A model generated the notes under the pieces. That model did not search any database, had not been told where the DNA came from, and saw only the letters and a program-made list of their open reading frames with translations. From contig NZ_AP026695.1 in the NCBI RefSeq assembly GCF_025998175.1, positions 310,001 through 374,000 of the forward strand: DNA of 64,000 bases. The letters are read 5' to 3'. Every line of letters starts with the position of its first letter. The stretch's first letter is position 1. This document shows positions 1-64,000 of this stretch, in pieces. The DNA comes from Nitrosopumilus zosterae (GTDB taxonomy: Archaea; Thermoproteota; Nitrososphaeria; Nitrososphaerales; Nitrosopumilaceae). The position numbers and the translations under genes were made by a program.

Positions 1-443
1 TAAATGCAACACAGACCCCTGGTCTTTATGATGCTATATTTGAGGTATGTGCAGGATCAACTACAATAAAACTTCCAGTAATCAAAGTAACTTCTGATAA
101 ACAATCTCAAACCATAAAGATGGGTGATAAGATATCTGCAAACTCTTGCCAAATGACTTCTGTAAAAATAGAGGCAAATGACAAATCTACAATATCTGTA
201 ACTCCTGCTGGAAATGCTGATTCATCAAACAAAGCATCTGACTTGGAAGTACGAATTAATAGTTTACAAGCATCAATGATACAAGAAAAACAAACTCTAA
301 AATCATTAATTCATAATCCTGATAGGCCTGAAAACTTTGTAGAACTAGTTGATACACATGTAATCAAAATTATAGAGTTGAGAAATCAACTAATTCTTGC
401 AAAGGCAGAATTTAGCAAGATTATGTATCAAACCTATAACTAG
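1..443 (+). CDS. C-terminal part of an unrecognised protein (5' truncated by window)
   Basis: The frame is open from base 3 with no upstream stop, so the gene starts outside the window; about 147 residues are visible. The first ~80 residues look beta-rich with many Ser/Thr and two cysteines (visible residues 16 and 49), which could form a disulfide in an exported domain. A Ser/Asn/Asp-rich linker then leads to a charged, heptad-like helix that runs to the end (...KIMYQTYN). The ATG at base 120 is an internal methionine, not a start, because the protein reads through it. I do not recognise the family. An exported location is inference. Confidence 0.7.
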   Translation, partial: NATQTPGLYDAIFEVCAGSTTIKLPVIKVTSDKQSQTIKMGDKISANSCQMTSVKIEANDKSTISVTPAGNADSSNKASDLEVRINSLQASMIQEKQTLKSLIHNPDRPENFVELVDTHVIKIIELRNQLILAKAEFSKIMYQTYN

Positions 444-658
444 TATCAATAAAATAATTCTTACGCTCTCTTATTACACTACTTGGTTTTTGTTTCAATC
501 TTGTCGATGTTTTCTTTACTAGTAAAGCAGGCACGTTGGTGTTGCATTACATAATTTGAGATCCAACCAAAAATCAGATATTTTAACGTACTATGTATTT
601 ATAATAATAAGATTAGATGCTGTTTTTTACTATTTTAGAGGCTCATTTCTATGTACAA

Positions 659-847
659 TCAGTTGTTTTGTAAGATATGATCTGTATCAAATATACTGAT
701 TGATTTTTTGATATTTCTACTAGTATTGATATACTGAAAATTCCTTTTCTCACATAATAGAAATATGATTGAAGCCTGAACGTCAATTTCACCAATAAAC
801 TTTCCACAAACAGAACATTTTACCTGTTTCTTGTCATAAATATTCAT
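659..847 (-). CDS. small hypothetical protein with a partial zinc-ribbon
   Basis: A 62-residue reverse-strand ORF starting at an ATG. Residues 11-14 form a CxxC knuckle (CSVC) followed by GKFIGE, and a single further Cys occurs in 'LLCEKR', so a four-Cys zinc site is incomplete. The C-terminal half is Asn/Ile/Ser-rich and looks degenerate. The window has many small zinc-ribbon proteins and this could be a decayed one. It stands alone between two forward genes with no operon partner. Coding status is uncertain. Confidence 0.38.
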   Translation of the reverse strand: MNIYDKKQVKCSVCGKFIGEIDVQASIIFLLCEKRNFQYINTSRNIKKSISIFDTDHILQNN

Positions 848-955
848 TTAATCTAATATTGGACATATTTTTATTTATTTTATATTAAGCTCTACTCTTG
901 AAATTATCATTTTTTATGAACATGATGTTATAATTATCTAAAACATAGATAGTAT

Positions 956-1180
956 ATGACCTATGAAGTTTTAGTGACTTGTAATGATGGAAAACGAAAT
1001 TATGCAATTCAAAGATTGAAAGAATTTCATGACATAAAGAATATACAGCAAAGAAAAAATCCGAACGAAGTTTTAGCACAAGTAAAATCTGATGATAAGA
1101 ACTATGTGATGGCAAATATAGTTCAAAGAATTCAAGACATAGATGGAATTTCTGGTACATCTGTTTTACCATTTGTCTAA
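956..1180 (+). CDS. small ferredoxin-fold-like (ACT/RAM-like) protein, function unknown
   Basis: A 74-residue protein beginning MTYEVLVTC at the first ATG after an AT-rich promoter-like stretch. The predicted beta-alpha-beta-beta-alpha-beta order, with the phrases 'NEVLAQV' and 'IQDIDGISGTSVLP', resembles the ligand-binding (RAM/ACT-like) half of Lrp/AsnC proteins without a DNA-binding domain. This is resemblance of pattern, not a firm family call. It is monocistronic. A reverse ORF over the same bases (885-1172) is judged a shadow. Confidence 0.65.
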   Translation: MTYEVLVTCNDGKRNYAIQRLKEFHDIKNIQQRKNPNEVLAQVKSDDKNYVMANIVQRIQDIDGISGTSVLPFV

Positions 1181-1284
1181 AACAAAATTATTTTTTATTT
1201 TGTAATTTTGCTAAATTTTATTGAGTTTGCATAAATTTTTTCTGATGTGTTTATTATTTAATTGTGTAAAATTGTTCATGATTA

Positions 1285-1602
1285 ATGGCAACAAAAAAAC
1301 GATCAGCTACTAGAAAAGCAAAAAGATCTGTAAGAAAAGCTGCAAAAACAACTAAAAGAACAGCAGCCAAAGCAAAGAAAACTGTTAGAAAAGCAAAAAA
1401 AACCGTAAGAAAAGCTACAAGAACAGTTAGCAAGGCAAAGAGGAGAGCACAACTAGTAGCAAATAAGAGAAAACGGGATCTTCAGAAAGCAAATACTAAA
1501 GTCAAAAGTATGAAGAAGGCCCTAAGAAATGCAGAAAAGACTGCTAGAAAACAAAAATCGACATATCAAAAGGCTCTGAAAAGAGCAACCCAAACCAAAT
1601 AA
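1285..1602 (+). CDS. histone H1-like lysine/alanine-rich DNA-binding protein
   Basis: A 105-residue, extremely basic protein made of imperfect K-K-T-V-R-K-A type repeats (residues ~5-55), followed by a longer Lys/Arg/Ala helix. Composition matches the C-terminal tail of eukaryotic histone H1 and bacterial HC1/AlgP-like proteins; it is expected to bind DNA or RNA by charge and help compact the nucleoid. There is no globular winged-helix domain and no histone fold. ATG start, monocistronic, with a T-rich run just after the stop that may terminate transcription. The role is inferred from composition only. Confidence 0.75.
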   Translation: MATKKRSATRKAKRSVRKAAKTTKRTAAKAKKTVRKAKKTVRKATRTVSKAKRRAQLVANKRKRDLQKANTKVKSMKKALRNAEKTARKQKSTYQKALKRATQTK

Positions 1603-1673
1603 TTTCTCTCTTTTTTATTTTTAATTACATTGAAACTCGACAATACTAAGAAATCCTATTTGAGCATAATTTT

Positions 1674-2474
1674 TTAGGAAATGTTGAATAGTTTTTTTGC
1701 ATTTTTAAACATAAAATTATCTCTGAACTCTTTTTTGATATTTAATTTAGCTACAAAATTAAGATATGAGTCCATTGAACTAATTGGCCAATCTGTTCCG
1801 TATAATAAATAACGTGGTTCTCCTGCATAGTTTATCAATTCTGCAACTTTCTCCTTCATCATCTTTTCAAAAAAATGATCAAAAGAACCTACTACCAGAC
1901 CTGAAACATCTGCATAGACATTTTTATTTTTGTAAATGACCTCTTGTGCATCTTGAATCCAAGGGTTTCCTAAATGACACATGACTATTTTTAGTTCAGG
2001 ATTGTCCACTGCAACTTCATCAAGATTTAATGGTCTTGCAAAACGAAGTTTACCTTTTTCAGAGTATGTGTCACCTGTGTGAAACATTGCAGGTATTCCA
2101 AATTCTACACATATGTCATATACTTTTTGATATTTTTCATCATATGGATAATAGTGTTCATAACCAGAATAAATTTTCAAAGCTTTAATTTTTCCATTTT
2201 TAATCAGTTCTCTATATTCTCTTAGATCTTCTTCTGTATGATTATCAATTGTAAATCCTGCTGCGACTCCAAGATTATCATATTTCTTTATGGCCTCAAT
2301 GATTTGTTTTGTAGATGGTCTTTTAGAATTTACTTTATATGATGATAAAATTATGGCATAATCTACATTATTCCCATTCATTTCGTTTTGCAGTTCTTCA
2401 ATTCTGTCATCTAAGGATGAAACGTTTTGTAATAATTCATACTGGTTGACGTGAACGTGGCAATCAATGATCAT
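1674..2474 (-). CDS. metal-dependent amidohydrolase (TIM-barrel)
   Basis: A 266-residue protein of the amidohydrolase 2 (ACMSD-like) family. The N-terminal metal motif HxH is seen as 'DCHVHVN'. A further His lies in 'PAMFHTGD', a third in 'IVMCHLGNP', and the C-terminal Asp in 'LLYGTDWPIS', giving the usual H-x-H/H/H/D ligand set. Such enzymes hydrolyse or decarboxylate small organic substrates; the substrate here cannot be told. Its start overlaps the end of the upstream GNAT gene by 11 bases, so the two are co-transcribed and probably translationally coupled. Confidence 0.88.
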   Translation of the reverse strand: MIIDCHVHVNQYELLQNVSSLDDRIEELQNEMNGNNVDYAIILSSYKVNSKRPSTKQIIEAIKKYDNLGVAAGFTIDNHTEEDLREYRELIKNGKIKALKIYSGYEHYYPYDEKYQKVYDICVEFGIPAMFHTGDTYSEKGKLRFARPLNLDEVAVDNPELKIVMCHLGNPWIQDAQEVIYKNKNVYADVSGLVVGSFDHFFEKMMKEKVAELINYAGEPRYLLYGTDWPISSMDSYLNFVAKLNIKKEFRDNFMFKNAKKLFNIS

Positions 2475-3120
2475 TTTTTTCTATAAAATTTGGATTTTTC
2501 CATTCAATAAAAGTTGCATAGTTTAATGAGCGTGGGTCTTTCATATAATTTGGCAAAATTTTGATGAATTTGAATTTGTTTCGAAATTGAAAAAGTAATA
2601 CAGGCTCTTTGATTTCATGCAGCTTAACTTTTTGTACATATTCTAATGGAGACATATTTTTTGCATGTTCACAATAATTGAGTATTCTGCCACCGGCAAT
2701 GATTCTACGCAAATTAAGTTTTGTAGCAAGATTCTTTCTTGCGTTATACAGTTTTGTAGCAATTCCTAATCTTCTATAGTCGGGATGTGATGATATATCT
2801 GCACCATACAATGTATCTCCTCTGGGATCGTGATTTTCGAAGAAACTATTTCCACACACAGACATCCATGTATGCTCTTTGTATTCTGGATGAAGTGTAA
2901 TTATTAAACTACTGCAAGAACCTACAATTTTTTCTTTGTATTCTGCTACAAACTGTCCTTCTGGGAAAACTTGAAGATGCATCTTCAAATGTTTTGGTTT
3001 CCAGTAAATTCCCTTTGAAGCTATGGATGGAAAAGCTATCTTTTGTAACTCTACGATTTGAGGAATGTCTTTTTCTTCCATTTGCCTAACTATGACTGTA
3101 TGTTTTTTTCCAGAATTCAT
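2464..3120 (-). CDS. GNAT-family N-acetyltransferase
   Basis: A 218-residue protein with the GNAT fold. It opens with 'VIVRQMEEKDIPQIVELQ' and has the acetyl-CoA loop region near 'SSHPDYRRLGIATKLYNAR' (R-R-x-G-I-A), the signature of motif A. The stretch after residue ~150 is less conserved and may set substrate choice. It is first in a two-gene unit with the amidohydrolase; the pairing suggests that the two act on the same small molecule, but this is inference. Start ATG at 3120 follows an AT-rich promoter region. Confidence 0.88.
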   Translation of the reverse strand: MNSGKKHTVIVRQMEEKDIPQIVELQKIAFPSIASKGIYWKPKHLKMHLQVFPEGQFVAEYKEKIVGSCSSLIITLHPEYKEHTWMSVCGNSFFENHDPRGDTLYGADISSHPDYRRLGIATKLYNARKNLATKLNLRRIIAGGRILNYCEHAKNMSPLEYVQKVKLHEIKEPVLLFQFRNKFKFIKILPNYMKDPRSLNYATFIEWKNPNFIEKNDH

Positions 3121-3262
3121 TTTAAATCATTATTTGAAAATATGAAAAACATTTTTAATAATATTGTTAAGATTTTACTTGAATTTTAATGACACTCATT
3201 GGATCTTTTTTTGTTTATTATTGGTTCTTTGATTTTTATTACCATTTTTCAAAATTGCATCG

Positions 3263-3481
3263 TTGACTGGGGATGAATCATCTAAAATTTCAATTCGTGA
3301 AATTGTATTGAAAGGAACTATTATTGCCTTGATTGTCACTATTCCATCGCTTTCTACATTTGTTCTGATATGGGTTCTTCTTGATGATTTATTTTTAGGA
3401 GTAATATTGGGTGCTTTTGTTCATTTTATTGCTATGGGATTCTCTTTAAAAATTTCTAAGAAAATACTAGTCAAAAAATAG
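3263..3481 (+). CDS. small two-helix membrane protein
   Basis: A 72-residue ORF from a TTG start. A short charged N-terminus is followed by two hydrophobic segments (about residues 16-40 and 43-62) and a Lys-rich end (KISKKILVKK), so both termini probably face the cytoplasm. No family is recognised. It lies just upstream of the HTH gene at 3521 with a ~40-base gap and may be co-transcribed. The start is uncertain because there is no ATG near. Confidence 0.55.
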   Translation: MTGDESSKISIREIVLKGTIIALIVTIPSLSTFVLIWVLLDDLFLGVILGAFVHFIAMGFSLKISKKILVKK

Positions 3482-3520
3482 ATGAATAGATCATTTATTT
3501 CATCGTAATTCATTTTCAAA

Positions 3521-3877
3521 ATGATGGATTTATCTAGAATTGAAAATGATCTGATTTCTGAAATCAAATTAGATCCAATTCAAGCTAAAACATATCTGTT
3601 GGTTACCTGCTTTGGAAAAATGTCTCCTGCAAAAATTGCTGAAAAATTAAACATATCTGTGGAAGATGCAAAAAAGGCATCTAGGGATTTAATAACTCTT
3701 GGAGCTTTTATTGATATTACTGACACCGAATTTGAAGCAATGCATCCAAGGTTCACTGCAGTTAATATGTACAGAAGAATGTGTGAGCGAGAAAATATTC
3801 CCTTTGGTCGAAACAAAATTGTTGATACTATAGGAGTAATTTTAGAAAAATCCTACGATGATGCAAGAACTAAATAA
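3521..3877 (+). CDS. TrmB-like winged-helix protein
   Basis: A 118-residue protein whose residues ~8-75 match the N-terminal winged helix of archaeal TrmB-type regulators ('LDPIQAKTYLLVTCFGKMSPAKI' is cited here in part: positions ~16-38, with the helix-turn-helix at 'KIAEKLNISVEDAKK'). The C-terminal half is short and lacks the sugar-binding domain of full TrmB proteins (~340 aa), so it is a single-domain member. Two ATGs are adjacent (3521, 3524). It sits upstream of two small hypothetical genes in the same direction. Target unknown. Confidence 0.75.
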   Translation: MMDLSRIENDLISEIKLDPIQAKTYLLVTCFGKMSPAKIAEKLNISVEDAKKASRDLITLGAFIDITDTEFEAMHPRFTAVNMYRRMCERENIPFGRNKIVDTIGVILEKSYDDARTK

Positions 3878-3899
3878 TACTAATAATGGATGACCAACA

Positions 3900-4298
3900 T
3901 TGAGTGTTGACACAGAAACTTGTAAACATCAGCCGGTTTACTTTGGAGTAGTAAACATCAACATAGATGAGAGAACCATCGGATCTGTCGATGTTTGGAG
4001 ATGTGGAGTTTGCAAGAAACGATTTTGTGAAGAAAAGCAATTGGGAATTGAAGAAATAGCAGATCTGGTAGGAATGCCAAAAATTGACCCTGATGCAAAA
4101 TGGGCAGTTACTATATGCAAATTACAACAAGGCAAATACAAATGGAAATTAGTAAGACTAACTGAAAACGGAGAAATAAAACATGAATGTCTTGACGAAC
4201 AAATAATCCCACTCAAAATAAACAATTTCAAAATTGAAGATGATAAGCATTGGAGCTTTTTAATTGACGATAATATTAACAAGGCAGTAGAAATTTAA
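3900..4298 (+). CDS. hypothetical protein with CxxC and His/Cys pair
   Basis: A 132-residue protein starting at TTG shortly after the HTH gene. The N-terminal part has 'ETCKHQP' and then 'WRCGVCKKRFCEE', a Cys/His cluster able to bind one zinc. The rest is a mixed alpha/beta region with 'KWAVTICKLQQGKYKWKLVRL'. I do not recognise the family. The run 3521-4591 (HTH, this protein, 94-aa protein) is tightly spaced, and this gene is probably in that operon. ORFs on the reverse strand here are shadows. Confidence 0.65.
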   Translation: MSVDTETCKHQPVYFGVVNINIDERTIGSVDVWRCGVCKKRFCEEKQLGIEEIADLVGMPKIDPDAKWAVTICKLQQGKYKWKLVRLTENGEIKHECLDEQIIPLKINNFKIEDDKHWSFLIDDNINKAVEI

Positions 4299-4306
4299 TT
4301 TCTAAA

Positions 4307-4591
4307 ATGGATCTTAAAGTTCACATCAATAATATTCATGGAAGCCAGATGGCTGCAAAAATTACTGGGAAATTTACTGTAGATGGTAATGAATTTCGTT
4401 TTAATGCAATTGCATTTGGTAGAATAGGCGGGCAAAATATTGGTGCAAAGCTTTCAAAAAATACCGAGAAAGAATTAGAAAAATTAGGATATGATGTTGA
4501 AGAAGTTATTTTGGTGCTTCAGAAAAACTTACTCCAAGGAGATTTGACACTTCCAGAGGGTCTTAAAAAAGAATCATTTGTTGATGACTAA
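4307..4591 (+). CDS. hypothetical protein, 94 aa
   Basis: A 94-residue soluble protein with ATG start, 8 bases after the previous stop, so co-transcribed with it. Gly-rich beta turns ('[11 protein letters not shown]') precede a helix with '[19 protein letters not shown]'. No family or motif is recognised. Its end overlaps the end of the convergent mtnP gene by 4 bases, showing compact packing. Confidence 0.65.
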
Positions 4592-5379
4592 AATTCTGCT
4601 TCTTCTAATGCCTTAGCACAAGAACAATTTCTAGTTTTAGGAATTTGTTCAATTAATTCTGTCAGTACTTTCTTTGTTTTCTCTACATTCTTTGATAGTG
4701 TTTCTAACACTTCTTTTGCAGTAACTGGCTTTTCAGCCCATACATCATAATCTGTCACTGTTGAAATTGATGCATAACACATTTGTGCTTCTCGTGCTAA
4801 TTGACATTCTGGAACCAAAGTCATTCCAATAATATCTGCTCCTGTTGTTCTGTAGAATTTAGATTCTGCTTTCGTTGAAAACCTAGGGCCCTCAATGCAG
4901 ACATAAGTGCAATCTTTGTGCATTTTCAAATCCTCATTGTCTGTAACCTTCAGAATTGATGCTTGTAATTCCGGACAAAAAGGATCTGCAACTGAAATGT
5001 GGATTACTTTTCCTTCTTCTGAAAATGAACCATTTCGAGATTTTGTAAAGTCTAAAAATTGTGATGGTAGTGCAAAATGTCCTGGCTCTACTTCTTCTTT
5101 GAGACTTCCAACTGCAGAAGGTGCAATAATTCTTGTAATTCCTAATTCTTTGAATGCCCAAATGTTTGCTTTAAAATTTATCATGTGTGGGGGAATTGTG
5201 TGTTTTTTTCCATGTCTGGGAAGAAAAGCAATTTTTCTTCCATTGAAAATACCGACAGTTATGGTATCTGAAGGTTTACCATATGGTGTATCAATATCAA
5301 TTTCTTGTGGATTTTCAAGTAGTCCTGAATCATAAATACCGGTTCCTCCAAAAATTCCAATCTCTACATCTTTTTCCAT
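4588..5379 (-). CDS. mtnP: S-methyl-5'-thioadenosine phosphorylase
   Basis: Splits methylthioadenosine with phosphate into adenine and methylthioribose-1-phosphate, in purine and methionine salvage. Family marks: '[15 protein letters not shown]' at the N-terminus, phosphate-site '[13 protein letters not shown]', 'APSAVGSL', '[13 protein letters not shown]' and '[15 protein letters not shown]'. The C-terminal 'NCSCAK' is a CxC pair like the one described in Sulfolobus MTAP II. The start at 5379 overlaps the apt stop (TAATG), implying coupling; an in-frame ATG at 5403 would add eight residues. The next gene upstream, apt, takes the adenine product. Confidence 0.92.
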
Positions 5380-5891
5380 TAATATTTCACCAATGATTTG
5401 CAATTGTAACTGCTAATTCCTTTCATTCCGTTTAATTCTGTTAGTTCTATGATGAATGCAAATCCTGAGACTTTACCGCCAACTTTTTCAATTAATTTTG
5501 CAGATGCTTTTGCAGTACCGCCTGTAGCTAGTAAATCGTCACAGATGAGAACTCTTTGACCTTTCTCAATAATGTCTTTTTGAATTTCTATGGTGTCTTT
5601 TCCGTATTCAATTGTGTATGATAATTTGACTGTTTTTCCAGGCAATTTACCTGCTTTTCTAATCATCATCATACCTTTGTTATATCGTGAGGCCAAAATA
5701 CATGCAAGAATGAATCCGCGTGATTCAATTCCTGCAAAGACATCTATGTCTTTAGTATGAAAATATTTGGAAAATTCATCTGCAATTTCTGTTAATGCAG
5801 ATGGATCTTTCAAGATTGGACTAAAATCTCTAAATAAAATGCCTTTTTTAGGAAAATTTGGGTATTCTGCTATTTTGTCTTTTAAGTTCAT
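5379..5891 (-). CDS. apt: adenine phosphoribosyltransferase
   Basis: A 170-residue type I phosphoribosyltransferase converting adenine and PRPP to AMP. It opens with '[18 protein letters not shown]', typical of APRT; '[10 protein letters not shown]' contacts the base and '[16 protein letters not shown]' is the PRPP-binding loop. It is the first gene of an operon with mtnP, joined by a TAATG overlap, so adenine released by MtnP is recycled directly. Length is normal for the family. ATG start. Confidence 0.93.
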
Positions 5892-5929
5892 GAGAATCTA
5901 CTTTTTAGGTGAAATAAAATTGTTTGATA

Positions 5930-8065
5930 CTATTTGATTTCAAAAGTACTTTGAGCAGTATTGAATGCATCTTTTGCAGTTATTGTATATATTCCTGGTT
6001 CCATATCTTTAGGAATTTTCCATGGTTGTTTAATCTCCCCTGAACTTGTTGATGGAAATTCTAATTTTTCAATTATTTTACCATCGTCTGAGATCATTTC
6101 AATTTTCACAGTTTGTGCTGCTCCAATAACTTGAATAGTCAAAAAATCGTTCACCCCATCTAATTTTGGATTGTTTGAAACTGATATTATCATGCCCTCT
6201 TGTTCGATATTTTTCACTTTCATTTCCACATCATCAAAATTTGATCCACTTTTTGCATGAATCTTCCATGTTCCTGTTTTCGCATCAGAAGGAATTCTGA
6301 ATACTTCTTCGGAAATTCTTCCCTCTTTGTCTGAAAATGATTCTCTGACCTTGATTTCCTTTCCATCTGGATCAAACATAGTTATTGTTAGAAGAACGTT
6401 GGGGCTAGTAGTTCCTAAAATCAAAATTGGATCTCCTGGTTGATATTCTGTTTTTGTGGTGTTGATGTCTATTTCACCGGATCCTACTTGCAGACCAACT
6501 GCAAAAATCTCTGTACTTTTGGTACTTCCTTTACTGACAACAGCTGAATACACTCCTGATGTAAATCCCTTCAAATTTAGAGAATGAGATCCTCTTCCAT
6601 CAGGTTGTAGCTTTATGGATATTGTTTCTCCTTTTGGTTTATCTGCAGGATCAATAATTAACAAACTAACCACTTCTGATGCTTTTCCTGTAATTGAAAT
6701 TGTTGCTGTTTCAGTAGATTTGTAACTCAATTTATCAAATTCAATATTCACTGGAATTGTAGGCAATTGCCCTAATCCTACAAAAATAAATTCCTTACTT
6801 TTTTCTTGTGTTGCAATCAATGTGTATGTTCCTTCTGCTGTGTTTTGAGTAGTTGGAAACTCAAATTCTACCAAACCTGACTCATCAATTTCAAAAATAT
6901 CTGAGAATATCTCATTTCCAAGAGGATCTTCTAAAGTTAGTTCTATTGGTTTGTTTGGTAAAGCCGTTCCATTAAATGCCATAGTTTGCCCTGGATCAAA
7001 TTTCAAACTAGTGGGTGTGATGATTACTACTTTATCTGATTCAACTGCCCAACTGATCGTTTCTTCTTCTCTTCCATCTGAAATAATGCCCGTGTATTTC
7101 CCAAATGGTCTGTCTACTGGGACAATGAGGGGTTCTAGTTCCCAATTTCCTTTATTATCAATTTCCGTTGCTCTTGTTCTAATTTGTTCACCGTTTGGTC
7201 CAATAATTTCCAACGTAATTGGATTACCTGGCTTTCCAGTTCCAAAAATCTCCAAAAACTCTCCTCTATGAACTACATTTGGAACTCCTTGTATTGTTAG
7301 TTTGACATTCCCCTCTACAATTCTATTTTCTATTTCATTAATTCTTAAACTGAGTTTCTTCTCTTCACCTTTTTTATCCTTAACAATGAAATCTACTCTG
7401 TCTGCTTTCTGTTCTTTTGGTATTTTCATTGAAGTCATAAAATGTCCGTCTTTATCTGTCTCAAAACTTCCAATCTTCATCGAGTTAATGTAAAAATCAA
7501 ATTCTTGAGATGCTCCGAATTTATCGCCTGTGACTCTAATCGATGAACCTACGTTTGGTTCTTTTGGTACTATTCTAAAGGATGACTCTGCAGAAATACT
7601 GATACTGGTATTTCCTTCTTGATTCTTTGGATTTTCACTTAGTAAAGATAGTTCTTTTGGCAATACTTTTCCGGTGTCTATTTGTTTATCTTCGCTATCT
7701 AATGCTTTCCAATTTATCCCAGCGTTTACTTTGTCTGTTTTAACACCAAACTTCACTGATTCTCCCTTTTTGATAGGTTCTGATGATGTAAACACAATTA
7801 CTCCTTGTGGTGTCTTTTCTCCTACCCATCCTTTTTCAGTTTTAAAAGATTTGAAACTAAAATCACTCCCAAGCCAAATCCTAAACGTATTGACATTCTC
7901 ATTTTGCTCATTTGTTAATTCAATAATTGTTGTCTCCTCTAGTGCAACACTGTTCACATTAATTTCTGCATAAGCTGGAATTACTACTGCTACTGAAAGT
8001 AATAATGCAATTGAAAGGATCATTCCTCTCATTGAGGATTTATTCATGCTGATCAGATTATCCAT
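5930..8065 (-). CDS. large secreted protein with tandem Ig-like/MG2-like beta domains
   Basis: A 711-residue protein with a signal peptide (hydrophobic run about residues 15-33 ending PAYA). The rest is a chain of about six beta-sandwich modules of ~90 residues, recognisable by repeated phrases such as 'GxPxxVxRGE', 'FDPGQTMAFNGTALPNKP', 'YQPGDPILILGTTSPN' and 'SGVYSAV', as in macroglobulin MG2 or bacterial Ig-like adhesion domains. No C-terminal anchor is visible, so it may be released or bound to the S-layer. In-frame ATGs at residues 7 and 12 are alternative starts. Likely a surface or adhesion protein; ligand unknown. Confidence 0.8.
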   Translation of the reverse strand: MDNLISMNKSSMRGMILSIALLLSVAVVIPAYAEINVNSVALEETTIIELTNEQNENVNTFRIWLGSDFSFKSFKTEKGWVGEKTPQGVIVFTSSEPIKKGESVKFGVKTDKVNAGINWKALDSEDKQIDTGKVLPKELSLLSENPKNQEGNTSISISAESSFRIVPKEPNVGSSIRVTGDKFGASQEFDFYINSMKIGSFETDKDGHFMTSMKIPKEQKADRVDFIVKDKKGEEKKLSLRINEIENRIVEGNVKLTIQGVPNVVHRGEFLEIFGTGKPGNPITLEIIGPNGEQIRTRATEIDNKGNWELEPLIVPVDRPFGKYTGIISDGREEETISWAVESDKVVIITPTSLKFDPGQTMAFNGTALPNKPIELTLEDPLGNEIFSDIFEIDESGLVEFEFPTTQNTAEGTYTLIATQEKSKEFIFVGLGQLPTIPVNIEFDKLSYKSTETATISITGKASEVVSLLIIDPADKPKGETISIKLQPDGRGSHSLNLKGFTSGVYSAVVSKGSTKSTEIFAVGLQVGSGEIDINTTKTEYQPGDPILILGTTSPNVLLTITMFDPDGKEIKVRESFSDKEGRISEEVFRIPSDAKTGTWKIHAKSGSNFDDVEMKVKNIEQEGMIISVSNNPKLDGVNDFLTIQVIGAAQTVKIEMISDDGKIIEKLEFPSTSSGEIKQPWKIPKDMEPGIYTITAKDAFNTAQSTFEIK

Positions 8066-8145
8066 CTCTCTCTTAAACCTTAAAGACTTTTTCCTACTTT
8101 GCTATTTCTTAGTTCAGTATATGTCATGAGCAAACTTCTTAAATC

Positions 8146-10239
8146 TCAAGCTTTGGCTTTTTGAAATTTACTTGGGTCTGGCTTGGTTGCAATATTTTGA
8201 TATTGTCTTATTCTTTCAGCAATTAGCCTGTATAATGATCTGAATTGATCCTTTGTTTTATCTGTGAGAAAATTGGTGTCCTCAAGAGCAATTTTTTCAC
8301 AAATATATCTGGTAATTTCTTCATTGTCAAATTTTCCCCAGTCATCTTCTCTATGATCTTGCCATATCTTTTTCAATTTTTCTAACACTCCTTTTCCTTC
8401 TTTGGCTACTACTTCTTCAGGTGTGAGATTTGAAAATCCTTCACGCCTTAACTTTATTTCATAAGTCTGATTTACTGGATGTAGATAGTCCTCAAGTGCG
8501 ATATAGTCTTCGATGGATTCTAGTTTCTTTCCTTCCTTTTCAAAGAATATGGTTTGAATCGATGAAAACTCGTTTGAAACTAACTGGGCAGAAATTTGCT
8601 TTGATTCTTCAGAATTATCCAACAATACAAATGTTCTATAGCCATGATTTCGATAAAAAATCGCTAATGGTAACACTGAATTTTTGTTATATGCTGCCAC
8701 AACATTCAGAGGATTCATTGATATGTTTGGATCCTGCAAAAATTTATCGAATGCATTAAGATACATTGCATCGGACATTGTCTCTACAATAATTATTGGT
8801 CTTGAATTTGTACCGATTTCTCTGTCTACAATAGATTCTACCTGACCTCTTGATAGTCCGTACAAAATTGGTGTTAATGTTTTGTCATCTGCATTCCAAT
8901 AATCATAAAAGATTCTGCTAAGGTGTTTTCTTCTGTCTAATTCTACAACAAGCAAGTTTCCTGGAGTATAATCAAATATCATAAATGGTGAATGTGTTGC
9001 ATACAAAACTTGATTTGAACCTGCTAAATTTTTCAGCAAATCTGAGATTCCCATTTGTTGGGTAGGATGAAGATTTCTTGCAGGTTCGTCTAAAAGTAGT
9101 AATGCTTCTTTTAGTTCTGCTCTTTGTGTTTCGGCAGCAAAGTTTACAATAAAAGAAAATGTCCATTTGAATCCCTCTGCTCTTCTATTTAGCAATCCTG
9201 TGTTTGTTATGGTTCCATCTTTGTGAACATCTGAAATAACCACACTCATAATATTTCCTGGATTGTATCTCAAATCTACATGGATGGGATCTCCTTTCCA
9301 TGCTGGATTCAGTTTGCTAGTTAATCTGTTGCTTGCAGCATTTAGAAGTTTGATGCATTTTGAAGGGCTCTCTTTTACTTCATCTAGTTCTTTCATGTCT
9401 AGTTCTGCAAGATAAAACAGATTTCTTACTGTCTCTGCCTTGTCAAACTCTTCTATGTATTCGATAGAGTCTGCCCTTTCCCCTCTTTCTTCTCTTAGAA
9501 ATTCATTAAGGTTGATGTTGCCGTAGATTTTTTTGTAATCCGAAAAATAGACAAATCTTGGATGTAAATCAGATGCAATGAAATTCTCTAGGGCTGTTTT
9601 TATGCTTTCACCGCTTAGTAAATTTGAAAATTGGTTTTCAGGATTCTCGTAGATTTTTTCCCATTCTTCGATAACTTTTGGCTCCTGAATTGCAATAACG
9701 TGGAATTGATTGCTAAATTCTGCCATGCCGCTATCAAAAACTTCTTGATTCTTTGGAACCTGTCCTTCAAAGAATTTTGTATTGATTTGTATTCTGAGAT
9801 GGTTTGGAATAGTGTCCAAAAATCCTAGAATCTGCCTTGTGAAATTTTCCCATGAATTAATTCCTTGACTTTCGTCTTCACTAAGTTCTATGTCTGCAAA
9901 TTCGTATTGCACTTTTGGCCTTCTATTTGTTCTAATTAATTTAATTTTTTTAATTTCTGGTAAACTTGGAAATTTTTCTTTTACCAAGTCTCTTTCATGT
10001 TGATTAAGATCAAATTCTCCTTCTGCCAATCTAATCTCTTCTTTGAGCTCCTCATTCATTTCATCACAAAGATCTAATTCTGAAACCTGTTCATCTCTAT
10101 TCAACAAAGTCAATGCCTGAAGTATTGTTGTTTTTCCACTTTCATTTCTTCCAACAAAGGCAGCTAAATCCCCCACTGTTATCTCTCCGGAGTCATGAAT
10201 ACATCGATATGCTCTTACTCTGAACTTTCTAAGTCGCAT
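8146..10239 (-). CDS. OLD-family ATP-dependent nuclease (AAA ATPase plus Toprim-like)
   Basis: A 697-residue SMC/RecF-like ATPase. Walker A is 'GRNESGKTT' at residues ~30-38, and the signature and Walker B region 'LLLDEPARNLHP' at ~380 is followed by 'ATHSPFM', the switch His. After that comes a Toprim-like segment, 'IIIVETMSDAMYL' (~485), with the acidic loop 'FVLLDNSEES', where the usual DxD reads D-N-S. This is the OLD (overcoming lysogenisation defect) architecture: DNA end processing or phage defence. It stands alone with no Gabija GajB-type helicase beside it, so a class 1 OLD is likely. Confidence 0.82.
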   Translation of the reverse strand: MRLRKFRVRAYRCIHDSGEITVGDLAAFVGRNESGKTTILQALTLLNRDEQVSELDLCDEMNEELKEEIRLAEGEFDLNQHERDLVKEKFPSLPEIKKIKLIRTNRRPKVQYEFADIELSEDESQGINSWENFTRQILGFLDTIPNHLRIQINTKFFEGQVPKNQEVFDSGMAEFSNQFHVIAIQEPKVIEEWEKIYENPENQFSNLLSGESIKTALENFIASDLHPRFVYFSDYKKIYGNINLNEFLREERGERADSIEYIEEFDKAETVRNLFYLAELDMKELDEVKESPSKCIKLLNAASNRLTSKLNPAWKGDPIHVDLRYNPGNIMSVVISDVHKDGTITNTGLLNRRAEGFKWTFSFIVNFAAETQRAELKEALLLLDEPARNLHPTQQMGISDLLKNLAGSNQVLYATHSPFMIFDYTPGNLLVVELDRRKHLSRIFYDYWNADDKTLTPILYGLSRGQVESIVDREIGTNSRPIIIVETMSDAMYLNAFDKFLQDPNISMNPLNVVAAYNKNSVLPLAIFYRNHGYRTFVLLDNSEESKQISAQLVSNEFSSIQTIFFEKEGKKLESIEDYIALEDYLHPVNQTYEIKLRREGFSNLTPEEVVAKEGKGVLEKLKKIWQDHREDDWGKFDNEEITRYICEKIALEDTNFLTDKTKDQFRSLYRLIAERIRQYQNIATKPDPSKFQKAKA

Positions 10240-10342
10240 CTAGCGATATTTAGTCGCCTTCGATTTAACTCATTCGTCAAATTGATCTGAATTTTCATTT
10301 TTTGCTAAATAGATATAAGGGAATTACAGGTGGTAAAACAAA

Positions 10343-10801
10343 ATGGTATCTAAAAAAATTTTTATTGTATTTGTTTTGCCTGTAATTTTTTCAATAGTTT
10401 TCGGCTCTGCTGTAATGAGTGATATTTTACAAAAACCTGATAGAGAATTACACCTATTGCCAATGTCTACTGGAGGACTCTCAATTCAAAACTCGTCAAT
10501 TGAAATTATTGGTCTTTCCAAGCAATATTCAACCTCAGAACCTGTAGAAATTCAAATTAAAGTTCGAGATTCTTCTTTTGACTGTGGCGATCTATATGTT
10601 ACAATTTATTCATCCACAAACGATGTCGTAACACAGGGTGGATACTTTGAACAATGCTTTGAAAAAGGAAGCAATATGATTCCCACTGATGATGAATTTT
10701 CCAAATCTATTGAGACTCCAGGCTCGTATGAGATAGTAGCAGAAATGGTTTCAAAACAGCTAAAGAGTGCTTCTGCAAGGGGATCATTTACTGTTAAATA
10801 G
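10343..10801 (+). CDS. secreted or membrane-anchored beta-domain protein
   Basis: A 152-residue protein with an N-terminal hydrophobic signal or anchor (residues 5-27). It is followed by one Ig-like beta domain: 'EIIGLSKQYSTSEPVEIQIKV', a Cys pair (C81 and C105 by count) that could form a disulfide, and an end 'GSYEIVAEMVSK..GSFTVK' typical of thaumarchaeal exported beta-sandwich proteins. ATG start; monocistronic. Function unknown. Confidence 0.7.
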   Translation: MVSKKIFIVFVLPVIFSIVFGSAVMSDILQKPDRELHLLPMSTGGLSIQNSSIEIIGLSKQYSTSEPVEIQIKVRDSSFDCGDLYVTIYSSTNDVVTQGGYFEQCFEKGSNMIPTDDEFSKSIETPGSYEIVAEMVSKQLKSASARGSFTVK

Positions 10802-10857
10802 GCCATGAATTTTTCTATGATAATTAGTAACTTGAATTTAAAAAATAAGGTGATTTA

Positions 10858-11628
10858 ATGGCAAAGAAAAAAGATACGCTCTCAGCAGAAGCAGAAAAAA
10901 TAAAGGCCGAACTAGATGCATTAAAAAAGAAACAGAAAGTTCTAGACTCTTCACCATCTAAGAAAAAAACAGAACCAAAACCACCAAAGAAAAAAGCTGA
11001 AGCAAAGACTAAGAAAAAAACAGAACCAAAACCACCAAAGAAAAAAGCTGAAGCAAAGACTAAGAAAAAAACAGAACCAAAACCACCAAAGAAAAAAGCT
11101 GAAGCAAAGACTAAGAAAAAAACAGAACCAAAACCACTAAAAGAAAAAAAATTAACTAAAAAAGAATTAGAAGAAGCTAAAAAAGAAGCAGAAAAAACAT
11201 TAGAAGAGGAATTAGAAGAACAACTTTCAGATGAGGAAATTGAAAACTTCCAAATTGAAAAAGTTGACATGGAAAGACTCACAAACAAAGTATGTGATAT
11301 TTTAGCAGAACGCGAATCCGATGGGATGTTTCAGAGTGAGTTGTGGAAAAAACTCAAACTTACAAGTCGTGACGGTTCTCGTTTAGCATTAAAACTTGAA
11401 CGAATGGGGACAATCACTAGAGAGAAACTTTTGGAGAAAGGACGCTGGACTTACAAATTAATTTTAAAGAAAACTCCAATCAGTACTCAATCAATTGAAA
11501 ATGCACCTTGTTTAGTTTGTCCTGTTGAGCAAAAATGCTCACTTGAGGGTGAAATCAGTCCTCGAAACTGTCAGTTCATTGAAGATTGGGTTATTGCTGA
11601 TATGAAAAAACCGGCGAAGACTAAATGA
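10858..11628 (+). CDS. TFE-beta-like (RPC34/39-type) transcription factor with lysine/proline repeat tail
   Basis: A 256-residue protein in two parts. Residues ~1-125 are low-complexity Lys/Pro/Glu/Ala with a 17-residue unit repeated three times and part of a fourth. Residues ~140-205 form a winged helix ('VCDILAERESDGMFQSELW', then 'SRLALKLERMGTI'), and residues ~218-245 carry four cysteines in the spacing C-x2-C-x5-C-x10-C, the cluster-binding pattern of archaeal TFE-beta and the Pol III subunit RPC39. TFE-beta pairs with TFE-alpha and helps open promoters. Its stop overlaps the rlmE start (ATGA). The family call rests on pattern recognition. Confidence 0.68.
   Translation: MAKKKDTLSAEAEKIKAELDALKKKQKVLDSSPSKKKTEPKPPKKKAEAKTKKKTEPKPPKKKAEAKTKKKTEPKPPKKKAEAKTKKKTEPKPLKEKKLTKKELEEAKKEAEKTLEEELEEQLSDEEIENFQIEKVDMERLTNKVCDILAERESDGMFQSELWKKLKLTSRDGSRLALKLERMGTITREKLLEKGRWTYKLILKKTPISTQSIENAPCLVCPVEQKCSLEGEISPRNCQFIEDWVIADMKKPAKTK
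10960..11136 (+). repeat. 51-bp tandem repeat (3 full copies plus a partial) inside the TFE-beta-like gene
   Basis: Units start at 10960, 11011 and 11062, with a truncated fourth at 11113. Each encodes 17 residues of the type KKKTEPKPPKKKAEAKT. The copies are almost identical at the DNA level, which points to recent expansion by slippage or recombination, so copy number probably varies between strains. Confidence 0.9.
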
Positions 11629-12218
11629 AATTAATTGATGCACGTAAGGATCATTTCCGAAGATTAGCTCATGAACAAGGTTTTCGAAGTAGAGCCGCAT
11701 TCAAACTACAAGAATTGAATAAATCTTATCGCATTATTGGTCCTGGATTTTACGTGTTGGATCTTGGTTGCGCTCCTGGTGGATGGACTCAGATGGCTGT
11801 GAAATTAGCAGGAAATCAGGGTAAAGTGATGGGTGTTGATTTATCATACGTTGAAGAGATTCCTGGCGCTCATATTATTAGAGAAAATATTGAAGATGAA
11901 CATGTCGTTGATGAAGTGATGACTTATTTTGGCCGTAAGGTTAACGCAGTGATCTGTGATCTTTCCCCTCAGGTTAGCGGCAATTGGTCCGTTGATCATG
12001 CTAAACAAATTTCTTTAAATTATGATTGCACCAAAATAATGGACAAAGTTTTAGCAAACAAAGGTAATGCTGTTTTCAAAGTTTTTGATGGTGAATATTC
12101 AATGGAATTCAGAGACTATGTAAAGAAAAAATTTGCTCGAATAAATCTTACAAAACCCAGCGCCAGTAGAAAACAAAGTAGTGAACTATACCTTGTTTGT
12201 TTAGGATTCATTGGATAG
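11625..12218 (+). CDS. rlmE: 23S rRNA (uridine-2'-O)-methyltransferase RlmE/FtsJ family
   Basis: A 197-residue class I SAM methyltransferase. It shows the FtsJ order: 'RSRAAFKLQEL' (catalytic Lys), SAM motif 'VLDLGCAPGGWTQ', 'CDLSPQVSGNW' (catalytic Asp), 'AVFKVFDGEY' (Lys) and 'SSELYLVC' (Glu), completing the K-D-K-E tetrad. In archaea this family 2'-O-methylates 23S rRNA or tRNA. It overlaps the preceding TFE-beta-like gene by 4 bases and is convergent with trm1, overlapping its end by 11 bases. Confidence 0.92.
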   Translation: MKLIDARKDHFRRLAHEQGFRSRAAFKLQELNKSYRIIGPGFYVLDLGCAPGGWTQMAVKLAGNQGKVMGVDLSYVEEIPGAHIIRENIEDEHVVDEVMTYFGRKVNAVICDLSPQVSGNWSVDHAKQISLNYDCTKIMDKVLANKGNAVFKVFDGEYSMEFRDYVKKKFARINLTKPSASRKQSSELYLVCLGFIG

Positions 12219-13356
12219 TCTGAAATATTTTAATAACCTCATTAATGTTTGCGTTTGTTCTGAATCCGGTTGGACTAAACGATGTGACACTAGCTACAAA
12301 ATCATTTTTTTGTAAATTTAATATTGCAGATTCCAGCTTTGGTGGAGAACCTTTCATTTTTGATGCAATCTCGTCAAGTGTAAAATACGTTGCAGGCATT
12401 TCTGATTCGGCAAGACACTTTACAAGAGTTTTTTCACAAATCTTGTCTACTTCTAAATTTGGAATTTCTAATAACATCTTTTGAATAAATTCTTTGTCGA
12501 AAATTTTTCCAATCCATAGTGGTCCTGCAATACTAGTTTTTTGTTTACATAAATTGCATTCCTGTTCTTGTTCTAGTGATATTTTTCTGTGTCCGCAATT
12601 TTTACAATGTAAAATATATCCCAAGTTTTCTTCCTGATCTGGTCTGTTTAAAACTTTAACATAAGTTCTATAGTAATGCATTTCACTTTCAACAAATAAT
12701 GGACTGATTTCTACCCCTAACCTTGCAGCCACTGCTCTGAGACAACCTAAAACTAATCTGATTGCTATCTCATTTCCGTATTCTGTTCTTACTGGAACTC
12801 CGCCGTATTTCCTCTTACAAGCACCCTGAAACAACCCATTTAGAACTTGAAGATCTGTTGCCGCTGTGGACAAAATTCCCCCATGCATGGTTGCTCTAAT
12901 GCCACAGTCAAAATATGCTGCAGGTGAACCAAACGGATCTATGTCTACAATTGAGCCTCTTAGACCCTTTTTTGAATATTTACTCAAAAACCTACATACT
13001 TCTTTTTCAGAAAATTCGATATTTTTTAAATTATTTAGATTGGCAGAGTGTTCAGCCAGTTTTAATGCAGATGGATTTAGATCATTTATTACTATTTTTT
13101 CTATTTTTAACTCGCTTCCAACTCTTAATCCTCTAGCGCCAATTCCTGATAGTCCTTCCAAGAAAATTTTTGGCCCTTGAACATTTTTTAGGAACGCAGA
13201 ATATGCAATTATTGAAAAGTCTCTGTTCAGTTTTGCTTTTGGGTTAAAGAATGCAGGTTTTTTTGGAGGAACTTTTTCCGTTATTGACTTTTTTGGCACC
13301 AACAATTTTGTTTTACCTTCAATGATTTCTTGAAAAGATTCGTCTGAAATTTCCAA
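12208..13356 (-). CDS. trm1: tRNA (guanine26-N2)-dimethyltransferase
   Basis: A 382-residue Trm1. The motif 'GLSGIGARGLRVGSEL' binds SAM, 'VDIDPFGSPAAYFDCGIRA' holds the catalytic acidic-Pro-Phe motif, and 'LHCKNCGHRK..CNLCKQKT' is the zinc knuckle region seen in archaeal Trm1. It makes m2G and m2,2G at position 26 of tRNA. Normal length for archaeal members. ATG start at 13356, divergent from rnhB with about 60 bases between them. Confidence 0.93.
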   Translation of the reverse strand: MEISDESFQEIIEGKTKLLVPKKSITEKVPPKKPAFFNPKAKLNRDFSIIAYSAFLKNVQGPKIFLEGLSGIGARGLRVGSELKIEKIVINDLNPSALKLAEHSANLNNLKNIEFSEKEVCRFLSKYSKKGLRGSIVDIDPFGSPAAYFDCGIRATMHGGILSTAATDLQVLNGLFQGACKRKYGGVPVRTEYGNEIAIRLVLGCLRAVAARLGVEISPLFVESEMHYYRTYVKVLNRPDQEENLGYILHCKNCGHRKISLEQEQECNLCKQKTSIAGPLWIGKIFDKEFIQKMLLEIPNLEVDKICEKTLVKCLAESEMPATYFTLDEIASKMKGSPPKLESAILNLQKNDFVASVTSFSPTGFRTNANINEVIKIFQTIQ

Positions 13357-13417
13357 TTGTCTTTCAATTTTTTTTAAACTTATAACGGTTTAATACTTGT
13401 GTTTTACGACAAAACTC

Positions 13418-14038
13418 ATGCAAATTTGTGGAGTTGATGATGCTGGACGTGGTTCTATGCTAGGTCCACTTGTGATAGCTGGAATCTCATTAGATAAAAA
13501 AAATTTGCAAAAACTATCTTCTTTAGGAGTAAAAGATTCAAAAAAACTTTCGCCAAAACTTCGAGAGCAATTTTATAAAAAAATTATTGATATTGCAGAT
13601 GATTATTACATTGTAAAAATTTCTCCTAGATTAATTGATGCCAGTGTGAAAAAACATTGTTTGAATGGTTTGGAGGCAAAATATATGGCAAAAGTAGTTT
13701 CAAAATTAAATGCTGATATATCTTATGTTGATTCATGCGATGTAAATCCTGCTCGATTTGGAAAAGAAATTTCTAAGCAATCTGATAATCGTAAAGTAAA
13801 GTCATATCATCATGCTGACAGTAGATTTGTCATAGTATCTGCAGCATCTATTCTTGCCAAAGTTACTCGAGATAAGGCAATTGCAAAATTAAGACAAAAT
13901 CATGATTTGGGTAGTGGGTATCCATCTGATACTGTAACTGTAAAATTTGTGACTAAATATCATGTAACATATAGTGTTCTGCCTAATTTTGTGCGTAAAA
14001 GTTGGAAACCTGTTCAGAAAATAGTTGGAAATAATTAA
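13418..14038 (+). CDS. rnhB: ribonuclease HII
   Basis: A 206-residue RNase HII that cuts RNA in RNA-DNA hybrids. The N-terminal motif is 'CGVDDAGRGSMLGP', where the usual D-E-A-G-R-G reads D-D, a conservative change of the second metal ligand. The other acidic residues lie in 'YVDSCDV' and 'HHADSRFVIVSAASILAKV'. I chose ATG 13418, directly before the conserved first strand; a TTG at 13397 would add seven residues. Its end overlaps the end of convergent flpA by 4 bases. Confidence 0.92.
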   Translation: MQICGVDDAGRGSMLGPLVIAGISLDKKNLQKLSSLGVKDSKKLSPKLREQFYKKIIDIADDYYIVKISPRLIDASVKKHCLNGLEAKYMAKVVSKLNADISYVDSCDVNPARFGKEISKQSDNRKVKSYHHADSRFVIVSAASILAKVTRDKAIAKLRQNHDLGSGYPSDTVTVKFVTKYHVTYSVLPNFVRKSWKPVQKIVGNN

Positions 14039-14745
14039 TTTTTATATTTTGCAATTACCATTGCATGATCCTTATCATATGGATGTAAATCTATAGATTG
14101 TAAAATATCAAAATTTGCTTTTAGTTTTTCTGTTTCCTCCTCAACAATTCTTCTTGGTGATTTTGTAACATCTATACTTCGTGTTTTAATTACCAAAAAG
14201 AAATATCCGCCATTTTTTAGATACATTTCACAATTATCTAATGCTATTTGTGTCTGGTCGGGCTGGGCAATGTCTACATATACTATATCGACTTTTCCAA
14301 ATACTGAAAAGTATTCTTTTGGTTTTCTTGCATCCTGCAAAATTGGCATGATGTTTGATCTGTATGATGCCACTCTATCTAAGAAATCTCTTGCAACTCT
14401 ACTTGCATGTTCAACTGCAAACACCATTCCACTTGGGCCCACAATATCTGAAATATGACTAACAGTTGTTCCAGTAGATGCCCCTAAATACAGAACTTTA
14501 CTTTTATTTTCAAAAGGAAAATATTCTAATTCATTCATTATGGCTGCTGCTAATTTACTTCTAAATGCATCCCATAACCTATATTCAATTCCTTTTTTGA
14601 TAATTAATTTTTCTTTATAGACTTGGTTTCCTGGAACCAAATTTTCAGTAGCTAGTTTTCTTTCGCCTTCTGATTTTATCCAAAAAAATGATTGATTATC
14701 TTCTTCCAAACTTTTTTCTCTTTTTATTTGAATCTGTTCTTTCAT
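14035..14745 (-). CDS. flpA: fibrillarin-like rRNA/tRNA 2'-O-methyltransferase
   Basis: A 236-residue archaeal fibrillarin, the catalytic subunit of C/D-box guide RNPs. It contains 'VLYLGASTGTTVSHISDIVG' (SAM site), 'VEHASRVARDFLD' and 'VDIVYVDIAQPDQT'. Guide RNAs direct it, through Nop5 and L7Ae, to 2'-O-methylate rRNA. Its start lies inside the 3' end of nop5 (50-base overlap in another frame), so the two are co-expressed, the usual archaeal arrangement. No eukaryote-like GAR domain is present in it; the Arg/Gly-rich tail is on Nop5 instead. Confidence 0.94.
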   Translation of the reverse strand: MKEQIQIKREKSLEEDNQSFFWIKSEGERKLATENLVPGNQVYKEKLIIKKGIEYRLWDAFRSKLAAAIMNELEYFPFENKSKVLYLGASTGTTVSHISDIVGPSGMVFAVEHASRVARDFLDRVASYRSNIMPILQDARKPKEYFSVFGKVDIVYVDIAQPDQTQIALDNCEMYLKNGGYFFLVIKTRSIDVTKSPRRIVEEETEKLKANFDILQSIDLHPYDKDHAMVIAKYKN

Positions 14746-16156
14746 AATTTATTCTACCACCTTCTCTTCTTCTATCGCCACCTTCTCTTCTTCTATCGCC
14801 ACCTTCTCTTCTTCTATCGCCACCTTCTCTTCTTCTATCGCCACCTTCTCTTCTTCTATCACCACCTTCTCTTCTTCTATCGCCACCTTCTCTTCTTCTA
14901 TCACCACCTTCTCTTCTTCTATCACCACCTTCTCTTCTTCTATCACCACCTTCTCTTCTTCTATCACCACCTTCTCTTCTTCTATCACCAAAGCTTCCAC
15001 CGTCACGTCTAAATGATTGAGGTTTTCTGATGTCTTTCTCGGTTGGATTTTCGTATTTTTTGCCTATTTCATCTACTCTAATGTTGAGTTTTTCAAGCAA
15101 AGTCTGATTTAGACCTTCACCATAAACATCAACTCTGGCAGCAATGACTGCTTTTGCAGCAACTGCTCTTGCAATCTTTCCTCTTTGCCATCTAGGAGCA
15201 GCATGAACCATGGCATGTTGGAACAGTAGTCCGTGTTTTGGTGGTTGTGAACCTGTCTTTAATGATCTAAACAATGCTTTCTCAGCTCCTAGAACTTGTA
15301 TTGTACTGGCAGGAAGCGATGCTAATCTTTTGAGACTTCCTGCTCTTCCTAAAATTCTGGCACCAACTGCACTTCCAAGAATTGCTGAAAGGTTTGGTGC
15401 AATTTCTTGCATTGCAGTTTCAACATGCTCTTCAAGTTTTTTACGTAACTCGTGGAAATCTAAGATTTGTTTTGCTATTGATTGCACTATAGCTAAATTA
15501 ACGTCTGAGATATCTCCTCCTCTGCTTTTAGATGAAATTAAAGATAGCATTTCTACTTTTGATTCTGGAAAACCTGCGTCCTCAAAAACTTGCTTTGTTA
15601 ATGATTCTCGTTTTCCAGCAAGAACGATTTGTGCATATCCATTAATACTATCAATAATGTTATCCAATTCTGGGAAATGCAATCCATACCATTCTCTGAG
15701 CCTTGAACTTAGACCATTTGCAATTTTATCAATTTCATCTAATGAATTGATTGCTTGAATTATGTGAAGATCTGGGCTTTCTGATACTTCGGTAACTTTT
15801 GATGATGATAATCCTAAAGCAAATTCTCTTAGTTTACCTAACGTATCTTGCAAATTCGAAGCAAATCCTGAATCTACAATAATTTGAGGTTTTGTTGCTT
15901 GAATGTTGTTTAATTCTGATGCGTCCATCAAGTAACAGTCAATTGAAAATTTTTTTAAAATTGAAAGTAATGATTCATCACTAACAGAAACTCCTCTTTG
16001 AATAGAAGCAAGATAGTTGATTAATTCATTTAGTTTTGATTCCTTGTTTTTTACTAACAGATATTCTTTAACTGGGTTTGAGAATGGGAATGCTCTTTCA
16101 ATCTTTCCGTCATTGAAAACTGAGATTCCTAACTCTGTTAATATCACAGAATACAT
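14696..16156 (-). CDS. C/D-box RNP core protein Nop5 (Nop56/58) with repeat tail
   Basis: A 486-residue Nop5. Residues ~1-390 include an N-terminal fibrillarin-binding domain, a coiled coil and the NOP domain ('LSAILGSAVGARILGRAGSLKRLASLPASTIQVLGAEKA' region, ~residues 255-293, and 'PKHGLLFQHAMVHAAPRWQRGKIAR' region). Residues ~397-473 are eleven copies of DRRREGG, then a basic end. Ordinary archaeal Nop5 is ~400 residues with a short Lys-rich tail, so the tail is an addition that resembles RGG-type RNA-binding segments. It is upstream of and overlaps flpA. Confidence 0.93.
   Translation of the reverse strand: MYSVILTELGISVFNDGKIERAFPFSNPVKEYLLVKNKESKLNELINYLASIQRGVSVSDESLLSILKKFSIDCYLMDASELNNIQATKPQIIVDSGFASNLQDTLGKLREFALGLSSSKVTEVSESPDLHIIQAINSLDEIDKIANGLSSRLREWYGLHFPELDNIIDSINGYAQIVLAGKRESLTKQVFEDAGFPESKVEMLSLISSKSRGGDISDVNLAIVQSIAKQILDFHELRKKLEEHVETAMQEIAPNLSAILGSAVGARILGRAGSLKRLASLPASTIQVLGAEKALFRSLKTGSQPPKHGLLFQHAMVHAAPRWQRGKIARAVAAKAVIAARVDVYGEGLNQTLLEKLNIRVDEIGKKYENPTEKDIRKPQSFRRDGGSFGDRRREGGDRRREGGDRRREGGDRRREGGDRRREGGDRRREGGDRRREGGDRRREGGDRRREGGDRRREGGDRRREGGRINYERTDSNKKRKKFGRR
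14757..14987 (-). repeat. 21-bp tandem repeat, 11 copies, coding for DRRREGG in Nop5
   Basis: Eleven head-to-tail 21-base units that differ only at one wobble site (G or A near each unit's end). The array is open in several frames on both strands, producing spurious ORFs (VIEEEKV and HLLFFYR repeats). The near-identity of copies points to recent expansion; variation in copy number is expected. Confidence 0.95.
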
Positions 16157-16241
16157 GACTAGTTGATTCTAAATCACCTTTAAAAAAGGTACCAGAATCG
16201 TAAATCAACTATTATATTCGAAACTAAGCTCATTATTCAAA

Positions 16242-17153
16242 GTGGAACTCAGTCTAGCAACTTCCATAGGTCAAATTCAATTAGATAGGCCTGTGATGCT
16301 AGCGTCTGGAATTCTGGGCATATCTTTGGATGTTTTTAATCGATTGTATCGTTCCGGCGTAGGTGCTGTTGTAACTAAATCTCTTAGTACAGAACCCTGG
16401 GAAGGCTATCCCAATCCGACTATCTTTAGTGTAAAGGGCGGAGGATGGATAAATGCAGTAGGCCTCTCAAATCCTGGAGCTACTAATTTTGCAAAAATGA
16501 TTGAGCCTAATCAGGATGTTCCAATAGTTGTGAGTTTGGTGGGTTCAATTCCGGAAGATTTTGAAATGATGATTAAACAATTTGAAAATTGTAAAGTTAC
16601 GGCATATGAGCTGAATCTGTCCTGTCCACATGTGGCCAAAGTCGGTTTAGAAGTTGGCGATGATCCTGAATTAGTTAAAAAAATTGTGACTACTGCAAAA
16701 AATACCACTGATGTTCCAATAATAGCAAAAGTTGGTTTAGGAACTACTCATTATCTTAACACTGTAAGTGCAGCAATAGATTCTGGAATTGATGCAATCA
16801 CTGCAATCAATACTGTTAGAGCAATGGCAATAGATGTTGAAACTCAACGACCAATTCTCAGTAATAAATTTGGAGGGTTATCTGGGACTCCAATCAAACC
16901 AATTGCATTGAGGTGTGTCTATGAAATTTCTTCAAAACATGACATCCCAATAATTGGGTGTGGCGGTATATCTACATGGGAGGATGCAGTTGAATTCTTT
17001 TTAGCAGGCGCTTCTGCAATTCAACTTGGTAGTGCGGTAGGAGATAATTGGATTGATGTTTTCAATGATATCAATAATGGAATATTGCAGTACATGAAAA
17101 GAAAAAACTATTCTTCAATAAAGGAAATGGTGGGTCTTGCAAAGAAACAATAA
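16242..17153 (+). CDS. pyrD: dihydroorotate dehydrogenase, catalytic subunit (class 1B)
   Basis: A 303-residue FMN TIM-barrel enzyme oxidising dihydroorotate to orotate in pyrimidine synthesis. It shows 'VMLASGILG', 'WINAVGLSNPG', the catalytic loop 'ELNLSCPHV' (Cys base of class 1B), 'PIIAKVGLG', 'GGLSGTPIKPIAL' and 'GCGGISTWEDAVEF'. GTG start. It overlaps pyrK by 17 bases, and the pair forms the PyrDB-PyrK heterotetramer that passes electrons to NAD. Confidence 0.93.
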   Translation: MELSLATSIGQIQLDRPVMLASGILGISLDVFNRLYRSGVGAVVTKSLSTEPWEGYPNPTIFSVKGGGWINAVGLSNPGATNFAKMIEPNQDVPIVVSLVGSIPEDFEMMIKQFENCKVTAYELNLSCPHVAKVGLEVGDDPELVKKIVTTAKNTTDVPIIAKVGLGTTHYLNTVSAAIDSGIDAITAINTVRAMAIDVETQRPILSNKFGGLSGTPIKPIALRCVYEISSKHDIPIIGCGGISTWEDAVEFFLAGASAIQLGSAVGDNWIDVFNDINNGILQYMKRKNYSSIKEMVGLAKKQ

Positions 17154-17949
17154 TCATACAACAATTGTTACCATTGAAAAAGTAATTGATGAAACACCTA
17201 CTGTCAGAACTTTAGTTTTTTCTGATGATGTGATGTCCAATGTTCTTCCCGGACAATTTGCAATGGTTTGGATTCCAGGAGTCAATGAATTACCAATGAG
17301 TGTGATGATTTCTAAAGAATCTGGAAAAGCAGCATTCACAGTTAGAAAACATGGACCTGCTTCAACTGGTTTGTTTAATATTCTCGAAGGTCAACAAATT
17401 GGAATTCGTGGCCCGTATGGAAATTCATTTGATCTAAAAGAAGGAAAACTTTTGTTAGTTGGTGGTGGAACCGGTCTTGTCCCAATGATGCGATTGCTCA
17501 CTTTTGTAAAACCTGCTGATGATGTTACTGTTTTAATTGGTGCAAAATCTAAAGATGAGGTATTTTTTGAAGACTTGGCAAACAATTTGTTGGAAAATAA
17601 CCCTCACAAAGTAATTGTCTCAACTGATGACGGAAGTTATGGTGAAAAAGGATTTGTCACTGATTTGGTTGAAAAACTTGTCAGCAAATCTCATTTTGAT
17701 GGGGTTTATGTATGCGGGCCTGAAATAATGATGTACAAAACCGTACAATCCGCTCATTCTAGGAAAATGTTTGTCCAAGCTAGTCTTGAGAGGATGATGA
17801 AATGTGGTGTTGGAATTTGTGGTAGTTGCTGTGTAGGCGAAGATCTGGTATGCCGTGACGGGACTGTCTTTGATGGGCAACACCTCTCAACAAACAAGGA
17901 ATTTGGTCATTTTTACAGAAATAAGGCTGGGATCTTAGAAAATTATTGA
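17137..17949 (+). CDS. pyrK: dihydroorotate dehydrogenase electron-transfer subunit
   Basis: A 270-residue ferredoxin reductase-type subunit binding FAD and a 2Fe-2S cluster. A FAD-domain start 'LPGQFAMVWIPGVNELPMS' is followed by the NAD loop 'LLVGGGTGLVPMM' and a C-terminal cysteine cluster in 'CGVGICGSCCVGEDLVC' that ligates the 2Fe-2S centre. TTG start inside the end of pyrD. It relays electrons from PyrD FMN to NAD+. Confidence 0.92.
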   Translation: MQRNNNHTTIVTIEKVIDETPTVRTLVFSDDVMSNVLPGQFAMVWIPGVNELPMSVMISKESGKAAFTVRKHGPASTGLFNILEGQQIGIRGPYGNSFDLKEGKLLLVGGGTGLVPMMRLLTFVKPADDVTVLIGAKSKDEVFFEDLANNLLENNPHKVIVSTDDGSYGEKGFVTDLVEKLVSKSHFDGVYVCGPEIMMYKTVQSAHSRKMFVQASLERMMKCGVGICGSCCVGEDLVCRDGTVFDGQHLSTNKEFGHFYRNKAGILENY

Positions 17950-17991
17950 ATTTGACTAGCAAGGTTTAAAATAAATCACAAAATTATTTCC

Positions 17992-19725
17992 ATGACGGAA
18001 ATGGGAACTCCAAAAATTGTATTAACTGCAGATAGAACCCTGATGTCTCCTTATAGGGGATTGTCGCTTGCAACATTTTTTGGTTGTGCGCCAGCTATTG
18101 ACCCAAACCGCGATAAAAACAGCTTTTGGTATAAAATTCTTGGAAAACAGGTAACTCCCAAAATACTCTTTGATTTTATTTGTAATTATATTCCTCATAC
18201 AAATGGTGTTGCAAACTATGCCCCATATGGCTTGAGAAAATTAGAAGCTGGTTTGCTTCGAGATGGATTTAGCAGACAGGATGTAGTAGTTGCCCATCCT
18301 GATCATATTGAACAATTTATTGGTCCTCAAACAGAAGTTGTCGGAACATATGAGATGGATCCTCTTGGAATGGGTCCTGTAACTATGACATTTACTTATG
18401 GCAGAAAACAAACATCTTATGATGAATTTTACAATACTGAACTACATCATAGAATCAAAGCTGCTAAATTAAAAACTGGAAGTAAGGCCAAAGTAATTTC
18501 TGGTGCATCTGGAACTTGGCAATACAATTATGATCCAGAAAAAATCGAGGAATTTGGAATTTATGCAATTCTGGAAGGGGAATTGGGTGGGATTGCACCT
18601 GAAATTGATGGACATGCTGGACGATTCTTCAACTATTTGATAAATGGTGACTTTGAAAACATGGATCCTTTCAGAAAGAGAAGTGACTTTAAAGTTAACA
18701 TAAAAGAATTTGAAAGAAACGGAAAAAAAATCCATGGACGTTTTGTTAATTTCTGGGATAGACCCGAACTTGAAGAAATTCCTGACATTGTGGAACCAAG
18801 TATGCATGGAATGGTTGAGGTAATGCGTGGTTGTGGCAGGGGTTGCAAGTTCTGTGATGTTACATTAAGATCATTGAGATATTATTCTCCTGAAAAAGTC
18901 AAAAGAGAAATTGAAGTTAACATAAAGAAGGGTGGTTCTAAATCTGCATGGATTCACAGTGATGATATTTTTGTTTATGGTATGGATCCTCGAACTGCGA
19001 AAGGGATGGAACCAAACAGAGAAGCACTAGAAGAATTGTTCACTGCAATCATGTCAACAGGGGTTGAACACACAAACCCAACTCACGGAACTCTTGCTGG
19101 AGCTATTGCTGATGAAAAATTAATTCCTAATCTCTCTAAAATCATCAAAGCAGGTCCTGATAACATGATTGGTGTTCAAGCTGGATTTGAAACTGGCAGT
19201 CTTAGATTAATCGGTAAATATGCTGATAGAAAACTTGCACCATATTCTCCTGACGAATGGCATTGGGTTGTCAAAGAAGGCGTCAAGACATTAAATCAAG
19301 ACTATTGGATTCCTGCATTTACCTTGATTATGGGTCTTGATAATGATGAAACGCCTGAAGATTCTTGGGAGACTATACGTTTACTTAGTGAATTGGAAAA
19401 TGAACAACCTGATTCTATGTTTACAGCTACTGCATTAACATTCGTTCCTATTGGATTGCTAGAAAAATCTGATTTCTTTAACATTGGAAATGAGATGACT
19501 CCTGCTCAACTAGGCGTGCTTTACAAAACTTGGCAACACAATTTCAAATATGGCATTCAGAAATTTATGACCAAGACTGGCTCTAAAGGCCCTCAAAGAT
19601 ACTTCTTTAATGCCATAGCAAGATCTCTTGGCGGTGTTCCTCTTGGTGCAATGGAGAGATATGCTAGAAGAAAGAGCAAGGAACACGAAAAAGTCATTGA
19701 GCTTGTCAAAGCCAAGTATTGGTAG
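17992..19725 (+). CDS. radical SAM protein with N-terminal cobalamin-binding-like region
   Basis: A 577-residue protein. Residues ~1-190 resemble the B12-binding-like domain of UPF0313/YgiQ-related radical SAM enzymes. The [4Fe-4S] motif is C-x3-C-x2-C in 'RGCGRGCKFCDV' at about residues 281-288, followed by 'PEKVKREIEVNIKKGG' and the SAM contacts of the half-barrel ('IGVQAGFETGS'). Reaction and substrate are unknown; length and layout suggest a modification enzyme. It lies 266 bases upstream of the eS30 stop with its own start region after pyrK. Confidence 0.82.
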   Translation: MTEMGTPKIVLTADRTLMSPYRGLSLATFFGCAPAIDPNRDKNSFWYKILGKQVTPKILFDFICNYIPHTNGVANYAPYGLRKLEAGLLRDGFSRQDVVVAHPDHIEQFIGPQTEVVGTYEMDPLGMGPVTMTFTYGRKQTSYDEFYNTELHHRIKAAKLKTGSKAKVISGASGTWQYNYDPEKIEEFGIYAILEGELGGIAPEIDGHAGRFFNYLINGDFENMDPFRKRSDFKVNIKEFERNGKKIHGRFVNFWDRPELEEIPDIVEPSMHGMVEVMRGCGRGCKFCDVTLRSLRYYSPEKVKREIEVNIKKGGSKSAWIHSDDIFVYGMDPRTAKGMEPNREALEELFTAIMSTGVEHTNPTHGTLAGAIADEKLIPNLSKIIKAGPDNMIGVQAGFETGSLRLIGKYADRKLAPYSPDEWHWVVKEGVKTLNQDYWIPAFTLIMGLDNDETPEDSWETIRLLSELENEQPDSMFTATALTFVPIGLLEKSDFFNIGNEMTPAQLGVLYKTWQHNFKYGIQKFMTKTGSKGPQRYFFNAIARSLGGVPLGAMERYARRKSKEHEKVIELVKAKYW

Positions 19726-19765
19726 TCATACAAATACATAAATTCACTAATTCTTATTCCTAAAT

Positions 19766-19948
19766 ATGGCAACACACGGTTCACTTACCAAAGCAGGTAA
19801 AGTAAGAGGACAGACACCAAAAGTTGAAGGGCGAAAAATTGTAGGTACTAGTTCTAGTCTTAGAAACAAAAGTAACTTCAAAAAGCGATTTGTTCTAGGC
19901 AGATTCCCTGGTCAGAACAAACCAGGACAAAGAAGAAAGAGACGTTAA
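19766..19948 (+). CDS. rps30e: ribosomal protein eS30
   Basis: A 60-residue basic protein with the eS30 signature: 'HGSLTKAGKVRGQTPKVE' near the N-terminus and the C-terminal 'LGRFPGQNKPGQRRKRR'. It is part of the archaeal and eukaryotic small ribosomal subunit, here without the ubiquitin-like fusion of animals. ATG 19766 lies about 40 bases after the radical SAM gene. Downstream begins the accessory island. Confidence 0.95.
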   Translation: MATHGSLTKAGKVRGQTPKVEGRKIVGTSSSLRNKSNFKKRFVLGRFPGQNKPGQRRKRR

Positions 19949-20008
19949 TCGATTCTTTTCAAAATTTTATCATTTTACGATCTGTGTCTATTATTTGTAA
20001 TTCTAAAT

Positions 20009-20071
20009 GACCGATCAACCGAAACTTTACAGCAACAAAAACAACCGTAGATTTGACAGAACCTCAAAACA
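20009..20071. repeat. diverged direct copy of the radA upstream region (pairs with 22196-22258)
   Basis: Aligned without gaps to 22196-22258 (constant offset 2187), it shares blocks GATCAACCGA, ACCGT and ACAGAACCTCAAAACA at identical spacing; by hand count about 40 of 63 bases match. After a 69-base insertion relative to radA, a further 15-base block ATAAAGTACTCGTAC follows at 20149 (22267 at radA). A 13-base inverted copy of ACCGATCAACCGA stands at 20114-20126. The blocks are either shared regulatory sites or the remains of a duplication. Confidence 0.8.
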
Positions 20072-20113
20072 GGAACTGTCAACATGAAGGTTGATAATTC
20101 TTCGTGTTAAGTG

Positions 20114-20126
20114 TCGGTTGATCGGT
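20114..20126. repeat. 13-bp inverted copy of ACCGATCAACCGA (20010-20022)
   Basis: TCGGTTGATCGGT is the exact reverse complement of 20010-20022, 91 bases away. With the copy upstream of radA (GATCAACCGA at 22200-22209) this makes three occurrences of the same core near two promoters, which is what a protein-binding site would look like. Confidence 0.75.
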
Positions 20127-20148
20127 GTCAAGATTTTTGAACCGTATG

Positions 20149-20163
20149 ATAAAGTACTCGTAC
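20149..20163 (+). promoter_or_regulatory. promoter element shared with radA (ATAAAGTACTCGTAC)
   Basis: A 15-base block identical to 22267-22281, which at radA contains the TATA box about 25 bases before the ATG. By analogy transcription here should start near 20175, leaving a ~40-base leader before the small Cys-rich gene. GTAC-TC-GTAC inside the block is a short repeat that may be a recognition site. Confidence 0.55.
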
Positions 20164-20203
20164 TGTAATGGTTAAATGTCATACTTAGATCCGCTGTGAT
20201 CAT

Positions 20204-20211
20204 GGAGGTGA
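20204..20211 (+). promoter_or_regulatory. perfect Shine-Dalgarno GGAGGTGA before the Cys-rich peptide
   Basis: Eight bases fully complementary to the archaeal 16S rRNA 3' end, four bases before ATG 20216. Most genes in this window start with little or no leader and no such site, so it decides the start of this small gene and suggests strong translation. Confidence 0.7.
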
Positions 20212-20215
20212 GAGA

Positions 20216-20341
20216 ATGGACGAAAACTGCGGTTGTAAGAACAAGGAATACACCTACGTTTGCGAGGACGATGTGTGTATCCCTGTTACTGAAGAACCTA
20301 AGTGCTTCACACAGAAGTCGACCTTCTACAAACTAGATTAG
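20216..20341 (+). CDS. 41-residue Cys-rich acidic peptide
   Basis: A small ORF beginning MDENCGCKNKEY and ending TFYKLD, with cysteines at residues 5, 7, 16, 21 and 30 and a net acidic charge, so it may bind metal or an Fe-S cluster. It has a perfect Shine-Dalgarno sequence and a promoter block shared with radA. Codons favour C or G in third place (GAC, TGC, AAG, TTC), unlike the AT-rich neighbours, which hints at transfer or high expression. A second frame from ATG 20202 is also open (44 codons) but has no ribosome site. Function unknown. Confidence 0.68.
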   Translation: MDENCGCKNKEYTYVCEDDVCIPVTEEPKCFTQKSTFYKLD

Positions 20342-20374
20342 TTCTGTAAGTTCAAAAGAACTATTCTAATTCCC

Positions 20375-21508
20375 TTATTTTTTTATCAGCGATCTATTTA
20401 GATCTGTCGCATTTTGAATTAGCGTTAACCACTTGTTTGAGCCTTCAATTTCGATTCCACAGGCTTGAGCTGGAGTCTTGCCTTCTAGACCCATATGTGG
20501 GCGTAGGTAGTTATGATAAATTTGGTAGCCTGTCAAAATAGGAGTATCCATTTTCTTCAATCCTCTCATTACTTTTTCCCTGTCACGAATCTCACCGTTC
20601 AATCTCTCTTGGATGTTATTGTTTCTGTCGCCTTGAAGATGTATGTGTCTGATGTGTAAGGTTCTATCTTCCCTTTTTAGTGACCAAAATTCTTTCTTGT
20701 ATGCTTCATGATATGATCCTAATCCGTCTGTAATGAACACTTTGGGTTTTGCCTGTGTAACCTCTTTTGATTTCTGTAACAAACCTCTTGCATCATGACC
20801 TTCTTTTCTGTCTGCAACTTCTTGAGCTATCCAGTATCTAGTCTCTTGATCCATTAATGCAAATACGTATTTCAAATCACCATGAATCTTCATGTAGATT
20901 TCATCGGCGTGCCAAGCATCGCCTACATTAGGAACGATTTTGTCAATATACTTCTGCATCAGTTCGGTGTATTTTGTAATCCAGTTATACACAGTAACAT
21001 GAGATACATTAGTTCCCTGCAATTTCAAGAATTTTGTAACGCCTCGTAGGGATTCACCTGTAAAGTAGAGTTGTAAAGCTGATGTAATTGATTGTGGAGT
21101 TGATTTCATTCTTTCAAATCCTAAGTTAATTGAGAATGTCTTGTGACAATCAGAGCATACGAATCTTTGAATGTTGCCAGACTTGTTTTTTCTGATTCCA
21201 AATTTCTTTACGTTATCTGAATGGCAGAATTTACAGTTTGAAATTGTAATTGATGGAATTGTAATCTTATTTTGCTGTCTGACTTCCTGTCTTATCTTTA
21301 TGCTGATTTCAATGGCATGGATGTGCTTGCAACAGACTTTTCTGAACTTGTGATCCGCACAGTTACAAGTCCAAGAATTGCCTACCTTTACTACATCGTA
21401 TTTTCTTTTTGATGTCTGTGAGTGTACCTTGTAATGAATGTCAGATACACGAATCAGGTCTGATTTCAAGGCTATTTCTTTTCCTTTTTGCTCACGTTTG
21501 TTTTTCAT
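20375..21508 (-). CDS. SWIM-finger DDE transposase (IS6/IS240-like catalytic domain)
   Basis: A 377-residue protein. Residues ~45-70 carry a SWIM zinc finger (CNC..., then CCKH). Residues ~92-130 form an IS1/IS6-type zinc ribbon ('CKFCHSDNVKKFG' then 'FVCSDCHKTF'), and residues ~190-345 an RNase H-fold integrase with D in 'WHADEIYMK', D in 'FITDGLGSYHEAY' and E in 'NNIQERLNGEIRDRE', so the catalytic triad looks intact. I see no clear terminal inverted repeats or target duplication around it by eye, so it may be domesticated or end-decayed. A palindromic operator-like site lies between its TATA region and ATG. Confidence 0.88.
   Translation of the reverse strand: MKNKREQKGKEIALKSDLIRVSDIHYKVHSQTSKRKYDVVKVGNSWTCNCADHKFRKVCCKHIHAIEISIKIRQEVRQQNKITIPSITISNCKFCHSDNVKKFGIRKNKSGNIQRFVCSDCHKTFSINLGFERMKSTPQSITSALQLYFTGESLRGVTKFLKLQGTNVSHVTVYNWITKYTELMQKYIDKIVPNVGDAWHADEIYMKIHGDLKYVFALMDQETRYWIAQEVADRKEGHDARGLLQKSKEVTQAKPKVFITDGLGSYHEAYKKEFWSLKREDRTLHIRHIHLQGDRNNNIQERLNGEIRDREKVMRGLKKMDTPILTGYQIYHNYLRPHMGLEGKTPAQACGIEIEGSNKWLTLIQNATDLNRSLIKK
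20375..21508 (-). mobile_element. insertion-sequence-like unit, ends not defined
   Basis: The transposase gene and its position in a non-core island between two housekeeping genes (rps30e and radA) indicate a mobile element. Boundaries are only those of the gene, because no terminal repeats could be found by eye within ~150 bases on either side. Confidence 0.5.
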
Positions 21509-21510
21509 CT

Positions 21511-21523
21511 TACTTACTAGGTA
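21511..21523. promoter_or_regulatory. operator-like palindrome TACTTACTAGGTA (transposase promoter)
   Basis: Matches the palindrome TACCTANTAGGTA with one mismatch. It lies 3 bases upstream of the reverse-strand transposase ATG, between that and a TATA-like CTTATACA, the usual place for a repressor site in a leaderless archaeal promoter. Confidence 0.6.
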
Positions 21524-21549
21524 TATTGTATAAGGTATTATTAAATATT

Positions 21550-21562
21550 TACCTAGTAGGTA
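21550..21562. promoter_or_regulatory. operator-like palindrome TACCTAGTAGGTA (zinc-ribbon pair promoter)
   Basis: A perfect palindrome around the central base, just upstream of a TATA-like CTTAAATATT for the forward gene at 21598. It is 39 bases centre-to-centre from the site at 21511-21523, so the divergent promoters could be controlled together. Confidence 0.65.
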
Positions 21563-21597
21563 TATCCTTAAATATTTGAATACATACTATCTAAACA

Positions 21598-21780
21598 ATG
21601 GGAATTGTAAAGCTTGAGGGATATTCATGTGATAGATGCGGACACCAATGGGTACCACGAACCAAGATAAATGAACTTCCCATCATATGTCCTAAATGCA
21701 AGTCACCATACTGGAACAAGCCACGACAAGGTAATACAAAGAAACATTTGGATTGGAAAGAAAAAAGGAGAATGACATAA
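21598..21780 (+). CDS. 60-residue zinc-ribbon protein
   Basis: A zinc ribbon with two CxxC knuckles, 'SCDRCGHQWVPR' (residues 10-21) and 'ICPKCKSPYWNKPR' (residues 30-43), followed by a basic tail. Stand-alone proteins of this type are common on archaeal and bacterial mobile elements and usually bind nucleic acid. It is leaderless, with ATG ~25 bases from a TATA-like box. Its stop overlaps the start of the next gene (TAATG), so the two are coupled. It is divergent from the transposase with the palindromes between them. Confidence 0.8.
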   Translation: MGIVKLEGYSCDRCGHQWVPRTKINELPIICPKCKSPYWNKPRQGNTKKHLDWKEKRRMT

Positions 21781-22028
21781 TGGTTCAAAAAGAATTTGGT
21801 TGTGACAACAACGGATGTAATCACACCATTGTAGTAACTTCTCCTGATGATGTATACACAAGACTTCTTCGCGATGTTTGTTGTGACGAAAGTATGGAAA
21901 AAAAATACGAATGTGATGATTGCCATTTTATGAATACACGTTACTGGTGTGTTAAACATCCGTCTCACGTAATTGGGTTTGGTGCAAAAGATCCGTATGA
22001 TGAGACTAGATTTTCTACTTATGTTTAG
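21780..22028 (+). CDS. 82-residue Cys/His-rich protein
   Basis: Start chosen at ATG 21780, which overlaps the stop of the zinc-ribbon gene (TAATG); an earlier ATG at 21753 would run into that gene. Cysteines occur in 'FGCDNNGCNH', 'RDVCCDE', 'YECDDCHFM' and 'RYWCVKHP', enough for two zinc sites. Family not recognised. Co-transcribed with the 60-residue ribbon and probably functionally linked to it. Role unknown; DNA binding or partner binding is inference. Confidence 0.72.
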   Translation: MVQKEFGCDNNGCNHTIVVTSPDDVYTRLLRDVCCDESMEKKYECDDCHFMNTRYWCVKHPSHVIGFGAKDPYDETRFSTYV

Positions 22029-22030
22029 AT

Positions 22031-22156
22031 TCATTTTATAAAAAATGAACTAACCACAAAGAATTCAAACCCATCAATCTTTTTCAAACCTTCTATTAGT
22101 TTCTTGATCTGTTCTTCTGTGAGATTATCTCTGGGTTTTACATTTGCTTGAATCAT
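22031..22156 (-). CDS. 41-residue peptide under a palindromic operator
   Basis: A small reverse-strand ORF starting MIQANVKPRDNLTEEQ and ending SSFFIK. It has one helix rich in Lys/Glu/Ile, then a hydrophobic strand. It is convergent with the 82-residue gene, with 2 bases between stops. A perfect TACCTATTAGGTA palindrome sits 2 bases upstream of its ATG with a TATA-like sequence ~25 bases further, a layout too regular for a chance ORF. Function unknown. Confidence 0.55.
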   Translation of the reverse strand: MIQANVKPRDNLTEEQIKKLIEGLKKIDGFEFFVVSSFFIK

Positions 22157-22158
22157 AT

Positions 22159-22171
22159 TACCTATTAGGTA
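22159..22171. promoter_or_regulatory. operator-like palindrome TACCTATTAGGTA (small peptide promoter)
   Basis: Same palindrome as at 21550, differing only at the centre. It is followed at 22173-22181 by an overlapping half site TACCTAGTA. Located between the TATA-like region and ATG of the reverse-strand 41-residue ORF. Confidence 0.65.
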
Positions 22172-22195
22172 ATACCTAGTATATGAGAACTATTA

Positions 22196-22258
22196 GATGG
22201 ATCAACCGAGGTTAACAGGTAGAATTTTTTACCGTCAACTTAACAGAACCTCAAAACA
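22196..22258. repeat. radA upstream region sharing blocks with 20009-20071
   Basis: Contains GATCAACCGA, ACCGT and ACAGAACCTCAAAACA at the same spacing as 20009-20071. It ends 8 bases before the radA TATA element. See the partner entry for details. Confidence 0.8.
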
Positions 22259-22264
22259 ATACTC

Positions 22265-22281
22265 TTATAAAGTACTCGTAC
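22265..22281 (+). promoter_or_regulatory. radA core promoter (TTATAAAG plus GTACTCGTAC)
   Basis: TTATAAAG at 22265-22272 is 23-30 bases upstream of the radA ATG, fitting a leaderless transcript. The 15 bases from 22267 are identical to those before the Cys-rich gene at 20149. A short palindrome CCGTACCATACGGTATGG spans the probable start site. Confidence 0.65.
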
Positions 22282-22294
22282 CGTACCATACGGT

Positions 22295-23434
22295 ATGGTA
22301 GAAGATTTAAGATTAGATAGTTTAGAGGGCGTAGGTCCTGTAACTACAAGAAAATTATCCGATGCAGGTGTCCACAACGTCATGGATCTCATCGTCAGAG
22401 GTCCTGTAGAAATTGCAGAAATAACTGGAATGGAAAAGGACACTGCTGAAAAAATTGTCAATAAAGCCAGACAACATTTAGTTGATGGAGGATTAATTGC
22501 CAAACATTTTGTTAGTGCAACTGAAATTTACAAACACCGACAAAGTATTGGTAAAATTACAACTGGTACAAATTGTCTTGATACACTATTTGATGGTGGT
22601 ATTGAGACTCAGGCCCTTACAGAAGTTTATGGTGAATTTGGATGTGGTAAAACACAGTTTGCTCATACAATGTCTGTAATGGTTCAAAAAACCAAAGAAG
22701 AAGGTGGTCTTGAAGGTAGTGTATTATACATTGATACTGAAAACACTTTCAGACCTGAAAGAATTGTATCTATTGCCAAAGCTCATGACATGGATCCGGA
22801 AAAAGTTCTAGATAACATCATAGTTGCTCGTGCATACAACAGTGCACATCAGGTGTTAATTCTAGAGGAAGCTGGCCCTATAATTGAAGAAAACAATGTT
22901 AAACTAATTGTTGCAGATTCTGCAGTTGGACTATTCCGTGCTGAATATCTTGGAAGAGGAACATTGTCTGTTAGACAGCAAAAACTAAATCATTTTGTTC
23001 ATTTGCTATCTAGAATTGCAGAAACATACAACTGTGCTGCAATTGCAACCAACCAAGTTATGGCATCACCTGATGTCTTTTTTGGAGATCCAACAAGACC
23101 AATTGGTGGAAATGTAGTTGCACATACCAGTACATACAGAATCTACTTTAAGAAATCAGGCAAGAAACGAATTGCCAGAATGGTAGATAGTCCTCACCAT
23201 CCTGAAGAGGAAGTAATCTTTGCTCTAGGTGAAGCAGGTGTAATTGATCCTGAAGACGCCGATAAAAAGACAAAAAAGACTACCAAAAAAACAACTAAAC
23301 CTGCAAAAGAAACAGCTGAAGTAGATGCTACAGAAACAGCTGAAGTAGATGCTACAGAAACAGCTGAAGTAGATAACATTGTGAAATCTACAGCAGATAA
23401 TGAATCAGAAGATTCAGAACCAATTGAAGAGTAA
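22295..23434 (+). CDS. radA: DNA repair and recombination protein RadA
   Basis: A 379-residue archaeal RecA/Rad51 homologue that forms filaments on single-stranded DNA for strand exchange. Residues ~1-60 are the helix-hairpin-helix domain ('LEGVGPVTTRKLSDAG'). Walker A 'GEFGCGKTQ' lies near 112, Walker B 'LIVADS' near 205, and the L2 region 'ATNQVMASPDV' later. Beyond residue ~325 it carries an extra Lys/Thr then acidic tail with TAEVDATE repeats; typical RadA ends ~320-330. ATG start is leaderless. Confidence 0.96.
   Translation: MVEDLRLDSLEGVGPVTTRKLSDAGVHNVMDLIVRGPVEIAEITGMEKDTAEKIVNKARQHLVDGGLIAKHFVSATEIYKHRQSIGKITTGTNCLDTLFDGGIETQALTEVYGEFGCGKTQFAHTMSVMVQKTKEEGGLEGSVLYIDTENTFRPERIVSIAKAHDMDPEKVLDNIIVARAYNSAHQVLILEEAGPIIEENNVKLIVADSAVGLFRAEYLGRGTLSVRQQKLNHFVHLLSRIAETYNCAAIATNQVMASPDVFFGDPTRPIGGNVVAHTSTYRIYFKKSGKKRIARMVDSPHHPEEEVIFALGEAGVIDPEDADKKTKKTTKKTTKPAKETAEVDATETAEVDATETAEVDNIVKSTADNESEDSEPIEE
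23312..23372 (+). repeat. 24-bp tandem repeat (about 2.5 copies) in the radA tail
   Basis: The unit encodes TAEVDATE, present twice fully and then as TAEVD. Copies are identical at DNA level, so the expansion is recent. It produces an acidic, probably disordered C-terminal extension of RadA. Confidence 0.8.
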
Positions 23435-23524
23435 CTCTTCTCCTTTCTCTTCATTTGTTTTTTAATTTTTATTTATTTTTCACAATATTGATTAAATTAT
23501 AATATCATTTGTGACTACTAATAC

Positions 23525-24583
23525 ATGATGACCGATCTTTATCGATTACTTCCAGAAGAGATGGAACAGCTAGTCATTGACATGGGTTATCCTAGATACC
23601 GTGCAGATCAAATCTTACTTCCATTGTATTATAAATTTCCAAAAGACATTAACGACATACCACAACTCCCAAAAAAATTAAGAGAAGAATTGACAGAAGC
23701 TGGATACACAATTGGTTCTGCAAAAGAGATTCATCGAATTGTTAGCAGTGATGGTGAGACAACCAAACTCTTACTCAATTTGACTGACAATAATTCTGTA
23801 GAAACAGTTTTGATGCAATACCCTTCATCTAAAATTGGCGGTCATCCAAGATCAACCATTTGTGTTTCTACTCAAATTGGTTGTGCAATGGGGTGTGTGT
23901 TTTGTGCAACAGGGCAGATGGGTTTCAAAACAAATCTTACTGCAGAACATATTGTATCACAAGTAATTCATTTTGCAGAAATTTTGGAGAAACGCGGTGA
24001 ACATGTGACAAATTTGGTGTTTATGGGAATGGGTGAACCAATGGCAAACTATGATGAGATGATCAGAGCCATACGAATTTTAACTCATGATAGAGGTTTT
24101 GGATTGGGTCAAAGACACATCACGATTTCTACAATAGGTATTGTCTCTGGAATCGATAAACTCGCTGAAGAAAATCTACAGATTGGTCTTGCCATATCAC
24201 TTCATTCACCAAATAATGCATTACGAAAAGAACTTGTTCCAACTGCTGGACCAAATTCTGTCAAAGATATCATTGAGGCAGGAAGACGATATTTTAAAAA
24301 AACTGGAAGACGTGTTACATTTGAGTATGCTTTGATGGATGGAATTAATGACTCTCCTGAAATTGCAACAGAACTAGCTAGTCTTTTGAAAGGTAATGGT
24401 TCTCATGTCAATCTAATCCCAATCAATCCAACAGCTGGAGATTTTAAACGACCATCAAAACAGCGAGTACTTGAATTTGAACGAATTTTATCTAATGCTG
24501 GTGTAAATTGTACTGTGCGGGTGGAAAAAGGAACTGAGATCTCAGCTGCTTGTGGGCAACTCCGAACCGATATTATTGGCTAA
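23525..24583 (+). CDS. rlmN: 23S rRNA (adenine2503-C2)-methyltransferase, RlmN type
   Basis: A 352-residue radical SAM methyltransferase. The cluster motif is C-x3-C-x2-C in 'GCAMGCVFCATGQMGF'. Also present are 'LVFMGMGEPMANYDEM', 'AISLHSPNNALRKELVPT', 'VTFEYALMDGINDS', 'NLIPINPTAGDFKRPS' and the C-terminal catalytic Cys in 'EISAACGQLRTD'. All are RlmN hallmarks; it could also modify tRNA A37. RlmN is mainly bacterial, so an archaeal copy suggests old transfer. Two ATGs are adjacent (23525, 23528). Confidence 0.92.
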   Translation: MMTDLYRLLPEEMEQLVIDMGYPRYRADQILLPLYYKFPKDINDIPQLPKKLREELTEAGYTIGSAKEIHRIVSSDGETTKLLLNLTDNNSVETVLMQYPSSKIGGHPRSTICVSTQIGCAMGCVFCATGQMGFKTNLTAEHIVSQVIHFAEILEKRGEHVTNLVFMGMGEPMANYDEMIRAIRILTHDRGFGLGQRHITISTIGIVSGIDKLAEENLQIGLAISLHSPNNALRKELVPTAGPNSVKDIIEAGRRYFKKTGRRVTFEYALMDGINDSPEIATELASLLKGNGSHVNLIPINPTAGDFKRPSKQRVLEFERILSNAGVNCTVRVEKGTEISAACGQLRTDIIG

Positions 24584-24640
24584 TTTTGCCTAAAACATGT
24601 TCTAAGTCTTAAAATAGGGCTTTCGAAGATTTTACACTTA

Positions 24641-24940
24641 ATGGCAACTAAGAAATCTCATGGTCGTTCACACGGATTTAAGCACAAATCTAGATCCGTC
24701 ATGAAGAAAGTATCTCCTAGGGGAGTCTCATTCTTGTTACGTGAATATCAAGAGGGCCAGCAGGCACTTGTCATTATTGATCCTAGACAGCACAAAGGAC
24801 TGCCACACAGAAGATACCATGGCAAAGTAGGTGTCATTACCAATGTTGGTAGACGTGCAATTACACTTGATGTGAAATTAGGAGAAAAATCGAAAACCTT
24901 AATCACTAGATTGGATCACATAAAACCATTCGGTGTATGA
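24641..24940 (+). CDS. rpl21e: ribosomal protein eL21
   Basis: A 99-residue basic protein with the eL21 signature 'HRRYHGKVGVITNVGRRAI' and a basic N-terminus 'KSHGRSHGFKHKSRS'. Large-subunit protein of archaea and eukaryotes. First gene of the conserved archaeal run eL21-rpoF-DUF655-rsmA-hemK2. ATG ~35 bases after an AT-rich promoter. Confidence 0.95.
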   Translation: MATKKSHGRSHGFKHKSRSVMKKVSPRGVSFLLREYQEGQQALVIIDPRQHKGLPHRRYHGKVGVITNVGRRAITLDVKLGEKSKTLITRLDHIKPFGV

Positions 24941-24941
24941 T

Positions 24942-25265
24942 ATGGAAGAAGTACAAAAGAAACAAGCAATTTCTCTTTCAGAAGTTAAAGAAATCTTAGG
25001 TAAAGTTGATCCTGAGGAAATGGATCAAATTCAAAGATGGACTTATGATTATGTTTCAAAGTTTGCATCAATAGAACCAAAGGATGCCAAAGAAATGAAA
25101 AAACAACTCATTAAAGAATGTGAGTTAACAGAAGACGAGGCTGTTGAAATTGTTAACATTAGACCCACAAGTTTAGCTGAACTACGTTCGTTCACATTTG
25201 GTTGGAAAAAACTAATTCTTGCTGAAACTCTAGAAAAGATGCTCAAGATAATCAAGGGGCAATAG
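24942..25265 (+). CDS. rpoF: DNA-directed RNA polymerase subunit F (Rpb4)
   Basis: A 107-residue helical protein matching archaeal RpoF: 'ISLSEVKEIL', 'QRWTYDYVSKFASI' and 'IVNIRPTSLAELRSF'. It forms the stalk of RNA polymerase with RpoE (Rpb7). I chose ATG 24942, one base after the eL21 stop; a GTG at 24933 would overlap eL21. Second gene of the eL21 run. Confidence 0.93.
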   Translation: MEEVQKKQAISLSEVKEILGKVDPEEMDQIQRWTYDYVSKFASIEPKDAKEMKKQLIKECELTEDEAVEIVNIRPTSLAELRSFTFGWKKLILAETLEKMLKIIKGQ

Positions 25266-25288
25266 TACTTTTTTCGGAGAACTTTATT

Positions 25289-25855
25289 TTGTATAGGGCA
25301 CAATCCCCACCTAGGAAATATGAAGAGCATGCTTATGTTCTGGATTTCAATCCTCGGGGAAAATCATCGACAGTTAGAGGACGAGAAGGAATTATTGTTA
25401 CTGCAATTGGGGAAGATCGTCTTACTCTTTTAGAAATTCTTGGAATTCCAAACTCTGTTTTTGAAATTGGTGAGAAAATCTATATCGGAAAAGACGGCCG
25501 AACCAAGGTTCTATCTGTTTTAGGAAAAATGGATTATGACAAAATTTCATCATCTGCACAAAGTGAGTTACCTGCTGTTGTCGAAAAAATTGTAACTAAT
25601 AATGAATCCAAATTTGTAGAGTATCTGAACAAAGCACAACCATTAACACCTCGAATTCACGCTCTTGAATTAATTCCTGGAATTGGCAAGACCTACATGA
25701 AAACAATGTTGGAAGAACGGGAAAAGAAAAAATTTGAAAGTTATGATGATTTACAAGAAAGAGTTGGGCTCAAAGAACCAGTTAAGCATATTTCACAGCG
25801 AATCATGGATGAAATCACTGGTGAAAGCAGAATGAATCTCTTTGTCAAGAGATGA
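25289..25855 (+). CDS. DUF655 protein with helix-hairpin-helix (RNA-binding)
   Basis: A 188-residue archaeal DUF655 protein. The N-terminal S1/OB-like beta barrel ('EEHAYVLDFNPRGKSS', 'KIYIGKDGRTKVLSVLG') is followed by a helix-hairpin-helix region 'HALELIPGIGKTYMKTMLEER'. It is regularly found between rpoF and rsmA, as here, and thought to bind RNA. TTG start at 25289. Its stop overlaps the rsmA start (ATGATAA), indicating coupling. Confidence 0.9.
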   Translation: MYRAQSPPRKYEEHAYVLDFNPRGKSSTVRGREGIIVTAIGEDRLTLLEILGIPNSVFEIGEKIYIGKDGRTKVLSVLGKMDYDKISSSAQSELPAVVEKIVTNNESKFVEYLNKAQPLTPRIHALELIPGIGKTYMKTMLEEREKKKFESYDDLQERVGLKEPVKHISQRIMDEITGESRMNLFVKR

Positions 25856-26559
25856 TAAAACGTAAACGGTTCGGACAACACTTCCTAAACTCTAGTTCAA
25901 TAGCCAAATCCATTGTTTCTGAGGCTAAAATCACAAAAAATGATACCGTTTTTGAGTTGGGAACTGGATTGGGCATCTTGACTCCTCTTCTATGTGAGAA
26001 AGCAAACAAGGTTATCTCCATGGATGTGGACAAGCAACTGATTGAGGATGCAAAATCTGATTTTTCTAAAATTCATAATTTAATTCTGAAATCTGGTGAT
26101 GGTTTTAAGAACAACGCCCCTTTCACCATTTTTGTGTCCAATCTTCCGTATTCTAAGAGTAAAGAAGCAATTGAATGGCTTGCGGAATCTTCGTTCTCAC
26201 ATGGTGTGATAATGGTTCAAAAGGAATTTGCAGAGAAATTGCTTGCAAAATCATCAAAAAAACGCAAAGCAATAAGTGTAATTGCTGATCATGCATTTGA
26301 AATCAGTATTCTTTCCAATGTAAGTAAGAATAACTTTTCCCCGCCTCCCAAAGTTGATTCAGTAATTCTGAAAATAGTGAAAAAAAATATCATGAAAAAA
26401 GATCTAATTCAAACAATAAATAAAATTTTTTCATACAGGAGGAAAACTGTTAAGAATATTTTAAAACAATTCAATAAAGAAACTGTAATAGATAAAAGAG
26501 TGGATGATCTTTCTGGGGATGAAATAATTAACCTTGCAAACCAAATTCTTGAAAAATGA
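25852..26559 (+). CDS. rsmA: 16S rRNA dimethyladenosine transferase
   Basis: A 235-residue KsgA/Dim1 enzyme that dimethylates two adjacent adenosines near the 3' end of 16S rRNA. It opens 'KRFGQHFLNSSSIAKSIV'; the SAM motif is 'VFELGTGLGILTPLL'; the catalytic motif is 'VSNLPYSKSKEAI' (NLPY). 'PPKVDSVILK' marks the C-terminal domain. It is a little shorter than bacterial KsgA. Overlaps hemK2 by 26 bases. Confidence 0.93.
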   Translation: MIKRKRFGQHFLNSSSIAKSIVSEAKITKNDTVFELGTGLGILTPLLCEKANKVISMDVDKQLIEDAKSDFSKIHNLILKSGDGFKNNAPFTIFVSNLPYSKSKEAIEWLAESSFSHGVIMVQKEFAEKLLAKSSKKRKAISVIADHAFEISILSNVSKNNFSPPPKVDSVILKIVKKNIMKKDLIQTINKIFSYRRKTVKNILKQFNKETVIDKRVDDLSGDEIINLANQILEK

Positions 26560-27067
26560 AGAATATCCTCCTTCTGAGGATACTTTTTTCATCGTAAAAA
26601 ATATTGAAAATGAAAAAGGAAATTTTGCTTTGGATGTGGGAAGCGGTTCTGGATATCTGACAAAATTGCTTTCTGAGAATTTTACCTTTGTAGTTGGGAC
26701 TGACATTAATTTCAACGTCTTAAAAGATCAAACTTACAAAACAAAAAACATTGTCTGTTGTAGCGGTTCTGATGCATTAAAAATCAAATTTGATTTTATT
26801 GTATGCAATCTGCCCTATCTTGCAACTGATGAAATCTTGGATGTTGCAACGGATGGTGGCACAGATGGGTTTGAGATTCCTAAAAAAATATTCGACTCTG
26901 TAATTAACAATATTGCAGAAAATGGAAAGTTTGTCTTTGTAACTTCTTCATTGTCTGACTATCAAAAATTAATTCATTATGCCCAAAAGTTAGGCCTGCA
27001 AACCCGTATTGTGGCAAAAAAGAAACTTTTCTTTGAGGAATTGATTCTAGTAGAGGCTTCTAACTGA
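26534..27067 (+). CDS. HemK2-like N5-glutamine/N6 methyltransferase
   Basis: A 177-residue class I methyltransferase. 'YPPSEDTFFI' at the N-terminus and the SAM motif 'ALDVGSGSGYLTKLL' are typical of archaeal HemK2 (PrmC-related, Mtq2-like). The catalytic tetrad is NLPY ('VCNLPYLATDE') instead of NPPY. In archaea it is expected to methylate the GGQ glutamine of release factor aRF1 with Trm112 as partner. TTG start within rsmA. Last gene of the eL21 run. Confidence 0.85.
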   Translation: MQTKFLKNEEYPPSEDTFFIVKNIENEKGNFALDVGSGSGYLTKLLSENFTFVVGTDINFNVLKDQTYKTKNIVCCSGSDALKIKFDFIVCNLPYLATDEILDVATDGGTDGFEIPKKIFDSVINNIAENGKFVFVTSSLSDYQKLIHYAQKLGLQTRIVAKKKLFFEELILVEASN

Positions 27068-28099
27068 CTATTTTCTGAGTTTTTCTTTTGCGTATGTGAT
27101 AATTGCATCTGTCATTTGAGTAGTCGATGCGTTTCCTCCAATATCCCAGGTAACTGTTTTTCCTTCATTAATCACTTGATAAGTTGCATCAAATATTGCG
27201 TCTCTAATTTCTCTCTCACCTAGATATTCTGCCATCCAAGCACCTGACAGAACGGTTGCAGTGGGATTTACTTTATTTTGACCTGCAAATTGAGGCGCGC
27301 TTCCATGTGCTGCTTCAAACATTGCAAAATTGTCCCCCATATTTGCAGAATAAATCAATCCTATGGATCCTACCAGTCCAGAAGCTAATTCTGAAATAAT
27401 ATCCATGAACAAATTAGTACTTACAAGAACCGCTCCATTAAACTGCTCAGGAGCTACTACCATTTGTTGCGCCATATTGTCAATGTAAATTTCTGATAAT
27501 TCTACATCTGTTCCTTCAACGGCTTTTTGAGCTGAACTCCAAAATATTCCATCTGTCTCTTTGAGAATGTTTCTTTTGGTTATTGCCACCATTTTTTTCA
27601 TATTGTATTGTTTTGCCCAATTCATTGCAGAATTTAAAAATCTATCACAACCTTGTCTTGTAATTTTTCTAATGGCAATTGCCGCATCGTCTGTTATTTT
27701 TGCTTCAACACCAGTGTATAATCCCTCAGTTGCTTCCCTAAAACAAACACAGTCTAATTTTCTATCCGGTGTCAGTCTGTCAAAAGTTTTGGTTGGTCTT
27801 ATGTTGGAATATAATTCGAATTTTTGACGTAGAGTGACAGCAACACTTCTTGGGGCTCCTGGAACTGGGATTGTTGTAGTCGGTCCCTTAAAACACGCAT
27901 CGGATTCTTCTAAAATGCTAATGGTCTCATCAGGAATGTATGATTTGTCTTTTCTTCCATTTTTATCCCATTGCTCTGAGCCTGCCTCACAGAGAATAAT
28001 CTCTGATTGGATATTGCATTCTTTCAAAACTTTTAGCATCGAGTCTACTACTTCAGGTCCAATACCGTCTCCTCTCATAACTGCTGCTTTTTTACTCAA
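27068..28099 (-). CDS. icd: isocitrate dehydrogenase (isocitrate/isopropylmalate dehydrogenase family)
   Basis: A 343-residue decarboxylating dehydrogenase: 'MRGDGIGPEVVDSML' at the start, substrate loop 'LRQKFELYSNIRPTKTFDR', 'REATEGLYTGVEAK', 'AITKRNILKETDGIF', and the coenzyme loop 'EAAHGSAPQFAGQNKVNP'. The S-N pair of the substrate helix and the overall pattern favour isocitrate over isopropylmalate. NAD versus NADP cannot be settled by eye. It supplies 2-oxoglutarate. Convergent with hemK2, 1 base apart. Confidence 0.82.
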   Translation of the reverse strand: MSKKAAVMRGDGIGPEVVDSMLKVLKECNIQSEIILCEAGSEQWDKNGRKDKSYIPDETISILEESDACFKGPTTTIPVPGAPRSVAVTLRQKFELYSNIRPTKTFDRLTPDRKLDCVCFREATEGLYTGVEAKITDDAAIAIRKITRQGCDRFLNSAMNWAKQYNMKKMVAITKRNILKETDGIFWSSAQKAVEGTDVELSEIYIDNMAQQMVVAPEQFNGAVLVSTNLFMDIISELASGLVGSIGLIYSANMGDNFAMFEAAHGSAPQFAGQNKVNPTATVLSGAWMAEYLGEREIRDAIFDATYQVINEGKTVTWDIGGNASTTQMTDAIITYAKEKLRK

Positions 28100-28210
28100 A
28101 ACTGCCTGCTTTTGATGAGTTTATTATTTAATTCTACCTTGCAAATGAAATGTGATCTACATGTTTTCTATAGAGATGATTTAATACCTAATTTACCAAG
28201 GTTCTATCAA

Positions 28211-28957
28211 ATGAAAATAGTTCAAATCTCTGATCTGCATGTGGGCTCTCAATTTTTACAGGACAAATTTGACACTCTAGTTGCAGAAGTCAATGAATTA
28301 AATCCTGAAGTGATTGTAATTACTGGTGATCTGACAAATGAAGGCTTGATGAAAGAATATGCGCAATGCAAATCAATGCTGGAAAAGTTTAACACAAAAA
28401 AAATTATTGCAATTAGTGGAAACCATGATTATCGAAACACCGGTTATCTGTTATTCAAAAAATTCTTTCCGTTTGAATCTGTAAATGAATTGAATGATGA
28501 TGTTGTTCTAGTTACAGTTGGAACCGCTAGGCCTGACAGAAATGAAGGTGAAGTAGGTTACAGACAAAATTTATGGTTGGAGAGAACTATGAAAAAATAC
28601 AAAGATAAAGTAAAGATTGTTGCAATGCATCATCATTTGATTGCAATTCCTGACACTGGTTCTGATCAACTTACTGTTGTTGATGCAGGTGATGTGCTGC
28701 GAACTGTTTTGGATACCCATGTTGACATAGTGCTGTGTGGACACAAGCATAGACCTTGGGCTTGGAATTTTAGAACTCTTACTGTCGTTAATGCTGGAAC
28801 CGCTACATCTGAGCGTGTACGTGGTTTCTTTGAAAATACTTACAACATTCTAACAATCTCTGATAAAAAAGTCCAGGTGGATCTCAAAATAGTAGGCGGA
28901 AAAAGACTGCCAATTGATGAAATAGTGAATAACTATAGCCAATTTGCCGACGAGTGA
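28211..28957 (+). CDS. calcineurin-like metallophosphoesterase
   Basis: A 248-residue phosphoesterase with the five metal-binding blocks: 'QISDLHVGS', 'VITGDLTNEG', 'ISGNHDYRN', 'VAMHHHLI' and 'LCGHKHRPWAW'. It hydrolyses phosphomono- or diesters; the substrate is unknown (cAMP-type phosphodiesterases look similar). I start it at ATG 28211, right before the first strand; the in-frame ATG at 28112 adds 33 residues that do not look coding. Divergent from icd. Confidence 0.88.
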   Translation: MKIVQISDLHVGSQFLQDKFDTLVAEVNELNPEVIVITGDLTNEGLMKEYAQCKSMLEKFNTKKIIAISGNHDYRNTGYLLFKKFFPFESVNELNDDVVLVTVGTARPDRNEGEVGYRQNLWLERTMKKYKDKVKIVAMHHHLIAIPDTGSDQLTVVDAGDVLRTVLDTHVDIVLCGHKHRPWAWNFRTLTVVNAGTATSERVRGFFENTYNILTISDKKVQVDLKIVGGKRLPIDEIVNNYSQFADE

Positions 28958-28990
28958 ATTTATTTACAGATTAAATCTAGGCATCTTTGT

Positions 28991-29077
28991 GCGGGGGTCG
29001 CCTAGCCTGGTAGGGCGTAGGATTGCTAATCCTATGTTCGCAAGAACGCGGGGGTTCAAATCCCCCTCCCCGCGCCA
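28991..29077 (+). tRNA. tRNA-Ser (anticodon GCT), CCA encoded
   Basis: An 87-base class II tRNA including an encoded CCA. The acceptor stem GCGGGGG pairs with TCCCCGC (one G-T), discriminator G. The anticodon arm TAGGA-TTGCTAA-TCCTA gives anticodon GCT. There is a long variable arm (TGTTCGCAAGAACG) and a T arm CGGGGGTTCAAATCCCCC. The long variable arm confirms serine. No intron visible. Confidence 0.95.
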
Positions 29078-29113
29078 TTAAAACTTAATAGACCGATTTG
29101 GGAAGTTTTTTCA

Positions 29114-29275
29114 ATGGGACGAAGAAAAACACAAAAAATTATTCGTAGTGGTCCAAAAAATGCAACTACTGGAATGTGTCCTGTCTGTAAAACAATCGGC
29201 AAGGTATTCCTTCTAGGTCCACCTGGGCAAGAGAGAGGAAAATGTGAAAAATGCCGCCAAGAATTTGAATTATAA
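29114..29275 (+). CDS. 53-residue zinc-ribbon protein
   Basis: A small basic protein starting MGRRKTQKIIRSGPKN with two CxxC knuckles, 'MCPVCKTIG' (C29/C32 region) and 'KCEKCRQEFEL' at the end. It resembles ribosome- or RNA-associated zinc ribbons of archaea. ATG start 37 bases after the tRNA-Ser gene, so it may be transcribed with it. An antisense ORF here is a shadow. Confidence 0.75.
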   Translation: MGRRKTQKIIRSGPKNATTGMCPVCKTIGKVFLLGPPGQERGKCEKCRQEFEL

Positions 29276-29442
29276 CATTCTAACAAATACCATATCTTTC
29301 ATTTACTGACCATGCATACTGTGGCCTGATATCAAATCCCTGATCTTTGGCAGAATCAAGTTTTTAGAACTTGTAGCTTTCAACATCTAAGGATGCTCAA
29401 AGAGATTCTAATTAATTCTGTTCCAATACTGTACAATGATTT

Positions 29443-29613
29443 TTGCAAACTAGAAACAATACCATATTTCAAAAGTTAACTTTGGATGTAACAGAAAAAT
29501 CTCACACTGATGGTAAAGACACACAATACATCATTATTTTATCAAATGTTTTGGAAAACAAATATCTGTGCAGAAAGTGTCGACATTTCTATCCAAGAAT
29601 GCATTTCAGTTAA
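29443..29613 (+). CDS. possible small zinc-finger ORF, 56 aa
   Basis: An open frame from a TTG start. The end has 'KYLCRKCRHFYPRMHF', one CxxC with nearby histidines that could make a zinc site. No ATG and no clear promoter; the interval 29276-29654 is otherwise without genes. It may be a decayed relative of the many small zinc proteins here. Low certainty. Confidence 0.3.
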   Translation: MQTRNNTIFQKLTLDVTEKSHTDGKDTQYIIILSNVLENKYLCRKCRHFYPRMHFS

Positions 29614-29654
29614 CGAATAATCAAAATATTAAAACTTGATATACGAAAAAATGC

Positions 29655-30143
29655 GTGATTGATAATGATAGTAATCTGTCTGACAAGAAAGAAAAGAGAT
29701 TAAACTCTATAAAAAAAGCTCATAGCCAAAAGAATTCATTTACTACCCGGATGGAGGATTATCTTGAAGTAATATCTGAGCTAGTAGAACTCAAAGGATA
29801 TGCTTCCCCTACAGACATCTCAAATTACATGGATGTACGGCCTCCCAGCGTAACCAAAATGTTGCGTCGTTTAGATGCTGATGGTTATTTAGAATATACA
29901 AAATACCGTGGATTGAAATTAACTCTTAAAGGAATGAACATTGCAAATGACATACGCCAAAAACATAGTGACTTGTTGGATTTTTTTGAGATTATTGGCG
30001 TTGATGGTTCTATAGCCAACAAAGACGTTGAGGGGATCGAACATCACATAAACCCAAAAACAATGAAACAGTTAAGAAAATTTACTACCTTTCTTAAATC
30101 CAATCCTGATCTACTTTATTCATTTAACAGAGCACGTTTTTAG
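29655..30143 (+). CDS. DtxR/MntR-family metal-dependent regulator
   Basis: A 162-residue protein. Residues ~32-95 are the DtxR winged helix ('RMEDYLEVISELVELKGYA', 'DISNYMDVRPPSVTKMLRRL'), followed by 'LTLKGMNIANDIRQKHSDLLDFFEIIGVD' of the dimerisation and metal domain. No C-terminal SH3/FeoA domain, as in MntR. It has an extended basic N-terminus. GTG start. It lies upstream of the multicopper oxidase and ZIP genes, whose promoter carries a DtxR-like box, so it probably controls them in response to Mn, Fe or another divalent metal. Confidence 0.85.
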   Translation: MIDNDSNLSDKKEKRLNSIKKAHSQKNSFTTRMEDYLEVISELVELKGYASPTDISNYMDVRPPSVTKMLRRLDADGYLEYTKYRGLKLTLKGMNIANDIRQKHSDLLDFFEIIGVDGSIANKDVEGIEHHINPKTMKQLRKFTTFLKSNPDLLYSFNRARF

Positions 30144-30220
30144 TCAAAATTCAGTCTTTGAATTATGATGCTTTCTATCATTCAAAGTTTTTCAGTCATC
30201 GCTGTGTAAATAAAGTTGCA

Positions 30221-30248
30221 CTAGACTAATAAATTTAGCCTAGACTAA
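30221..30248. promoter_or_regulatory. DtxR-like operator before the multicopper oxidase
   Basis: TTTAGCCTAGACTAA at 30234-30248 is a near-perfect palindrome resembling DtxR/IdeR boxes (TTAG...CTAA). A half site CTAGACTAA precedes it at 30221-30229, and a TATA-like TTTATATTA follows at 30250. Binding here would block the leaderless promoter of the oxidase. Confidence 0.6.
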
Positions 30249-30280
30249 CTTTATATTATTCTGCGCGCCTATACTCATCG

Positions 30281-31312
30281 ATGATGGTAGCGTCCCGCTC
30301 TGGAATAATGGTGGCGTTGATAGTTGCAATGGTTGCAATATCTGCAATTTTCTTTGTGTTTCCTGAGGGAATCAACGCACAAAAAGAAGAGAAAACCTTT
30401 GTTACTCACACTGGAGGCGTGGTTAAAACAAGCGGCGAAGTTTTAGATCCTGTATATCAAATATCTGAAGTTGAATTCGATCCTGACAAATATCTCAGAG
30501 AGTTCAATTATGGTCGCGTTTCCCTAGAAAATGGTCAGACAGTACGGGAATTTACAATAATAGCTGATGATGATAAAGTACAAGAAATTTCCCCAGGTGT
30601 ATTTTACAATGTTTGGACGTTTAATGGAACCGTTCCAGGTCCCACAATCAGGGCAACAGAAGGGGATCTGTTAAGAATTAATTTCATCAATAATGGTGAC
30701 AAAGAACATACTATGCACTTTCACGGTGAGCATCCTGCAGAAATGGATGGGGTTTTTGAGATTGTAGGGGGCAATGGCGGACAATTTACTTATGAGTTTG
30801 AGGCAGGACCTGCAGGTGTTCATCCTTATCACTGTCATGTTATGCCTCTTGAAGAACATATTGCACATGGTTTGTACGGAGTTTTCATTGTAGATCCAAA
30901 GGAAGGAAGACCGCCAGCCGATGAAATGGTTATGGTTCTAAATGGATTTGACACTGACTTTGATACTGAAAATAATTTCTATGCTGCAAACTCTATTCCG
31001 TTTTATTATCAACATCATCCAATACAAATCAACAAAGATGAACTAGTTAGAGTTTATGTTGTTAATATGGTGGAGTTTGATCCAATTAATAATTTACATT
31101 TACACGGCAACTTGTATCAATACTACCCAACAGGAACTGATGTTATTCCATCTACGTTTACAGACATGATTACTCTGTCACAAACAGAGAGGGGAATAAT
31201 GGAATTCAAGTATCAATATACTGGCAAATATCTATTTCATGCACACAAAGTGGAGTTTTCAGAAAAAGGATGGGTTGGAGTATTTCTAGTAAAAGATGAT
31301 GGGACAAAGTAG
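30281..31312 (+). CDS. two-domain multicopper oxidase (exported)
   Basis: A 343-residue cupredoxin-type oxidase with an N-terminal signal or anchor (residues ~8-30). Domain 1 has 'HTMHFHGEHP' and 'HPYHCHVMPLEEH', giving type 1 and trinuclear-site ligands. Domain 2 has 'NLHLHGN' and 'LFHAHKVEF', which lacks the Cys, so the blue copper is in domain 1 only. Related proteins in ammonia-oxidising archaea are annotated as multicopper oxidase or NirK-like; nitrite reduction cannot be claimed. Co-transcribed with the ZIP gene (12-base gap) under the DtxR-like box. Confidence 0.85.
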   Translation: MMVASRSGIMVALIVAMVAISAIFFVFPEGINAQKEEKTFVTHTGGVVKTSGEVLDPVYQISEVEFDPDKYLREFNYGRVSLENGQTVREFTIIADDDKVQEISPGVFYNVWTFNGTVPGPTIRATEGDLLRINFINNGDKEHTMHFHGEHPAEMDGVFEIVGGNGGQFTYEFEAGPAGVHPYHCHVMPLEEHIAHGLYGVFIVDPKEGRPPADEMVMVLNGFDTDFDTENNFYAANSIPFYYQHHPIQINKDELVRVYVVNMVEFDPINNLHLHGNLYQYYPTGTDVIPSTFTDMITLSQTERGIMEFKYQYTGKYLFHAHKVEFSEKGWVGVFLVKDDGTK

Positions 31313-31324
31313 ATGAAATAGACT

Positions 31325-32503
31325 ATGGAACTTGATGAGAAAAAATCACATGCAAAAGTAATAGCCAGCGGGATTATCCCGTTTGCTTTTATCATCTTGA
31401 TGATGGCATACATTTTTGGTCCAGGCTCAGATTTGCTTGATTTGGGGATTCCTTTGCCTGAAATTACCATTGAAAAAGTGGATTTTGTTGACTCTGAAAT
31501 TCAAGCAACTGTGCGGAATACTGGTCCAATTCCAGTTGAAGTTGCCATGGCTGATGTAAATGACAGGATCCAACCTGCAGCTGTAGAGCCAGACAGATTC
31601 TTGGAACGATATGAAGTAGTGTTAGTTAGAATTCCTTTTGAATGGAATGAGGCAGAACCATATATCATTGGGATTACAGTGGAGGATGGAACTAGGTTTG
31701 AAAAAAAGATAGACGCTGCTGCTCCTGCTTTAGAACCGACTGTTGAACTCGCAGTGTTTTTTGCAATAATTGGAACTTATGTTGGAATTATTCCTGTAAT
31801 GATTGGTTTGTTGTGGCTTCCATTTATAAAAAAAATTAAGAAGAGCAAATATCATTTCTTTTTGGCATTGACTGCGGGACTGTTGTTGTTTTTGGGAATT
31901 GATTCTATTGAAGAAGCAATACAGGTATCTGATGAAAGCCTTGCAGACAGTTTTAATGGCACATTGCTTGTTGCCACAATTACTGTTCTTTCATTTCTTG
32001 GGTTATACTATACAGGTGAAAAGTTGGTAAAAAGATCTGAAACCTCTAGACTTACAAAACCCGTAGCGATTGCATTGATGATTGCAATAGGAATTGGGTT
32101 GCACAACTTTGGAGAGGGGTTGGCCATTGGGGCTGCCGTAGGTCTTGGGTCTATTGCGTTTAGTACATTTTTGATAGTAGGGTTTGCATTGCACAACACT
32201 ACCGAAGGAATTGCAATTGCCTCACCAATGTCTAGGGAGAAAACGGTAATCTGGAAACTTGCAGCTATGGGGATGATTGCAGGATCTCCTGCAATTTTTG
32301 GTGCATGGGTTGGAGGTTTCGTGTATTCTCCATTTTCCTCGGTGATATTTCTTTCAATAGGGGCAGGCGCAATATTTCAAGTAATTATAACAATCTTGAA
32401 ATGGATAAGAGTAGAGGGCGACAAGAATCTCTCAAGTGCTGCAGTGGCATCAGGCTTTGCTATAGGAATGCTGATAATGTATGCTACTAGTATTCTTGTT
32501 TGA
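31325..32503 (+). CDS. ZIP-family metal transporter with extra N-terminal exported domain
   Basis: A 392-residue membrane protein. A first helix (residues ~12-30) leads to an unusual ~95-residue beta-rich outside domain ('ITIEKVDFVDSEIQATVRNTG'), then seven to eight transmembrane helices. The ZIP metal motifs 'GLHNFGEGLAIG' and 'ALHNTTEGIAIA' lie on helices IV and V and the intracellular loop is basic. It should move Zn, Mn or Fe. Most ZIP proteins lack such an N-terminal domain. Start ATG follows the oxidase by 12 bases. Confidence 0.85.
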   Translation: MELDEKKSHAKVIASGIIPFAFIILMMAYIFGPGSDLLDLGIPLPEITIEKVDFVDSEIQATVRNTGPIPVEVAMADVNDRIQPAAVEPDRFLERYEVVLVRIPFEWNEAEPYIIGITVEDGTRFEKKIDAAAPALEPTVELAVFFAIIGTYVGIIPVMIGLLWLPFIKKIKKSKYHFFLALTAGLLLFLGIDSIEEAIQVSDESLADSFNGTLLVATITVLSFLGLYYTGEKLVKRSETSRLTKPVAIALMIAIGIGLHNFGEGLAIGAAVGLGSIAFSTFLIVGFALHNTTEGIAIASPMSREKTVIWKLAAMGMIAGSPAIFGAWVGGFVYSPFSSVIFLSIGAGAIFQVIITILKWIRVEGDKNLSSAAVASGFAIGMLIMYATSILV

Positions 32504-32670
32504 CATTGGCGAAATAACCTGATTGACTCCGCGCTTCCAACCTATACTCCTAAATGAAGACTAGAATTAGTTTTTCAATCTTTTGGAATGTTTTTTTAAT
32601 CTGCCTTTATTTTCCTATACACTGTAGGGTTTGAATTTGCCTATCTTAAATCTAAATCAAAATAGCTGCT

Positions 32671-33045
32671 TTATTTCAAATCCCAAATGCATGTATCGTG
32701 ATTAAATATGTGAGTGCTGTTTTCAATTTTTTTGACCGGTGCAAATCCGCCAGGAGTACAAAACTCTACATATGGACTTAGGCCGGAACTTTGACTTTCT
32801 TCTGGGACGCTGCAGCCGGCAGCTTTGGCTTTTCCAATCTCCCTGTTTTCTGAAGACCAATATCTGTTTGAAGAATCTTTTTGTAGAATTTCAGGACAAG
32901 ACATTTTTTTGATCTCTTCCCTTTCTAGTTCGGCATTGGGAAAAATCGTGTTTATTTTATAATCTAACGCAAAAGAAAATATGGCAACTACTATCACCAT
33001 GCATACAATTGGGATAATCCAAAAATGGAGAGAATTCTCTTCCAT
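32671..33045 (-). CDS. membrane-anchored small exported protein
   Basis: A 124-residue protein with one N-terminal helix (residues ~7-28) and an outside domain holding four cysteines ('KMSCPEIL', 'AAGCSVPE', 'EFCTPGG', 'HDTCIWDLK') that could form two disulfides. I chose ATG 33045 because a TATA-like ATTAAATA lies ~27 bases upstream; an ATG at 33066 would add seven residues. Family unknown. Confidence 0.6.
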   Translation of the reverse strand: MEENSLHFWIIPIVCMVIVVAIFSFALDYKINTIFPNAELEREEIKKMSCPEILQKDSSNRYWSSENREIGKAKAAGCSVPEESQSSGLSPYVEFCTPGGFAPVKKIENSTHIFNHDTCIWDLK

Positions 33046-33325
33046 GTTTGTAAATAGGGTTAACACTATTTAATCGCTTTATTATTTTGCATCTAGATCT
33101 CTACTGCATTAATGAATAGACTACTTTATGACTATCATATTTGGAAACAGAAAACCAGATAGTCTGAAATAATTGGGATTCTGCATGATTTTCTCAAATA
33201 CTGTATTTGGATTTTTATTATTTTCCTAGCTGGCAAAAATATTGCGCACACAGTCACTGCAAAATGTGCTATCAGAAATCCTGTGCATTTTGAACCACTA
33301 ATCTTAAATGTTCAAACATCTTTGT

Positions 33326-33523
33326 ATGAGTATGGATTCAAAAATTGCACTGTTTTCTGTACTTGTACTAGCTGCAATATTTGCAATGGCACTTCCAATG
33401 GATTCTGTCTATGCTCAGACTGGAGATGCATCTACTGATGGTGAGGACGGGGAACACGAGGGAAAATCTTGTCCATCTAAAGATAAAAAGACCGCATTCA
33501 TTGACAGTGGTTTGAATTTATAA
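33326..33523 (+). CDS. small secreted protein, 65 aa
   Basis: A signal peptide (hydrophobic run after MSMDSK, ending VYAQ) leads to a ~35-residue acidic mature part with one Cys and many Asp/Glu/Gly. Start set at ATG 33326, ~20 bases after a TATA-like CTTAAATG; an upstream ATG at 33308 lies within that box. Very small secreted acidic proteins are common in thaumarchaea. Function unknown. Confidence 0.6.
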   Translation: MSMDSKIALFSVLVLAAIFAMALPMDSVYAQTGDASTDGEDGEHEGKSCPSKDKKTAFIDSGLNL

Positions 33524-33657
33524 TTTTCAATCTCAATCCCAAAATGTTGTATGAAATGTGGCATTGAACCTAGTTCTGCAAAGCAATCGATACTTTGTTA
33601 AATTATATCTTAGACTGACAAATACCCATTTTATCTTTCATTTACTGACTATTCTCG

Positions 33658-33930
33658 ATGTACAAGGTCTATCAGGTTATCAAAAAATTTGATTCAAGAA
33701 AAGATCATGGATTTTCAATGCGTCCACAATATGCTAGATGTCTTGAAGTAATGAACACAGGTGAGAAGATAAACGCCAAGGAATTTGCAAAAGAACATCG
33801 CGGAGAATTTGTTATAAGAAGAAATACTCTTGAATCTAACTTGGCAGATACTCACATTGCTTTTGAACCGAATGCAAACACAAATGTATTGTATTTGAAT
33901 CCATTTCAAAACACAAAGCCTATGAATTAG
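33658..33930 (+). CDS. hypothetical protein, 90 aa
   Basis: A soluble basic protein starting MYKVYQVIKKFDSRKDHG, with no recognised motif. Its last ~20 codons overlap a second open frame that encodes a zinc-ribbon (33867-34064). Either it is complete and the other frame is a relic, or a frameshift separates two halves of one gene. Its own C-terminus 'NVLYLNPFQNTKPMN' looks unstructured. Confidence 0.5.
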   Translation: MYKVYQVIKKFDSRKDHGFSMRPQYARCLEVMNTGEKINAKEFAKEHRGEFVIRRNTLESNLADTHIAFEPNANTNVLYLNPFQNTKPMN

Positions 33931-34064
33931 GTGGTTGTTACTGTAGAAACTGCGACTATTATTTTAAAGAAAAATTTCTTCGCTGTCCTTGTTGCAATAC
34001 ACGTGTACGTTATTCAACTCGAACCAATAAACGCAGAATAGAGTCTGAGGTAATTCGATTATGA
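33867..34064 (+). pseudogene. zinc-ribbon ORF without a start codon (relic or frameshifted)
   Basis: The frame is open from 33867 to the stop at 34062-34064 and encodes a convincing zinc-ribbon: 'TECKHKCIVF', then 'GGCYCRNCDYYFKEK' and 'LRCPCCNTRVRY', ending basic. No ATG, GTG or TTG precedes the conserved part, and a stop (TGA) lies at 33864. So it is a 5'-truncated relic, or it is reached by -1 frameshift from the 90-residue ORF that overlaps it. Confidence 0.5.
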
Positions 34065-34129
34065 ATGTAGATGAAATAAGAGTAAAAGGTTCGAAGTACT
34101 TATGAATTGCATAATTTTATCGTGAGTAA

Positions 34130-34564
34130 TTGAAAACTAGAACAAAAATTCCAATTATTATAATCGCATCTATGGTATTGTTATTTTTATTATATTTTTT
34201 TTATAATGCGCCAATTATATGCGATGATGTGATTTTTCAATTGAACTTATGTGGAGATCATCTGGAAGAAAAATATGTTCCATTACCAATTATACAACAC
34301 TTTATGCAACTTTATCCTGAGACAACGGGTTTGGGATATTCCACTGGAATGTATCAGGTACAAAAAGTATTTGCTGATGCCATGCTGGCTGAGAAAATTT
34401 TTGTCCGTCTTGAAATTGATTTGCGTGATTCTTCTATCATATACAGCTGTTCAAATCACAACAAAGGAGACGATTTTCTTGTATCATACATTACAAATCC
34501 TACCGTGAATGATCTTGATAGCAATAATTGTCGTACACTAAATAATCTAATTCTAGAGAAATAA
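34130..34564 (+). CDS. membrane-anchored exported protein, 144 aa
   Basis: Starts at TTG as MKTRTKIPIIIIAS. One N-terminal helix (residues ~7-26), then an outside domain with four cysteines ('PIICDDV', 'LNLCGDH', 'IYSCSN', 'NNCRTL'), likely two disulfides. First gene of a run of four exported proteins (34130-37293) joined by a 4-base gap and a 4-base overlap. The signal sequences of its members look alike (MKTR/MKAR starts). Function unknown. Confidence 0.65.
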   Translation: MKTRTKIPIIIIASMVLLFLLYFFYNAPIICDDVIFQLNLCGDHLEEKYVPLPIIQHFMQLYPETTGLGYSTGMYQVQKVFADAMLAEKIFVRLEIDLRDSSIIYSCSNHNKGDDFLVSYITNPTVNDLDSNNCRTLNNLILEK

Positions 34565-34568
34565 GAAA

Positions 34569-35189
34569 ATGAAAGCTAGGCTTTTGATTCTTGCAATGGT
34601 TGTATTTTGGACTACATTTGATTCCTCTTTTGCAGAATCCCAAGAGTTTACAGTAGCTGAGGTCAAATGGGTAAAATCTTCTCATTCTTCTGATGGCTTT
34701 GCTTCAATTCAAGTAATAGAGCCGGACATGAACTTGTCTCCAAATGATATTGAAAAATTCAAGATTCACATTTGGTCTGATTCTGATCCAAATGGAATAA
34801 CTCCAGATGTATATGAGACAAGCAAAGATTCAGGAGTATTTGCAAGCAACATCTACTTTTCTCCAAATTCTTCTACTGGACAAAGAATTCATGTACTTGA
34901 AGAAGATCTTGTAATTGCTTCATATGAAGACCAGACACTCCCTATTTCATACACTGATGAAAAACTAGAGGTTTTTGATTCCATGATAATTCGTAAAACA
35001 TTGGCCAATCCTGATGAGAATCAGGGTTTTTTCAGAATTGATGACCCTACGTTTGTCAGACAAAATCTGCAGACAGGGGAAACACTGGGAGACGCATCAA
35101 GTATATTTGGATGGTTTGTTTTAGCAATGTCTTTGTTTATAGTATTTGCATATATTACAATGAAAATAAAGATGAGAATTAAAAAATGA
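34569..35189 (+). CDS. exported protein with C-terminal membrane anchor, 206 aa
   Basis: Signal peptide (residues ~1-22, ending SFAES), a beta-rich domain with 'TVAEVKWVKSSHSSDGFAS' and repeated Pro/Asn turns, then a C-terminal helix (~178-198) and a Lys/Arg tail (MKIKMRIKK), so it is anchored with its bulk outside. It begins 4 bases after the previous gene and overlaps the next by 4 (ATGA). The domain resembles thaumarchaeal beta-sandwich exported proteins. No enzyme motif seen. Confidence 0.7.
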   Translation: MKARLLILAMVVFWTTFDSSFAESQEFTVAEVKWVKSSHSSDGFASIQVIEPDMNLSPNDIEKFKIHIWSDSDPNGITPDVYETSKDSGVFASNIYFSPNSSTGQRIHVLEEDLVIASYEDQTLPISYTDEKLEVFDSMIIRKTLANPDENQGFFRIDDPTFVRQNLQTGETLGDASSIFGWFVLAMSLFIVFAYITMKIKMRIKK

Positions 35190-36442
35190 AAACTAGATTT
35201 TTGATGTTTATTGGAATGATTGTAATTTCTGCAGGATTTCTTAATACTGTCCAAGGTTTTTCAGATGACGGTTTTGATACTGGACGGTTTAGCGATTTTC
35301 ATTATGGGGAAAAATTCTACCAATACCAGTATCAGCCGTTTGGTGCGTTGGTAGGTGACTCATCTAGCAGATGTCATTTCACATCAGACTTTATTCTAAG
35401 TGAAAATTCCCTTTCAGAATCAGGACATGCAAAATACAAATTTCCAAATGATATGATCTGGCCTGGAGGATACGAGAGCAGTACATTTTTCATCATAAAC
35501 TCTCCATCTTTTAACTTTCCAGCAGACAACAATTTTGAGAAAATAATTCCAAGCCAAGCCAAAGACGGCAGTGTGATTTTAGAGTTTGATCTAGTACCGG
35601 GACTCAATACATTCCTTGCAAATTCTACTGCTTTTTGGGACTCTCAAAGATCACAGATGATTGATTGTCCAAATCCTTTTGATTTTGAAAAACAAGATGC
35701 CAAATATTATGACTTTGTATATCCACTTAAAGTTCAGCAGAATCGTGCAATGACATTTGATCTTGATAAAAATGATTTTTTGTGCAAATCAGAATTTGTT
35801 TTAATTCAAAAATATGATGATTCTCCTGCTTGTGTAAATAAGCAAACCGCTGTAAAATTAACAAACAAAGAACAAAGATCTGGATGGAATGCAAGTGAAC
35901 AATTATGGAAATATCTGTCAAGTAAGATGAATGAGCTTTATTCAGATAACAACTGTCCAAAATATTGCCTCATTTTAGATGAAAAATATGCAGTAGATAA
36001 CGTGGGACAAACTTTGGGTAAAACAATAGGGCTACCAAAATTTTTACCTGATGCCTATGAATATTTTCAATTCCATCATCATGAAACATATTCTGTGATT
36101 CAAATTTCCCCAGTGCCTATTTCTTTGAATACTTCATGGAATGATTTTTACTGGCAAGACAATGGAATATTTCTCAGGTTCTCCGAAACTCCTGTGACCG
36201 TTGATGCTAATGCATCTGTTGAGCATTGGGCAAAAAACCACAATGCTAAAAAAATATCTCTTGATTCTGGAGAATTGATTTATCTAAAGAAAAGAGAACT
36301 TGGTTTTAATGAACAGATTGGTGGCATTTATCCGACATTGTCAGAAGCACAATTTGTACGCGATGGCTTAGTCATATCTGTTGCAGGTTATGTGTCTGAT
36401 GAAAACATGGAAAATATAGTAAGATCTTTTTACACAAAATAA
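35186..36442 (+). CDS. large secreted protein, 418 aa, family unknown
   Basis: Signal peptide (residues ~1-24, ending VQGF). The mature part is about 390 residues with six or so cysteines and no membrane anchor. Residues ~55-150 look like a beta-sandwich ('CHFTSDFILSENSLSESG' and 'ILEFDLVPGLNTF'). The C-terminal third has 'VTVDANASVEHWAKNHNAKK'. Third in the exported-protein run and coupled to the preceding gene by an ATGA overlap. I do not recognise it. Confidence 0.7.
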   Translation: MKTRFLMFIGMIVISAGFLNTVQGFSDDGFDTGRFSDFHYGEKFYQYQYQPFGALVGDSSSRCHFTSDFILSENSLSESGHAKYKFPNDMIWPGGYESSTFFIINSPSFNFPADNNFEKIIPSQAKDGSVILEFDLVPGLNTFLANSTAFWDSQRSQMIDCPNPFDFEKQDAKYYDFVYPLKVQQNRAMTFDLDKNDFLCKSEFVLIQKYDDSPACVNKQTAVKLTNKEQRSGWNASEQLWKYLSSKMNELYSDNNCPKYCLILDEKYAVDNVGQTLGKTIGLPKFLPDAYEYFQFHHHETYSVIQISPVPISLNTSWNDFYWQDNGIFLRFSETPVTVDANASVEHWAKNHNAKKISLDSGELIYLKKRELGFNEQIGGIYPTLSEAQFVRDGLVISVAGYVSDENMENIVRSFYTK

Positions 36443-36534
36443 GAGATTGTTTTATTCAACTTGGTGCTCAAGATCTGAAATGATTTTATGTTAAATCAAA
36501 TCACTAATGTATGGGCCATATTTTTTGATATCAA

Positions 36535-37293
36535 ATGCTCGAAAATGACAATGGTAGTTTTCTGAAAAAAAACTATCCTTTGGTTTTGATTGCAGTCGGA
36601 TTTTTCCTTGTGTTATTTCCTTTCAATTTGTTTGGAACTGATAAACTAGGTCCAATCTCACTTGTCCTGTATAGTTTGTTTGCAGTATTGATAATGGGTT
36701 TTGTATTGTACTACAAACAAAGAAGCAAATATTCTGCCAAAACAAGGAAAATTGTCAAATTAACAGCTCTTGCAATACCTTTGTTCTTTGTTGCATCTGT
36801 TATCTTTGGGGTTGCATTGGGTATTGGCAATATACTCTATGTATCATCACTGGAGCCTACCAAGAATTTAGACAGAGATTTGTTTGAAAAAGAAATTCTT
36901 GATTGGACAAATACTCACAGAAATCAATATGGCGTGGGTAGTGTTGTCTTGGATCCTACATTGAATGATCTTGCTGAAATACGTAGTACCAATTTGTCAG
37001 TGGCATATCCTGCATACATAGAGGCATATTCTGACATTGACATCAATGTGATTGCAGAAAGAGAGGAAATAGAATGCATAGTGAATGGAACATCTGTTCC
37101 TATCCATGATTATACAATACTTGTTCCATCCAAATCATATTCTGAAATGGAAAAAGTTGTTGATCTTATAATGACATACATGGTTGATGACGAGGGGTAT
37201 GGAAATATTATTTTTGGATCAAACATTACAAAAACTGGAATTGATACTTTTGTAGTAGGCGGTGACTTGTTCGTGGTCCAGAATTTCTGCTAA
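36535..37293 (+). CDS. membrane protein with outside CAP/SCP-like domain
   Basis: A 252-residue protein. About three hydrophobic helices in residues 15-105 are followed by an outside domain that starts like CAP (cysteine-rich secretory/PR1) proteins: 'ILDWTNTHRNQYGVGSVVLDPTLNDLAEIRSTNL' spans residues ~121-154, with the N-x-x-R-x-x-x-G-x-x-x-L-x-x-x-x-x-L pattern. CAP catalytic-site histidines are not obvious and the domain is short, so it is a divergent member. Last of the exported-protein group, ~90 bases after the 418-residue gene. Confidence 0.65.
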   Translation: MLENDNGSFLKKNYPLVLIAVGFFLVLFPFNLFGTDKLGPISLVLYSLFAVLIMGFVLYYKQRSKYSAKTRKIVKLTALAIPLFFVASVIFGVALGIGNILYVSSLEPTKNLDRDLFEKEILDWTNTHRNQYGVGSVVLDPTLNDLAEIRSTNLSVAYPAYIEAYSDIDINVIAEREEIECIVNGTSVPIHDYTILVPSKSYSEMEKVVDLIMTYMVDDEGYGNIIFGSNITKTGIDTFVVGGDLFVVQNFC

Positions 37294-37359
37294 TGTATGA
37301 TGGTATTGTGGAATGGAAAATGAAAACTAATTATGATACAGTAATCAAATTTTCATAAA

Positions 37360-37560
37360 ATGTCTTTTGATGAAATCTGTCCAATATGCAACAAACCCTC
37401 TGATCAACACAATTCTGATCAAAGAAGCAAATGCAACATAGAATTGGTAAAAAATGGACTGATGAGACACTGTGGTCTTTGTGGATTGACAAAGCCCGCT
37501 CAAGGTCTTATTGATAGATGTGGAAAATGCAGGGAAAAATACTCTTTTTCAAATTCTTAG
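37360..37560 (+). CDS. 66-residue protein with two CxxC pairs
   Basis: Zinc-binding protein with 'EICPICNKPSDQH', then 'MRHCGLCGLTKPAQG' and 'DRCGKCREKY', six cysteines and nearby His, so one to two zinc sites. ATG start with an AT-rich promoter 20-40 bases upstream. Monocistronic. Family not recognised; DNA, RNA or protein binding possible. Confidence 0.68.
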   Translation: MSFDEICPICNKPSDQHNSDQRSKCNIELVKNGLMRHCGLCGLTKPAQGLIDRCGKCREKYSFSNS

Positions 37561-37706
37561 TATTGCACAATTTCATTACCCTCATAGCCAGTATCTAAAA
37601 GAAAAAGTCAATATTTCCTAGCCTAAATTATAGTTCAAAAAGCTAACCTGCCCATCAAAATAATTACCCATAACTTTTTAAGACAATTTTTTCTTGATAG
37701 ATAATC

Positions 37707-37877
37707 ATGAGTTCAGAAGCTGAAACCATCTATGAACGAGTTGCAAAACTTGAAGATGAGATTGCATTACTTAGAAGCGAAGTGGATATTCTCAAAAAGG
37801 CATTTAGAAATAAAATTGCCCGTCATGAAATATCTATGATTAAGAAAGGCAATGATATAGATTCCATCATTGATTAA
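37707..37877 (+). CDS. 56-residue coiled-coil protein
   Basis: Starts MSSEAETIYERVAKLEDE. Residues 6-36 form a heptad helix ('VAKLEDEIALLRSEVDILKK') that should make a dimeric or trimeric coiled coil, and the tail is basic then acidic. ATG 37707 lies ~25 bases after a TTTTTAAGACA promoter-like stretch. Its end overlaps the end of the convergent SirB1-like gene by 4 bases. Small coiled-coil proteins of this kind are frequent in thaumarchaea. Confidence 0.68.
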   Translation: MSSEAETIYERVAKLEDEIALLRSEVDILKKAFRNKIARHEISMIKKGNDIDSIID

Positions 37878-38692
37878 TTTTTTGATTTTATACTTCTAAT
37901 TAATTCCAAAACAAAATCTACATCTTCTGCATTTGGATTGATTTCTAAATATTTGTTCAAATATTTCAATGCAGTATCCGGGTTAAGTAATCTTTCCTCC
38001 AAAATCCCTTTATCTCTAATGTCTTCTGCCGATTCCGGTTCAATTGCTAATACCATGTTGACACATCGCAACGCCTTGTCGTAAACAAACGATTGAACAT
38101 ATGAATTTTTTAAATTACGAGTCATTCTAACAAGAATCTGTTCTGGTTTTACCTCGTCCAGGTATTCCGGTTGAAATTCTAATTCCCCTCCAAAGTTTAC
38201 ATCCAATATTTCTTGCAAGTCATCTACGTCTACAAGGCGACCGTCATAGAATGGATCTAGAATCATCTCCTCGTTGTATTTTACCAATACATGTCCCGGA
38301 AAACCAACTATCTTAAGATCCAACCCTACAAACTTTGCAACTTCGGCATAAAGAATTGATAGTGTTATTGGAATTCCTGATTTTTTATCTATCACTTCAT
38401 TTAGAAAATTATTTTTTGGGTTATAGTAATCATCATCATCTCCACTAAATCCTAAATTTTCAAAGAGATGCTCATTTAACATCGAAATCAAGTATGTAGG
38501 GTTCTTCACATCATTAATTGATTCTTTTAGAGACATGCCAATGCGGTTGATCTTCTCAATGTATTCGTCTACATTTAGTTCGGGGTATTCTAGAATCTGT
38601 GCAAATTTTAGACATTTTTCTACCAAGTTAAAATTTGGATTTTTTACAAATGCAAACCATTCTGCAACTAATGGATCAAATCTTTCTTCCAA
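37874..38692 (-). CDS. SirB1-like transglutaminase-fold protein with TPR
   Basis: A 272-residue protein. Residues ~88-190 match the SirB1 family ('KSGIPITLSILYAEVAKFVG', 'IVGFPGHVLVKY', 'LDPFYDG'), a cysteine-protease-like fold in which the catalytic Cys is replaced by Ser in 'KSGIP'. The C-terminal ~80 residues carry tetratricopeptide-type helices ('ALKYLNKYLEINPNAEDV'). SirB1 proteins bind other proteins rather than cut them. Five bases downstream of the 397-residue gene, so the two form an operon. Confidence 0.82.
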   Translation of the reverse strand: MEERFDPLVAEWFAFVKNPNFNLVEKCLKFAQILEYPELNVDEYIEKINRIGMSLKESINDVKNPTYLISMLNEHLFENLGFSGDDDDYYNPKNNFLNEVIDKKSGIPITLSILYAEVAKFVGLDLKIVGFPGHVLVKYNEEMILDPFYDGRLVDVDDLQEILDVNFGGELEFQPEYLDEVKPEQILVRMTRNLKNSYVQSFVYDKALRCVNMVLAIEPESAEDIRDKGILEERLLNPDTALKYLNKYLEINPNAEDVDFVLELIRSIKSKN

Positions 38693-38697
38693 TTGAA

Positions 38698-39891
38698 TTA
38701 ACTCAGTTTTTTGAGGTATAGCTGCGGATCTTTTAGCTCTCTTGTGTTTGGCGGTAGTTCCATCATTTTTTTAAAAGTATTCCTGCCTAACTTTTCGTAA
38801 ATAGTTTTTGTAAAATCTTTTCCCATGCTCTTTCTTACCTGGTATGATGAAAAATCTGTTCCCATAAATGTCGTAAGATAATTCTGAAAATCCTGATCTT
38901 CTTTTAGGATGTTCTCGATGGCAAACCCTGCCATGCCTTCCATAGTGGTGAATGCTGCGTGGTGTTGCTGAATTGGCACCAACCACCTCTTGTAGATGTC
39001 TAAAAGATGGGGAATTGATTCATCAATCTTTGGATCTATTTCCACATGTGTAAATGTCATGACATCTGGTCCAATTTGCTCAATTAAGAAATGATCTGGA
39101 TTCAAAAAGAAAAACAAATTTGCTTTTTTGGCAAATGGAAAATCATCAGGTACTGCTTGCAATTGACAATATTCTGAAAGTTTGTTTATGGTTTCAGTAT
39201 CCAGCGATAAAATTATTTTGGCCAATTCCTCATTAATTTTGTTTACCTCCATTGCGGCATTCTTGTTTATTTGGTGCAGATTTCCTTGTGCTGAGTGAAT
39301 TAATTCCTCAAGTACCGTCATTTTTACTGCACCAAGATAACCAGAATTCACGTTTTCAAATCTTGATTCGTATGGTTCTCCCTGTTTATGAAGAATGATC
39401 TGAGGGTATCTTGATAAAATGAATTTGTTAAGATAAATGATTGAGTCGAGATAATCCCCGTACGTGGTTGTGATTTTTGAAATGTATTGAATTGCGTATG
39501 TGGAATACACCAAGTATTTTGCAGTGTTTTCCTTCATCAGCTCTGCAATTGTCTTAAGATCTTCTCTTGCAACTGCATTGAATAACTTTTTCACAAACTC
39601 CTTTGATTCAGAATCTGCAAACACTTTGTCCCCCTTTAACCTCTTCAAATCTTCTAATTCGGGAAATTTTAACTGGAGATTATCTGCAAGTTTAATCCCT
39701 AGAAAATCTTCCACTTTCCCTTTGAATGAGGGGAATATTTCTTTTGCAATCTCTTCTAGCTCTCTGAATTGCACTTTTCCTGCAATGTCTTCTCTTGCTC
39801 TTGCTGCAAGTTGCATGATCTCTTTTTCCTCATTGATCTCGACTGATAATTGGCCAAATAGTGCCTCTGCAAACTCTTCAAATTCTCCCAA
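38698..39891 (-). CDS. hypothetical protein, 397 aa, with EExxH motif
   Basis: A soluble, mostly helical protein. Around residue 199 is 'VLEELIHSAQGNLH', where Glu-Glu and His in helical spacing, together with 'EGMAGF' near 330, could form a metal site. This is only suggestive. Cysteines are few. First gene of a two-gene operon with the SirB1-like protein (5-base gap), which hints at a shared complex. Starts MGEFEEFAEALF at ATG 39891. Family not recognised. Confidence 0.72.
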   Translation of the reverse strand: MGEFEEFAEALFGQLSVEINEEKEIMQLAARAREDIAGKVQFRELEEIAKEIFPSFKGKVEDFLGIKLADNLQLKFPELEDLKRLKGDKVFADSESKEFVKKLFNAVAREDLKTIAELMKENTAKYLVYSTYAIQYISKITTTYGDYLDSIIYLNKFILSRYPQIILHKQGEPYESRFENVNSGYLGAVKMTVLEELIHSAQGNLHQINKNAAMEVNKINEELAKIILSLDTETINKLSEYCQLQAVPDDFPFAKKANLFFFLNPDHFLIEQIGPDVMTFTHVEIDPKIDESIPHLLDIYKRWLVPIQQHHAAFTTMEGMAGFAIENILKEDQDFQNYLTTFMGTDFSSYQVRKSMGKDFTKTIYEKLGRNTFKKMMELPPNTRELKDPQLYLKKLS

Positions 39892-39982
39892 TTTGCATAA
39901 AATCGGAAAATACTACATTTAACATTATCTTGTAATTTGCATCAAAGAAATTATTAGTTCACAATCCTTTGGCATATCATAG

Positions 39983-40852
39983 ATGCTAGAACACACTCCT
40001 GAATTTTTAAGATGTGTAGGATGTGGTTCTAAACTTGAACTCGATACCTTGCAAATGAAAAAAGAAATTGAAGAAGGAATTTTAAAATGCAAGAAATGTG
40101 TTCTGGCATTCCCAATTATTGAGAAAATTCCTATCTTGTGGAATGATTTTCCCAAATACCTTTCTCATCGTAAAGTCCTGGGCGGCCAACTCTATCAATT
40201 GTCAAAAACTGAAAAAATGAAAAGTTTTCTGAAATCGTCTTTATCCAAAACTGTTCATGTTGATGATAGGACTGCAATAGATGAGAGATGGTCGAAAATT
40301 TACCAAAATAGCATGCATTCAAAATTCTACTCTTTGATCATACGTCATCTTGATTCTCTGCCAAAACCAAATCTAGTGTTGGAGCATGGGTGCTCAATCG
40401 GGATTGTGACTTCGTCACTGGCTGATTCAAGCAATACTGTGTTTGGAATAGATAGATCCTTTAGCGCACTAAGGTTTGCAAAAAAAACTTTCAAACATAA
40501 CCTTGATTATGTTGTTGCCGATTCTTTGTCTCCTGTATTTGGAAAATTACAATTTGATATGGTGATTGCGCTAAACCTTTTGGAATTGGTGGAGCCTTTA
40601 GAATTATTAAAGCACGTATCAAAACAAATCACTTTTGGATATTTTGTAATCTCTGATCCATATGATTTTGACAGGGGCGTCAACTCTGTTAAAAAATCCC
40701 TTGATGAATTCACACTACGTGCAAATTTGGAAAAATTCGGGTTCAAAATTCATGCAAACACAAAAAATCCTTCCTACCTTCCATGGAATTTAAAACTCAA
40801 TTCACGTGCTATCTTAAACTATAAGGTAGATTTGGTAATTGGCAAAAAATGA
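39983..40852 (+). CDS. SAM-dependent methyltransferase with N-terminal Trm112-like zinc domain
   Basis: A 289-residue protein. Residues ~8-55 are a Trm112-type zinc ribbon ('LRCVGCGSKLEL', 'ILKCKKCVLAFPIIEKIPIL'). Residues ~105-285 form a Rossmann methyltransferase with motif I 'VLEHGCSIGIVTSSLADS' and 'VFGIDRSFSALRFAKK'. Trm112 normally acts in trans, so this is a covalent fusion of adaptor and enzyme. Substrate unknown. Divergent from the gene at 38698, ~90 bases apart. Confidence 0.82.
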   Translation: MLEHTPEFLRCVGCGSKLELDTLQMKKEIEEGILKCKKCVLAFPIIEKIPILWNDFPKYLSHRKVLGGQLYQLSKTEKMKSFLKSSLSKTVHVDDRTAIDERWSKIYQNSMHSKFYSLIIRHLDSLPKPNLVLEHGCSIGIVTSSLADSSNTVFGIDRSFSALRFAKKTFKHNLDYVVADSLSPVFGKLQFDMVIALNLLELVEPLELLKHVSKQITFGYFVISDPYDFDRGVNSVKKSLDEFTLRANLEKFGFKIHANTKNPSYLPWNLKLNSRAILNYKVDLVIGKK

Positions 40853-40863
40853 ATTTCGCTAAA

Positions 40864-41379
40864 TCAAATCCCTTGAAATTCATCACTTGCAACCACGGTA
40901 ACGATTTTGATCTTTCCTAATGGGATTAGATCCTGTCTCTTGTCATAGTATAGGTACTCTCCTTCTTTGTCGGGATAGATTGTGATTGTATCTTGTTGTC
41001 CTGGTTTCAGAAGATCAGTCTGAACATTAAATCCTTCAATGTAAAGCCTGTGATTTGTTGTACCGTTATTAATCACAGTTAGTACGTATGCAAATGATGT
41101 ACGTGACAGTAATGTGGGATTGATGTCTCCTGCGACTCCTTTTATTCCTCTGATCTGTGCCTTTCCATCAATGTCTTCAAAAACTACAGTATGTTCCACT
41201 TTTTCTTGCCAGAAGATTGTCACGTGCCTTACATTTCCTTGTCCGATAAAACCTATAATTACTGCCAGTGCAATCATTCCTCCTACTAGAGCCACGATAA
41301 TCAAAATTTTATCATTTGACTTCAACATGCTAAGGTCTTGCATTCTCTCCTTAAAGAAATTAATGTTAATTCGCAACAA
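40864..41379 (-). CDS. membrane-anchored cupredoxin-like protein without copper Cys
   Basis: A 171-residue protein with one helix at residues ~25-45 and an outside beta domain. 'VINNGTTNHRLYIEGFNVQTDLLKPGQQDTITI' (residues ~105-137) and the end 'YPDKEGEYLYYDKRQDLIPLGKIKIV' match the cupredoxin fold, but the copper-binding Cys is missing, so it is probably not an electron carrier. In-frame ATGs at 41343 and 41328 are alternative starts that keep the helix. Convergent with the methyltransferase gene. Confidence 0.7.
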   Translation of the reverse strand: MLRININFFKERMQDLSMLKSNDKILIIVALVGGMIALAVIIGFIGQGNVRHVTIFWQEKVEHTVVFEDIDGKAQIRGIKGVAGDINPTLLSRTSFAYVLTVINNGTTNHRLYIEGFNVQTDLLKPGQQDTITIYPDKEGEYLYYDKRQDLIPLGKIKIVTVVASDEFQGI

Positions 41380-41451
41380 AAAAATCGTGTATTGATGACG
41401 CGATGTGTAAATCAGTTAATTTAAGAATGAGACAAGCATTGTTTTTCTATC

Positions 41452-41703
41452 TTGGTTCATTATTTCATCAGTCAAATAAAACGCGTTCAAAACAGATCTC
41501 CTAAATGCGTCAATTGTGGTGGATTGGATCTTAAAGATGATGCCGTACTAGCTACAATTGGTCCTTCTGAAACAAATGCCGACTATGTGCCATCAGTTCT
41601 ATGCCTTTCTTGTGAAACATTGATGATTATCACTACTCATTCAGAATTAGTTGTTGGAATACATCACACAGTTGGAAATCAAGTGACCATGCGTAATTCT
41701 TAA
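41452..41703 (+). CDS. 83-residue zinc-ribbon protein
   Basis: Two CxxC pairs, 'PKCVNCGGLD' (residues ~18-25) and 'VLCLSCETLM' (~50-55), with a beta region between them and a C-terminal stretch 'VGIHHTVGNQV'. This is a classical zinc-ribbon layout. The TTG start is not firm, since no ATG precedes the first knuckle in frame. Monocistronic, in a promoter-rich interval. Function unknown. Confidence 0.6.
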   Translation: MVHYFISQIKRVQNRSPKCVNCGGLDLKDDAVLATIGPSETNADYVPSVLCLSCETLMIITTHSELVVGIHHTVGNQVTMRNS

Positions 41704-41795
41704 AGTTGCAGTCGTCTCTATTTCAAGTTAATTCGTGTCGCTATTTTTAAAATTAAAAGAACAACAATGAAATACTGAAATGATATGTATGATAC

Positions 41796-42092
41796 ATGGC
41801 GTCAATAATTGTCATTCCAGTTATCTTGGTTGCGATAATAGGGTTGTCTGGATATCTTGTTTATCGATTTTTGATTTATGATTTGTATTGCAAAAGATCT
41901 GTTAATCAGACACTTTTGAAATACAATATTAAAAAAACTCCGTCTCAAATTATTAAAGAATATTACCATAGTAAGGGGGAATCAATTTCTCATAAGGAGA
42001 TTCAGATCCTTGAAAAAAATTACAGACAAAATGAACCTGAGCAATTTCTAGCAATGTATGATGCACTAAGGAATCAATCAAAAGACCCTTAA
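41796..42092 (+). CDS. small membrane protein with cytoplasmic tail, 98 aa
   Basis: One N-terminal helix (residues ~3-25) and a basic helical tail ('KKTPSQIIKEYYHSKGESISHKEIQ' spans residues ~46-70). ATG start with TATA-like ATATGTATG ~25-30 bases upstream. No recognised family. It is convergent with the SPFH gene, 14 bases away. Confidence 0.62.
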   Translation: MASIIVIPVILVAIIGLSGYLVYRFLIYDLYCKRSVNQTLLKYNIKKTPSQIIKEYYHSKGESISHKEIQILEKNYRQNEPEQFLAMYDALRNQSKDP

Positions 42093-42105
42093 TTTTCTAA
42101 ATTGC

Positions 42106-42969
42106 TTATGGTTTAATTGGAATTTGGATGAATGGGGTTCCGCCTTCTCCAACTACCAGTGGTAATTTACCATCCCATGCTTGTGTCTTTAACCAATCTA
42201 GGTAATTTGGATTCTCAGCTAATGCTCTATTGATGATTGCTATGGCTTCGGCCTCTCCCTTTGCTTCGGCAATGTTTGCATTTGCAAGTCCTATGGCGTT
42301 GGCTTCTCTTTGCTTTGCCTCTACTTCGATTCTTCTAAGATCATTTTCTGCTCTGAGCGCATTTTGTTCTGCCTCGACTTTTGATTCAATAGCTTGTGCA
42401 AATAATGGTGAAAACTCAAAATCCGTAATTGAAATCACTTCAGTTACGACTTCAAACTGATTTAGTCTTTCAGTAATTGCTGCCTCAATATCTTGTTTGA
42501 CTAGCGGTCTTTTTGTAATTAATTCTTCGGCATTGTACTTTGCAGTTACTTGTTTTACTGTTTCCTCTATAGCTGGCTGAATTACTCTGTTTTCGTAATC
42601 AAGACCTATATCCTTGTACAGTCTATGCACTGCTTCTCTATTTGGGTGATAGTTTACAGTTACTGTTGTTTCCACTGTTTGCAGATCTCTTGATGCACTT
42701 CTAGCATCACTTGCATATTTTAAAGTACGAACTTCAATGTTAACTACTTCGTCTTGAAATGGAACCACAAAATGCAATCCTTCTTCAAGTGGTGGCTGTG
42801 TTAGATCAACTGCATTCCAGTGTAACAGAACTCCTCTGTGACCTGAATCTACTATTTTCACAGAAGCTGATATCACTACTCCGATAATTATAAGAAGAAT
42901 AATTCCTACTGCAACTCCTCTTGCAGCACTCATATTCACATTAACTTTAGGTGATTGATATCTTGACAA
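42106..42969 (-). CDS. SPFH/prohibitin-family membrane protein
   Basis: A 287-residue band 7 protein with an N-terminal membrane helix (residues ~14-36). The prohibitin-like SPFH domain follows: 'SGHRGVLLHWNAVDL', 'EVRTLKYASDARSASRDLQTV', 'VTAKYNAEELITKRPLV'. A long charged coiled coil ('ALRAENDLRRIEVEAKQREANAIG' region, residues ~205-228) comes next, with the end 'PYLDWLKTQAWDGKLP' region typical of prohibitins. It forms membrane-associated ring scaffolds that guard proteases or organise lipids. Start ATG 42969. Confidence 0.9.
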   Translation of the reverse strand: MSRYQSPKVNVNMSAARGVAVGIILLIIIGVVISASVKIVDSGHRGVLLHWNAVDLTQPPLEEGLHFVVPFQDEVVNIEVRTLKYASDARSASRDLQTVETTVTVNYHPNREAVHRLYKDIGLDYENRVIQPAIEETVKQVTAKYNAEELITKRPLVKQDIEAAITERLNQFEVVTEVISITDFEFSPLFAQAIESKVEAEQNALRAENDLRRIEVEAKQREANAIGLANANIAEAKGEAEAIAIINRALAENPNYLDWLKTQAWDGKLPLVVGEGGTPFIQIPIKP

Positions 42970-43066
42970 TGATATTCATGTTTTTCTCTTACTATTATAT
43001 CAATACCAATGAAAAAATATTTTGGTATCAGAATTCTACTCAACAAATTTATGACATCATGTTGTT

Positions 43067-43504
43067 GTGAAAATAATGGCAGATCCTAATTTTTCGTGGA
43101 TTTATTTGGTAATTTTCTTGGCAATTCCGTTATCGAGAATAATTCCTCGCCTATTGTCCAAAAAAGGAATTAGATTTAATCCCTCTAAAACAATTCAAGA
43201 AAGACAATTTACTCCAAATTCTGACAGTTATTTTCAAAAATCCTCTATGGACTCTCCTAAACCCGAAATAGTTCCGTCAAAGCCTCAATCAAAATCCATG
43301 CTTGTTTTGGGAGAATTGAACCGGGGGACAAAATATTTTGAAAATATTCAAAAAAACACTGGCCTTGATAACCAAGAATTAGAATCGATTCTGGAAGATC
43401 TAGAAAATAATGGCCTGATGAAAGTGCATCAAAAACAGGGGTTATTTGGTCTCAAAACCGAGTTACTTCCCACGGATAAGGGCTTTAAAGAATACTATTC
43501 CTAG
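43067..43504 (+). CDS. membrane-anchored winged-helix-like protein, 145 aa
   Basis: One N-terminal helix (residues ~11-27) and a Ser/Pro-rich linker (~45-80), then a ~60-residue winged-helix-like domain ('ILVLGELNRGTKYFENIQKNT'-type, residues ~83-140: 'ESILEDLENNGLMKVHQK', 'LLPTDKGFKEYYS'). A membrane-tethered DNA-binding protein is possible. Alternative start M4. Divergent from the SPFH gene. Function not known. Confidence 0.6.
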   Translation: MKIMADPNFSWIYLVIFLAIPLSRIIPRLLSKKGIRFNPSKTIQERQFTPNSDSYFQKSSMDSPKPEIVPSKPQSKSMLVLGELNRGTKYFENIQKNTGLDNQELESILEDLENNGLMKVHQKQGLFGLKTELLPTDKGFKEYYS

Positions 43505-43588
43505 AAATCTGCATTCATTGTCGGTTTAAATTAGCGACAAGTTGTAACTCTACATGATTCACAATGGTGGAAAGATAGGTGAATTTGT

Positions 43589-44494
43589 ATGGTAAGTTCA
43601 AATCAAAACTCTAGCTGCATGAGATGTGGAAAAAACTCCATGTTAACTGATGACACTACTGGTGAACAATTTTGCTCAAAGTGCGGTTATGTGGTTTCAG
43701 AAAAAACCCAGGAATCAGGCCCTGAATGGAGATCTTTCCAAAAAGATGGTGGTGCTGATCCTGCAAGAACTGGCGCTCCATCATCATTACTGATGCATGA
43801 TATGGGACTGTCCACCGTTATCAACCCATTAAACAAGGATGCTTCTGGAAAACCACTTTCTACCTCGATGAAAAGTACCATTGAGCGTCTTAGAACTTGG
43901 GATAACCGAAGTCAGGTTCATGAGCCGGTAGACCGAAACTTGCGACAGGCTCTTGGTGAGTTAACTAGACTGAAAGACAAGATTGCAATTTCTGCAAATG
44001 TTCTTGAGAAAGCAGCTTACATTTACAGAAAAGCTTTGGAGAAAAAACTTGTACGCGGTAGATCTATTTCTGCGATGATTGCTGCGTCTCTTTATGCTGC
44101 TTGCAGAGATACTGCTACACCTAGAACCCTCAAAGATGTTGCAGATGCTGCAAATGTAAAACGAAAAGATATTGCACGATGTTATAGATTGTTACATTAC
44201 GAATTGGAATTAAAGATGCCTGTAGTTGATTCAGTTCAATGTATTGCAAGGATTTCAAGCAAACTCGATATTACAGAAAAAACAAAGCGATATGCAATTA
44301 AGGTATTAAAAGAAGCTCAGGAGCGTGAAGAGTCAGCTGGAAAAGATCCTATGGGTCTTGCAGCTTCCGCATTATACTTGTCCTGTGTTCATAACGGTGC
44401 GTCTGTAACTCAAAGAGATATTGCAGAAGCTGCAGGTGTTACTGAAGTCACAATACGTAACAGATACAAGGGATTGAAAGCTAGCCATTCGTAA
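43589..44494 (+). CDS. tfb: transcription initiation factor TFB
   Basis: A 301-residue TFIIB homologue. The N-terminal zinc ribbon is 'CMRCGKNSMLTD..CSKCGYV' (residues ~11-36), and the B-finger/linker has 'GPEWRSFQKDGGADPARTG' (~50-68). Two cyclin folds follow: first repeat 'YIYRKALEKKLVRGRSISAMIAASLYAAC', second 'DPMGLAASALYLSC' with the C-terminal HTH 'TQRDIAEAAGVTEVTIRNRYKGL'. It bridges TBP and RNA polymerase and reads the BRE. One of several TFB copies expected in thaumarchaea. GTG/TTG-free ATG start. Confidence 0.95.
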   Translation: MVSSNQNSSCMRCGKNSMLTDDTTGEQFCSKCGYVVSEKTQESGPEWRSFQKDGGADPARTGAPSSLLMHDMGLSTVINPLNKDASGKPLSTSMKSTIERLRTWDNRSQVHEPVDRNLRQALGELTRLKDKIAISANVLEKAAYIYRKALEKKLVRGRSISAMIAASLYAACRDTATPRTLKDVADAANVKRKDIARCYRLLHYELELKMPVVDSVQCIARISSKLDITEKTKRYAIKVLKEAQEREESAGKDPMGLAASALYLSCVHNGASVTQRDIAEAAGVTEVTIRNRYKGLKASHS

Positions 44495-44573
44495 TTATTT
44501 TAAAAACAGAGCCAGAATCAAGTGTCACTTTTGAGACTGTAAATCAAAATTTTTTTAATTTAATTTTGTAAAC

Positions 44574-45092
44574 TCATACTTTTACCAGAGTTTTTTGTGA
44601 TTTGTTCTGTGGATTTGTCCAAACATCCGGTTCCGTCTTTTTCCCTTTTTCCATAATGAATGCTTCTGCATTTGCATTTATTTGCGTCAATGTCTTTTTT
44701 GTAATCTCCAAGTCTTTTTTAGATATTTTGTCTAGTCCAATGTCTCGCATCTTCGCTATGCAATCTATTATGGGATCTACTGTTTTCTTGGCTTTTTTTG
44801 TTAAAAAAATCAGGTTGTTTCTCCTGTCTTTGGGATCTGACTGTCGTGTAAGGTATCCTTCCTTTTCCAATCTGTCTATTATTGGGACAAGCGTTGGTGC
44901 TTCTACGAACATCATGTCTGCAAGCTGCTTTTGCGTGATTCCTTCCTTAATTGAGAGTCCGGTAATCACTTTCCACTTTCCACCAGTGAGGCCAAAACGC
45001 TCAGTTAGTTCAATGTCTGTTGCTCTCTCCCATGCCTTGGCAGATCTTTTCATCATTAGGCCTATGCTGTCTTTTAGATCTAGTGTCTTCAT
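44574..45092 (-). CDS. MarR-family transcriptional regulator
   Basis: A 172-residue winged-helix protein. 'RAWERATDIELTERFGLTGGKW'-like N-terminus, HTH 'EGITQKQLADMMFVEAPTLVPIIDRLEKEGYL', and wing 'RQSDPKDRRNNLIFLTKKAKKTV' mark MarR. It lacks any Cys at the usual sensing site. Divergent from the secreted-protein gene at 45209; the spacer contains repeats (ATCCTAATC twice, CTAATCATTAG) that may be its operator. Convergent with tfb. Confidence 0.88.
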   Translation of the reverse strand: MKTLDLKDSIGLMMKRSAKAWERATDIELTERFGLTGGKWKVITGLSIKEGITQKQLADMMFVEAPTLVPIIDRLEKEGYLTRQSDPKDRRNNLIFLTKKAKKTVDPIIDCIAKMRDIGLDKISKKDLEITKKTLTQINANAEAFIMEKGKKTEPDVWTNPQNKSQKTLVKV

Positions 45093-45156
45093 TTATTTCC
45101 GTACCACGTTTACCAGATTAATCAAAGCTATATTAGTTAATATGTTATTCATTTAA

Positions 45157-45180
45157 ATCCTAATCATTAGTATCCTAATC
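45157..45180. promoter_or_regulatory. candidate MarR operator (two ATCCTAATC repeats and CTAATCATTAG)
   Basis: ATCCTAATC occurs at 45157-45165 and 45172-45180, and CTAATCATTAG at 45160-45170 is a palindrome. They lie in the 117-base divergent spacer between the MarR gene and the secreted-protein gene, ~30-50 bases upstream of the latter. Confidence 0.42.
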
Positions 45181-45208
45181 TTTATTATCCACAATGTCAT
45201 AACCCTGA

Positions 45209-47107
45209 ATGATGAATCCCTGTTTCAGAGATACACTGAGACAACATATGGTAGTTAACCCTCGGTTTCTAATTTTAACAATATTTACAGTCTCCATGAC
45301 CATTTTATTTGCTGGAGACTACGCTTATGCACAACAATCCAACATAAGCGAGCAAACCATACTATCTGAAGATCTAAAAAACGATCCCATGGCACAGGAT
45401 CTCCTAAAAAAGATAGAGCAGACCAAGAAAATGATCGAAGATCTGCAGCAAACCGAGTATGAGCAAAACCAAGCTCGAGAAAACCTTGAAAGGGCACGAG
45501 TTCTATCTCTGGAACGTCTGAACCAAGATCTAAAAATGTGGGATAGACTTTGGGAACAACATTCTTCAAGAAATGCATTTGATAGCTTTGTGAGCAAGAA
45601 ACCAGATCACGTTCAGGGAGTGTTTTGGGATCAGTTTGAGTTCAAGGAGCAAAAGGTCAAAGCCGGAAGATCTGCGATGAACCAAATTCTGGCAAATGGA
45701 GGAACTATGCAATCTGCAAAGGATGCTTACAACATGGCAGCATCCACGCAGCGAATCGAACTAATCGAGGTAAACGCTCAATTTAATGTAAAGCACAATC
45801 TTGCAGATTACAACGAACAGCAACTCTTCAACTCTACAGGCCAAATCCACTTTTCTCCTTATGCTGAATCTAAACTGTCTGAGTTTTACTCAGATCACAA
45901 ACTGCAACCAAACTACATCTTAGCAAACCCCGATGACGCCAGCATATCTGCACAACGGAGCTCAACCGGTAATGATGTTACTCAATGTAATGAAGGATAT
46001 GTTTTGGTATCTCGTATAACCTCCGAATACAAGACCTGTGTTGATGAGGCTACTGCTGAGAATTGGGTAAGCAATAATGTTCCAGGCATTATTATCTACA
46101 ATCATGATATGGGTGAGATTTCATCTGATGTAAAAACAAATCCTGCAACTGATTGTGGAGAAGGATACCAGGTAGTCTATCGCCTAGCACAGTCAGAATA
46201 TCAATGTGTTTCAGACTATGCTGCAAAACAGATGCTATCTGATAATACGGCAGAGATTCATACGCTAATAGAATACATCTACAACAAGGACAAACAAAAG
46301 ATAACTGCAGACACCATTTATGAAATAAACCAGAAAATTCTCAAGATAACCAAAGACCATTCTGCTGCAAAGAAAAGCTTAGAATCAAAATACCAAGAAA
46401 TGCTTGAAAATGAAGAGACGCTTACAAAACAAGAAATCAGGCAAGTCATAATCGAATACAAAAACGGTCATGGCCTCACACGAGAGGATCTGAGCAAATC
46501 CATCTCAGAACTAAATGATGCAAATAATGCCGTTAAAGAGAAAATAATTGAGCAAAGAGATGCTGCCTTACTCAAACTTGAATCTGAGCAAAAAAGCAAG
46601 GTGCTAGATGCGGTGAAGGGCTATGAGAAAAATCCTGACATTAATGTAGACTGGAACGATTATCTGGATGAGACCTCAACTGCAAAGGAATCCGAATCCA
46701 AACAAACTGTTGGTGCGACAACATCCCAAGTATCACATGAGCCCCCTAACAACGACTTTCTTTTTGATAATAAAGTTATACGCATAGACAACGTCGACCT
46801 AGTAAATTCGTTTGGCCAGAAGTTAAGCAATATTGAATCCAATCAGATTTTGCAGGTTGTGGCAGACATTACAAACCCCAGTGATATCAAGCAGGACTTT
46901 GTGTATATGCTTGACATAAAAGACAGCAAAGACAATCCAATCCGACCCACTACGTGGGTAACTGGTACACTGACAGCAGAACAGACCTTTAATGTAGGTC
47001 TTTCATGGATTCCAGAAGAATCTGGTGAGTTTACCGCAACAATTTCCACTGGAAACAGCATGGAATCGGTTTCACACGTTGCAGATATTGGAATAGTAAT
47101 AAGTTAG
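45209..47107 (+). CDS. secreted coiled-coil/beta protein, 632 aa (paralogue of 51830)
   Basis: Signal peptide ending in YAYAQQ (about residues 20-45). Residues ~50-210 form a helical domain shared with the gene at 51830: 'LKNDPMAQDLLKKIEQTKK', 'SRNAFDSFV', 'GVFWDQFEF' and 'NVKHNLADYN'. Residues ~235-300 contain two Cys-containing repeats ('CNEGYVLVSRI..TCVDEATAENW' and 'CGEGYQVVYRL..QCVSDYAAKQM'), then a long coiled coil (~320-490) and a C-terminal CARDB-like beta domain (~515-630). ATG 45248 (M14) is an alternative start. Probably under the divergent MarR. Function unknown. Confidence 0.72.
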   Translation: MMNPCFRDTLRQHMVVNPRFLILTIFTVSMTILFAGDYAYAQQSNISEQTILSEDLKNDPMAQDLLKKIEQTKKMIEDLQQTEYEQNQARENLERARVLSLERLNQDLKMWDRLWEQHSSRNAFDSFVSKKPDHVQGVFWDQFEFKEQKVKAGRSAMNQILANGGTMQSAKDAYNMAASTQRIELIEVNAQFNVKHNLADYNEQQLFNSTGQIHFSPYAESKLSEFYSDHKLQPNYILANPDDASISAQRSSTGNDVTQCNEGYVLVSRITSEYKTCVDEATAENWVSNNVPGIIIYNHDMGEISSDVKTNPATDCGEGYQVVYRLAQSEYQCVSDYAAKQMLSDNTAEIHTLIEYIYNKDKQKITADTIYEINQKILKITKDHSAAKKSLESKYQEMLENEETLTKQEIRQVIIEYKNGHGLTREDLSKSISELNDANNAVKEKIIEQRDAALLKLESEQKSKVLDAVKGYEKNPDINVDWNDYLDETSTAKESESKQTVGATTSQVSHEPPNNDFLFDNKVIRIDNVDLVNSFGQKLSNIESNQILQVVADITNPSDIKQDFVYMLDIKDSKDNPIRPTTWVTGTLTAEQTFNVGLSWIPEESGEFTATISTGNSMESVSHVADIGIVIS

Positions 47108-47255
47108 AATGCCATTCCTTTGGAACTGTATCACTGTAATTGACTCTCAACAATACTATTTTACAACGTTCAATTTTGAATAAAATCAGTTTGTTTTAAA
47201 AACAAAAAAATTAACTCTAGATCGATATTATTTTCAACACGATACTTAATCCGTC

Positions 47256-47294
47256 AACCCCTTGCTGGTCTTTTGTGGAATGCAAGAAGGGGTT
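47256..47294. other. inverted repeat AACCCCTTGC / GCAAGAAGGGGTT
   Basis: The stems AACCCCTT (47256-47263) and AAGGGGTT (47287-47294) are exact complements; inner CTTGC/GCAAG gives an alternative register. A stable stem-loop in an otherwise AT-rich gap. Confidence 0.7.
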
Positions 47295-47369
47295 TGTTCA
47301 TAATTTTGCGTATTTCTTGATTTTAGACACGCGGCGATGCATCAATTGCGGTCTTGACGAAAAAAACAT

Positions 47370-47398
47370 TTCATAAACAAACCTGTTTTGTTTATGAA
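47370..47398. terminator. 12-bp perfect hairpin TTCATAAACAAA-CCTGT-TTTGTTTATGAA
   Basis: Twelve complementary bases with a 5-base loop, extended by a G-T and an A-T pair on the outside. No long T-run follows, so it may be a processed RNA hairpin rather than a standard archaeal T-rich terminator; the type is a guess. Confidence 0.45.
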
Positions 47399-47574
47399 GT
47401 ATTTTAAAAATTAGTTACCCGTTACTAAATCCCAGATAAAACCTAAGAATTCTTTTATCATGGAATCATATTTTTAAAAATATAGTTAATTTCAGATCTT
47501 AAAATTCATTGACAAATATTGTGCAATATTTCAATCAAAGAATTATAATTTCGTCTCAAATAACCTAATGATCC

Positions 47575-47670
47575 ATGATAGGATTGTGTTCTAAATGTTA
47601 CTCCTCTGGAGTTTCACTTGTATTAGATAATGATACCTTTGAGGCAGTATGCGACAAGTGCAGGAAATAA
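47575..47670 (+). CDS. 31-residue minimal zinc-ribbon
   Basis: A complete tiny ORF: MIGLCSKCYSSGVSLVLDND then residues to ...CDKCRK. Two CxxC knuckles 17 residues apart are the minimal zinc-ribbon. TATA-like TTATAATTTC lies ~30 bases upstream, fitting a near-leaderless start. Very short, so coding is not certain. It is convergent with the P-loop kinase-like gene 19 bases away. Confidence 0.5.
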   Translation: MIGLCSKCYSSGVSLVLDNDTFEAVCDKCRK

Positions 47671-47689
47671 ACTAGTTTTATTTTGGCAG

Positions 47690-48115
47690 TCAGGTCTCTC
47701 TTGGTCGCTCATAGTCTTTTTTTATTATTAATTCATCAAATCCTTCTCCCATTACTGGTGTCTCAAGCTCGTTAAGTTGTTTATAAATTGCAGATAGTGG
47801 AAAGGGATCTCGTCTACTTTTTTGTCTTTTTTCTAACAACCCTCTTGAAGTGTTCATAAAAACTCCTCTTACCTTGGCATTGTATTTCTTGGCAAGATCT
47901 ATGTGCCTTTTTCGTATGTCTTCTGTAAGATTTGTGTCATCTATGACTATGCTTTTTCCTCGGTTGAGGCATTCTTCAATATATTCAAGTTCTTTTTTTC
48001 TATTGTTATCAAAAAATGATAAAGAAATTCGTTTATGATCAAAATTGGCTTTGATGTAAGTAGTCTTCCCACTTAGTGCAACACCGATCATCAAAACATA
48101 TTCTATTTGTGACAC
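47690..48115 (-). CDS. P-loop kinase-like protein (T4 polynucleotide kinase fold)
   Basis: A 141-residue P-loop protein. Walker A 'IGVALSGKTTYIK' is at residues ~10-22, 'VIDDTNLTEDIRKRHIDLAKKY' (~57-78) matches the AAA_33 kinase family with Asp-Asp-Thr-Asn, and 'RRDPFPLSAIYKQL' (~101-114) is the lid region. Similar folds phosphorylate RNA or DNA 5' ends, sugars or antibiotics. The substrate is not clear. Shorter than full Pnkp kinases (~170). ATG start. Confidence 0.8.
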   Translation of the reverse strand: MSQIEYVLMIGVALSGKTTYIKANFDHKRISLSFFDNNRKKELEYIEECLNRGKSIVIDDTNLTEDIRKRHIDLAKKYNAKVRGVFMNTSRGLLEKRQKSRRDPFPLSAIYKQLNELETPVMGEGFDELIIKKDYERPRET

Positions 48116-48223
48116 GTCATTTTTGGTATAAAGTGTGCTTTAAAAAGAGATTTTCAATTAAAAACCTAGTTTGTTTATTTGAATCAAACTTGATTTCTTA
48201 ATCTTGTGCGATTAATCCAATTC

Positions 48224-48619
48224 ATGAAGCCTAAGGTGATCATAATCGATGATGATATGGAAAGCGCAGAAATCCTGTCTGATCTTCTTAGTCTTCGTTC
48301 AATCGAAGTATTGGGAATGGGATATGATGGGCAAGACGCAGTCAAACTGTACCAAAAATATTCTCCTGATGTTGTTATAATGGACTATTGGATGCCTGAT
48401 TTTGATGGCCTGTATGGGCTCGAAAATATTCGAAATCTGGACTCTAATGCCAAAGTGATAATTTTGACAGGAAGTCCAGACAATGAATGTAACGATGACT
48501 TGTTTGAACTAAAACCCTCTGCTATAATTCAAAAACCATTTGATACCAACAAACTAGTTGAATTGATTGATAAAATTTCCTTAGGCGACATTATACAATT
48601 GGATAACAAATCAAAATAA
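48224..48619 (+). CDS. stand-alone response regulator receiver (CheY-like)
   Basis: A 131-residue receiver domain. Acidic pocket 'IIIDDD' (residues ~6-11), phospho-acceptor Asp in 'DVVIMDYWMPDFDG' (~55), Thr in 'VIILTGSP' (~83) and Lys in 'IQKPFD' (~106). No output domain. Thaumarchaea carry many such single-domain regulators. I chose ATG 48224; a GTG at 48206 would add six residues. Divergent from the kinase-like gene. No histidine kinase is adjacent in the window. Confidence 0.88.
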   Translation: MKPKVIIIDDDMESAEILSDLLSLRSIEVLGMGYDGQDAVKLYQKYSPDVVIMDYWMPDFDGLYGLENIRNLDSNAKVIILTGSPDNECNDDLFELKPSAIIQKPFDTNKLVELIDKISLGDIIQLDNKSK

Positions 48620-48656
48620 ACTTGTTTGATAAACTGTTCTTTGAACTGTATGGTGT

Positions 48657-48806
48657 GTGAAAATACAGATCTGTTATATTTGTAAAACTTGTATTGATAT
48701 CATGAGCATACACTGTGAATGTGGGATTTGTGGGCATTGTGCTGAAAAAGAATGCATCGCAAAAGAATGTGAATGTTGTACAAATTTTCACATGCGTTCG
48801 GGATAA
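48657..48806 (+). CDS. metallothionein-like Cys-rich peptide (49 aa, or 34 aa from ATG)
   Basis: From GTG 48657 the ORF has 11 cysteines in 49 residues; from ATG 48702 it has 8 in 34 (MSIHCECGICGHCAEKE...). The order C-x-C-G-x-x-C-x-x-C then C-x4-C-x-C-C, with several His, is the kind of pattern that holds clustered Zn, Cu or Cd ions. GTG lies ~15 codons upstream in a Cys-containing stretch (CYICKTC), which supports the longer form, while an ATG favours the shorter. AT-rich sequence precedes it. Metal storage or sensing is inference. Confidence 0.55.
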   Translation: MKIQICYICKTCIDIMSIHCECGICGHCAEKECIAKECECCTNFHMRSG

Positions 48807-48950
48807 ATCCACTAAAATTCCCATTTTTGATATTTGCATAAAGCCTCGTGCTTAACATTAGTCAAGTCAATGATTAAACAAAAATTGATCTGATGTAAAC
48901 AATAAATTTTTCATATATTCATTAATGGTAATTTACTCGAAAAAACATTC

Positions 48951-51593
48951 ATGAAATTTTGTTCTAATTGTGATACCAAGCTTTCACAAAATTTTGAAGA
49001 TGTTGGAGGACCCTGGGTTTGCCCAAAGTGTAATCCTGAAAGAGTAGTTCCAAAAAGACCAACTTATGGGATGAATTACTCTGGAATAACCAAATCTTGC
49101 TCCAAAGGATGTGGCGCACAAATCTATTGGGATGATCAATTCAAATCTGATAGTGGAAAATTCATTCCAATTGATACGCGAACAGATGAGCCCCACATAT
49201 GTGATGATCCTGCTGAATCAGAATATTTTCCAGATGAAATAAAAAAATATGCTCAGCCTAAAGAGCCAAAACCAGAGTCAAAAATTACATTACCTGCAGA
49301 AATTTTATTTGATGTTAAAAAAATCCCGCAATCTCTTGTTGATGAAGACAGGATTATTCGTGAGATAGTTCAGGGCCATAAAGAAGAATCGTTGGCAATT
49401 ATTCATTATGAGAAAATGTTCTCACCGGAACCTGAAAAGATTCCTGTTCAAAGTCTCAAGGATGTATTATCTGAAAATATTCTAAAAGGAATTGAAAAAT
49501 ACGGATTTTCTGGATTACTTCCATTCCAGGAAGAGTCAATACGCTCAATCTTAAACGGAAATAATTCGATAATTTCTGCGCCTACTGGTTCTGGAAAGAC
49601 TGAGGCCTTTTGTATTCCGATTTTACAAAAGATTTCCCAAGAGGAACAGCCTGGCGTATTTGCATTATTTGTGTATCCTCTTAACGCTCTGATTGATGAT
49701 CAGGTCTCAAAGATATCCCAGCTAATTGATAGATGTGGGTTGAAAAACAAAGTTGCCGCTTATTCAATTCATGGTGGTCAGAGCTCCGACTACAAAGACA
49801 TGATAATTTCCGATGCCAGTAAAAAATCATTGATCATTGCTACAAACTTTGATTTTATCAATTATCATTTGATATTACAAGACAAAAAATGGAATGAATT
49901 ATTCAAAAATGCCAGAATAATTGTAATGGACGAAGCTCATTCTTACACTAGCTTTCATGGATCAAATGTGTATCACGTCCTAAACAGAATGAAGCGATAC
50001 ATGGATGATGTTCAATTCGTTGGTTCTTCAGCTACTCTGGATAATTCAAAAGAATTCTTTTCAAGCATGTTTGATTTGCCTGAAGATTCGTTTTCGTACA
50101 TCAAAAGCAAGATTCGAAGAAAACACGACATGCACATGTTTTTCATAATGCCTAGAAAATATGGACAGCGAACTACCATGGAGATGCTAGCATCAATATG
50201 CTACAAGAACAAATCTACTCAGCTAATCTTTAGTAATTCTCATAATGATTCGGAATTTCTAGCATCAAATGTGGAGGTTGCAAATGATGGAATTAGAATT
50301 CAAATACATAGGGGGGGCCTTGATCAAAATAACAGAAAGTTATACGAATCTCAAATGAAAGCAGGAGAACTAGATGCATTATCGTGTACGCCTACATTGG
50401 AGCTTGGAATAGACATTGGTCATGTGGATGTAGTGATATCTGCATTCAAAAACGAGTATGATTCTTTTGTTCAGAGAATTGGGCGTGCTGGACGTATGGG
50501 ACAAAAATCCTATGCAATATGCGTTTTTGATCCTGATGATGCGGCATGCCACTACTTTGCACGCCACATTGATGATTATCTGTCACAAGACCATGTAATT
50601 CCAATAAACAAGAAAAACCCAATCATTTCTGACAAGCATCTGGAATCAATAGAAATTGAAAAGGCGGCAGCAACTGAATCTGATAAATCCCAATTCTTTG
50701 ATTTTGCAAACAGCATCAATTTACGTGGTACATCAGGCGAGATTGCAATTTACTTTAACTCTAAAAAGATAGGGACACGTGGCATTCCTGTTGGATATTA
50801 CCAGTTGCATCAAAACGCCATCTATCATTTTAACAAGCAAAATTACGAGGTCACATCTCTGATAAAGTCCCAAAATGGCGCAAGGGCGTATCTGAAGAGA
50901 TCATATGAAAAACAAAAAAGGACCATTCCAATAGTCAGAACAACCATACTTGAGACGTCAGAAAGGAATGCAACGCATCGAGATATTACCATAAAGTCTA
51001 AGACCCTCTCATTACGTTATGGCATAATTGAGCTAAGTAGAACCATCACTGGATATGTAAAAGGAAATTATAATGAATCATCAGAAAACTTTGAAACCCA
51101 CAATGGGACCAGCATTTCATCCTGGAGGAATTTTAACTGGAAATCAAGACATTCCTCAGTAAGCATTGCAATCCCTCCAGAATTTATTCTAAAATCAAAC
51201 CCTGAATCAAAAAGTCAAATCGCATCTGACTCTAGACTTCATACAATAACTCATGTGTTTATCAACGCTGCAAAAATTATCACAAAATCTGAATCAAACG
51301 ATATCGATGCATATTATGAAAATGGGATGATTTACCTCTATGATAATTCCTCAGATGGATTCAACGGATGTAGTAAAATTATCTATGATGATTTTGAAAA
51401 AATTCTCAATACATGTTACTCATTATTGTGTGACTGTGATTGTCCTGCGGATCCTAACCAGAAAAAGCTAGTTCAACAAGGGGATAATTGGGGCGGGTGT
51501 CCAAAATGTACATTTACAACTAATTACTGTGTAACTAAAAACAAGGAACTATCAAAAAAAGACGCAAAAGATTTCTTTCAATTTTTTCACTAA
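48951..51593 (+). CDS. DEAD/H-box helicase with zinc domains (MrfA/YprA-like, DUF1998 C-terminus)
   Basis: An 880-residue protein. Residues ~3-30 are a C4 zinc ribbon (CSNC...CPKC), and ~45-80 hold 'SCSKGCGAQIYWDDQ' with later HICDD. The helicase core has Walker A 'APTGSGKTEAF' (~210-219), 'DEAH' (~326), 'SSATL' (~359) and 'QRIGRAGR' (~508). The C-terminus carries four cysteines ('CDCPADP' and 'GGCPKC', ~827-845) as in DUF1998 of MrfA-type repair helicases. It probably unwinds DNA in repair or defence. Standing alone with no nuclease or methylase partner. Confidence 0.85.
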   Translation: MKFCSNCDTKLSQNFEDVGGPWVCPKCNPERVVPKRPTYGMNYSGITKSCSKGCGAQIYWDDQFKSDSGKFIPIDTRTDEPHICDDPAESEYFPDEIKKYAQPKEPKPESKITLPAEILFDVKKIPQSLVDEDRIIREIVQGHKEESLAIIHYEKMFSPEPEKIPVQSLKDVLSENILKGIEKYGFSGLLPFQEESIRSILNGNNSIISAPTGSGKTEAFCIPILQKISQEEQPGVFALFVYPLNALIDDQVSKISQLIDRCGLKNKVAAYSIHGGQSSDYKDMIISDASKKSLIIATNFDFINYHLILQDKKWNELFKNARIIVMDEAHSYTSFHGSNVYHVLNRMKRYMDDVQFVGSSATLDNSKEFFSSMFDLPEDSFSYIKSKIRRKHDMHMFFIMPRKYGQRTTMEMLASICYKNKSTQLIFSNSHNDSEFLASNVEVANDGIRIQIHRGGLDQNNRKLYESQMKAGELDALSCTPTLELGIDIGHVDVVISAFKNEYDSFVQRIGRAGRMGQKSYAICVFDPDDAACHYFARHIDDYLSQDHVIPINKKNPIISDKHLESIEIEKAAATESDKSQFFDFANSINLRGTSGEIAIYFNSKKIGTRGIPVGYYQLHQNAIYHFNKQNYEVTSLIKSQNGARAYLKRSYEKQKRTIPIVRTTILETSERNATHRDITIKSKTLSLRYGIIELSRTITGYVKGNYNESSENFETHNGTSISSWRNFNWKSRHSSVSIAIPPEFILKSNPESKSQIASDSRLHTITHVFINAAKIITKSESNDIDAYYENGMIYLYDNSSDGFNGCSKIIYDDFEKILNTCYSLLCDCDCPADPNQKKLVQQGDNWGGCPKCTFTTNYCVTKNKELSKKDAKDFFQFFH

Positions 51594-51829
51594 AGTCTGA
51601 TCTGGATATCAAAATTGTGCGGTTTTTATTTTAATAGATTGCAAAAGATCTTGCGATGATACATAGTACAATTGCTGGAATCTCTAAAAAGAGAACAGTA
51701 ACATGCAAAAATCAGTTGAACAAACATCTAGTCTACAATCCCTTGAAGACTTGTATTAAAACCATCAGTATGATTTAATCTAATAATTCCTACGAATTCC
51801 TCATAAATGATTTTCAGTTTTTGTGTTCA

Positions 51830-52663
51830 ATGACCAAACTACTGTATGCATCAATCATCGCTTCTGTAATTGTAATGTCTGTTTTTAGTGCTGACGCCTT
51901 TGCACAGTCAGACTTCAAAAAAATTGAGGGCGATGATCTGAACAATCCTGTTTCACAAGACATTCTTGCAAAAATTGAATTTGCAAAAAAACAATTCATG
52001 CAAGCAAAAGAGACTGAAAACAAGCGCAATGCCCAACAAAAACTCATTGATGAGCAACGGGCTATTTCACAAGAATCTCTAAAGCAAGAACTCCAAAGAA
52101 TGGAAAAAACATATGAAGAATTCACGCCTAGAAATGCATTTGCAAAATATGTTTCAAATCTTAATGCCACAAACCATGGGATATTCTGGGATCAATTTGA
52201 TTATCTTCACGCAAAAATATCTCTGGCAAGAGATGCGAGGGATTCTGTCATAAAACAAGGCGGAACATTTTCTGAAGCTATGAAACAGTATGTCCAATTT
52301 GCCAAGATGCCAAAAATCGAAATGCAAAACATTGTGAGAGAACTTAACATAAAACACAATCTTGCACAAGAAGACATTCAGTCAAACTTTGACATGAATG
52401 GGAAATTGCCACGATACGAAAATGACATTGAAGCTCCGTGCTATGGATGTACTGCAAAAATCTCCAAAGTTCAAATTGACTCAAAACAATCGGTTCCTAT
52501 AACAAGAACTGTGTTTGAGCCAAAGCCTACACAGATAAGTGATCTGAAAGACTCTCTTTCCGACCTCCAAAGCCAATTCCTAGAATCAAAGAATATCATT
52601 GCACAGAAAAAAATGGTATTTGAGATGAATGAAATCATAAAACGAATTCAAGAACTTCAATAA
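51830..52663 (+). CDS. secreted helical protein, 277 aa (paralogue of 45209 N-terminal domain)
   Basis: Signal peptide of ~25 residues ending AFAQ. The mature part matches residues ~50-210 of the 632-residue protein at 45209: 'LNNPVSQDILAKIEFAKK', 'PRNAFAKYV', 'HGIFWDQFDYLHAK' and 'NIKHNLAQED'. The C-terminal ~70 residues are unrelated and helical, with 'CYGC' in the middle. I chose ATG 51830, three codons after a TTG. A gene of unknown role that defines a thaumarchaeal secreted family by its shared core. Confidence 0.72.
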   Translation: MTKLLYASIIASVIVMSVFSADAFAQSDFKKIEGDDLNNPVSQDILAKIEFAKKQFMQAKETENKRNAQQKLIDEQRAISQESLKQELQRMEKTYEEFTPRNAFAKYVSNLNATNHGIFWDQFDYLHAKISLARDARDSVIKQGGTFSEAMKQYVQFAKMPKIEMQNIVRELNIKHNLAQEDIQSNFDMNGKLPRYENDIEAPCYGCTAKISKVQIDSKQSVPITRTVFEPKPTQISDLKDSLSDLQSQFLESKNIIAQKKMVFEMNEIIKRIQELQ

Positions 52664-52684
52664 CCATTCTCTTTTATTTTTAAT

Positions 52685-52726
52685 AGATGTCGACTGTGTA
52701 TTTGTCTAATTTTTCCGTGGACATCT
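52685..52726. terminator. weak inverted repeat AGATGTC/GACATCT between convergent genes
   Basis: Seven paired bases at 52685-52691 and 52720-52726 with a 28-base loop, in the gap between the secreted protein (forward) and the reverse zinc-finger gene. It may end either transcript; weak because of the long loop. Confidence 0.3.
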
Positions 52727-52844
52727 GAATCCTATTGAGTCATTTCTGAGATTTCTTGTTTTATAGTTGCAAATTCCCTCTCTATATGCTTGAAATTTCA
52801 CATCTTTTCCAACATGGTAGATAAGATCATGCATTACGAAGCAA

Positions 52845-53039
52845 TCATGCAACCTCGTAAACTGGCGGCTTGTAGTTCACGTCTACTAACCTGCAGATAG
52901 AATGAATCTGCTCATCCGTCTCAAAGTTACAATTCTTGCAGGAAAATTTTATTGGTTCCATACACATTGAACATTTTTGTTTTGTCTCCAAGCCCAATCC
53001 GCATTTTCTGCAACTATCCATTCTCATTGTATTTTTCAC
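52845..53039 (-). CDS. small protein with zinc-knuckles, 64 aa
   Basis: CxxC pairs 'SCRKCGLGL', 'KCSMCMEPI' and 'SCKNCNFET' and a later 'SICRLV' give up to two zinc sites. An ATG at 53021 (MDSCRKC) is an equally good start and matches the pattern of short zinc proteins. Immediately downstream of a 37-residue membrane peptide (stop at 53040), so the two form an operon. Function unknown. Confidence 0.62.
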   Translation of the reverse strand: MKNTMRMDSCRKCGLGLETKQKCSMCMEPIKFSCKNCNFETDEQIHSICRLVDVNYKPPVYEVA

Positions 53040-53153
53040 CTACAATCCTAATGAAAGAACAATAACTGAAACTACTGCAAAAACATAGAAACCAATGAAT
53101 GCCTTTTTGTATCTTGGAATCATTAATTTTGATTTTTGTTTATTTTGAATCAT
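53040..53153 (-). CDS. 37-residue single-pass membrane peptide
   Basis: Starts MIQNKQKSKLMIPRYKK with one hydrophobic helix (residues ~18-36) ending at the C-terminus. A GGAGG Shine-Dalgarno sequence lies 7 bases before the ATG, a strong site in a genome where such leaders are unusual. Its stop abuts the start of the zinc-knuckle gene (53039), forming an operon. Likely N-in, C-out. Confidence 0.6.
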   Translation of the reverse strand: MIQNKQKSKLMIPRYKKAFIGFYVFAVVSVIVLSLGL

Positions 53154-53346
53154 TGCAATTCCTCCTTTGAAAAAACAGCGAGAAATCTGTGGAAAAAATC
53201 ACAGTTCTTGACTGGTCTGGAGCAATGTAGTTCTCGCATGGAAAGGATATGTCATTACTTACCATATACATTGGTCAGCTATTCAGCTTACCAGTAATCT
53301 AAATAATTTACCAGAGTCTATGAAGAACTAGCACCATAGTATAATC

Positions 53347-53493
53347 ATGAAACAACAAATCTCAAACTGGGATAAAATGGTTCATGCTCCATTCAAAAAG
53401 GTCGTAAAGTTTGACCTCATCTGCATGGGAATCGGTGTAGTGATGGGAATGGGTGCTGGAGCCTATCTTGTTGCTAGTGGTTTATTGGGCTAG
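53347..53493 (+). CDS. 48-residue membrane peptide
   Basis: Starts MKQQISNWDKMVHAPFKK with one Gly-rich hydrophobic helix (residues ~25-47: 'GVVMGMGAGAYLVASGLLG'). ATG start, TATA-like AGTATAATC within ~10 bases upstream is too close, so the promoter is further up. Single-helix Gly-rich peptides of this sort occur as accessory subunits of respiratory complexes; that is only a possibility. Confidence 0.6.
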   Translation: MKQQISNWDKMVHAPFKKVVKFDLICMGIGVVMGMGAGAYLVASGLLG

Positions 53494-53534
53494 CAACAAC
53501 TTCTTTTTTATAATAATTATTCATAACTACCAGC

Positions 53535-54503
53535 ATGCAATTTCAAACAATAGAGCCGTCTTATACATCAAAGGAGGGCTGTAGATTAGTTTGGAAAGGA
53601 GTTGATGAGGATGATACTGATGTGGTCATTCTAAACAAAAAAGAATTAGAAGATTTGGTTGAAATTTTTAAAAAAAATTCCACTGGCGAGGTCGAGTTGG
53701 AAGATCAATCGAGCTTCATTAGAGTAAATTCTGACGTTACTCAGTTTACTCTGACAAATCACCCGTTATTGGAGGCACAGACAACTGATCTTCAACAGCA
53801 AGTCTTAGAGTATGCTAAGGTTCCTCACGAACCCCAGTATGTCTACATAGGTTCCAAGGAGTTCTATCCTTCAGTATGGATAAGAAAAGATGACAAAGTG
53901 CAAGAGAAATTTTCTAAAACAAATCAAAAACAATCTCTGATTGAAGCTATCCTGTCATCCGAACCTGAAAAAATAAAACAAGACCTTTCTCCTACAGACC
54001 TGTTCAGAGTTTTTGCTACAAGGCGTTCCACAAGGAAATTTGATAAAACCAAGGTTGAGGACTGGAAGGTTGACAAAATTCTTTCAGCAGCCGATGTTGC
54101 TCCGACAGCTGGTAACTTCCAAGGATTTCAAGTATTCTTGATTAAAAACAAAAATACCAAAGAAGCACTTGTCGAAGCTGCAAACAAGCAACCCTATGTC
54201 AATGCCCCTGTTGTTTTGGTATTTTGTACTGATCCATCCAGAGTCAAACTGAAATTCCCTCCCGAGATATTGGAGAAGTTCTCATTACAGGACGCCACTA
54301 TTGCGGCAGCATTTTCATTATTGGCAGCCTCAGGAGTGGGGCTTAGCACAATTTGGATTGGAATGTTTGATGAGGAAAAGGTAAGGAAGATTTTGGGAAC
54401 TGATTTGAGGCCGTCATCCATTCTTTGCATTGGTTATCCCGATAAGAAAAAGCCGCCAAAATCAAGAAGAAATCTCAAAGAGCTCATCAAAGTTATAGAA
54501 TGA
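53535..54503 (+). CDS. nitroreductase-family protein with extra N-terminal domain
   Basis: A 322-residue protein. Residues ~155-320 are a nitroreductase/FMN domain: 'VFATRRSTRKFD', 'AADVAPTAGNFQGFQVFLIKN', 'AAAFSLLAASGVGLSTIWIGMF' and 'LCIGYPDKKKPPKSRR'. The first ~140 residues are a separate domain of unknown fold. Such enzymes reduce nitro groups, quinones or flavins using NAD(P)H; the substrate is not clear. ATG start, just after the 48-residue peptide gene. Confidence 0.83.
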   Translation: MQFQTIEPSYTSKEGCRLVWKGVDEDDTDVVILNKKELEDLVEIFKKNSTGEVELEDQSSFIRVNSDVTQFTLTNHPLLEAQTTDLQQQVLEYAKVPHEPQYVYIGSKEFYPSVWIRKDDKVQEKFSKTNQKQSLIEAILSSEPEKIKQDLSPTDLFRVFATRRSTRKFDKTKVEDWKVDKILSAADVAPTAGNFQGFQVFLIKNKNTKEALVEAANKQPYVNAPVVLVFCTDPSRVKLKFPPEILEKFSLQDATIAAAFSLLAASGVGLSTIWIGMFDEEKVRKILGTDLRPSSILCIGYPDKKKPPKSRRNLKELIKVIE

Positions 54504-54543
54504 TTTTGTAATCATTTTTATCTCGTATTGAGGACTATGTTTG

Positions 54544-55344
54544 ATGCCTGATCTTTTCGATGAGACCGCAAACTATGCGCTTGATTTGGCCAGTCCTCAA
54601 CGAATGCAAATTTTATTCAAATTGCTTGAAAAAAACTATACCCCTACTGCGCTTGCAAAAGAAATTGACGCTACAAAACAAGAGGTTCACAGAAATTTTG
54701 TAAGACTGGAGGAAAGTGGCCTTATTGAAAAGGAAACAAATGGCACCTATCTGTTAACGACGTTTGGAAAAATCGTGTGCACCCAAGTACCGTCACTCAT
54801 TTTTATCTCACAAAACAGGAAATATTTTGAAGAGCATAATTTTGGTGAAATTCCACACAAGTTCCAAATGCGTTGCGGCCAGCTTGCAAATGGTCAGTAC
54901 ATCAAAGGAATCTCCAAAGTTCTGGAACAATGGAAAAGCATTTACAAAAACTCAAATGAATACATCTACGAAATATTGTCAGAAGTTCCGCTGGATTTGA
55001 TAGAGCCGCTGGTGAAACAAGTCAAAAAAGGAGTCAGATTCAATTACATATTTTCAGAATCTGCATCAGTTCCTAAGGGCAGAAAAGCATTACTGAAGAA
55101 ACTTGGCTTTGACAAATTAATTGAAAAAGGTCTAATTGAGAGAAAGATGGAAAAGAATGTCCAGACAGTTGTAATTCTAAATGAAAAAGAGGCATGCATA
55201 ATGTTTCCAACTTTGGATGGCGAGTCTGATCTTACTGAAATGTTTTATTCAGATGACTTGATGTTTCATGAATGGTGTCTTGATTATTTTAGATACTGTT
55301 GGTATGGTTCTGATGTGTTCAGGGAAAGCAAACTAAAAGAATAA
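54544..55344 (+). CDS. archaeal HTH regulator with DUF1724 (FilR1-type) sensor domain
   Basis: A 266-residue protein. Residues ~10-80 are an ArsR-like winged helix ('ALDLASPQRMQILFKLLEKN', 'TALAKEIDATKQEVHRNFVRLEESGLI'). Residues ~150-255 match DUF1724 ('KQVKKGVRFNYIFSES', 'MFYSDDLMFHEWCLDYFRYCW'), the pocket seen in methanogen FilR1. Ligand unknown. ATG 54544 preferred to the TTG three bases upstream. Forty bases after the nitroreductase, so perhaps its regulator. Confidence 0.82.
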   Translation: MPDLFDETANYALDLASPQRMQILFKLLEKNYTPTALAKEIDATKQEVHRNFVRLEESGLIEKETNGTYLLTTFGKIVCTQVPSLIFISQNRKYFEEHNFGEIPHKFQMRCGQLANGQYIKGISKVLEQWKSIYKNSNEYIYEILSEVPLDLIEPLVKQVKKGVRFNYIFSESASVPKGRKALLKKLGFDKLIEKGLIERKMEKNVQTVVILNEKEACIMFPTLDGESDLTEMFYSDDLMFHEWCLDYFRYCWYGSDVFRESKLKE

Positions 55345-55471
55345 TCTAACTCATGTCTGTTCTTTCTAGCTGGTCTTTGTGAGAATTAGTTCAATTTCTG
55401 TTATTGTGTTACGTCTATTCCATTTGGTTCAAGGCAAAAAAATACAAATTCTATAACATTGCAAAGTAATT

Positions 55472-56320
55472 ATGGAGAAAATTTGTTGGGCCAACACTGA
55501 CAATTTTGATGAATCCGAATTTGTCGTATTGGGAATTCCGGACGAATCCCAATCACACGCTTTAAGGAAAGGAACTGAGGAAGCGCCATCTAAAATCCGA
55601 CAGATCTCCAATCTGCGTGATTCCTATGTTCGGAATGGTACAGTCTCCCTTGGGCGGCCATTTCAAGGCAATGAAAAAAAAGTGCATGACATTGGGAACA
55701 TCAATAGAACCGATATTGAAAAAATATATGATAAAATTTCCACCTCCTCAAAGATTCCTATCTCTATTGGAGGTGATCATTCCATTACGAGTCAAATAAT
55801 TAATTCAATGGCAAATACCTATGGAAAAATCTCTCTGGTGTATTTTGATGCTCATCCTGACTTTGTAAGTTCCGCCGCCAACTACTATGGTTCAGTAATC
55901 ACTGATGTCCTTTCTAGAATTGAAATTGAATCTAGTATTCAAATAGGAATTCGAACTCCTGAACAAGAGGAATTGGATAATATCAAAAAATACAATCTAC
56001 AAGTAATTACCCCTTTTGACATTGCAGAGCAGGGAATAGCAAAAGTTGCAAACACGATATTGGACAAGTTGGGGGACAAAGTGTATGTCTCATTTGATAT
56101 GGATTGTATTGATCCTGCACATGCCCCAGGCGTATCTGTTCCAGTTCCTGTAGGTCTTAACAGTAATGATGCCATCTATTTATTACAAAAAATTGCAAAA
56201 AGAGGAATAATTGGAATGGATATAATGGAAGTGTGTCCTAGTTTTGACATTAAAGACAGAACATCACATTTGGCATCTAGAATAATATCTGAAGTGCTTT
56301 ATTCATCAGGTGGAACATAA
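55472..56320 (+). CDS. arginase/agmatinase-family ureohydrolase
   Basis: A 282-residue Mn-dependent ureohydrolase: 'SIGGDHSITSQI', 'VYFDAHPDFV' (DAHxD), 'YVSFDMDCIDPAHAPGVSVP' and 'GMDIMEVCPS'. Metal ligands H, D, H, D, D and D are in place. Arginase, agmatinase or guanidinobutyrase activity cannot be told apart. Its stop overlaps the P5C dehydrogenase start by 11 bases, pointing to arginine-to-glutamate catabolism. ATG start. Confidence 0.87.
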   Translation: MEKICWANTDNFDESEFVVLGIPDESQSHALRKGTEEAPSKIRQISNLRDSYVRNGTVSLGRPFQGNEKKVHDIGNINRTDIEKIYDKISTSSKIPISIGGDHSITSQIINSMANTYGKISLVYFDAHPDFVSSAANYYGSVITDVLSRIEIESSIQIGIRTPEQEELDNIKKYNLQVITPFDIAEQGIAKVANTILDKLGDKVYVSFDMDCIDPAHAPGVSVPVPVGLNSNDAIYLLQKIAKRGIIGMDIMEVCPSFDIKDRTSHLASRIISEVLYSSGGT

Positions 56321-57893
56321 CTTGTCTGAATTTGAAAACGAATACACATGGGGCAAGGCAGTAGCAAATAATTCCACTGAAAAGTTTCATGAATCTTTTG
56401 ATAGTGCAATTGACAAAGTCAGAAAAATCCTTGGGAAAAAATATCCGATAATAATCAATGGCAAAGAGATCTATTACGATGATTGTTTTTCCGTCCGATG
56501 TCCTTCTGACACTGAAATCGTTGTTGGAGAATTTCCAAAAACATCCGTTGATGACACAAAAAATGCTATATCTAGTGCAAAAAATGCATTTGAAAAATGG
56601 AGCAATACCACATTTCAAAAAAGAGTTGAAATATTCAGAAATTGTGCGGATGTTTTCTCCAAAGAAAAATTCTTTTTAGCTGCTCTCATGACCCTTGAGA
56701 ATGGAAAGAATCGCCTAGAATCCATGGGAGACGTTGATGAAGCTATAGACTTTATGAGATTTTATGCATTACAATTAGAAAATAACCTGGGATTCTGCAA
56801 GCCGACTGCCCATCCAAATCCTCATGAGAAAACACAGGTTGTAATGAAACCGTACGGTGTGTGGGGAATAATTGCACCATTTAACTTTCCATCTGCAATT
56901 GCAATAGGCATGACTACTGCCGCGTTAATCACAGGAAACACTGCAATTTTAAAGCCTGCAAGTGACGCACCGTTATCCTCCTTTCAGTTTGCAAAAATCA
57001 TCTATTCTGTAATTCCAGACGGCGCAATTAATTTTGTAACAGGTTCCGGAGGAATAGTTGGAAAAACCATCATTGAGAGCAAAGACGTTGACGGCATTGC
57101 ATTTACTGGATCCCGTGAGGTTGGCATGAGGGGATTCCAAGAGTTTACTAAAATCACGGCAAAACCTTTCATCTCTGAAATGGGAGGGAAAAATCCTGCC
57201 ATTGTGACTAAAAATGCTGATTTGGACAAGGCAGCTGAAGGAGTCATGGCTGCTGCCTTTGGATTTGGAGGACAAAAATGCAGTGCGTGCTCTCGAGTTT
57301 ATGTTCAAAATGACGTTGCTGATCAGTTCATTTCAAAGATTGTTGAGAAGACAAAGAAACTAAGAATAGGGATGCCTTGGGAAAGAGATGTGTTCCTGGG
57401 GCCTGTAATTAACAAGGATGCAAAAACAAAATTTGAAAATGCAGTAAGCCTGGCAAAACAAGATGGAGAGGTTCTTACCGGAGGGACAATACTGTCTTCG
57501 TCAGGTCTTGAGAAGGGTTATTTTGTGGAACCTACGATCGTCACAAAATTACCTGATGATCACAAACTTGTCAAAGAGGAATTGTTTTTACCATTTTTGT
57601 GCATTCAAAAATACGATACCTTTGATGATGCAATCAAACTTGCAAATCAAACAGAATATGGGTTAACTGCAGGTATTTTTAGCAATGATGACAAACAGGT
57701 AGAAGAATTCTTTTCAAAAATTCAAGCAGGTGTTGTGTATGCTAATCGTTTTGCAAGTGCAACTACTGCTGCATTAGTCTCTAGTCAGCCATTTGTTGGT
57801 TGGAAATATTCTGGATCTACGGGAAAAGGTACCGGTGGTGAAAACTATCTGCAACAATTCATGCATAGTCAGACTCAAACCCGTTGTGATTGA
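56310..57893 (+). CDS. 1-pyrroline-5-carboxylate dehydrogenase (aldehyde dehydrogenase family)
   Basis: A 527-residue ALDH-fold enzyme oxidising P5C/glutamate semialdehyde to glutamate with NAD. It shows 'GVWGIIAPFNFPSAI', 'VNFVTGSGGIVGKTI', 'SEMGGKNPAIV' and the catalytic Cys in 'FGGQKCSACSRVYV', the P5CDH-specific pattern. C-terminal 'FVGWKYSGSTGKGTGG'. It overlaps the ureohydrolase at its start and proline dehydrogenase at its end (18 bases, convergent). Together they feed proline and arginine into glutamate. Confidence 0.9.
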   Translation: MEHNLSEFENEYTWGKAVANNSTEKFHESFDSAIDKVRKILGKKYPIIINGKEIYYDDCFSVRCPSDTEIVVGEFPKTSVDDTKNAISSAKNAFEKWSNTTFQKRVEIFRNCADVFSKEKFFLAALMTLENGKNRLESMGDVDEAIDFMRFYALQLENNLGFCKPTAHPNPHEKTQVVMKPYGVWGIIAPFNFPSAIAIGMTTAALITGNTAILKPASDAPLSSFQFAKIIYSVIPDGAINFVTGSGGIVGKTIIESKDVDGIAFTGSREVGMRGFQEFTKITAKPFISEMGGKNPAIVTKNADLDKAAEGVMAAAFGFGGQKCSACSRVYVQNDVADQFISKIVEKTKKLRIGMPWERDVFLGPVINKDAKTKFENAVSLAKQDGEVLTGGTILSSSGLEKGYFVEPTIVTKLPDDHKLVKEELFLPFLCIQKYDTFDDAIKLANQTEYGLTAGIFSNDDKQVEEFFSKIQAGVVYANRFASATTAALVSSQPFVGWKYSGSTGKGTGGENYLQQFMHSQTQTRCD

Positions 57894-58792
57894 ATCAGTG
57901 AACTTCCCAGCAGCAGTATGTTTCTTTTTCTCTCTTTAATTCGCCTAAATGAATAAGGTAGCCAATTAATCCCATACGGGATGTAATCTGAAACGACCAG
58001 TTTCTTTTTAATTAGTTTGGGCTTTAGTTCCTCTCTGATTCCTTTTAGCATCTGAAACTCAAATTTTTTGGGATATTTTTTTGACAAGTTTTCTGCCTTT
58101 CGTATTATTTTTTCGTCATGTGTTGCTATTGCAAACTCGTTTCCTTTCTTGAATAGTGTCTTCATCAGCTTTAGATAGTTTTTGTCCACGTCTTCTTTTG
58201 ATTTGAATGATATGCTTGCTTTTTCTCGGTATGCTCCTTTTACCAGGCGTATTTTTGCGCCCATCTGTAACAAGTCATTCAGATCATCTTCGGTTCTCTT
58301 GAGATTGGCTTGTAATGCAATTCCGAGTCTTTCATATTTTGAAAAAAATGTACTGTAAATTTCTATTGTCTCATCTGTATGTTCGGCTGACTCCATGTCC
58401 AGCCAAACAAAGACGTGTGCATTGCATGCTTTTTGTATGATTTTCTCAAAATTATGATAACATTCTTTCTGGCTAATAGAAAGGCCTATCTGTGTAGGTT
58501 TTACCGAGATTGCCCCGCGAATATTCCACTTTCTAAAAGAATCTATGATTTTTTTATACTCTTCCATATCTGCGTTGATTTGTTTTTTTGAGGTGTGGTA
58601 TTCGCCTAGTTTGTTTATGATTGCATGTCTTCCTAATTGGTATGCGTTTTTTGCAGAAACTAGCGCGTCATCAATAGTGTTTCCTGCAATCCATTGTTTT
58701 GCAATTTTAAACAAAACTTTTTCCATCAACTGCGTACCGGTTCCCACAGTGAATATTCTTTGAAGATAATTATATGATTTTAGTTCTGTCAT
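57875..58792 (-). CDS. proline dehydrogenase
   Basis: A 305-residue FAD-dependent ProDH oxidising proline to P5C. TIM-barrel strands 'ISVKPTQIGLSI', 'VFVWLDMESAEHTDETIE', 'GIALQANLKRTEDDL', 'KIRLVKGAYREKA' and the signature end 'VSDYIPYGINWLPYSFRRIKERKRN' are all present. Product goes to the convergent P5C dehydrogenase next door. A GTG-started RAM-domain gene lies divergently 41 bases upstream and may regulate it. ATG start at 58792. Confidence 0.92.
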   Translation of the reverse strand: MTELKSYNYLQRIFTVGTGTQLMEKVLFKIAKQWIAGNTIDDALVSAKNAYQLGRHAIINKLGEYHTSKKQINADMEEYKKIIDSFRKWNIRGAISVKPTQIGLSISQKECYHNFEKIIQKACNAHVFVWLDMESAEHTDETIEIYSTFFSKYERLGIALQANLKRTEDDLNDLLQMGAKIRLVKGAYREKASISFKSKEDVDKNYLKLMKTLFKKGNEFAIATHDEKIIRKAENLSKKYPKKFEFQMLKGIREELKPKLIKKKLVVSDYIPYGINWLPYSFRRIKERKRNILLLGSSLIQSQRV

Positions 58793-58833
58793 AGAACCAC
58801 AAAAGAGAAATTTGATGATTATGTACTATTATT

Positions 58834-59205
58834 GTGGATAAGGCCTTTGTTTTAATTAATTGTGATCCGGGCAAAGAGCAGTCAATATTGGGACAATTGA
58901 GGAAAATTAACAATGTAGTTGATGCTCAAGGAACATACGGTGTCTATGACATTGTGGCAAGAATAGAATCTGATAGTAAATCACAGCTTGACAATATTAT
59001 TTCTGATCAAATCAGAAAGTTAGATCATGTTAATTCTACTTTGACTCTTATTCCTATTGATGAGCAAAACATCATTCCTGATTTAATTCCAGATGTAGTT
59101 CCAGATGTCATCCCAGAACAGAAAAAACCTTTGGATGAATCTTCTGAAGATGAAGAAGAGGATTTAGACGAAAATGACTATGATGACGAGACAAAATTAA
59201 ACTAG
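58834..59205 (+). CDS. stand-alone Lrp/AsnC ligand-binding (RAM) domain with acidic tail
   Basis: A 123-residue protein. Residues ~3-78 form the RAM fold of Lrp/AsnC regulators ('AFVLINCDPGKEQSILGQL', 'DAQGTYGVYDIVARIESDS', 'VNSTLTLIP') without any HTH. The C-terminal ~45 residues are Pro/Val then highly acidic. Such single-domain proteins bind amino acids and modify partner Lrp proteins. Divergent from proline dehydrogenase, so amino-acid sensing of this pathway is plausible. GTG start. Confidence 0.8.
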   Translation: MDKAFVLINCDPGKEQSILGQLRKINNVVDAQGTYGVYDIVARIESDSKSQLDNIISDQIRKLDHVNSTLTLIPIDEQNIIPDLIPDVVPDVIPEQKKPLDESSEDEEEDLDENDYDDETKLN

Positions 59206-59236
59206 TCTAAACAGTTTGAAATTCTTTATGATTTCA

Positions 59237-59854
59237 TCATTGTTTTGCTATCAGATGATCCGGAACTGTGATGTAAAATACCTGCTCTTGTGCTATTGTC
59301 ACATACAAATCAAATTCTAAAGGATGAAGTAAATTTGATCTTACGCTATCTGCACTAATCACTGATACCTTGATATGATACAATCCGCCGTTTGTGAATA
59401 TAGGTCCGTCAATTACAGGATTATCTTGGCCAAATGTGTACAGTGCTCCTGCTATTGGATGCTCAATCCCGTAATACTTTGTACATTTCCACATTGGTGT
59501 TTTATCACAATCACTGTTAGGTCTGATGTCTATCGTTGTTGTTCCATCTTCTGCATAGAAATTATTTCTAGCCAATAATTCCCCTTTTTTATAGACATCT
59601 ACTGAATAAGTTACCTGTCTGAATGCTTTTCCAGTATCGACATCAAGAAACGTGATCTTCATAAACGCATTTGAAAAATCACCCACCGTCATATCTGATG
59701 GATTCATTCTTGCCTCTACTGTGACATTTCTGCTCTCAAAATCAATTGGAGGAGCTCTGTCTATTCCAGGATTTCCATGACCAAACACCTCTGAATGAAA
59801 TAACGGAAATGAGATGATTACAAACAAGAAAAATAAGAACACGTATTTTTTCAT
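59237..59854 (-). CDS. exported protein, 205 aa
   Basis: Signal peptide (residues ~1-24, ending VFGHG). Mature beta-rich domain with 'RNVTVEARMNPSDMTVGDFSNAFMKI' (~residues 43-68) and two cysteines ('SDCDKTPMWKCTKYYG') that could pair. No anchor seen. It resembles other thaumarchaeal exported beta-sandwich proteins of unknown role. ATG start; convergent with the RAM-domain gene. Confidence 0.68.
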   Translation of the reverse strand: MKKYVFLFFLFVIISFPLFHSEVFGHGNPGIDRAPPIDFESRNVTVEARMNPSDMTVGDFSNAFMKITFLDVDTGKAFRQVTYSVDVYKKGELLARNNFYAEDGTTTIDIRPNSDCDKTPMWKCTKYYGIEHPIAGALYTFGQDNPVIDGPIFTNGGLYHIKVSVISADSVRSNLLHPLEFDLYVTIAQEQVFYITVPDHLIAKQ

Positions 59855-59979
59855 TACTGTATTGTCTCATTATATTATAAAAATAAGATGTGCAACGATC
59901 AAACTTGGATGAATTAATCACTGATCATTAGAATACTTTATGAATGTCCTATTAAAAAATTAAATCTATAGGTATTGCA

Positions 59980-61335
59980 ATGACTGAGAATAATAACTCC
60001 ATTGAATTCAGAGTGATTCACAAAAGACGAAACAGAAATGAAAATAATGACGATCCACACCAGTGTAAAACTATTGTAAAGATTGAGCCCCACTATATGC
60101 AGAGATTTGGAATAAAAGAAGGAGAGATAGTCAAGATAAGCGGTAACACCAAAAACACTGTTGCAATGTGCTTGCCAATGTCTGATTCAGATTTACAGGA
60201 AATAGATACACGTGAAATAGAAGTGGAATTTCTAAACAATCCTGAAAAGAAAGTCCAACATCCTCCTAAAATCATTCTTTATGGTCCAGTATCGTGCAAT
60301 GTGGATATTTTAGGGGGATGGAAACAAACAATCAATCTTAGCAAGTTTCCAGAATCCCAAATAAAATCCGAAAGTATTCCAGAGGCAGAACTTGTGACAT
60401 TAGCTACTGTTAACATAGCAGAGAAAACGATGCCTGGATATCACTCACATCTGGATTATTCTGAAATCATGGGTTTTGTCGTTACAAATGACGATAGAAT
60501 TGATATTCCGTTCCAGAAGGAATGGCATGAAAAAAAGCAACAGGAGATGTGGGAAAAAGAGAATCAACATCCATCCTCAGACATAGGAACTATCAGAGGA
60601 AATCGGTCTAGTTCACATCTGCCTTCGTTCCCAAAATCATTCCAGTCTGCAATCGTTGATGTGACACCTGAAGGAAAACCATTCTGGAAAATCACCGAAA
60701 ACACCAGATTTGAGTTTAAAGATGCAAATCTTGCAAAAATCTTTGATCCATACAGGTTCACACCAAAAAAACTTGTCAATGTTGTTTCAATATCAAAACA
60801 GATCTTAGTGGATGATACTGAGTTTACGATACCCTCGCTAGAAGTTTATTCCAACATGATGAAGCTTATCTGGTATTCGTATCAACGCATAAAAATTCCC
60901 GAGTCTGATTTTACAGATATTCGTAAAATGAATCACATGAACAGGATGATGCGTAATGAACATCCAAGATTGATTATCACGTTGGAAGATGATTTGGGAA
61001 ATAGGTATGCAAGTACCAACGAAAGTGGAGGTGGCGGTGGTTCCAGCGGGCCTGATCCCACTACTATGGAAATAATCTCAAATTATTCTTGGCATAGTAT
61101 TTTTTCATCCACTCTTGACCCCAAAGCCAAAGAAATCATTCTGACAATTAAAGAGGTACAATGGGTAAGACAAAACACAACAAGTATGAATATGCCACCC
61201 CCTCCACCAAGACCTTCTCCACATATGACTCCTATTGAGAATACACTCCTTCCAAAGATAGTGATTGCAGAAGGACCATGGACGTTTAATGTTCCAGTAC
61301 ATTGGCAAAAATCATCATCTGATGAGGCGAGTTAG
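59980..61335 (+). CDS. 451-residue protein with Cdc48-N-like start and Gly/Pro linkers
   Basis: Residues ~10-65 read like a VAT/Cdc48 N-domain half ('YMQRFGIKEGEIVKISGN', 'KNTVAMCLPMSDSDLQEID'), a double-psi barrel used to bind partners. The middle is beta-rich. After residue ~345 there is a Gly/Ser linker 'SGGGGGSSGPDP', and near ~405-417 a proline run 'PPPPPRPSPH'. No ATPase domain or membrane helix. Four bases downstream begins the membrane gene at 61339, so it heads an operon of three. Function unknown. Confidence 0.6.
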   Translation: MTENNNSIEFRVIHKRRNRNENNDDPHQCKTIVKIEPHYMQRFGIKEGEIVKISGNTKNTVAMCLPMSDSDLQEIDTREIEVEFLNNPEKKVQHPPKIILYGPVSCNVDILGGWKQTINLSKFPESQIKSESIPEAELVTLATVNIAEKTMPGYHSHLDYSEIMGFVVTNDDRIDIPFQKEWHEKKQQEMWEKENQHPSSDIGTIRGNRSSSHLPSFPKSFQSAIVDVTPEGKPFWKITENTRFEFKDANLAKIFDPYRFTPKKLVNVVSISKQILVDDTEFTIPSLEVYSNMMKLIWYSYQRIKIPESDFTDIRKMNHMNRMMRNEHPRLIITLEDDLGNRYASTNESGGGGGSSGPDPTTMEIISNYSWHSIFSSTLDPKAKEIILTIKEVQWVRQNTTSMNMPPPPPRPSPHMTPIENTLLPKIVIAEGPWTFNVPVHWQKSSSDEAS

Positions 61336-61338
61336 AAC

Positions 61339-61626
61339 TTGTTTGTTTTAATTATTTATGGTGCTATCGGATATTTGTTTTTCAAGTATTTGTGGCCGAT
61401 GTTACATAGTAACGATCCAGAAAAAAAACCGAAAGAACTGTACACATTCTACGACAAACATTCCAAACTTTTTGTGGCAACGATAATTTTTGCCTTGCTT
61501 GGAATTAATGAAGCAATCAGCATGATTGGCGGGATTTTTGAATTTATTTTCATTCCGTGTTATCCTGATTCAGGAACAATCAGTATCTCTTGCTGGATAA
61601 AGGGTGGTTTGGGATTTGGACAATGA
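61339..61626 (+). CDS. two-helix membrane protein, 95 aa
   Basis: Starts at TTG four bases after the 451-residue gene. Hydrophobic segments at residues ~2-20 and ~47-72, with a Lys-rich loop between ('SNDPEKKPKELYTFYDKHSK'), and two cysteines in the outer C-terminus ('IPCYPDSG', 'ISCWIK'). Its stop overlaps the next start (ATGA). Second gene of the operon; role unknown. Confidence 0.6.
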   Translation: MFVLIIYGAIGYLFFKYLWPMLHSNDPEKKPKELYTFYDKHSKLFVATIIFALLGINEAISMIGGIFEFIFIPCYPDSGTISISCWIKGGLGFGQ

Positions 61627-62363
61627 AAACTAAACTTTTGATAGTCATTGCTGTGTTTCTTGTAATGGTTCCTTGGATTAGGGGGTTGGAATTTGGCATG
61701 AATGATCAAGTTATGGCAGATGGAATTACAATGAGTTCCATTATTGTCATGATACTTGCCATTGTGTTTTCTCTGGTGTCTTGGATTTTGTTTTCATGGG
61801 CATCAAAAAATATCCCATTGATAGGAATCCCACTGAGCATTATAACTGGAGCATCATTATTGATTCCATTCGGTCAGGTTCTGGGGCCAATGGCTGGTAT
61901 AATTGTTGGAGTTGTAGCAGGATTTGCAGCATTCATGCTCCAAAAGAAGATTACCTATCCCGCACAAAACACCTCTATGATAATTGCTGCAGTGACCATT
62001 GCTGCCACATATCTTGTTTTGACTCTGATGATTTTGGCAATCCAAACACCATCACATGTGTGGAATACTGGAGATGGTATTGGTGCATGGACTGGAACCG
62101 CACAAGGAATGGAAGAAAAAGGATTTGATAATATTTTTAATAATCATATTGGATTTAGTTACTTTCTGGCATTAATTCCCTCTTTGATAATTACCGGGTT
62201 GATAATTCAAGACAAAATAGCGAAAAGCAAGCTCTTGATAATTACTGGATCTATTTTAATGGTGTCTGCATTGTTGTACGTATTTGTCATGAGTGCTAGT
62301 GGTCAATGCTATCTTCCTTTAACTTTTTGTACAAATTTTTATGAATCCAATTATTGGCTCTAG
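61623..62363 (+). CDS. polytopic membrane protein, 246 aa
   Basis: Starts MKTKLLIVIAVFLVMV at ATG 61623, which overlaps the stop of the previous gene (ATGA); an upstream TTG at 61590 would lie inside that gene. About six hydrophobic helices follow, with short loops. No catalytic or transport motif is recognised. Third gene of the 59980-62363 operon, so a membrane partner for the Cdc48-N-like protein is possible. Confidence 0.68.
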   Translation: MKTKLLIVIAVFLVMVPWIRGLEFGMNDQVMADGITMSSIIVMILAIVFSLVSWILFSWASKNIPLIGIPLSIITGASLLIPFGQVLGPMAGIIVGVVAGFAAFMLQKKITYPAQNTSMIIAAVTIAATYLVLTLMILAIQTPSHVWNTGDGIGAWTGTAQGMEEKGFDNIFNNHIGFSYFLALIPSLIITGLIIQDKIAKSKLLIITGSILMVSALLYVFVMSASGQCYLPLTFCTNFYESNYWL

Positions 62364-62502
62364 TCTCACAGGTCTTGGAATAATCTTCTTGTACAAATCT
62401 CAACTGATTAGGAAATTAATTCTAAAATGAAAAACTAGCATTCAAACTATATAATTTGCTGAACTAAATCTATTGGAGTTTGAAAAACAAGAATTGGTTT
62501 AT

Positions 62503-63207
62503 TTATTTACCATACATTTCATCTATGATTCCCTTGAATGTAGTGTAAGGTTGTGCTCCTGTGATCATCTCTGCATTTTCAGGCCCAATGATGATAAATG
62601 TAGGGGTAGATCTTACTCCAGACTCTGATGCTATCTTTTTGTTGTCCTCTACTCGTTTTTCATATTTTCCAGAATCAAGACATTGGGTAAACAAATTTGT
62701 GTCTAATCCGTCAATTTCAGACACAAGTTTCTTCAGATTCTCTGAATTTGCCCAGCCGTCATTTTCATGTCCTTGGTTTGCATATACAAAGTCATGATAT
62801 TTCCAATAGAGATCCTGTTCTTGAGCACAGTAGCTTCCTGCATGAATGGTCAAAGAGTCAGGTCCTATGATGGGAAAGTCAATGTAAATCAGACTAGCTT
62901 CCCCACTTTCAATCAGATCCTTTTCTATGGCCGGTTTTGTTGATTCATTCCATCTCTTGCAGAAAGGACATTGATAGTCCCCAAATTCTATAATTGTAAC
63001 TGGTGCAGACATGTCGCCAAGAACTGGAGAGCCACTACGAGTGTCAAGTGATAATTTGACAGCGTTTGGGTTGTCTGCTTTTATTGCATCTAGATTCACG
63101 TATGCTATTCCAACTACTGCAGCAATTACTGCACATATTATGCCAATCATGACAAATTTGGTGGTTGATTTTCCAGGCTGTCTTGTCTTCTTGTTTCGCT
63201 TTCCCAC
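62503..63207 (-). CDS. membrane-anchored DsbA-type thiol oxidoreductase
   Basis: A 234-residue protein. A basic start (MGKRNKKTRQPGK) and one helix (~18-40) put the rest outside. The thioredoxin-fold active site is C-P-F-C in 'FGDYQCPFCKRWNEST' (~residues 88-103); 'AGSYCAQEQDLYWKYHDFVYANQ' and the cis-Pro loop 'VRSTPTFII' are as in DsbA/BdbD-like proteins. It should make or shuffle disulfides in exported proteins, which fits the many Cys-paired exported proteins here. ATG start. Confidence 0.9.
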   Translation of the reverse strand: MGKRNKKTRQPGKSTTKFVMIGIICAVIAAVVGIAYVNLDAIKADNPNAVKLSLDTRSGSPVLGDMSAPVTIIEFGDYQCPFCKRWNESTKPAIEKDLIESGEASLIYIDFPIIGPDSLTIHAGSYCAQEQDLYWKYHDFVYANQGHENDGWANSENLKKLVSEIDGLDTNLFTQCLDSGKYEKRVEDNKKIASESGVRSTPTFIIIGPENAEMITGAQPYTTFKGIIDEMYGK

Positions 63208-63244
63208 AACAGAACAGATTCAAAGTATTAAAAGAATCTACCCC

Positions 63245-63499
63245 CTATTTTTTGTAAATTCTTCCCCTGTGATCTGTTTCGATAACAAAGATAATCATTT
63301 TACTTTGCTGTAGATCCAAAATAACTCTGTAATTTCCCATTCTCAGTCTGTAAAATGGTGAATTTGTAAGCCTTGCCATGCTCTTGAACGGATCTCGTGT
63401 GCAATTTAACACTGCATCATAAACTCTTTGTGCATTTTTCTTGTCTATCTTTTCTAGCTGTTTTACAGACTTTTCAGACCATATGACCTGCCATGTCAT
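63245..63499 (-). CDS. RelE/ParE-family toxin
   Basis: An 84-residue RelE-fold protein: 'WQVIWSEKSVKQLEKIDKKNAQRVYDAV' (residues ~3-30), 'LTNSPFYRLRMGNYRVILDL' (~44-63) and 'IETDHRGRIYKK' at the C-terminus, the arrangement of the RNA-cleaving RelE core with Arg and Tyr near the end. It would cut mRNA at the ribosome. It overlaps the antitoxin gene by 4 bases (ATGA), the standard antitoxin-first order. Confidence 0.87.
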   Translation of the reverse strand: MTWQVIWSEKSVKQLEKIDKKNAQRVYDAVLNCTRDPFKSMARLTNSPFYRLRMGNYRVILDLQQSKMIIFVIETDHRGRIYKK

Positions 63500-63729
63500 T
63501 TCAGACCTAGTCTCTTTTTGACTTGTTCAGATGTGTACACGCGTCCTGCCTTGATGTCTGCAACTCCCTCTTCAATGTTTTTGATGATTGCAGGGCTTAG
63601 CACATCGTCTTCTTGTACATTTTTTAGCAGTCTTGCAATTACCATTTCATAGGTTTCGCCTGGATGGATCATCTGTTTTTTGAGATCGTTTTTTATCTTT
63701 TTAGAAAGTTTGATTGTGCTTTGTTCCAT
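63496..63729 (-). CDS. RelB-like antitoxin
   Basis: A 77-residue protein starting MEQSTIKLSKKIKNDLKKQ, with a DNA-binding ribbon-helix-helix-like N-terminus and a C-terminal toxin-wrapping helix ('IEEGVADIKAGRVYTSEQVKKR'). First gene of the pair with the RelE-like toxin. Its promoter holds three 10-base direct repeats that it, with the toxin, probably binds to repress itself. Confidence 0.8.
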   Translation of the reverse strand: MEQSTIKLSKKIKNDLKKQMIHPGETYEMVIARLLKNVQEDDVLSPAIIKNIEEGVADIKAGRVYTSEQVKKRLGLK

Positions 63730-63730
63730 G

Positions 63731-63760
63731 GTATACTCTAGTATACTATAGTATATTCTG
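63731..63760. promoter_or_regulatory. triple 10-bp repeat operator of the toxin-antitoxin pair
   Basis: GTATACTCTA, GTATACTATA and GTATATTCTG stand head to tail directly before the antitoxin ATG (63729). Each has a palindromic GTATAC core, so one face of the helix is contacted every turn, the pattern for ribbon-helix-helix repressors. Confidence 0.75.
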
Positions 63761-63915
63761 ATATAAAAACAAAGTGATTGGAACGTTTACAATATTCTTA
63801 TTCTTTTTTCCATAACCAACTATATGATATTATGAAATTTATAATAGACCGGATGGGACTTTACCCAAGTGTATTATACTCATATGCTATTTTTAGTTTT
63901 GAAGACTGAAGAATA

Positions 63916-64000
63916 ATGATTCGTGAAATAATAGACATCAACCCAAAAACATGGCTCAAACCATTTCAGAAAACAAGTATTTTCTACCTTCTAAAAATGG
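63916..64000 (+). CDS. start of an unrecognised protein (3' truncated by window)
   Basis: From ATG 63916 the frame is open to the window end, 28 codons starting MIREIIDINPKTWLKPF. Nothing diagnostic is visible. AT-rich sequence with TATA-like boxes precedes it. Divergent from the toxin-antitoxin operon. Confidence 0.45.
   Translation, partial: MIREIIDINPKTWLKPFQKTSIFYLLKM

Follow-up and report, generated by a model that had tools for sequence, protein, structure and literature searches.

Related Insertion Sequences and Archaeal Elements

The IS6 family of insertion sequences is characterized by 8-bp target duplications and by GG-tipped ends with CTGT and CAAA motifs (PMC7986276). A zinc-finger N-terminus is known from its long clades h and i, and a single passenger-carrying member, ISDsp3, is listed in a review of the family (PMC7986276). 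In a thaumarchaeal survey, composite transposons with passenger genes are given as undetected in archaea; the same survey describes casposons and IS-like transposons from ammonia oxidisers, with tandem insertion in one target for casposons and proviruses (PMC6563490).

The window, a 64-kb stretch of the Nitrosopumilus zosterae genome, contains an element of a related type. Like IS6/IS26, elements of this kind combine a putative IS240-type DDE transposase with GG ends, CTGT and CAAA motifs and 8-bp duplications (PMC7986276). They differ from IS6/IS26 in their ends (~52 bp and bipartite vs. ~14 bp), in a SWIM-like N-terminus, in their size of 2.2–4.8 kb with at least one cargo gene, and in their repeated arrival at a single base position ahead of one promoter (PMC7986276). 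The integrated elements in the thaumarchaeal survey are comparable in two respects: an IS-like transposon in an ammonia-oxidising archaeon and the tandem use of one target (PMC6563490). No description of cargo-bearing IS6-like elements between S30e and radA was found in a partial literature search, which included part of this survey (PMC6563490).

The reading considered likely for this locus is that a short Cys-rich ORF is the passenger gene of a 2.18-kb IS6-like element, inserted with an 8-bp duplication upstream of the radA promoter and equipped with a radA core promoter copy of its own and a strong Shine-Dalgarno (SD) sequence. Its product would be a small beta-sheet protein held by cysteines and expressed when radA is.

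Organization of Element E2

Inverted ends were located with a TIR profile built from such ends, and three were found in the window. Two of them face each other and delimit a complete element of 2,179 bp, E2. Its left end (20072–20124, + strand, GGAACTGTCAA...TCGGTTGATC, 40.3 bits) and its right end (22200–22250, − strand, 35.6 bits) are flanked by identical copies of the 8-bp target duplication TCAAAACA, at 20064–20071 and 22251–22258. The third (20012–20063, − strand, 47.0 bits) is the right end of an earlier element, E1, present as a scar; genome G056 also carries a scar at this position. To the left lies a gene (19766–19948, + strand) that probably encodes an S30e-like ribosomal protein and that is the left neighbor in the congeneric genomes examined as well. 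The right flank is the radA recombinase gene (22295–23434, + strand), an ORF whose start is conserved across the genus.

Enclosed between the ends of E2 are the peptide gene (20216–20341, + strand), the transposase and two small CxxC zinc-type ORFs. The peptide gene adjoins the left end and is convergent with the transposase (20375–21508, − strand), a 377-aa IS6-like DDE enzyme with a SWIM-like and InsA-like zinc N-terminus. The enzyme matches Pfam DDE_Tnp_IS240 (E 1.2e-17, 64.8 bits vs. a cutoff of 27) and just misses the NCBIfam IS6 equivalog (121 bits, cutoff 125), while its SWIM and InsA matches fall under the Pfam cutoffs. The first small ORF (21598–21780, + strand) encodes a zinc-ribbon-like protein, below the Pfam cutoff, which recurs in related elements, with similar ORFs in G094 and G055. 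The second (21780–22028, + strand) encodes another small Cys-rich protein; its ATG overlaps the stop of the preceding ORF (TAATG), and a similar ORF is present in the G094 element. The IS6 hallmark is an element of ~800 bp with near-perfect inverted repeats of ~14 bp. As E2 has bipartite ends of ~52 bp and a length of 2,179 bp, it is labelled IS6-like and is not counted as an IS6 member. Elsewhere in the window's genome (G000:C1:1374956-1376056, L102), a second transposase copy, 66% identical, also neighbors small CxxC proteins.

The peptide, a non-transposition gene inside a unit bounded by TIRs and target duplications (20072–22250), corresponds to the cargo of a passenger-carrying IS (tIS). 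The preliminary description had placed the gene at an insertion site. The mobile-DNA site is real, but the gene is enclosed by a complete IS6-like element and is therefore its cargo. G056, whose flanking genes are 97–98% identical, lacks E2 with all else present and represents a natural empty site; hence, E2 and the peptide most simply arrived recently in the window's lineage. Between these two genomes, the inverted-end sequence of the scar upstream of radA differs (20012–20063 in the window, L101 5178–5221 in G056), which may reflect either an exchange of ends or separate events that hit the same base.

The Peptide Gene and Its Homologues

Read as an ORF, 20216–20341 yields a product of 41 aa, MDENCGCKNKEYTYVCEDDVCIPVTEEPKCFTQKSTFYKLD, with nine acidic residues, five Lys, no His, and Cys at positions 5, 7, 16, 21 and 30 (CxC-x8-C-x4(8)-C-x8-C). 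The SD sequence GGAGGTGA (20204–20211, + strand) lies four bases ahead of the ATG and is unusual here: just one other occurrence exists in the 64-kb window, and only 2 of 61 non-overlapping window ORFs of at least 100 aa have an SD-like word ahead of their start. The GC3 of the peptide gene (0.585) lies above the maximum of these 61 ORFs (0.419; mean 0.279, sd 0.058), and a value as high is reached in 0.04% of 15,192 overlapping 41-codon stretches. The acidic ORF with five cysteines including a CxC, the rare SD at four bases from the start and the third-base preference for C or G had all been pointed out in the preliminary description, and each is borne out.

Homologues were sought with the single sequence in 95 congeneric genomes and in 400 genomes of the class, and by profile in 250 genomes of the family and then 400 of the class. 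Among the 95 congeneric genomes, no intact homologue was detected beyond the window's own copy; the weak tblastn matches inspected within the genus (G034, G049) are either antisense to other ORFs or next to them. The 400 class genomes contain three clear intact homologues, none from this genus but each within the same family (single-sequence E-values of 6.5e-11 for G321, 2.6e-9 for G159 and 9.4e-5 for G119). They are 49–62% identical to the window peptide and conserve all five cysteines. The profile searches returned the same four members and one tentative, shorter relative (G230), which retains only two of the cysteines. The four-member alignment has 14 invariant columns, including all five Cys. 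Differences at codon positions 1/2/3 amount to 8/10/18, 14/12/23, 11/16/22, 10/6/24, 13/12/22 and 12/9/22 in the six pairs, with dN between 0.22 and 0.42 and dS of at least 1.67 or saturated. This excess of synonymous change and the third-position bias indicate purifying selection on the protein. Judged by sequence conservation, the ORF is a genuine, conserved protein-coding gene, and an apparently translated protein family is thereby placed in a clear biological setting. The preliminary description had made the gene depend on homologous ORFs in relatives, which do exist in other genera, and had also known of no obvious described counterpart; none was found in Pfam or NCBIfam, nor was a convincing family in the PDB.

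An alignment search of genome contigs recovered two of these same homologues, in the MAG 'archaeon Bin_33_1' (SBBK01000125.1, corresponding to G321) and in Nitrosarchaeum sp. nzgw8 (JAHFUM010000001.1, corresponding to G159). In the latter (L093 4744-6132), the homologue lies directly 3' of a gene judged by eye to be Fic-like, near a transposase of the same kind. A further contig match, L094, was discarded as a false positive inside a 346-aa bacterial ORF. Viral contigs searched with the alignment, and plasmids and phages searched by tblastn with a homologue, gave no match; the peptide has no significant match in PHROG either. An Rfam scan of 19700–22500 was empty; hence, no known RNA element is present there.

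The context of the homologues varies. In G119, where the locus lies upstream of radA, an intact peptide gene adjoins an inverted end and a transposase broken down to a 69-aa stub. In G321, a weak inverted-end match lies ~150 bp upstream of the peptide, a spacing like that of the window, and in G159, the peptide is outside the sole inverted-end-like sequence found. From this arrangement, the window offers the clearest case of a cargo gene, and G119 and G321 are likely ones. An SD is present in one of the three homologues (G159, GGAGGTGG), the other two being without one.

Two other origins of the ORF have to be weighed against cargo of a mobile element. A chance ORF behind a chance SD deserves practically no credence: the ORF is short, lacks a Pfam or NCBIfam family and has no match in plasmids or phages, but the conserved homologues, the third-position-biased change and the invariance of every cysteine refute it. 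Very improbable, if somewhat less so, is a host gene of the radA neighborhood, vertically inherited and merely surrounded by the element. The position in G119, another genus, likewise just upstream of radA, agrees with such an origin. It is contradicted by the failure to find a copy in the other congeneric genomes searched, including the 97%-identical G056 and genomes with an empty site, by the location of the G159 and G321 genes away from the radA locus and near mobile genes, and by a codon use unlike that of the host.

Promoters of the Peptide and radA

The core promoter of the peptide (20146–20167, + strand, ATGATAAAGTACTCGTACTGTA) is a copy of the radA promoter: 20149–20167 is identical to the radA core promoter at 22267–22285 in 18 of 19 bases. 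The 1.775-Mb genome contains exactly two copies of the sequence AAAGTACTCGTACYGTA, one preceding the peptide and the other preceding radA, and no further copy with one or two mismatches was found. Its CTCG variant is common to the radA promoters of the window's genome and G056, CTGG being present in most relatives; the peptide promoter therefore looks copied from the local radA promoter. The preliminary description saw the gene as driven by radA-like promoter blocks. One block, 20149–20167, is indeed a copy of the radA core promoter. The other, a repeat (20044–20071 and 22231–22258), was dropped as a promoter, as it consists of the tip of an inverted end (on the left, that of the E1 scar) and the target duplication TCAAAACA.

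The radA promoter (22265–22295, + strand) comprises TTATAAAG, separated from E2 by 14 bp, and a perfect palindrome, TACCGTA-CCA-TACGGTA (22279–22295), which abuts the apparently leaderless radA start and looks like the operator of a putative regulator. A second perfect copy of the palindrome precedes an unrelated small gene (C1:1176710). The peptide promoter of the window contains no exact TACCGTA word, and TACCGTA/TACGGTA words precede the peptide in G321 and G119. In other elements, eight such words occur in 5,000 bp of termini vs. one in 26,493 bp of interiors.

In the proposed mechanism, E2 delivers the peptide gene to a transcriptionally favorable site in front of the radA promoter. The peptide would be transcribed from the radA core promoter copy as a short-leader mRNA, with the strong SD GGAGGTGA driving translation, and promoter and SD together would express it along with radA. 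A benefit to the element or the host, for example in a repair or recombination state that needs radA, is only a guess.

Structure and Possible Function of the Peptide

With only four clear members, the basis for a function is small. AF2 modelling had low confidence (mean pLDDT 58 and 67, the latter for the G159 homologue), and Foldseek gave no match at E <= 0.001, its matches being meaningless. In the G159 model, strands 13–20 and 23–29 form a hairpin, the register of which should place C17 and C26 (C16 and C21 in the window) opposite each other. This pair could complete a four-Cys metal site with the CxC, or could itself be a disulphide. The product is probably a small, metal- or disulphide-stabilized, intracellular beta protein. 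Its beta-sheet would be held by the cysteine set, the CxC and the facing C16/C21 serving as metal site or disulphides. Nothing points to Fe-S specifically.

A narrower view, raised by the preliminary description with its highly translated metal or Fe-S peptide, is a storage or redox peptide, metallothionein-like or Fe-S, in which Zn, Cu or Fe-S would be bound by the cysteines and the cargo would give protection from metal stress. The five invariant cysteines with a CxC, the lack of His, the small acidic product and the two other small CxxC proteins encoded in E2 speak for it. It is nevertheless rather unlikely: the number of cysteines is odd, conserved aromatics and strand residues (TYVC, TFF) are unlike classical metallothioneins, the tentative G230 relative keeps just two of the cysteines, and the element lacks recognizable metal genes. 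Metallothioneins are rich in Cys in CxC/CxxC clusters and free of aromatics, while the peptide has 5 Cys in 41 residues, conserved aromatics and no Pfam match. More doubtful still is an accessory factor that binds the element ends or the TACCGTA-type operator, aids the choice of the radA promoter as target or represses the transposase. The gene does lie beside the left end, convergent with the transposase, element termini show an excess of radA-like operator words, and fixed-position targeting is common to the well-defined elements. However, the peptide is acidic, hence poorly suited to DNA binding, and most targeted elements (G016, G058, G033, G054, G094) use the same site without it, so the peptide is unnecessary for transposition or targeting. 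A Cys-stabilized beta protein of the element's cargo remains the preferred reading.

Two described proteins offer partial parallels. Brz of Halobacterium is likewise a tiny archaeal protein with cysteines, and its gene lies directly ahead of another (PMC2253796). The CPxCG motifs of Brz-type proteins are absent from the peptide, with its different cysteine spacing (PMC2253796). Zinc-finger micro-proteins of the CPxCG type have two such knuckles, and no CPxCG occurs in any homologue. CREMP/EGF-like modules (PDB 9pgb) share a short G-T-x-C-x(6)-P-x-C pattern, with a profile E of 3e-4 summed over repeats, whereas single repeats have E > 5 and the protein is a eukaryotic eggshell protein. This likeness of sequence is most likely convergent.

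Recurrent Insertion Between S30e and radA

Elements with ends of the same type but other cargo are located between S30e and radA in seven genomes (G016, G058, G033, G054, G037, G092 and G094); as for E2 of the window, the 8-bp target duplication was found there as identical repeats. G035 and G074 have further ends at this position, while G009, G056 and G066 have scars, so that about a dozen other congeneric genomes carry related elements or scars at the same position. In 22 congeneric genomes examined, no element end lies between the two genes. Selection entered into part of the sample for occupancy; of the first 26 genomes that could be read, four were occupied. The transposase is oriented against radA in the window and G054 and along radA in G033, which indicates separate insertions, not one inherited copy.

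The radA-facing end stops 14 bp upstream of the TATA box (TTATAAAG-type), the sum of the 8-bp target duplication and 6 bp, and this offset is shared by 11 of 12 distinct radA-side ends. A second site is found near a cluster taken to be amo from a recognized AmoA-like sequence, upstream of a conserved 128-aa gene. G055 and G056 have elements there, and the window's genome has a scar (G000:C1:254253, L210; L166 ~3323; L192 ~3497), with the same 14-bp offset from a TATA-like box and a similar GTAC-type palindrome. Among other ends, 5 of 28 have TATA-like words at an offset of 13–14, several of the 28 being S30e-side flanks; general promoter targeting outside the radA and amo-adjacent sites is only suggestive on these sequences.

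A broader model can be proposed tentatively, with the balance slightly against it: a cargo-bearing IS6-like lineage in ammonia-oxidising archaea may recognize a promoter class (a TATA box, then TACCGTA-N3-TACGGTA) and insert at a fixed 14 bp upstream, chiefly at radA, with small cargo genes, among them this new Cys-rich peptide family, under copies of the radA promoter being expressed with the recombinase. The locus in any case reveals an IS-sized archaeal transposon lineage with cargo, the landing point of which is reused in front of an important recombinase gene. Ty3 is a promoter-targeted retroelement. If the promoter or the factors bound to it are what targeting reads here, retroelements of this kind would have a prokaryotic parallel, and archaea in which manipulation is difficult might gain a safe-harbour insertion tool.

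The site can also hold several elements. In G094 (L100, G094:C1:1776000-1794000), at least three IS6-like cargo elements stand in tandem upstream of radA (3643–15152). They are arranged back to back, adjacent ends being spaced by exactly 8 bp (TGTTTCGA). A proteasome-type Ntn hydrolase and a GNAT acetyltransferase are among the cargo of sister elements (L103 5975-6787; L100 13324-13839).
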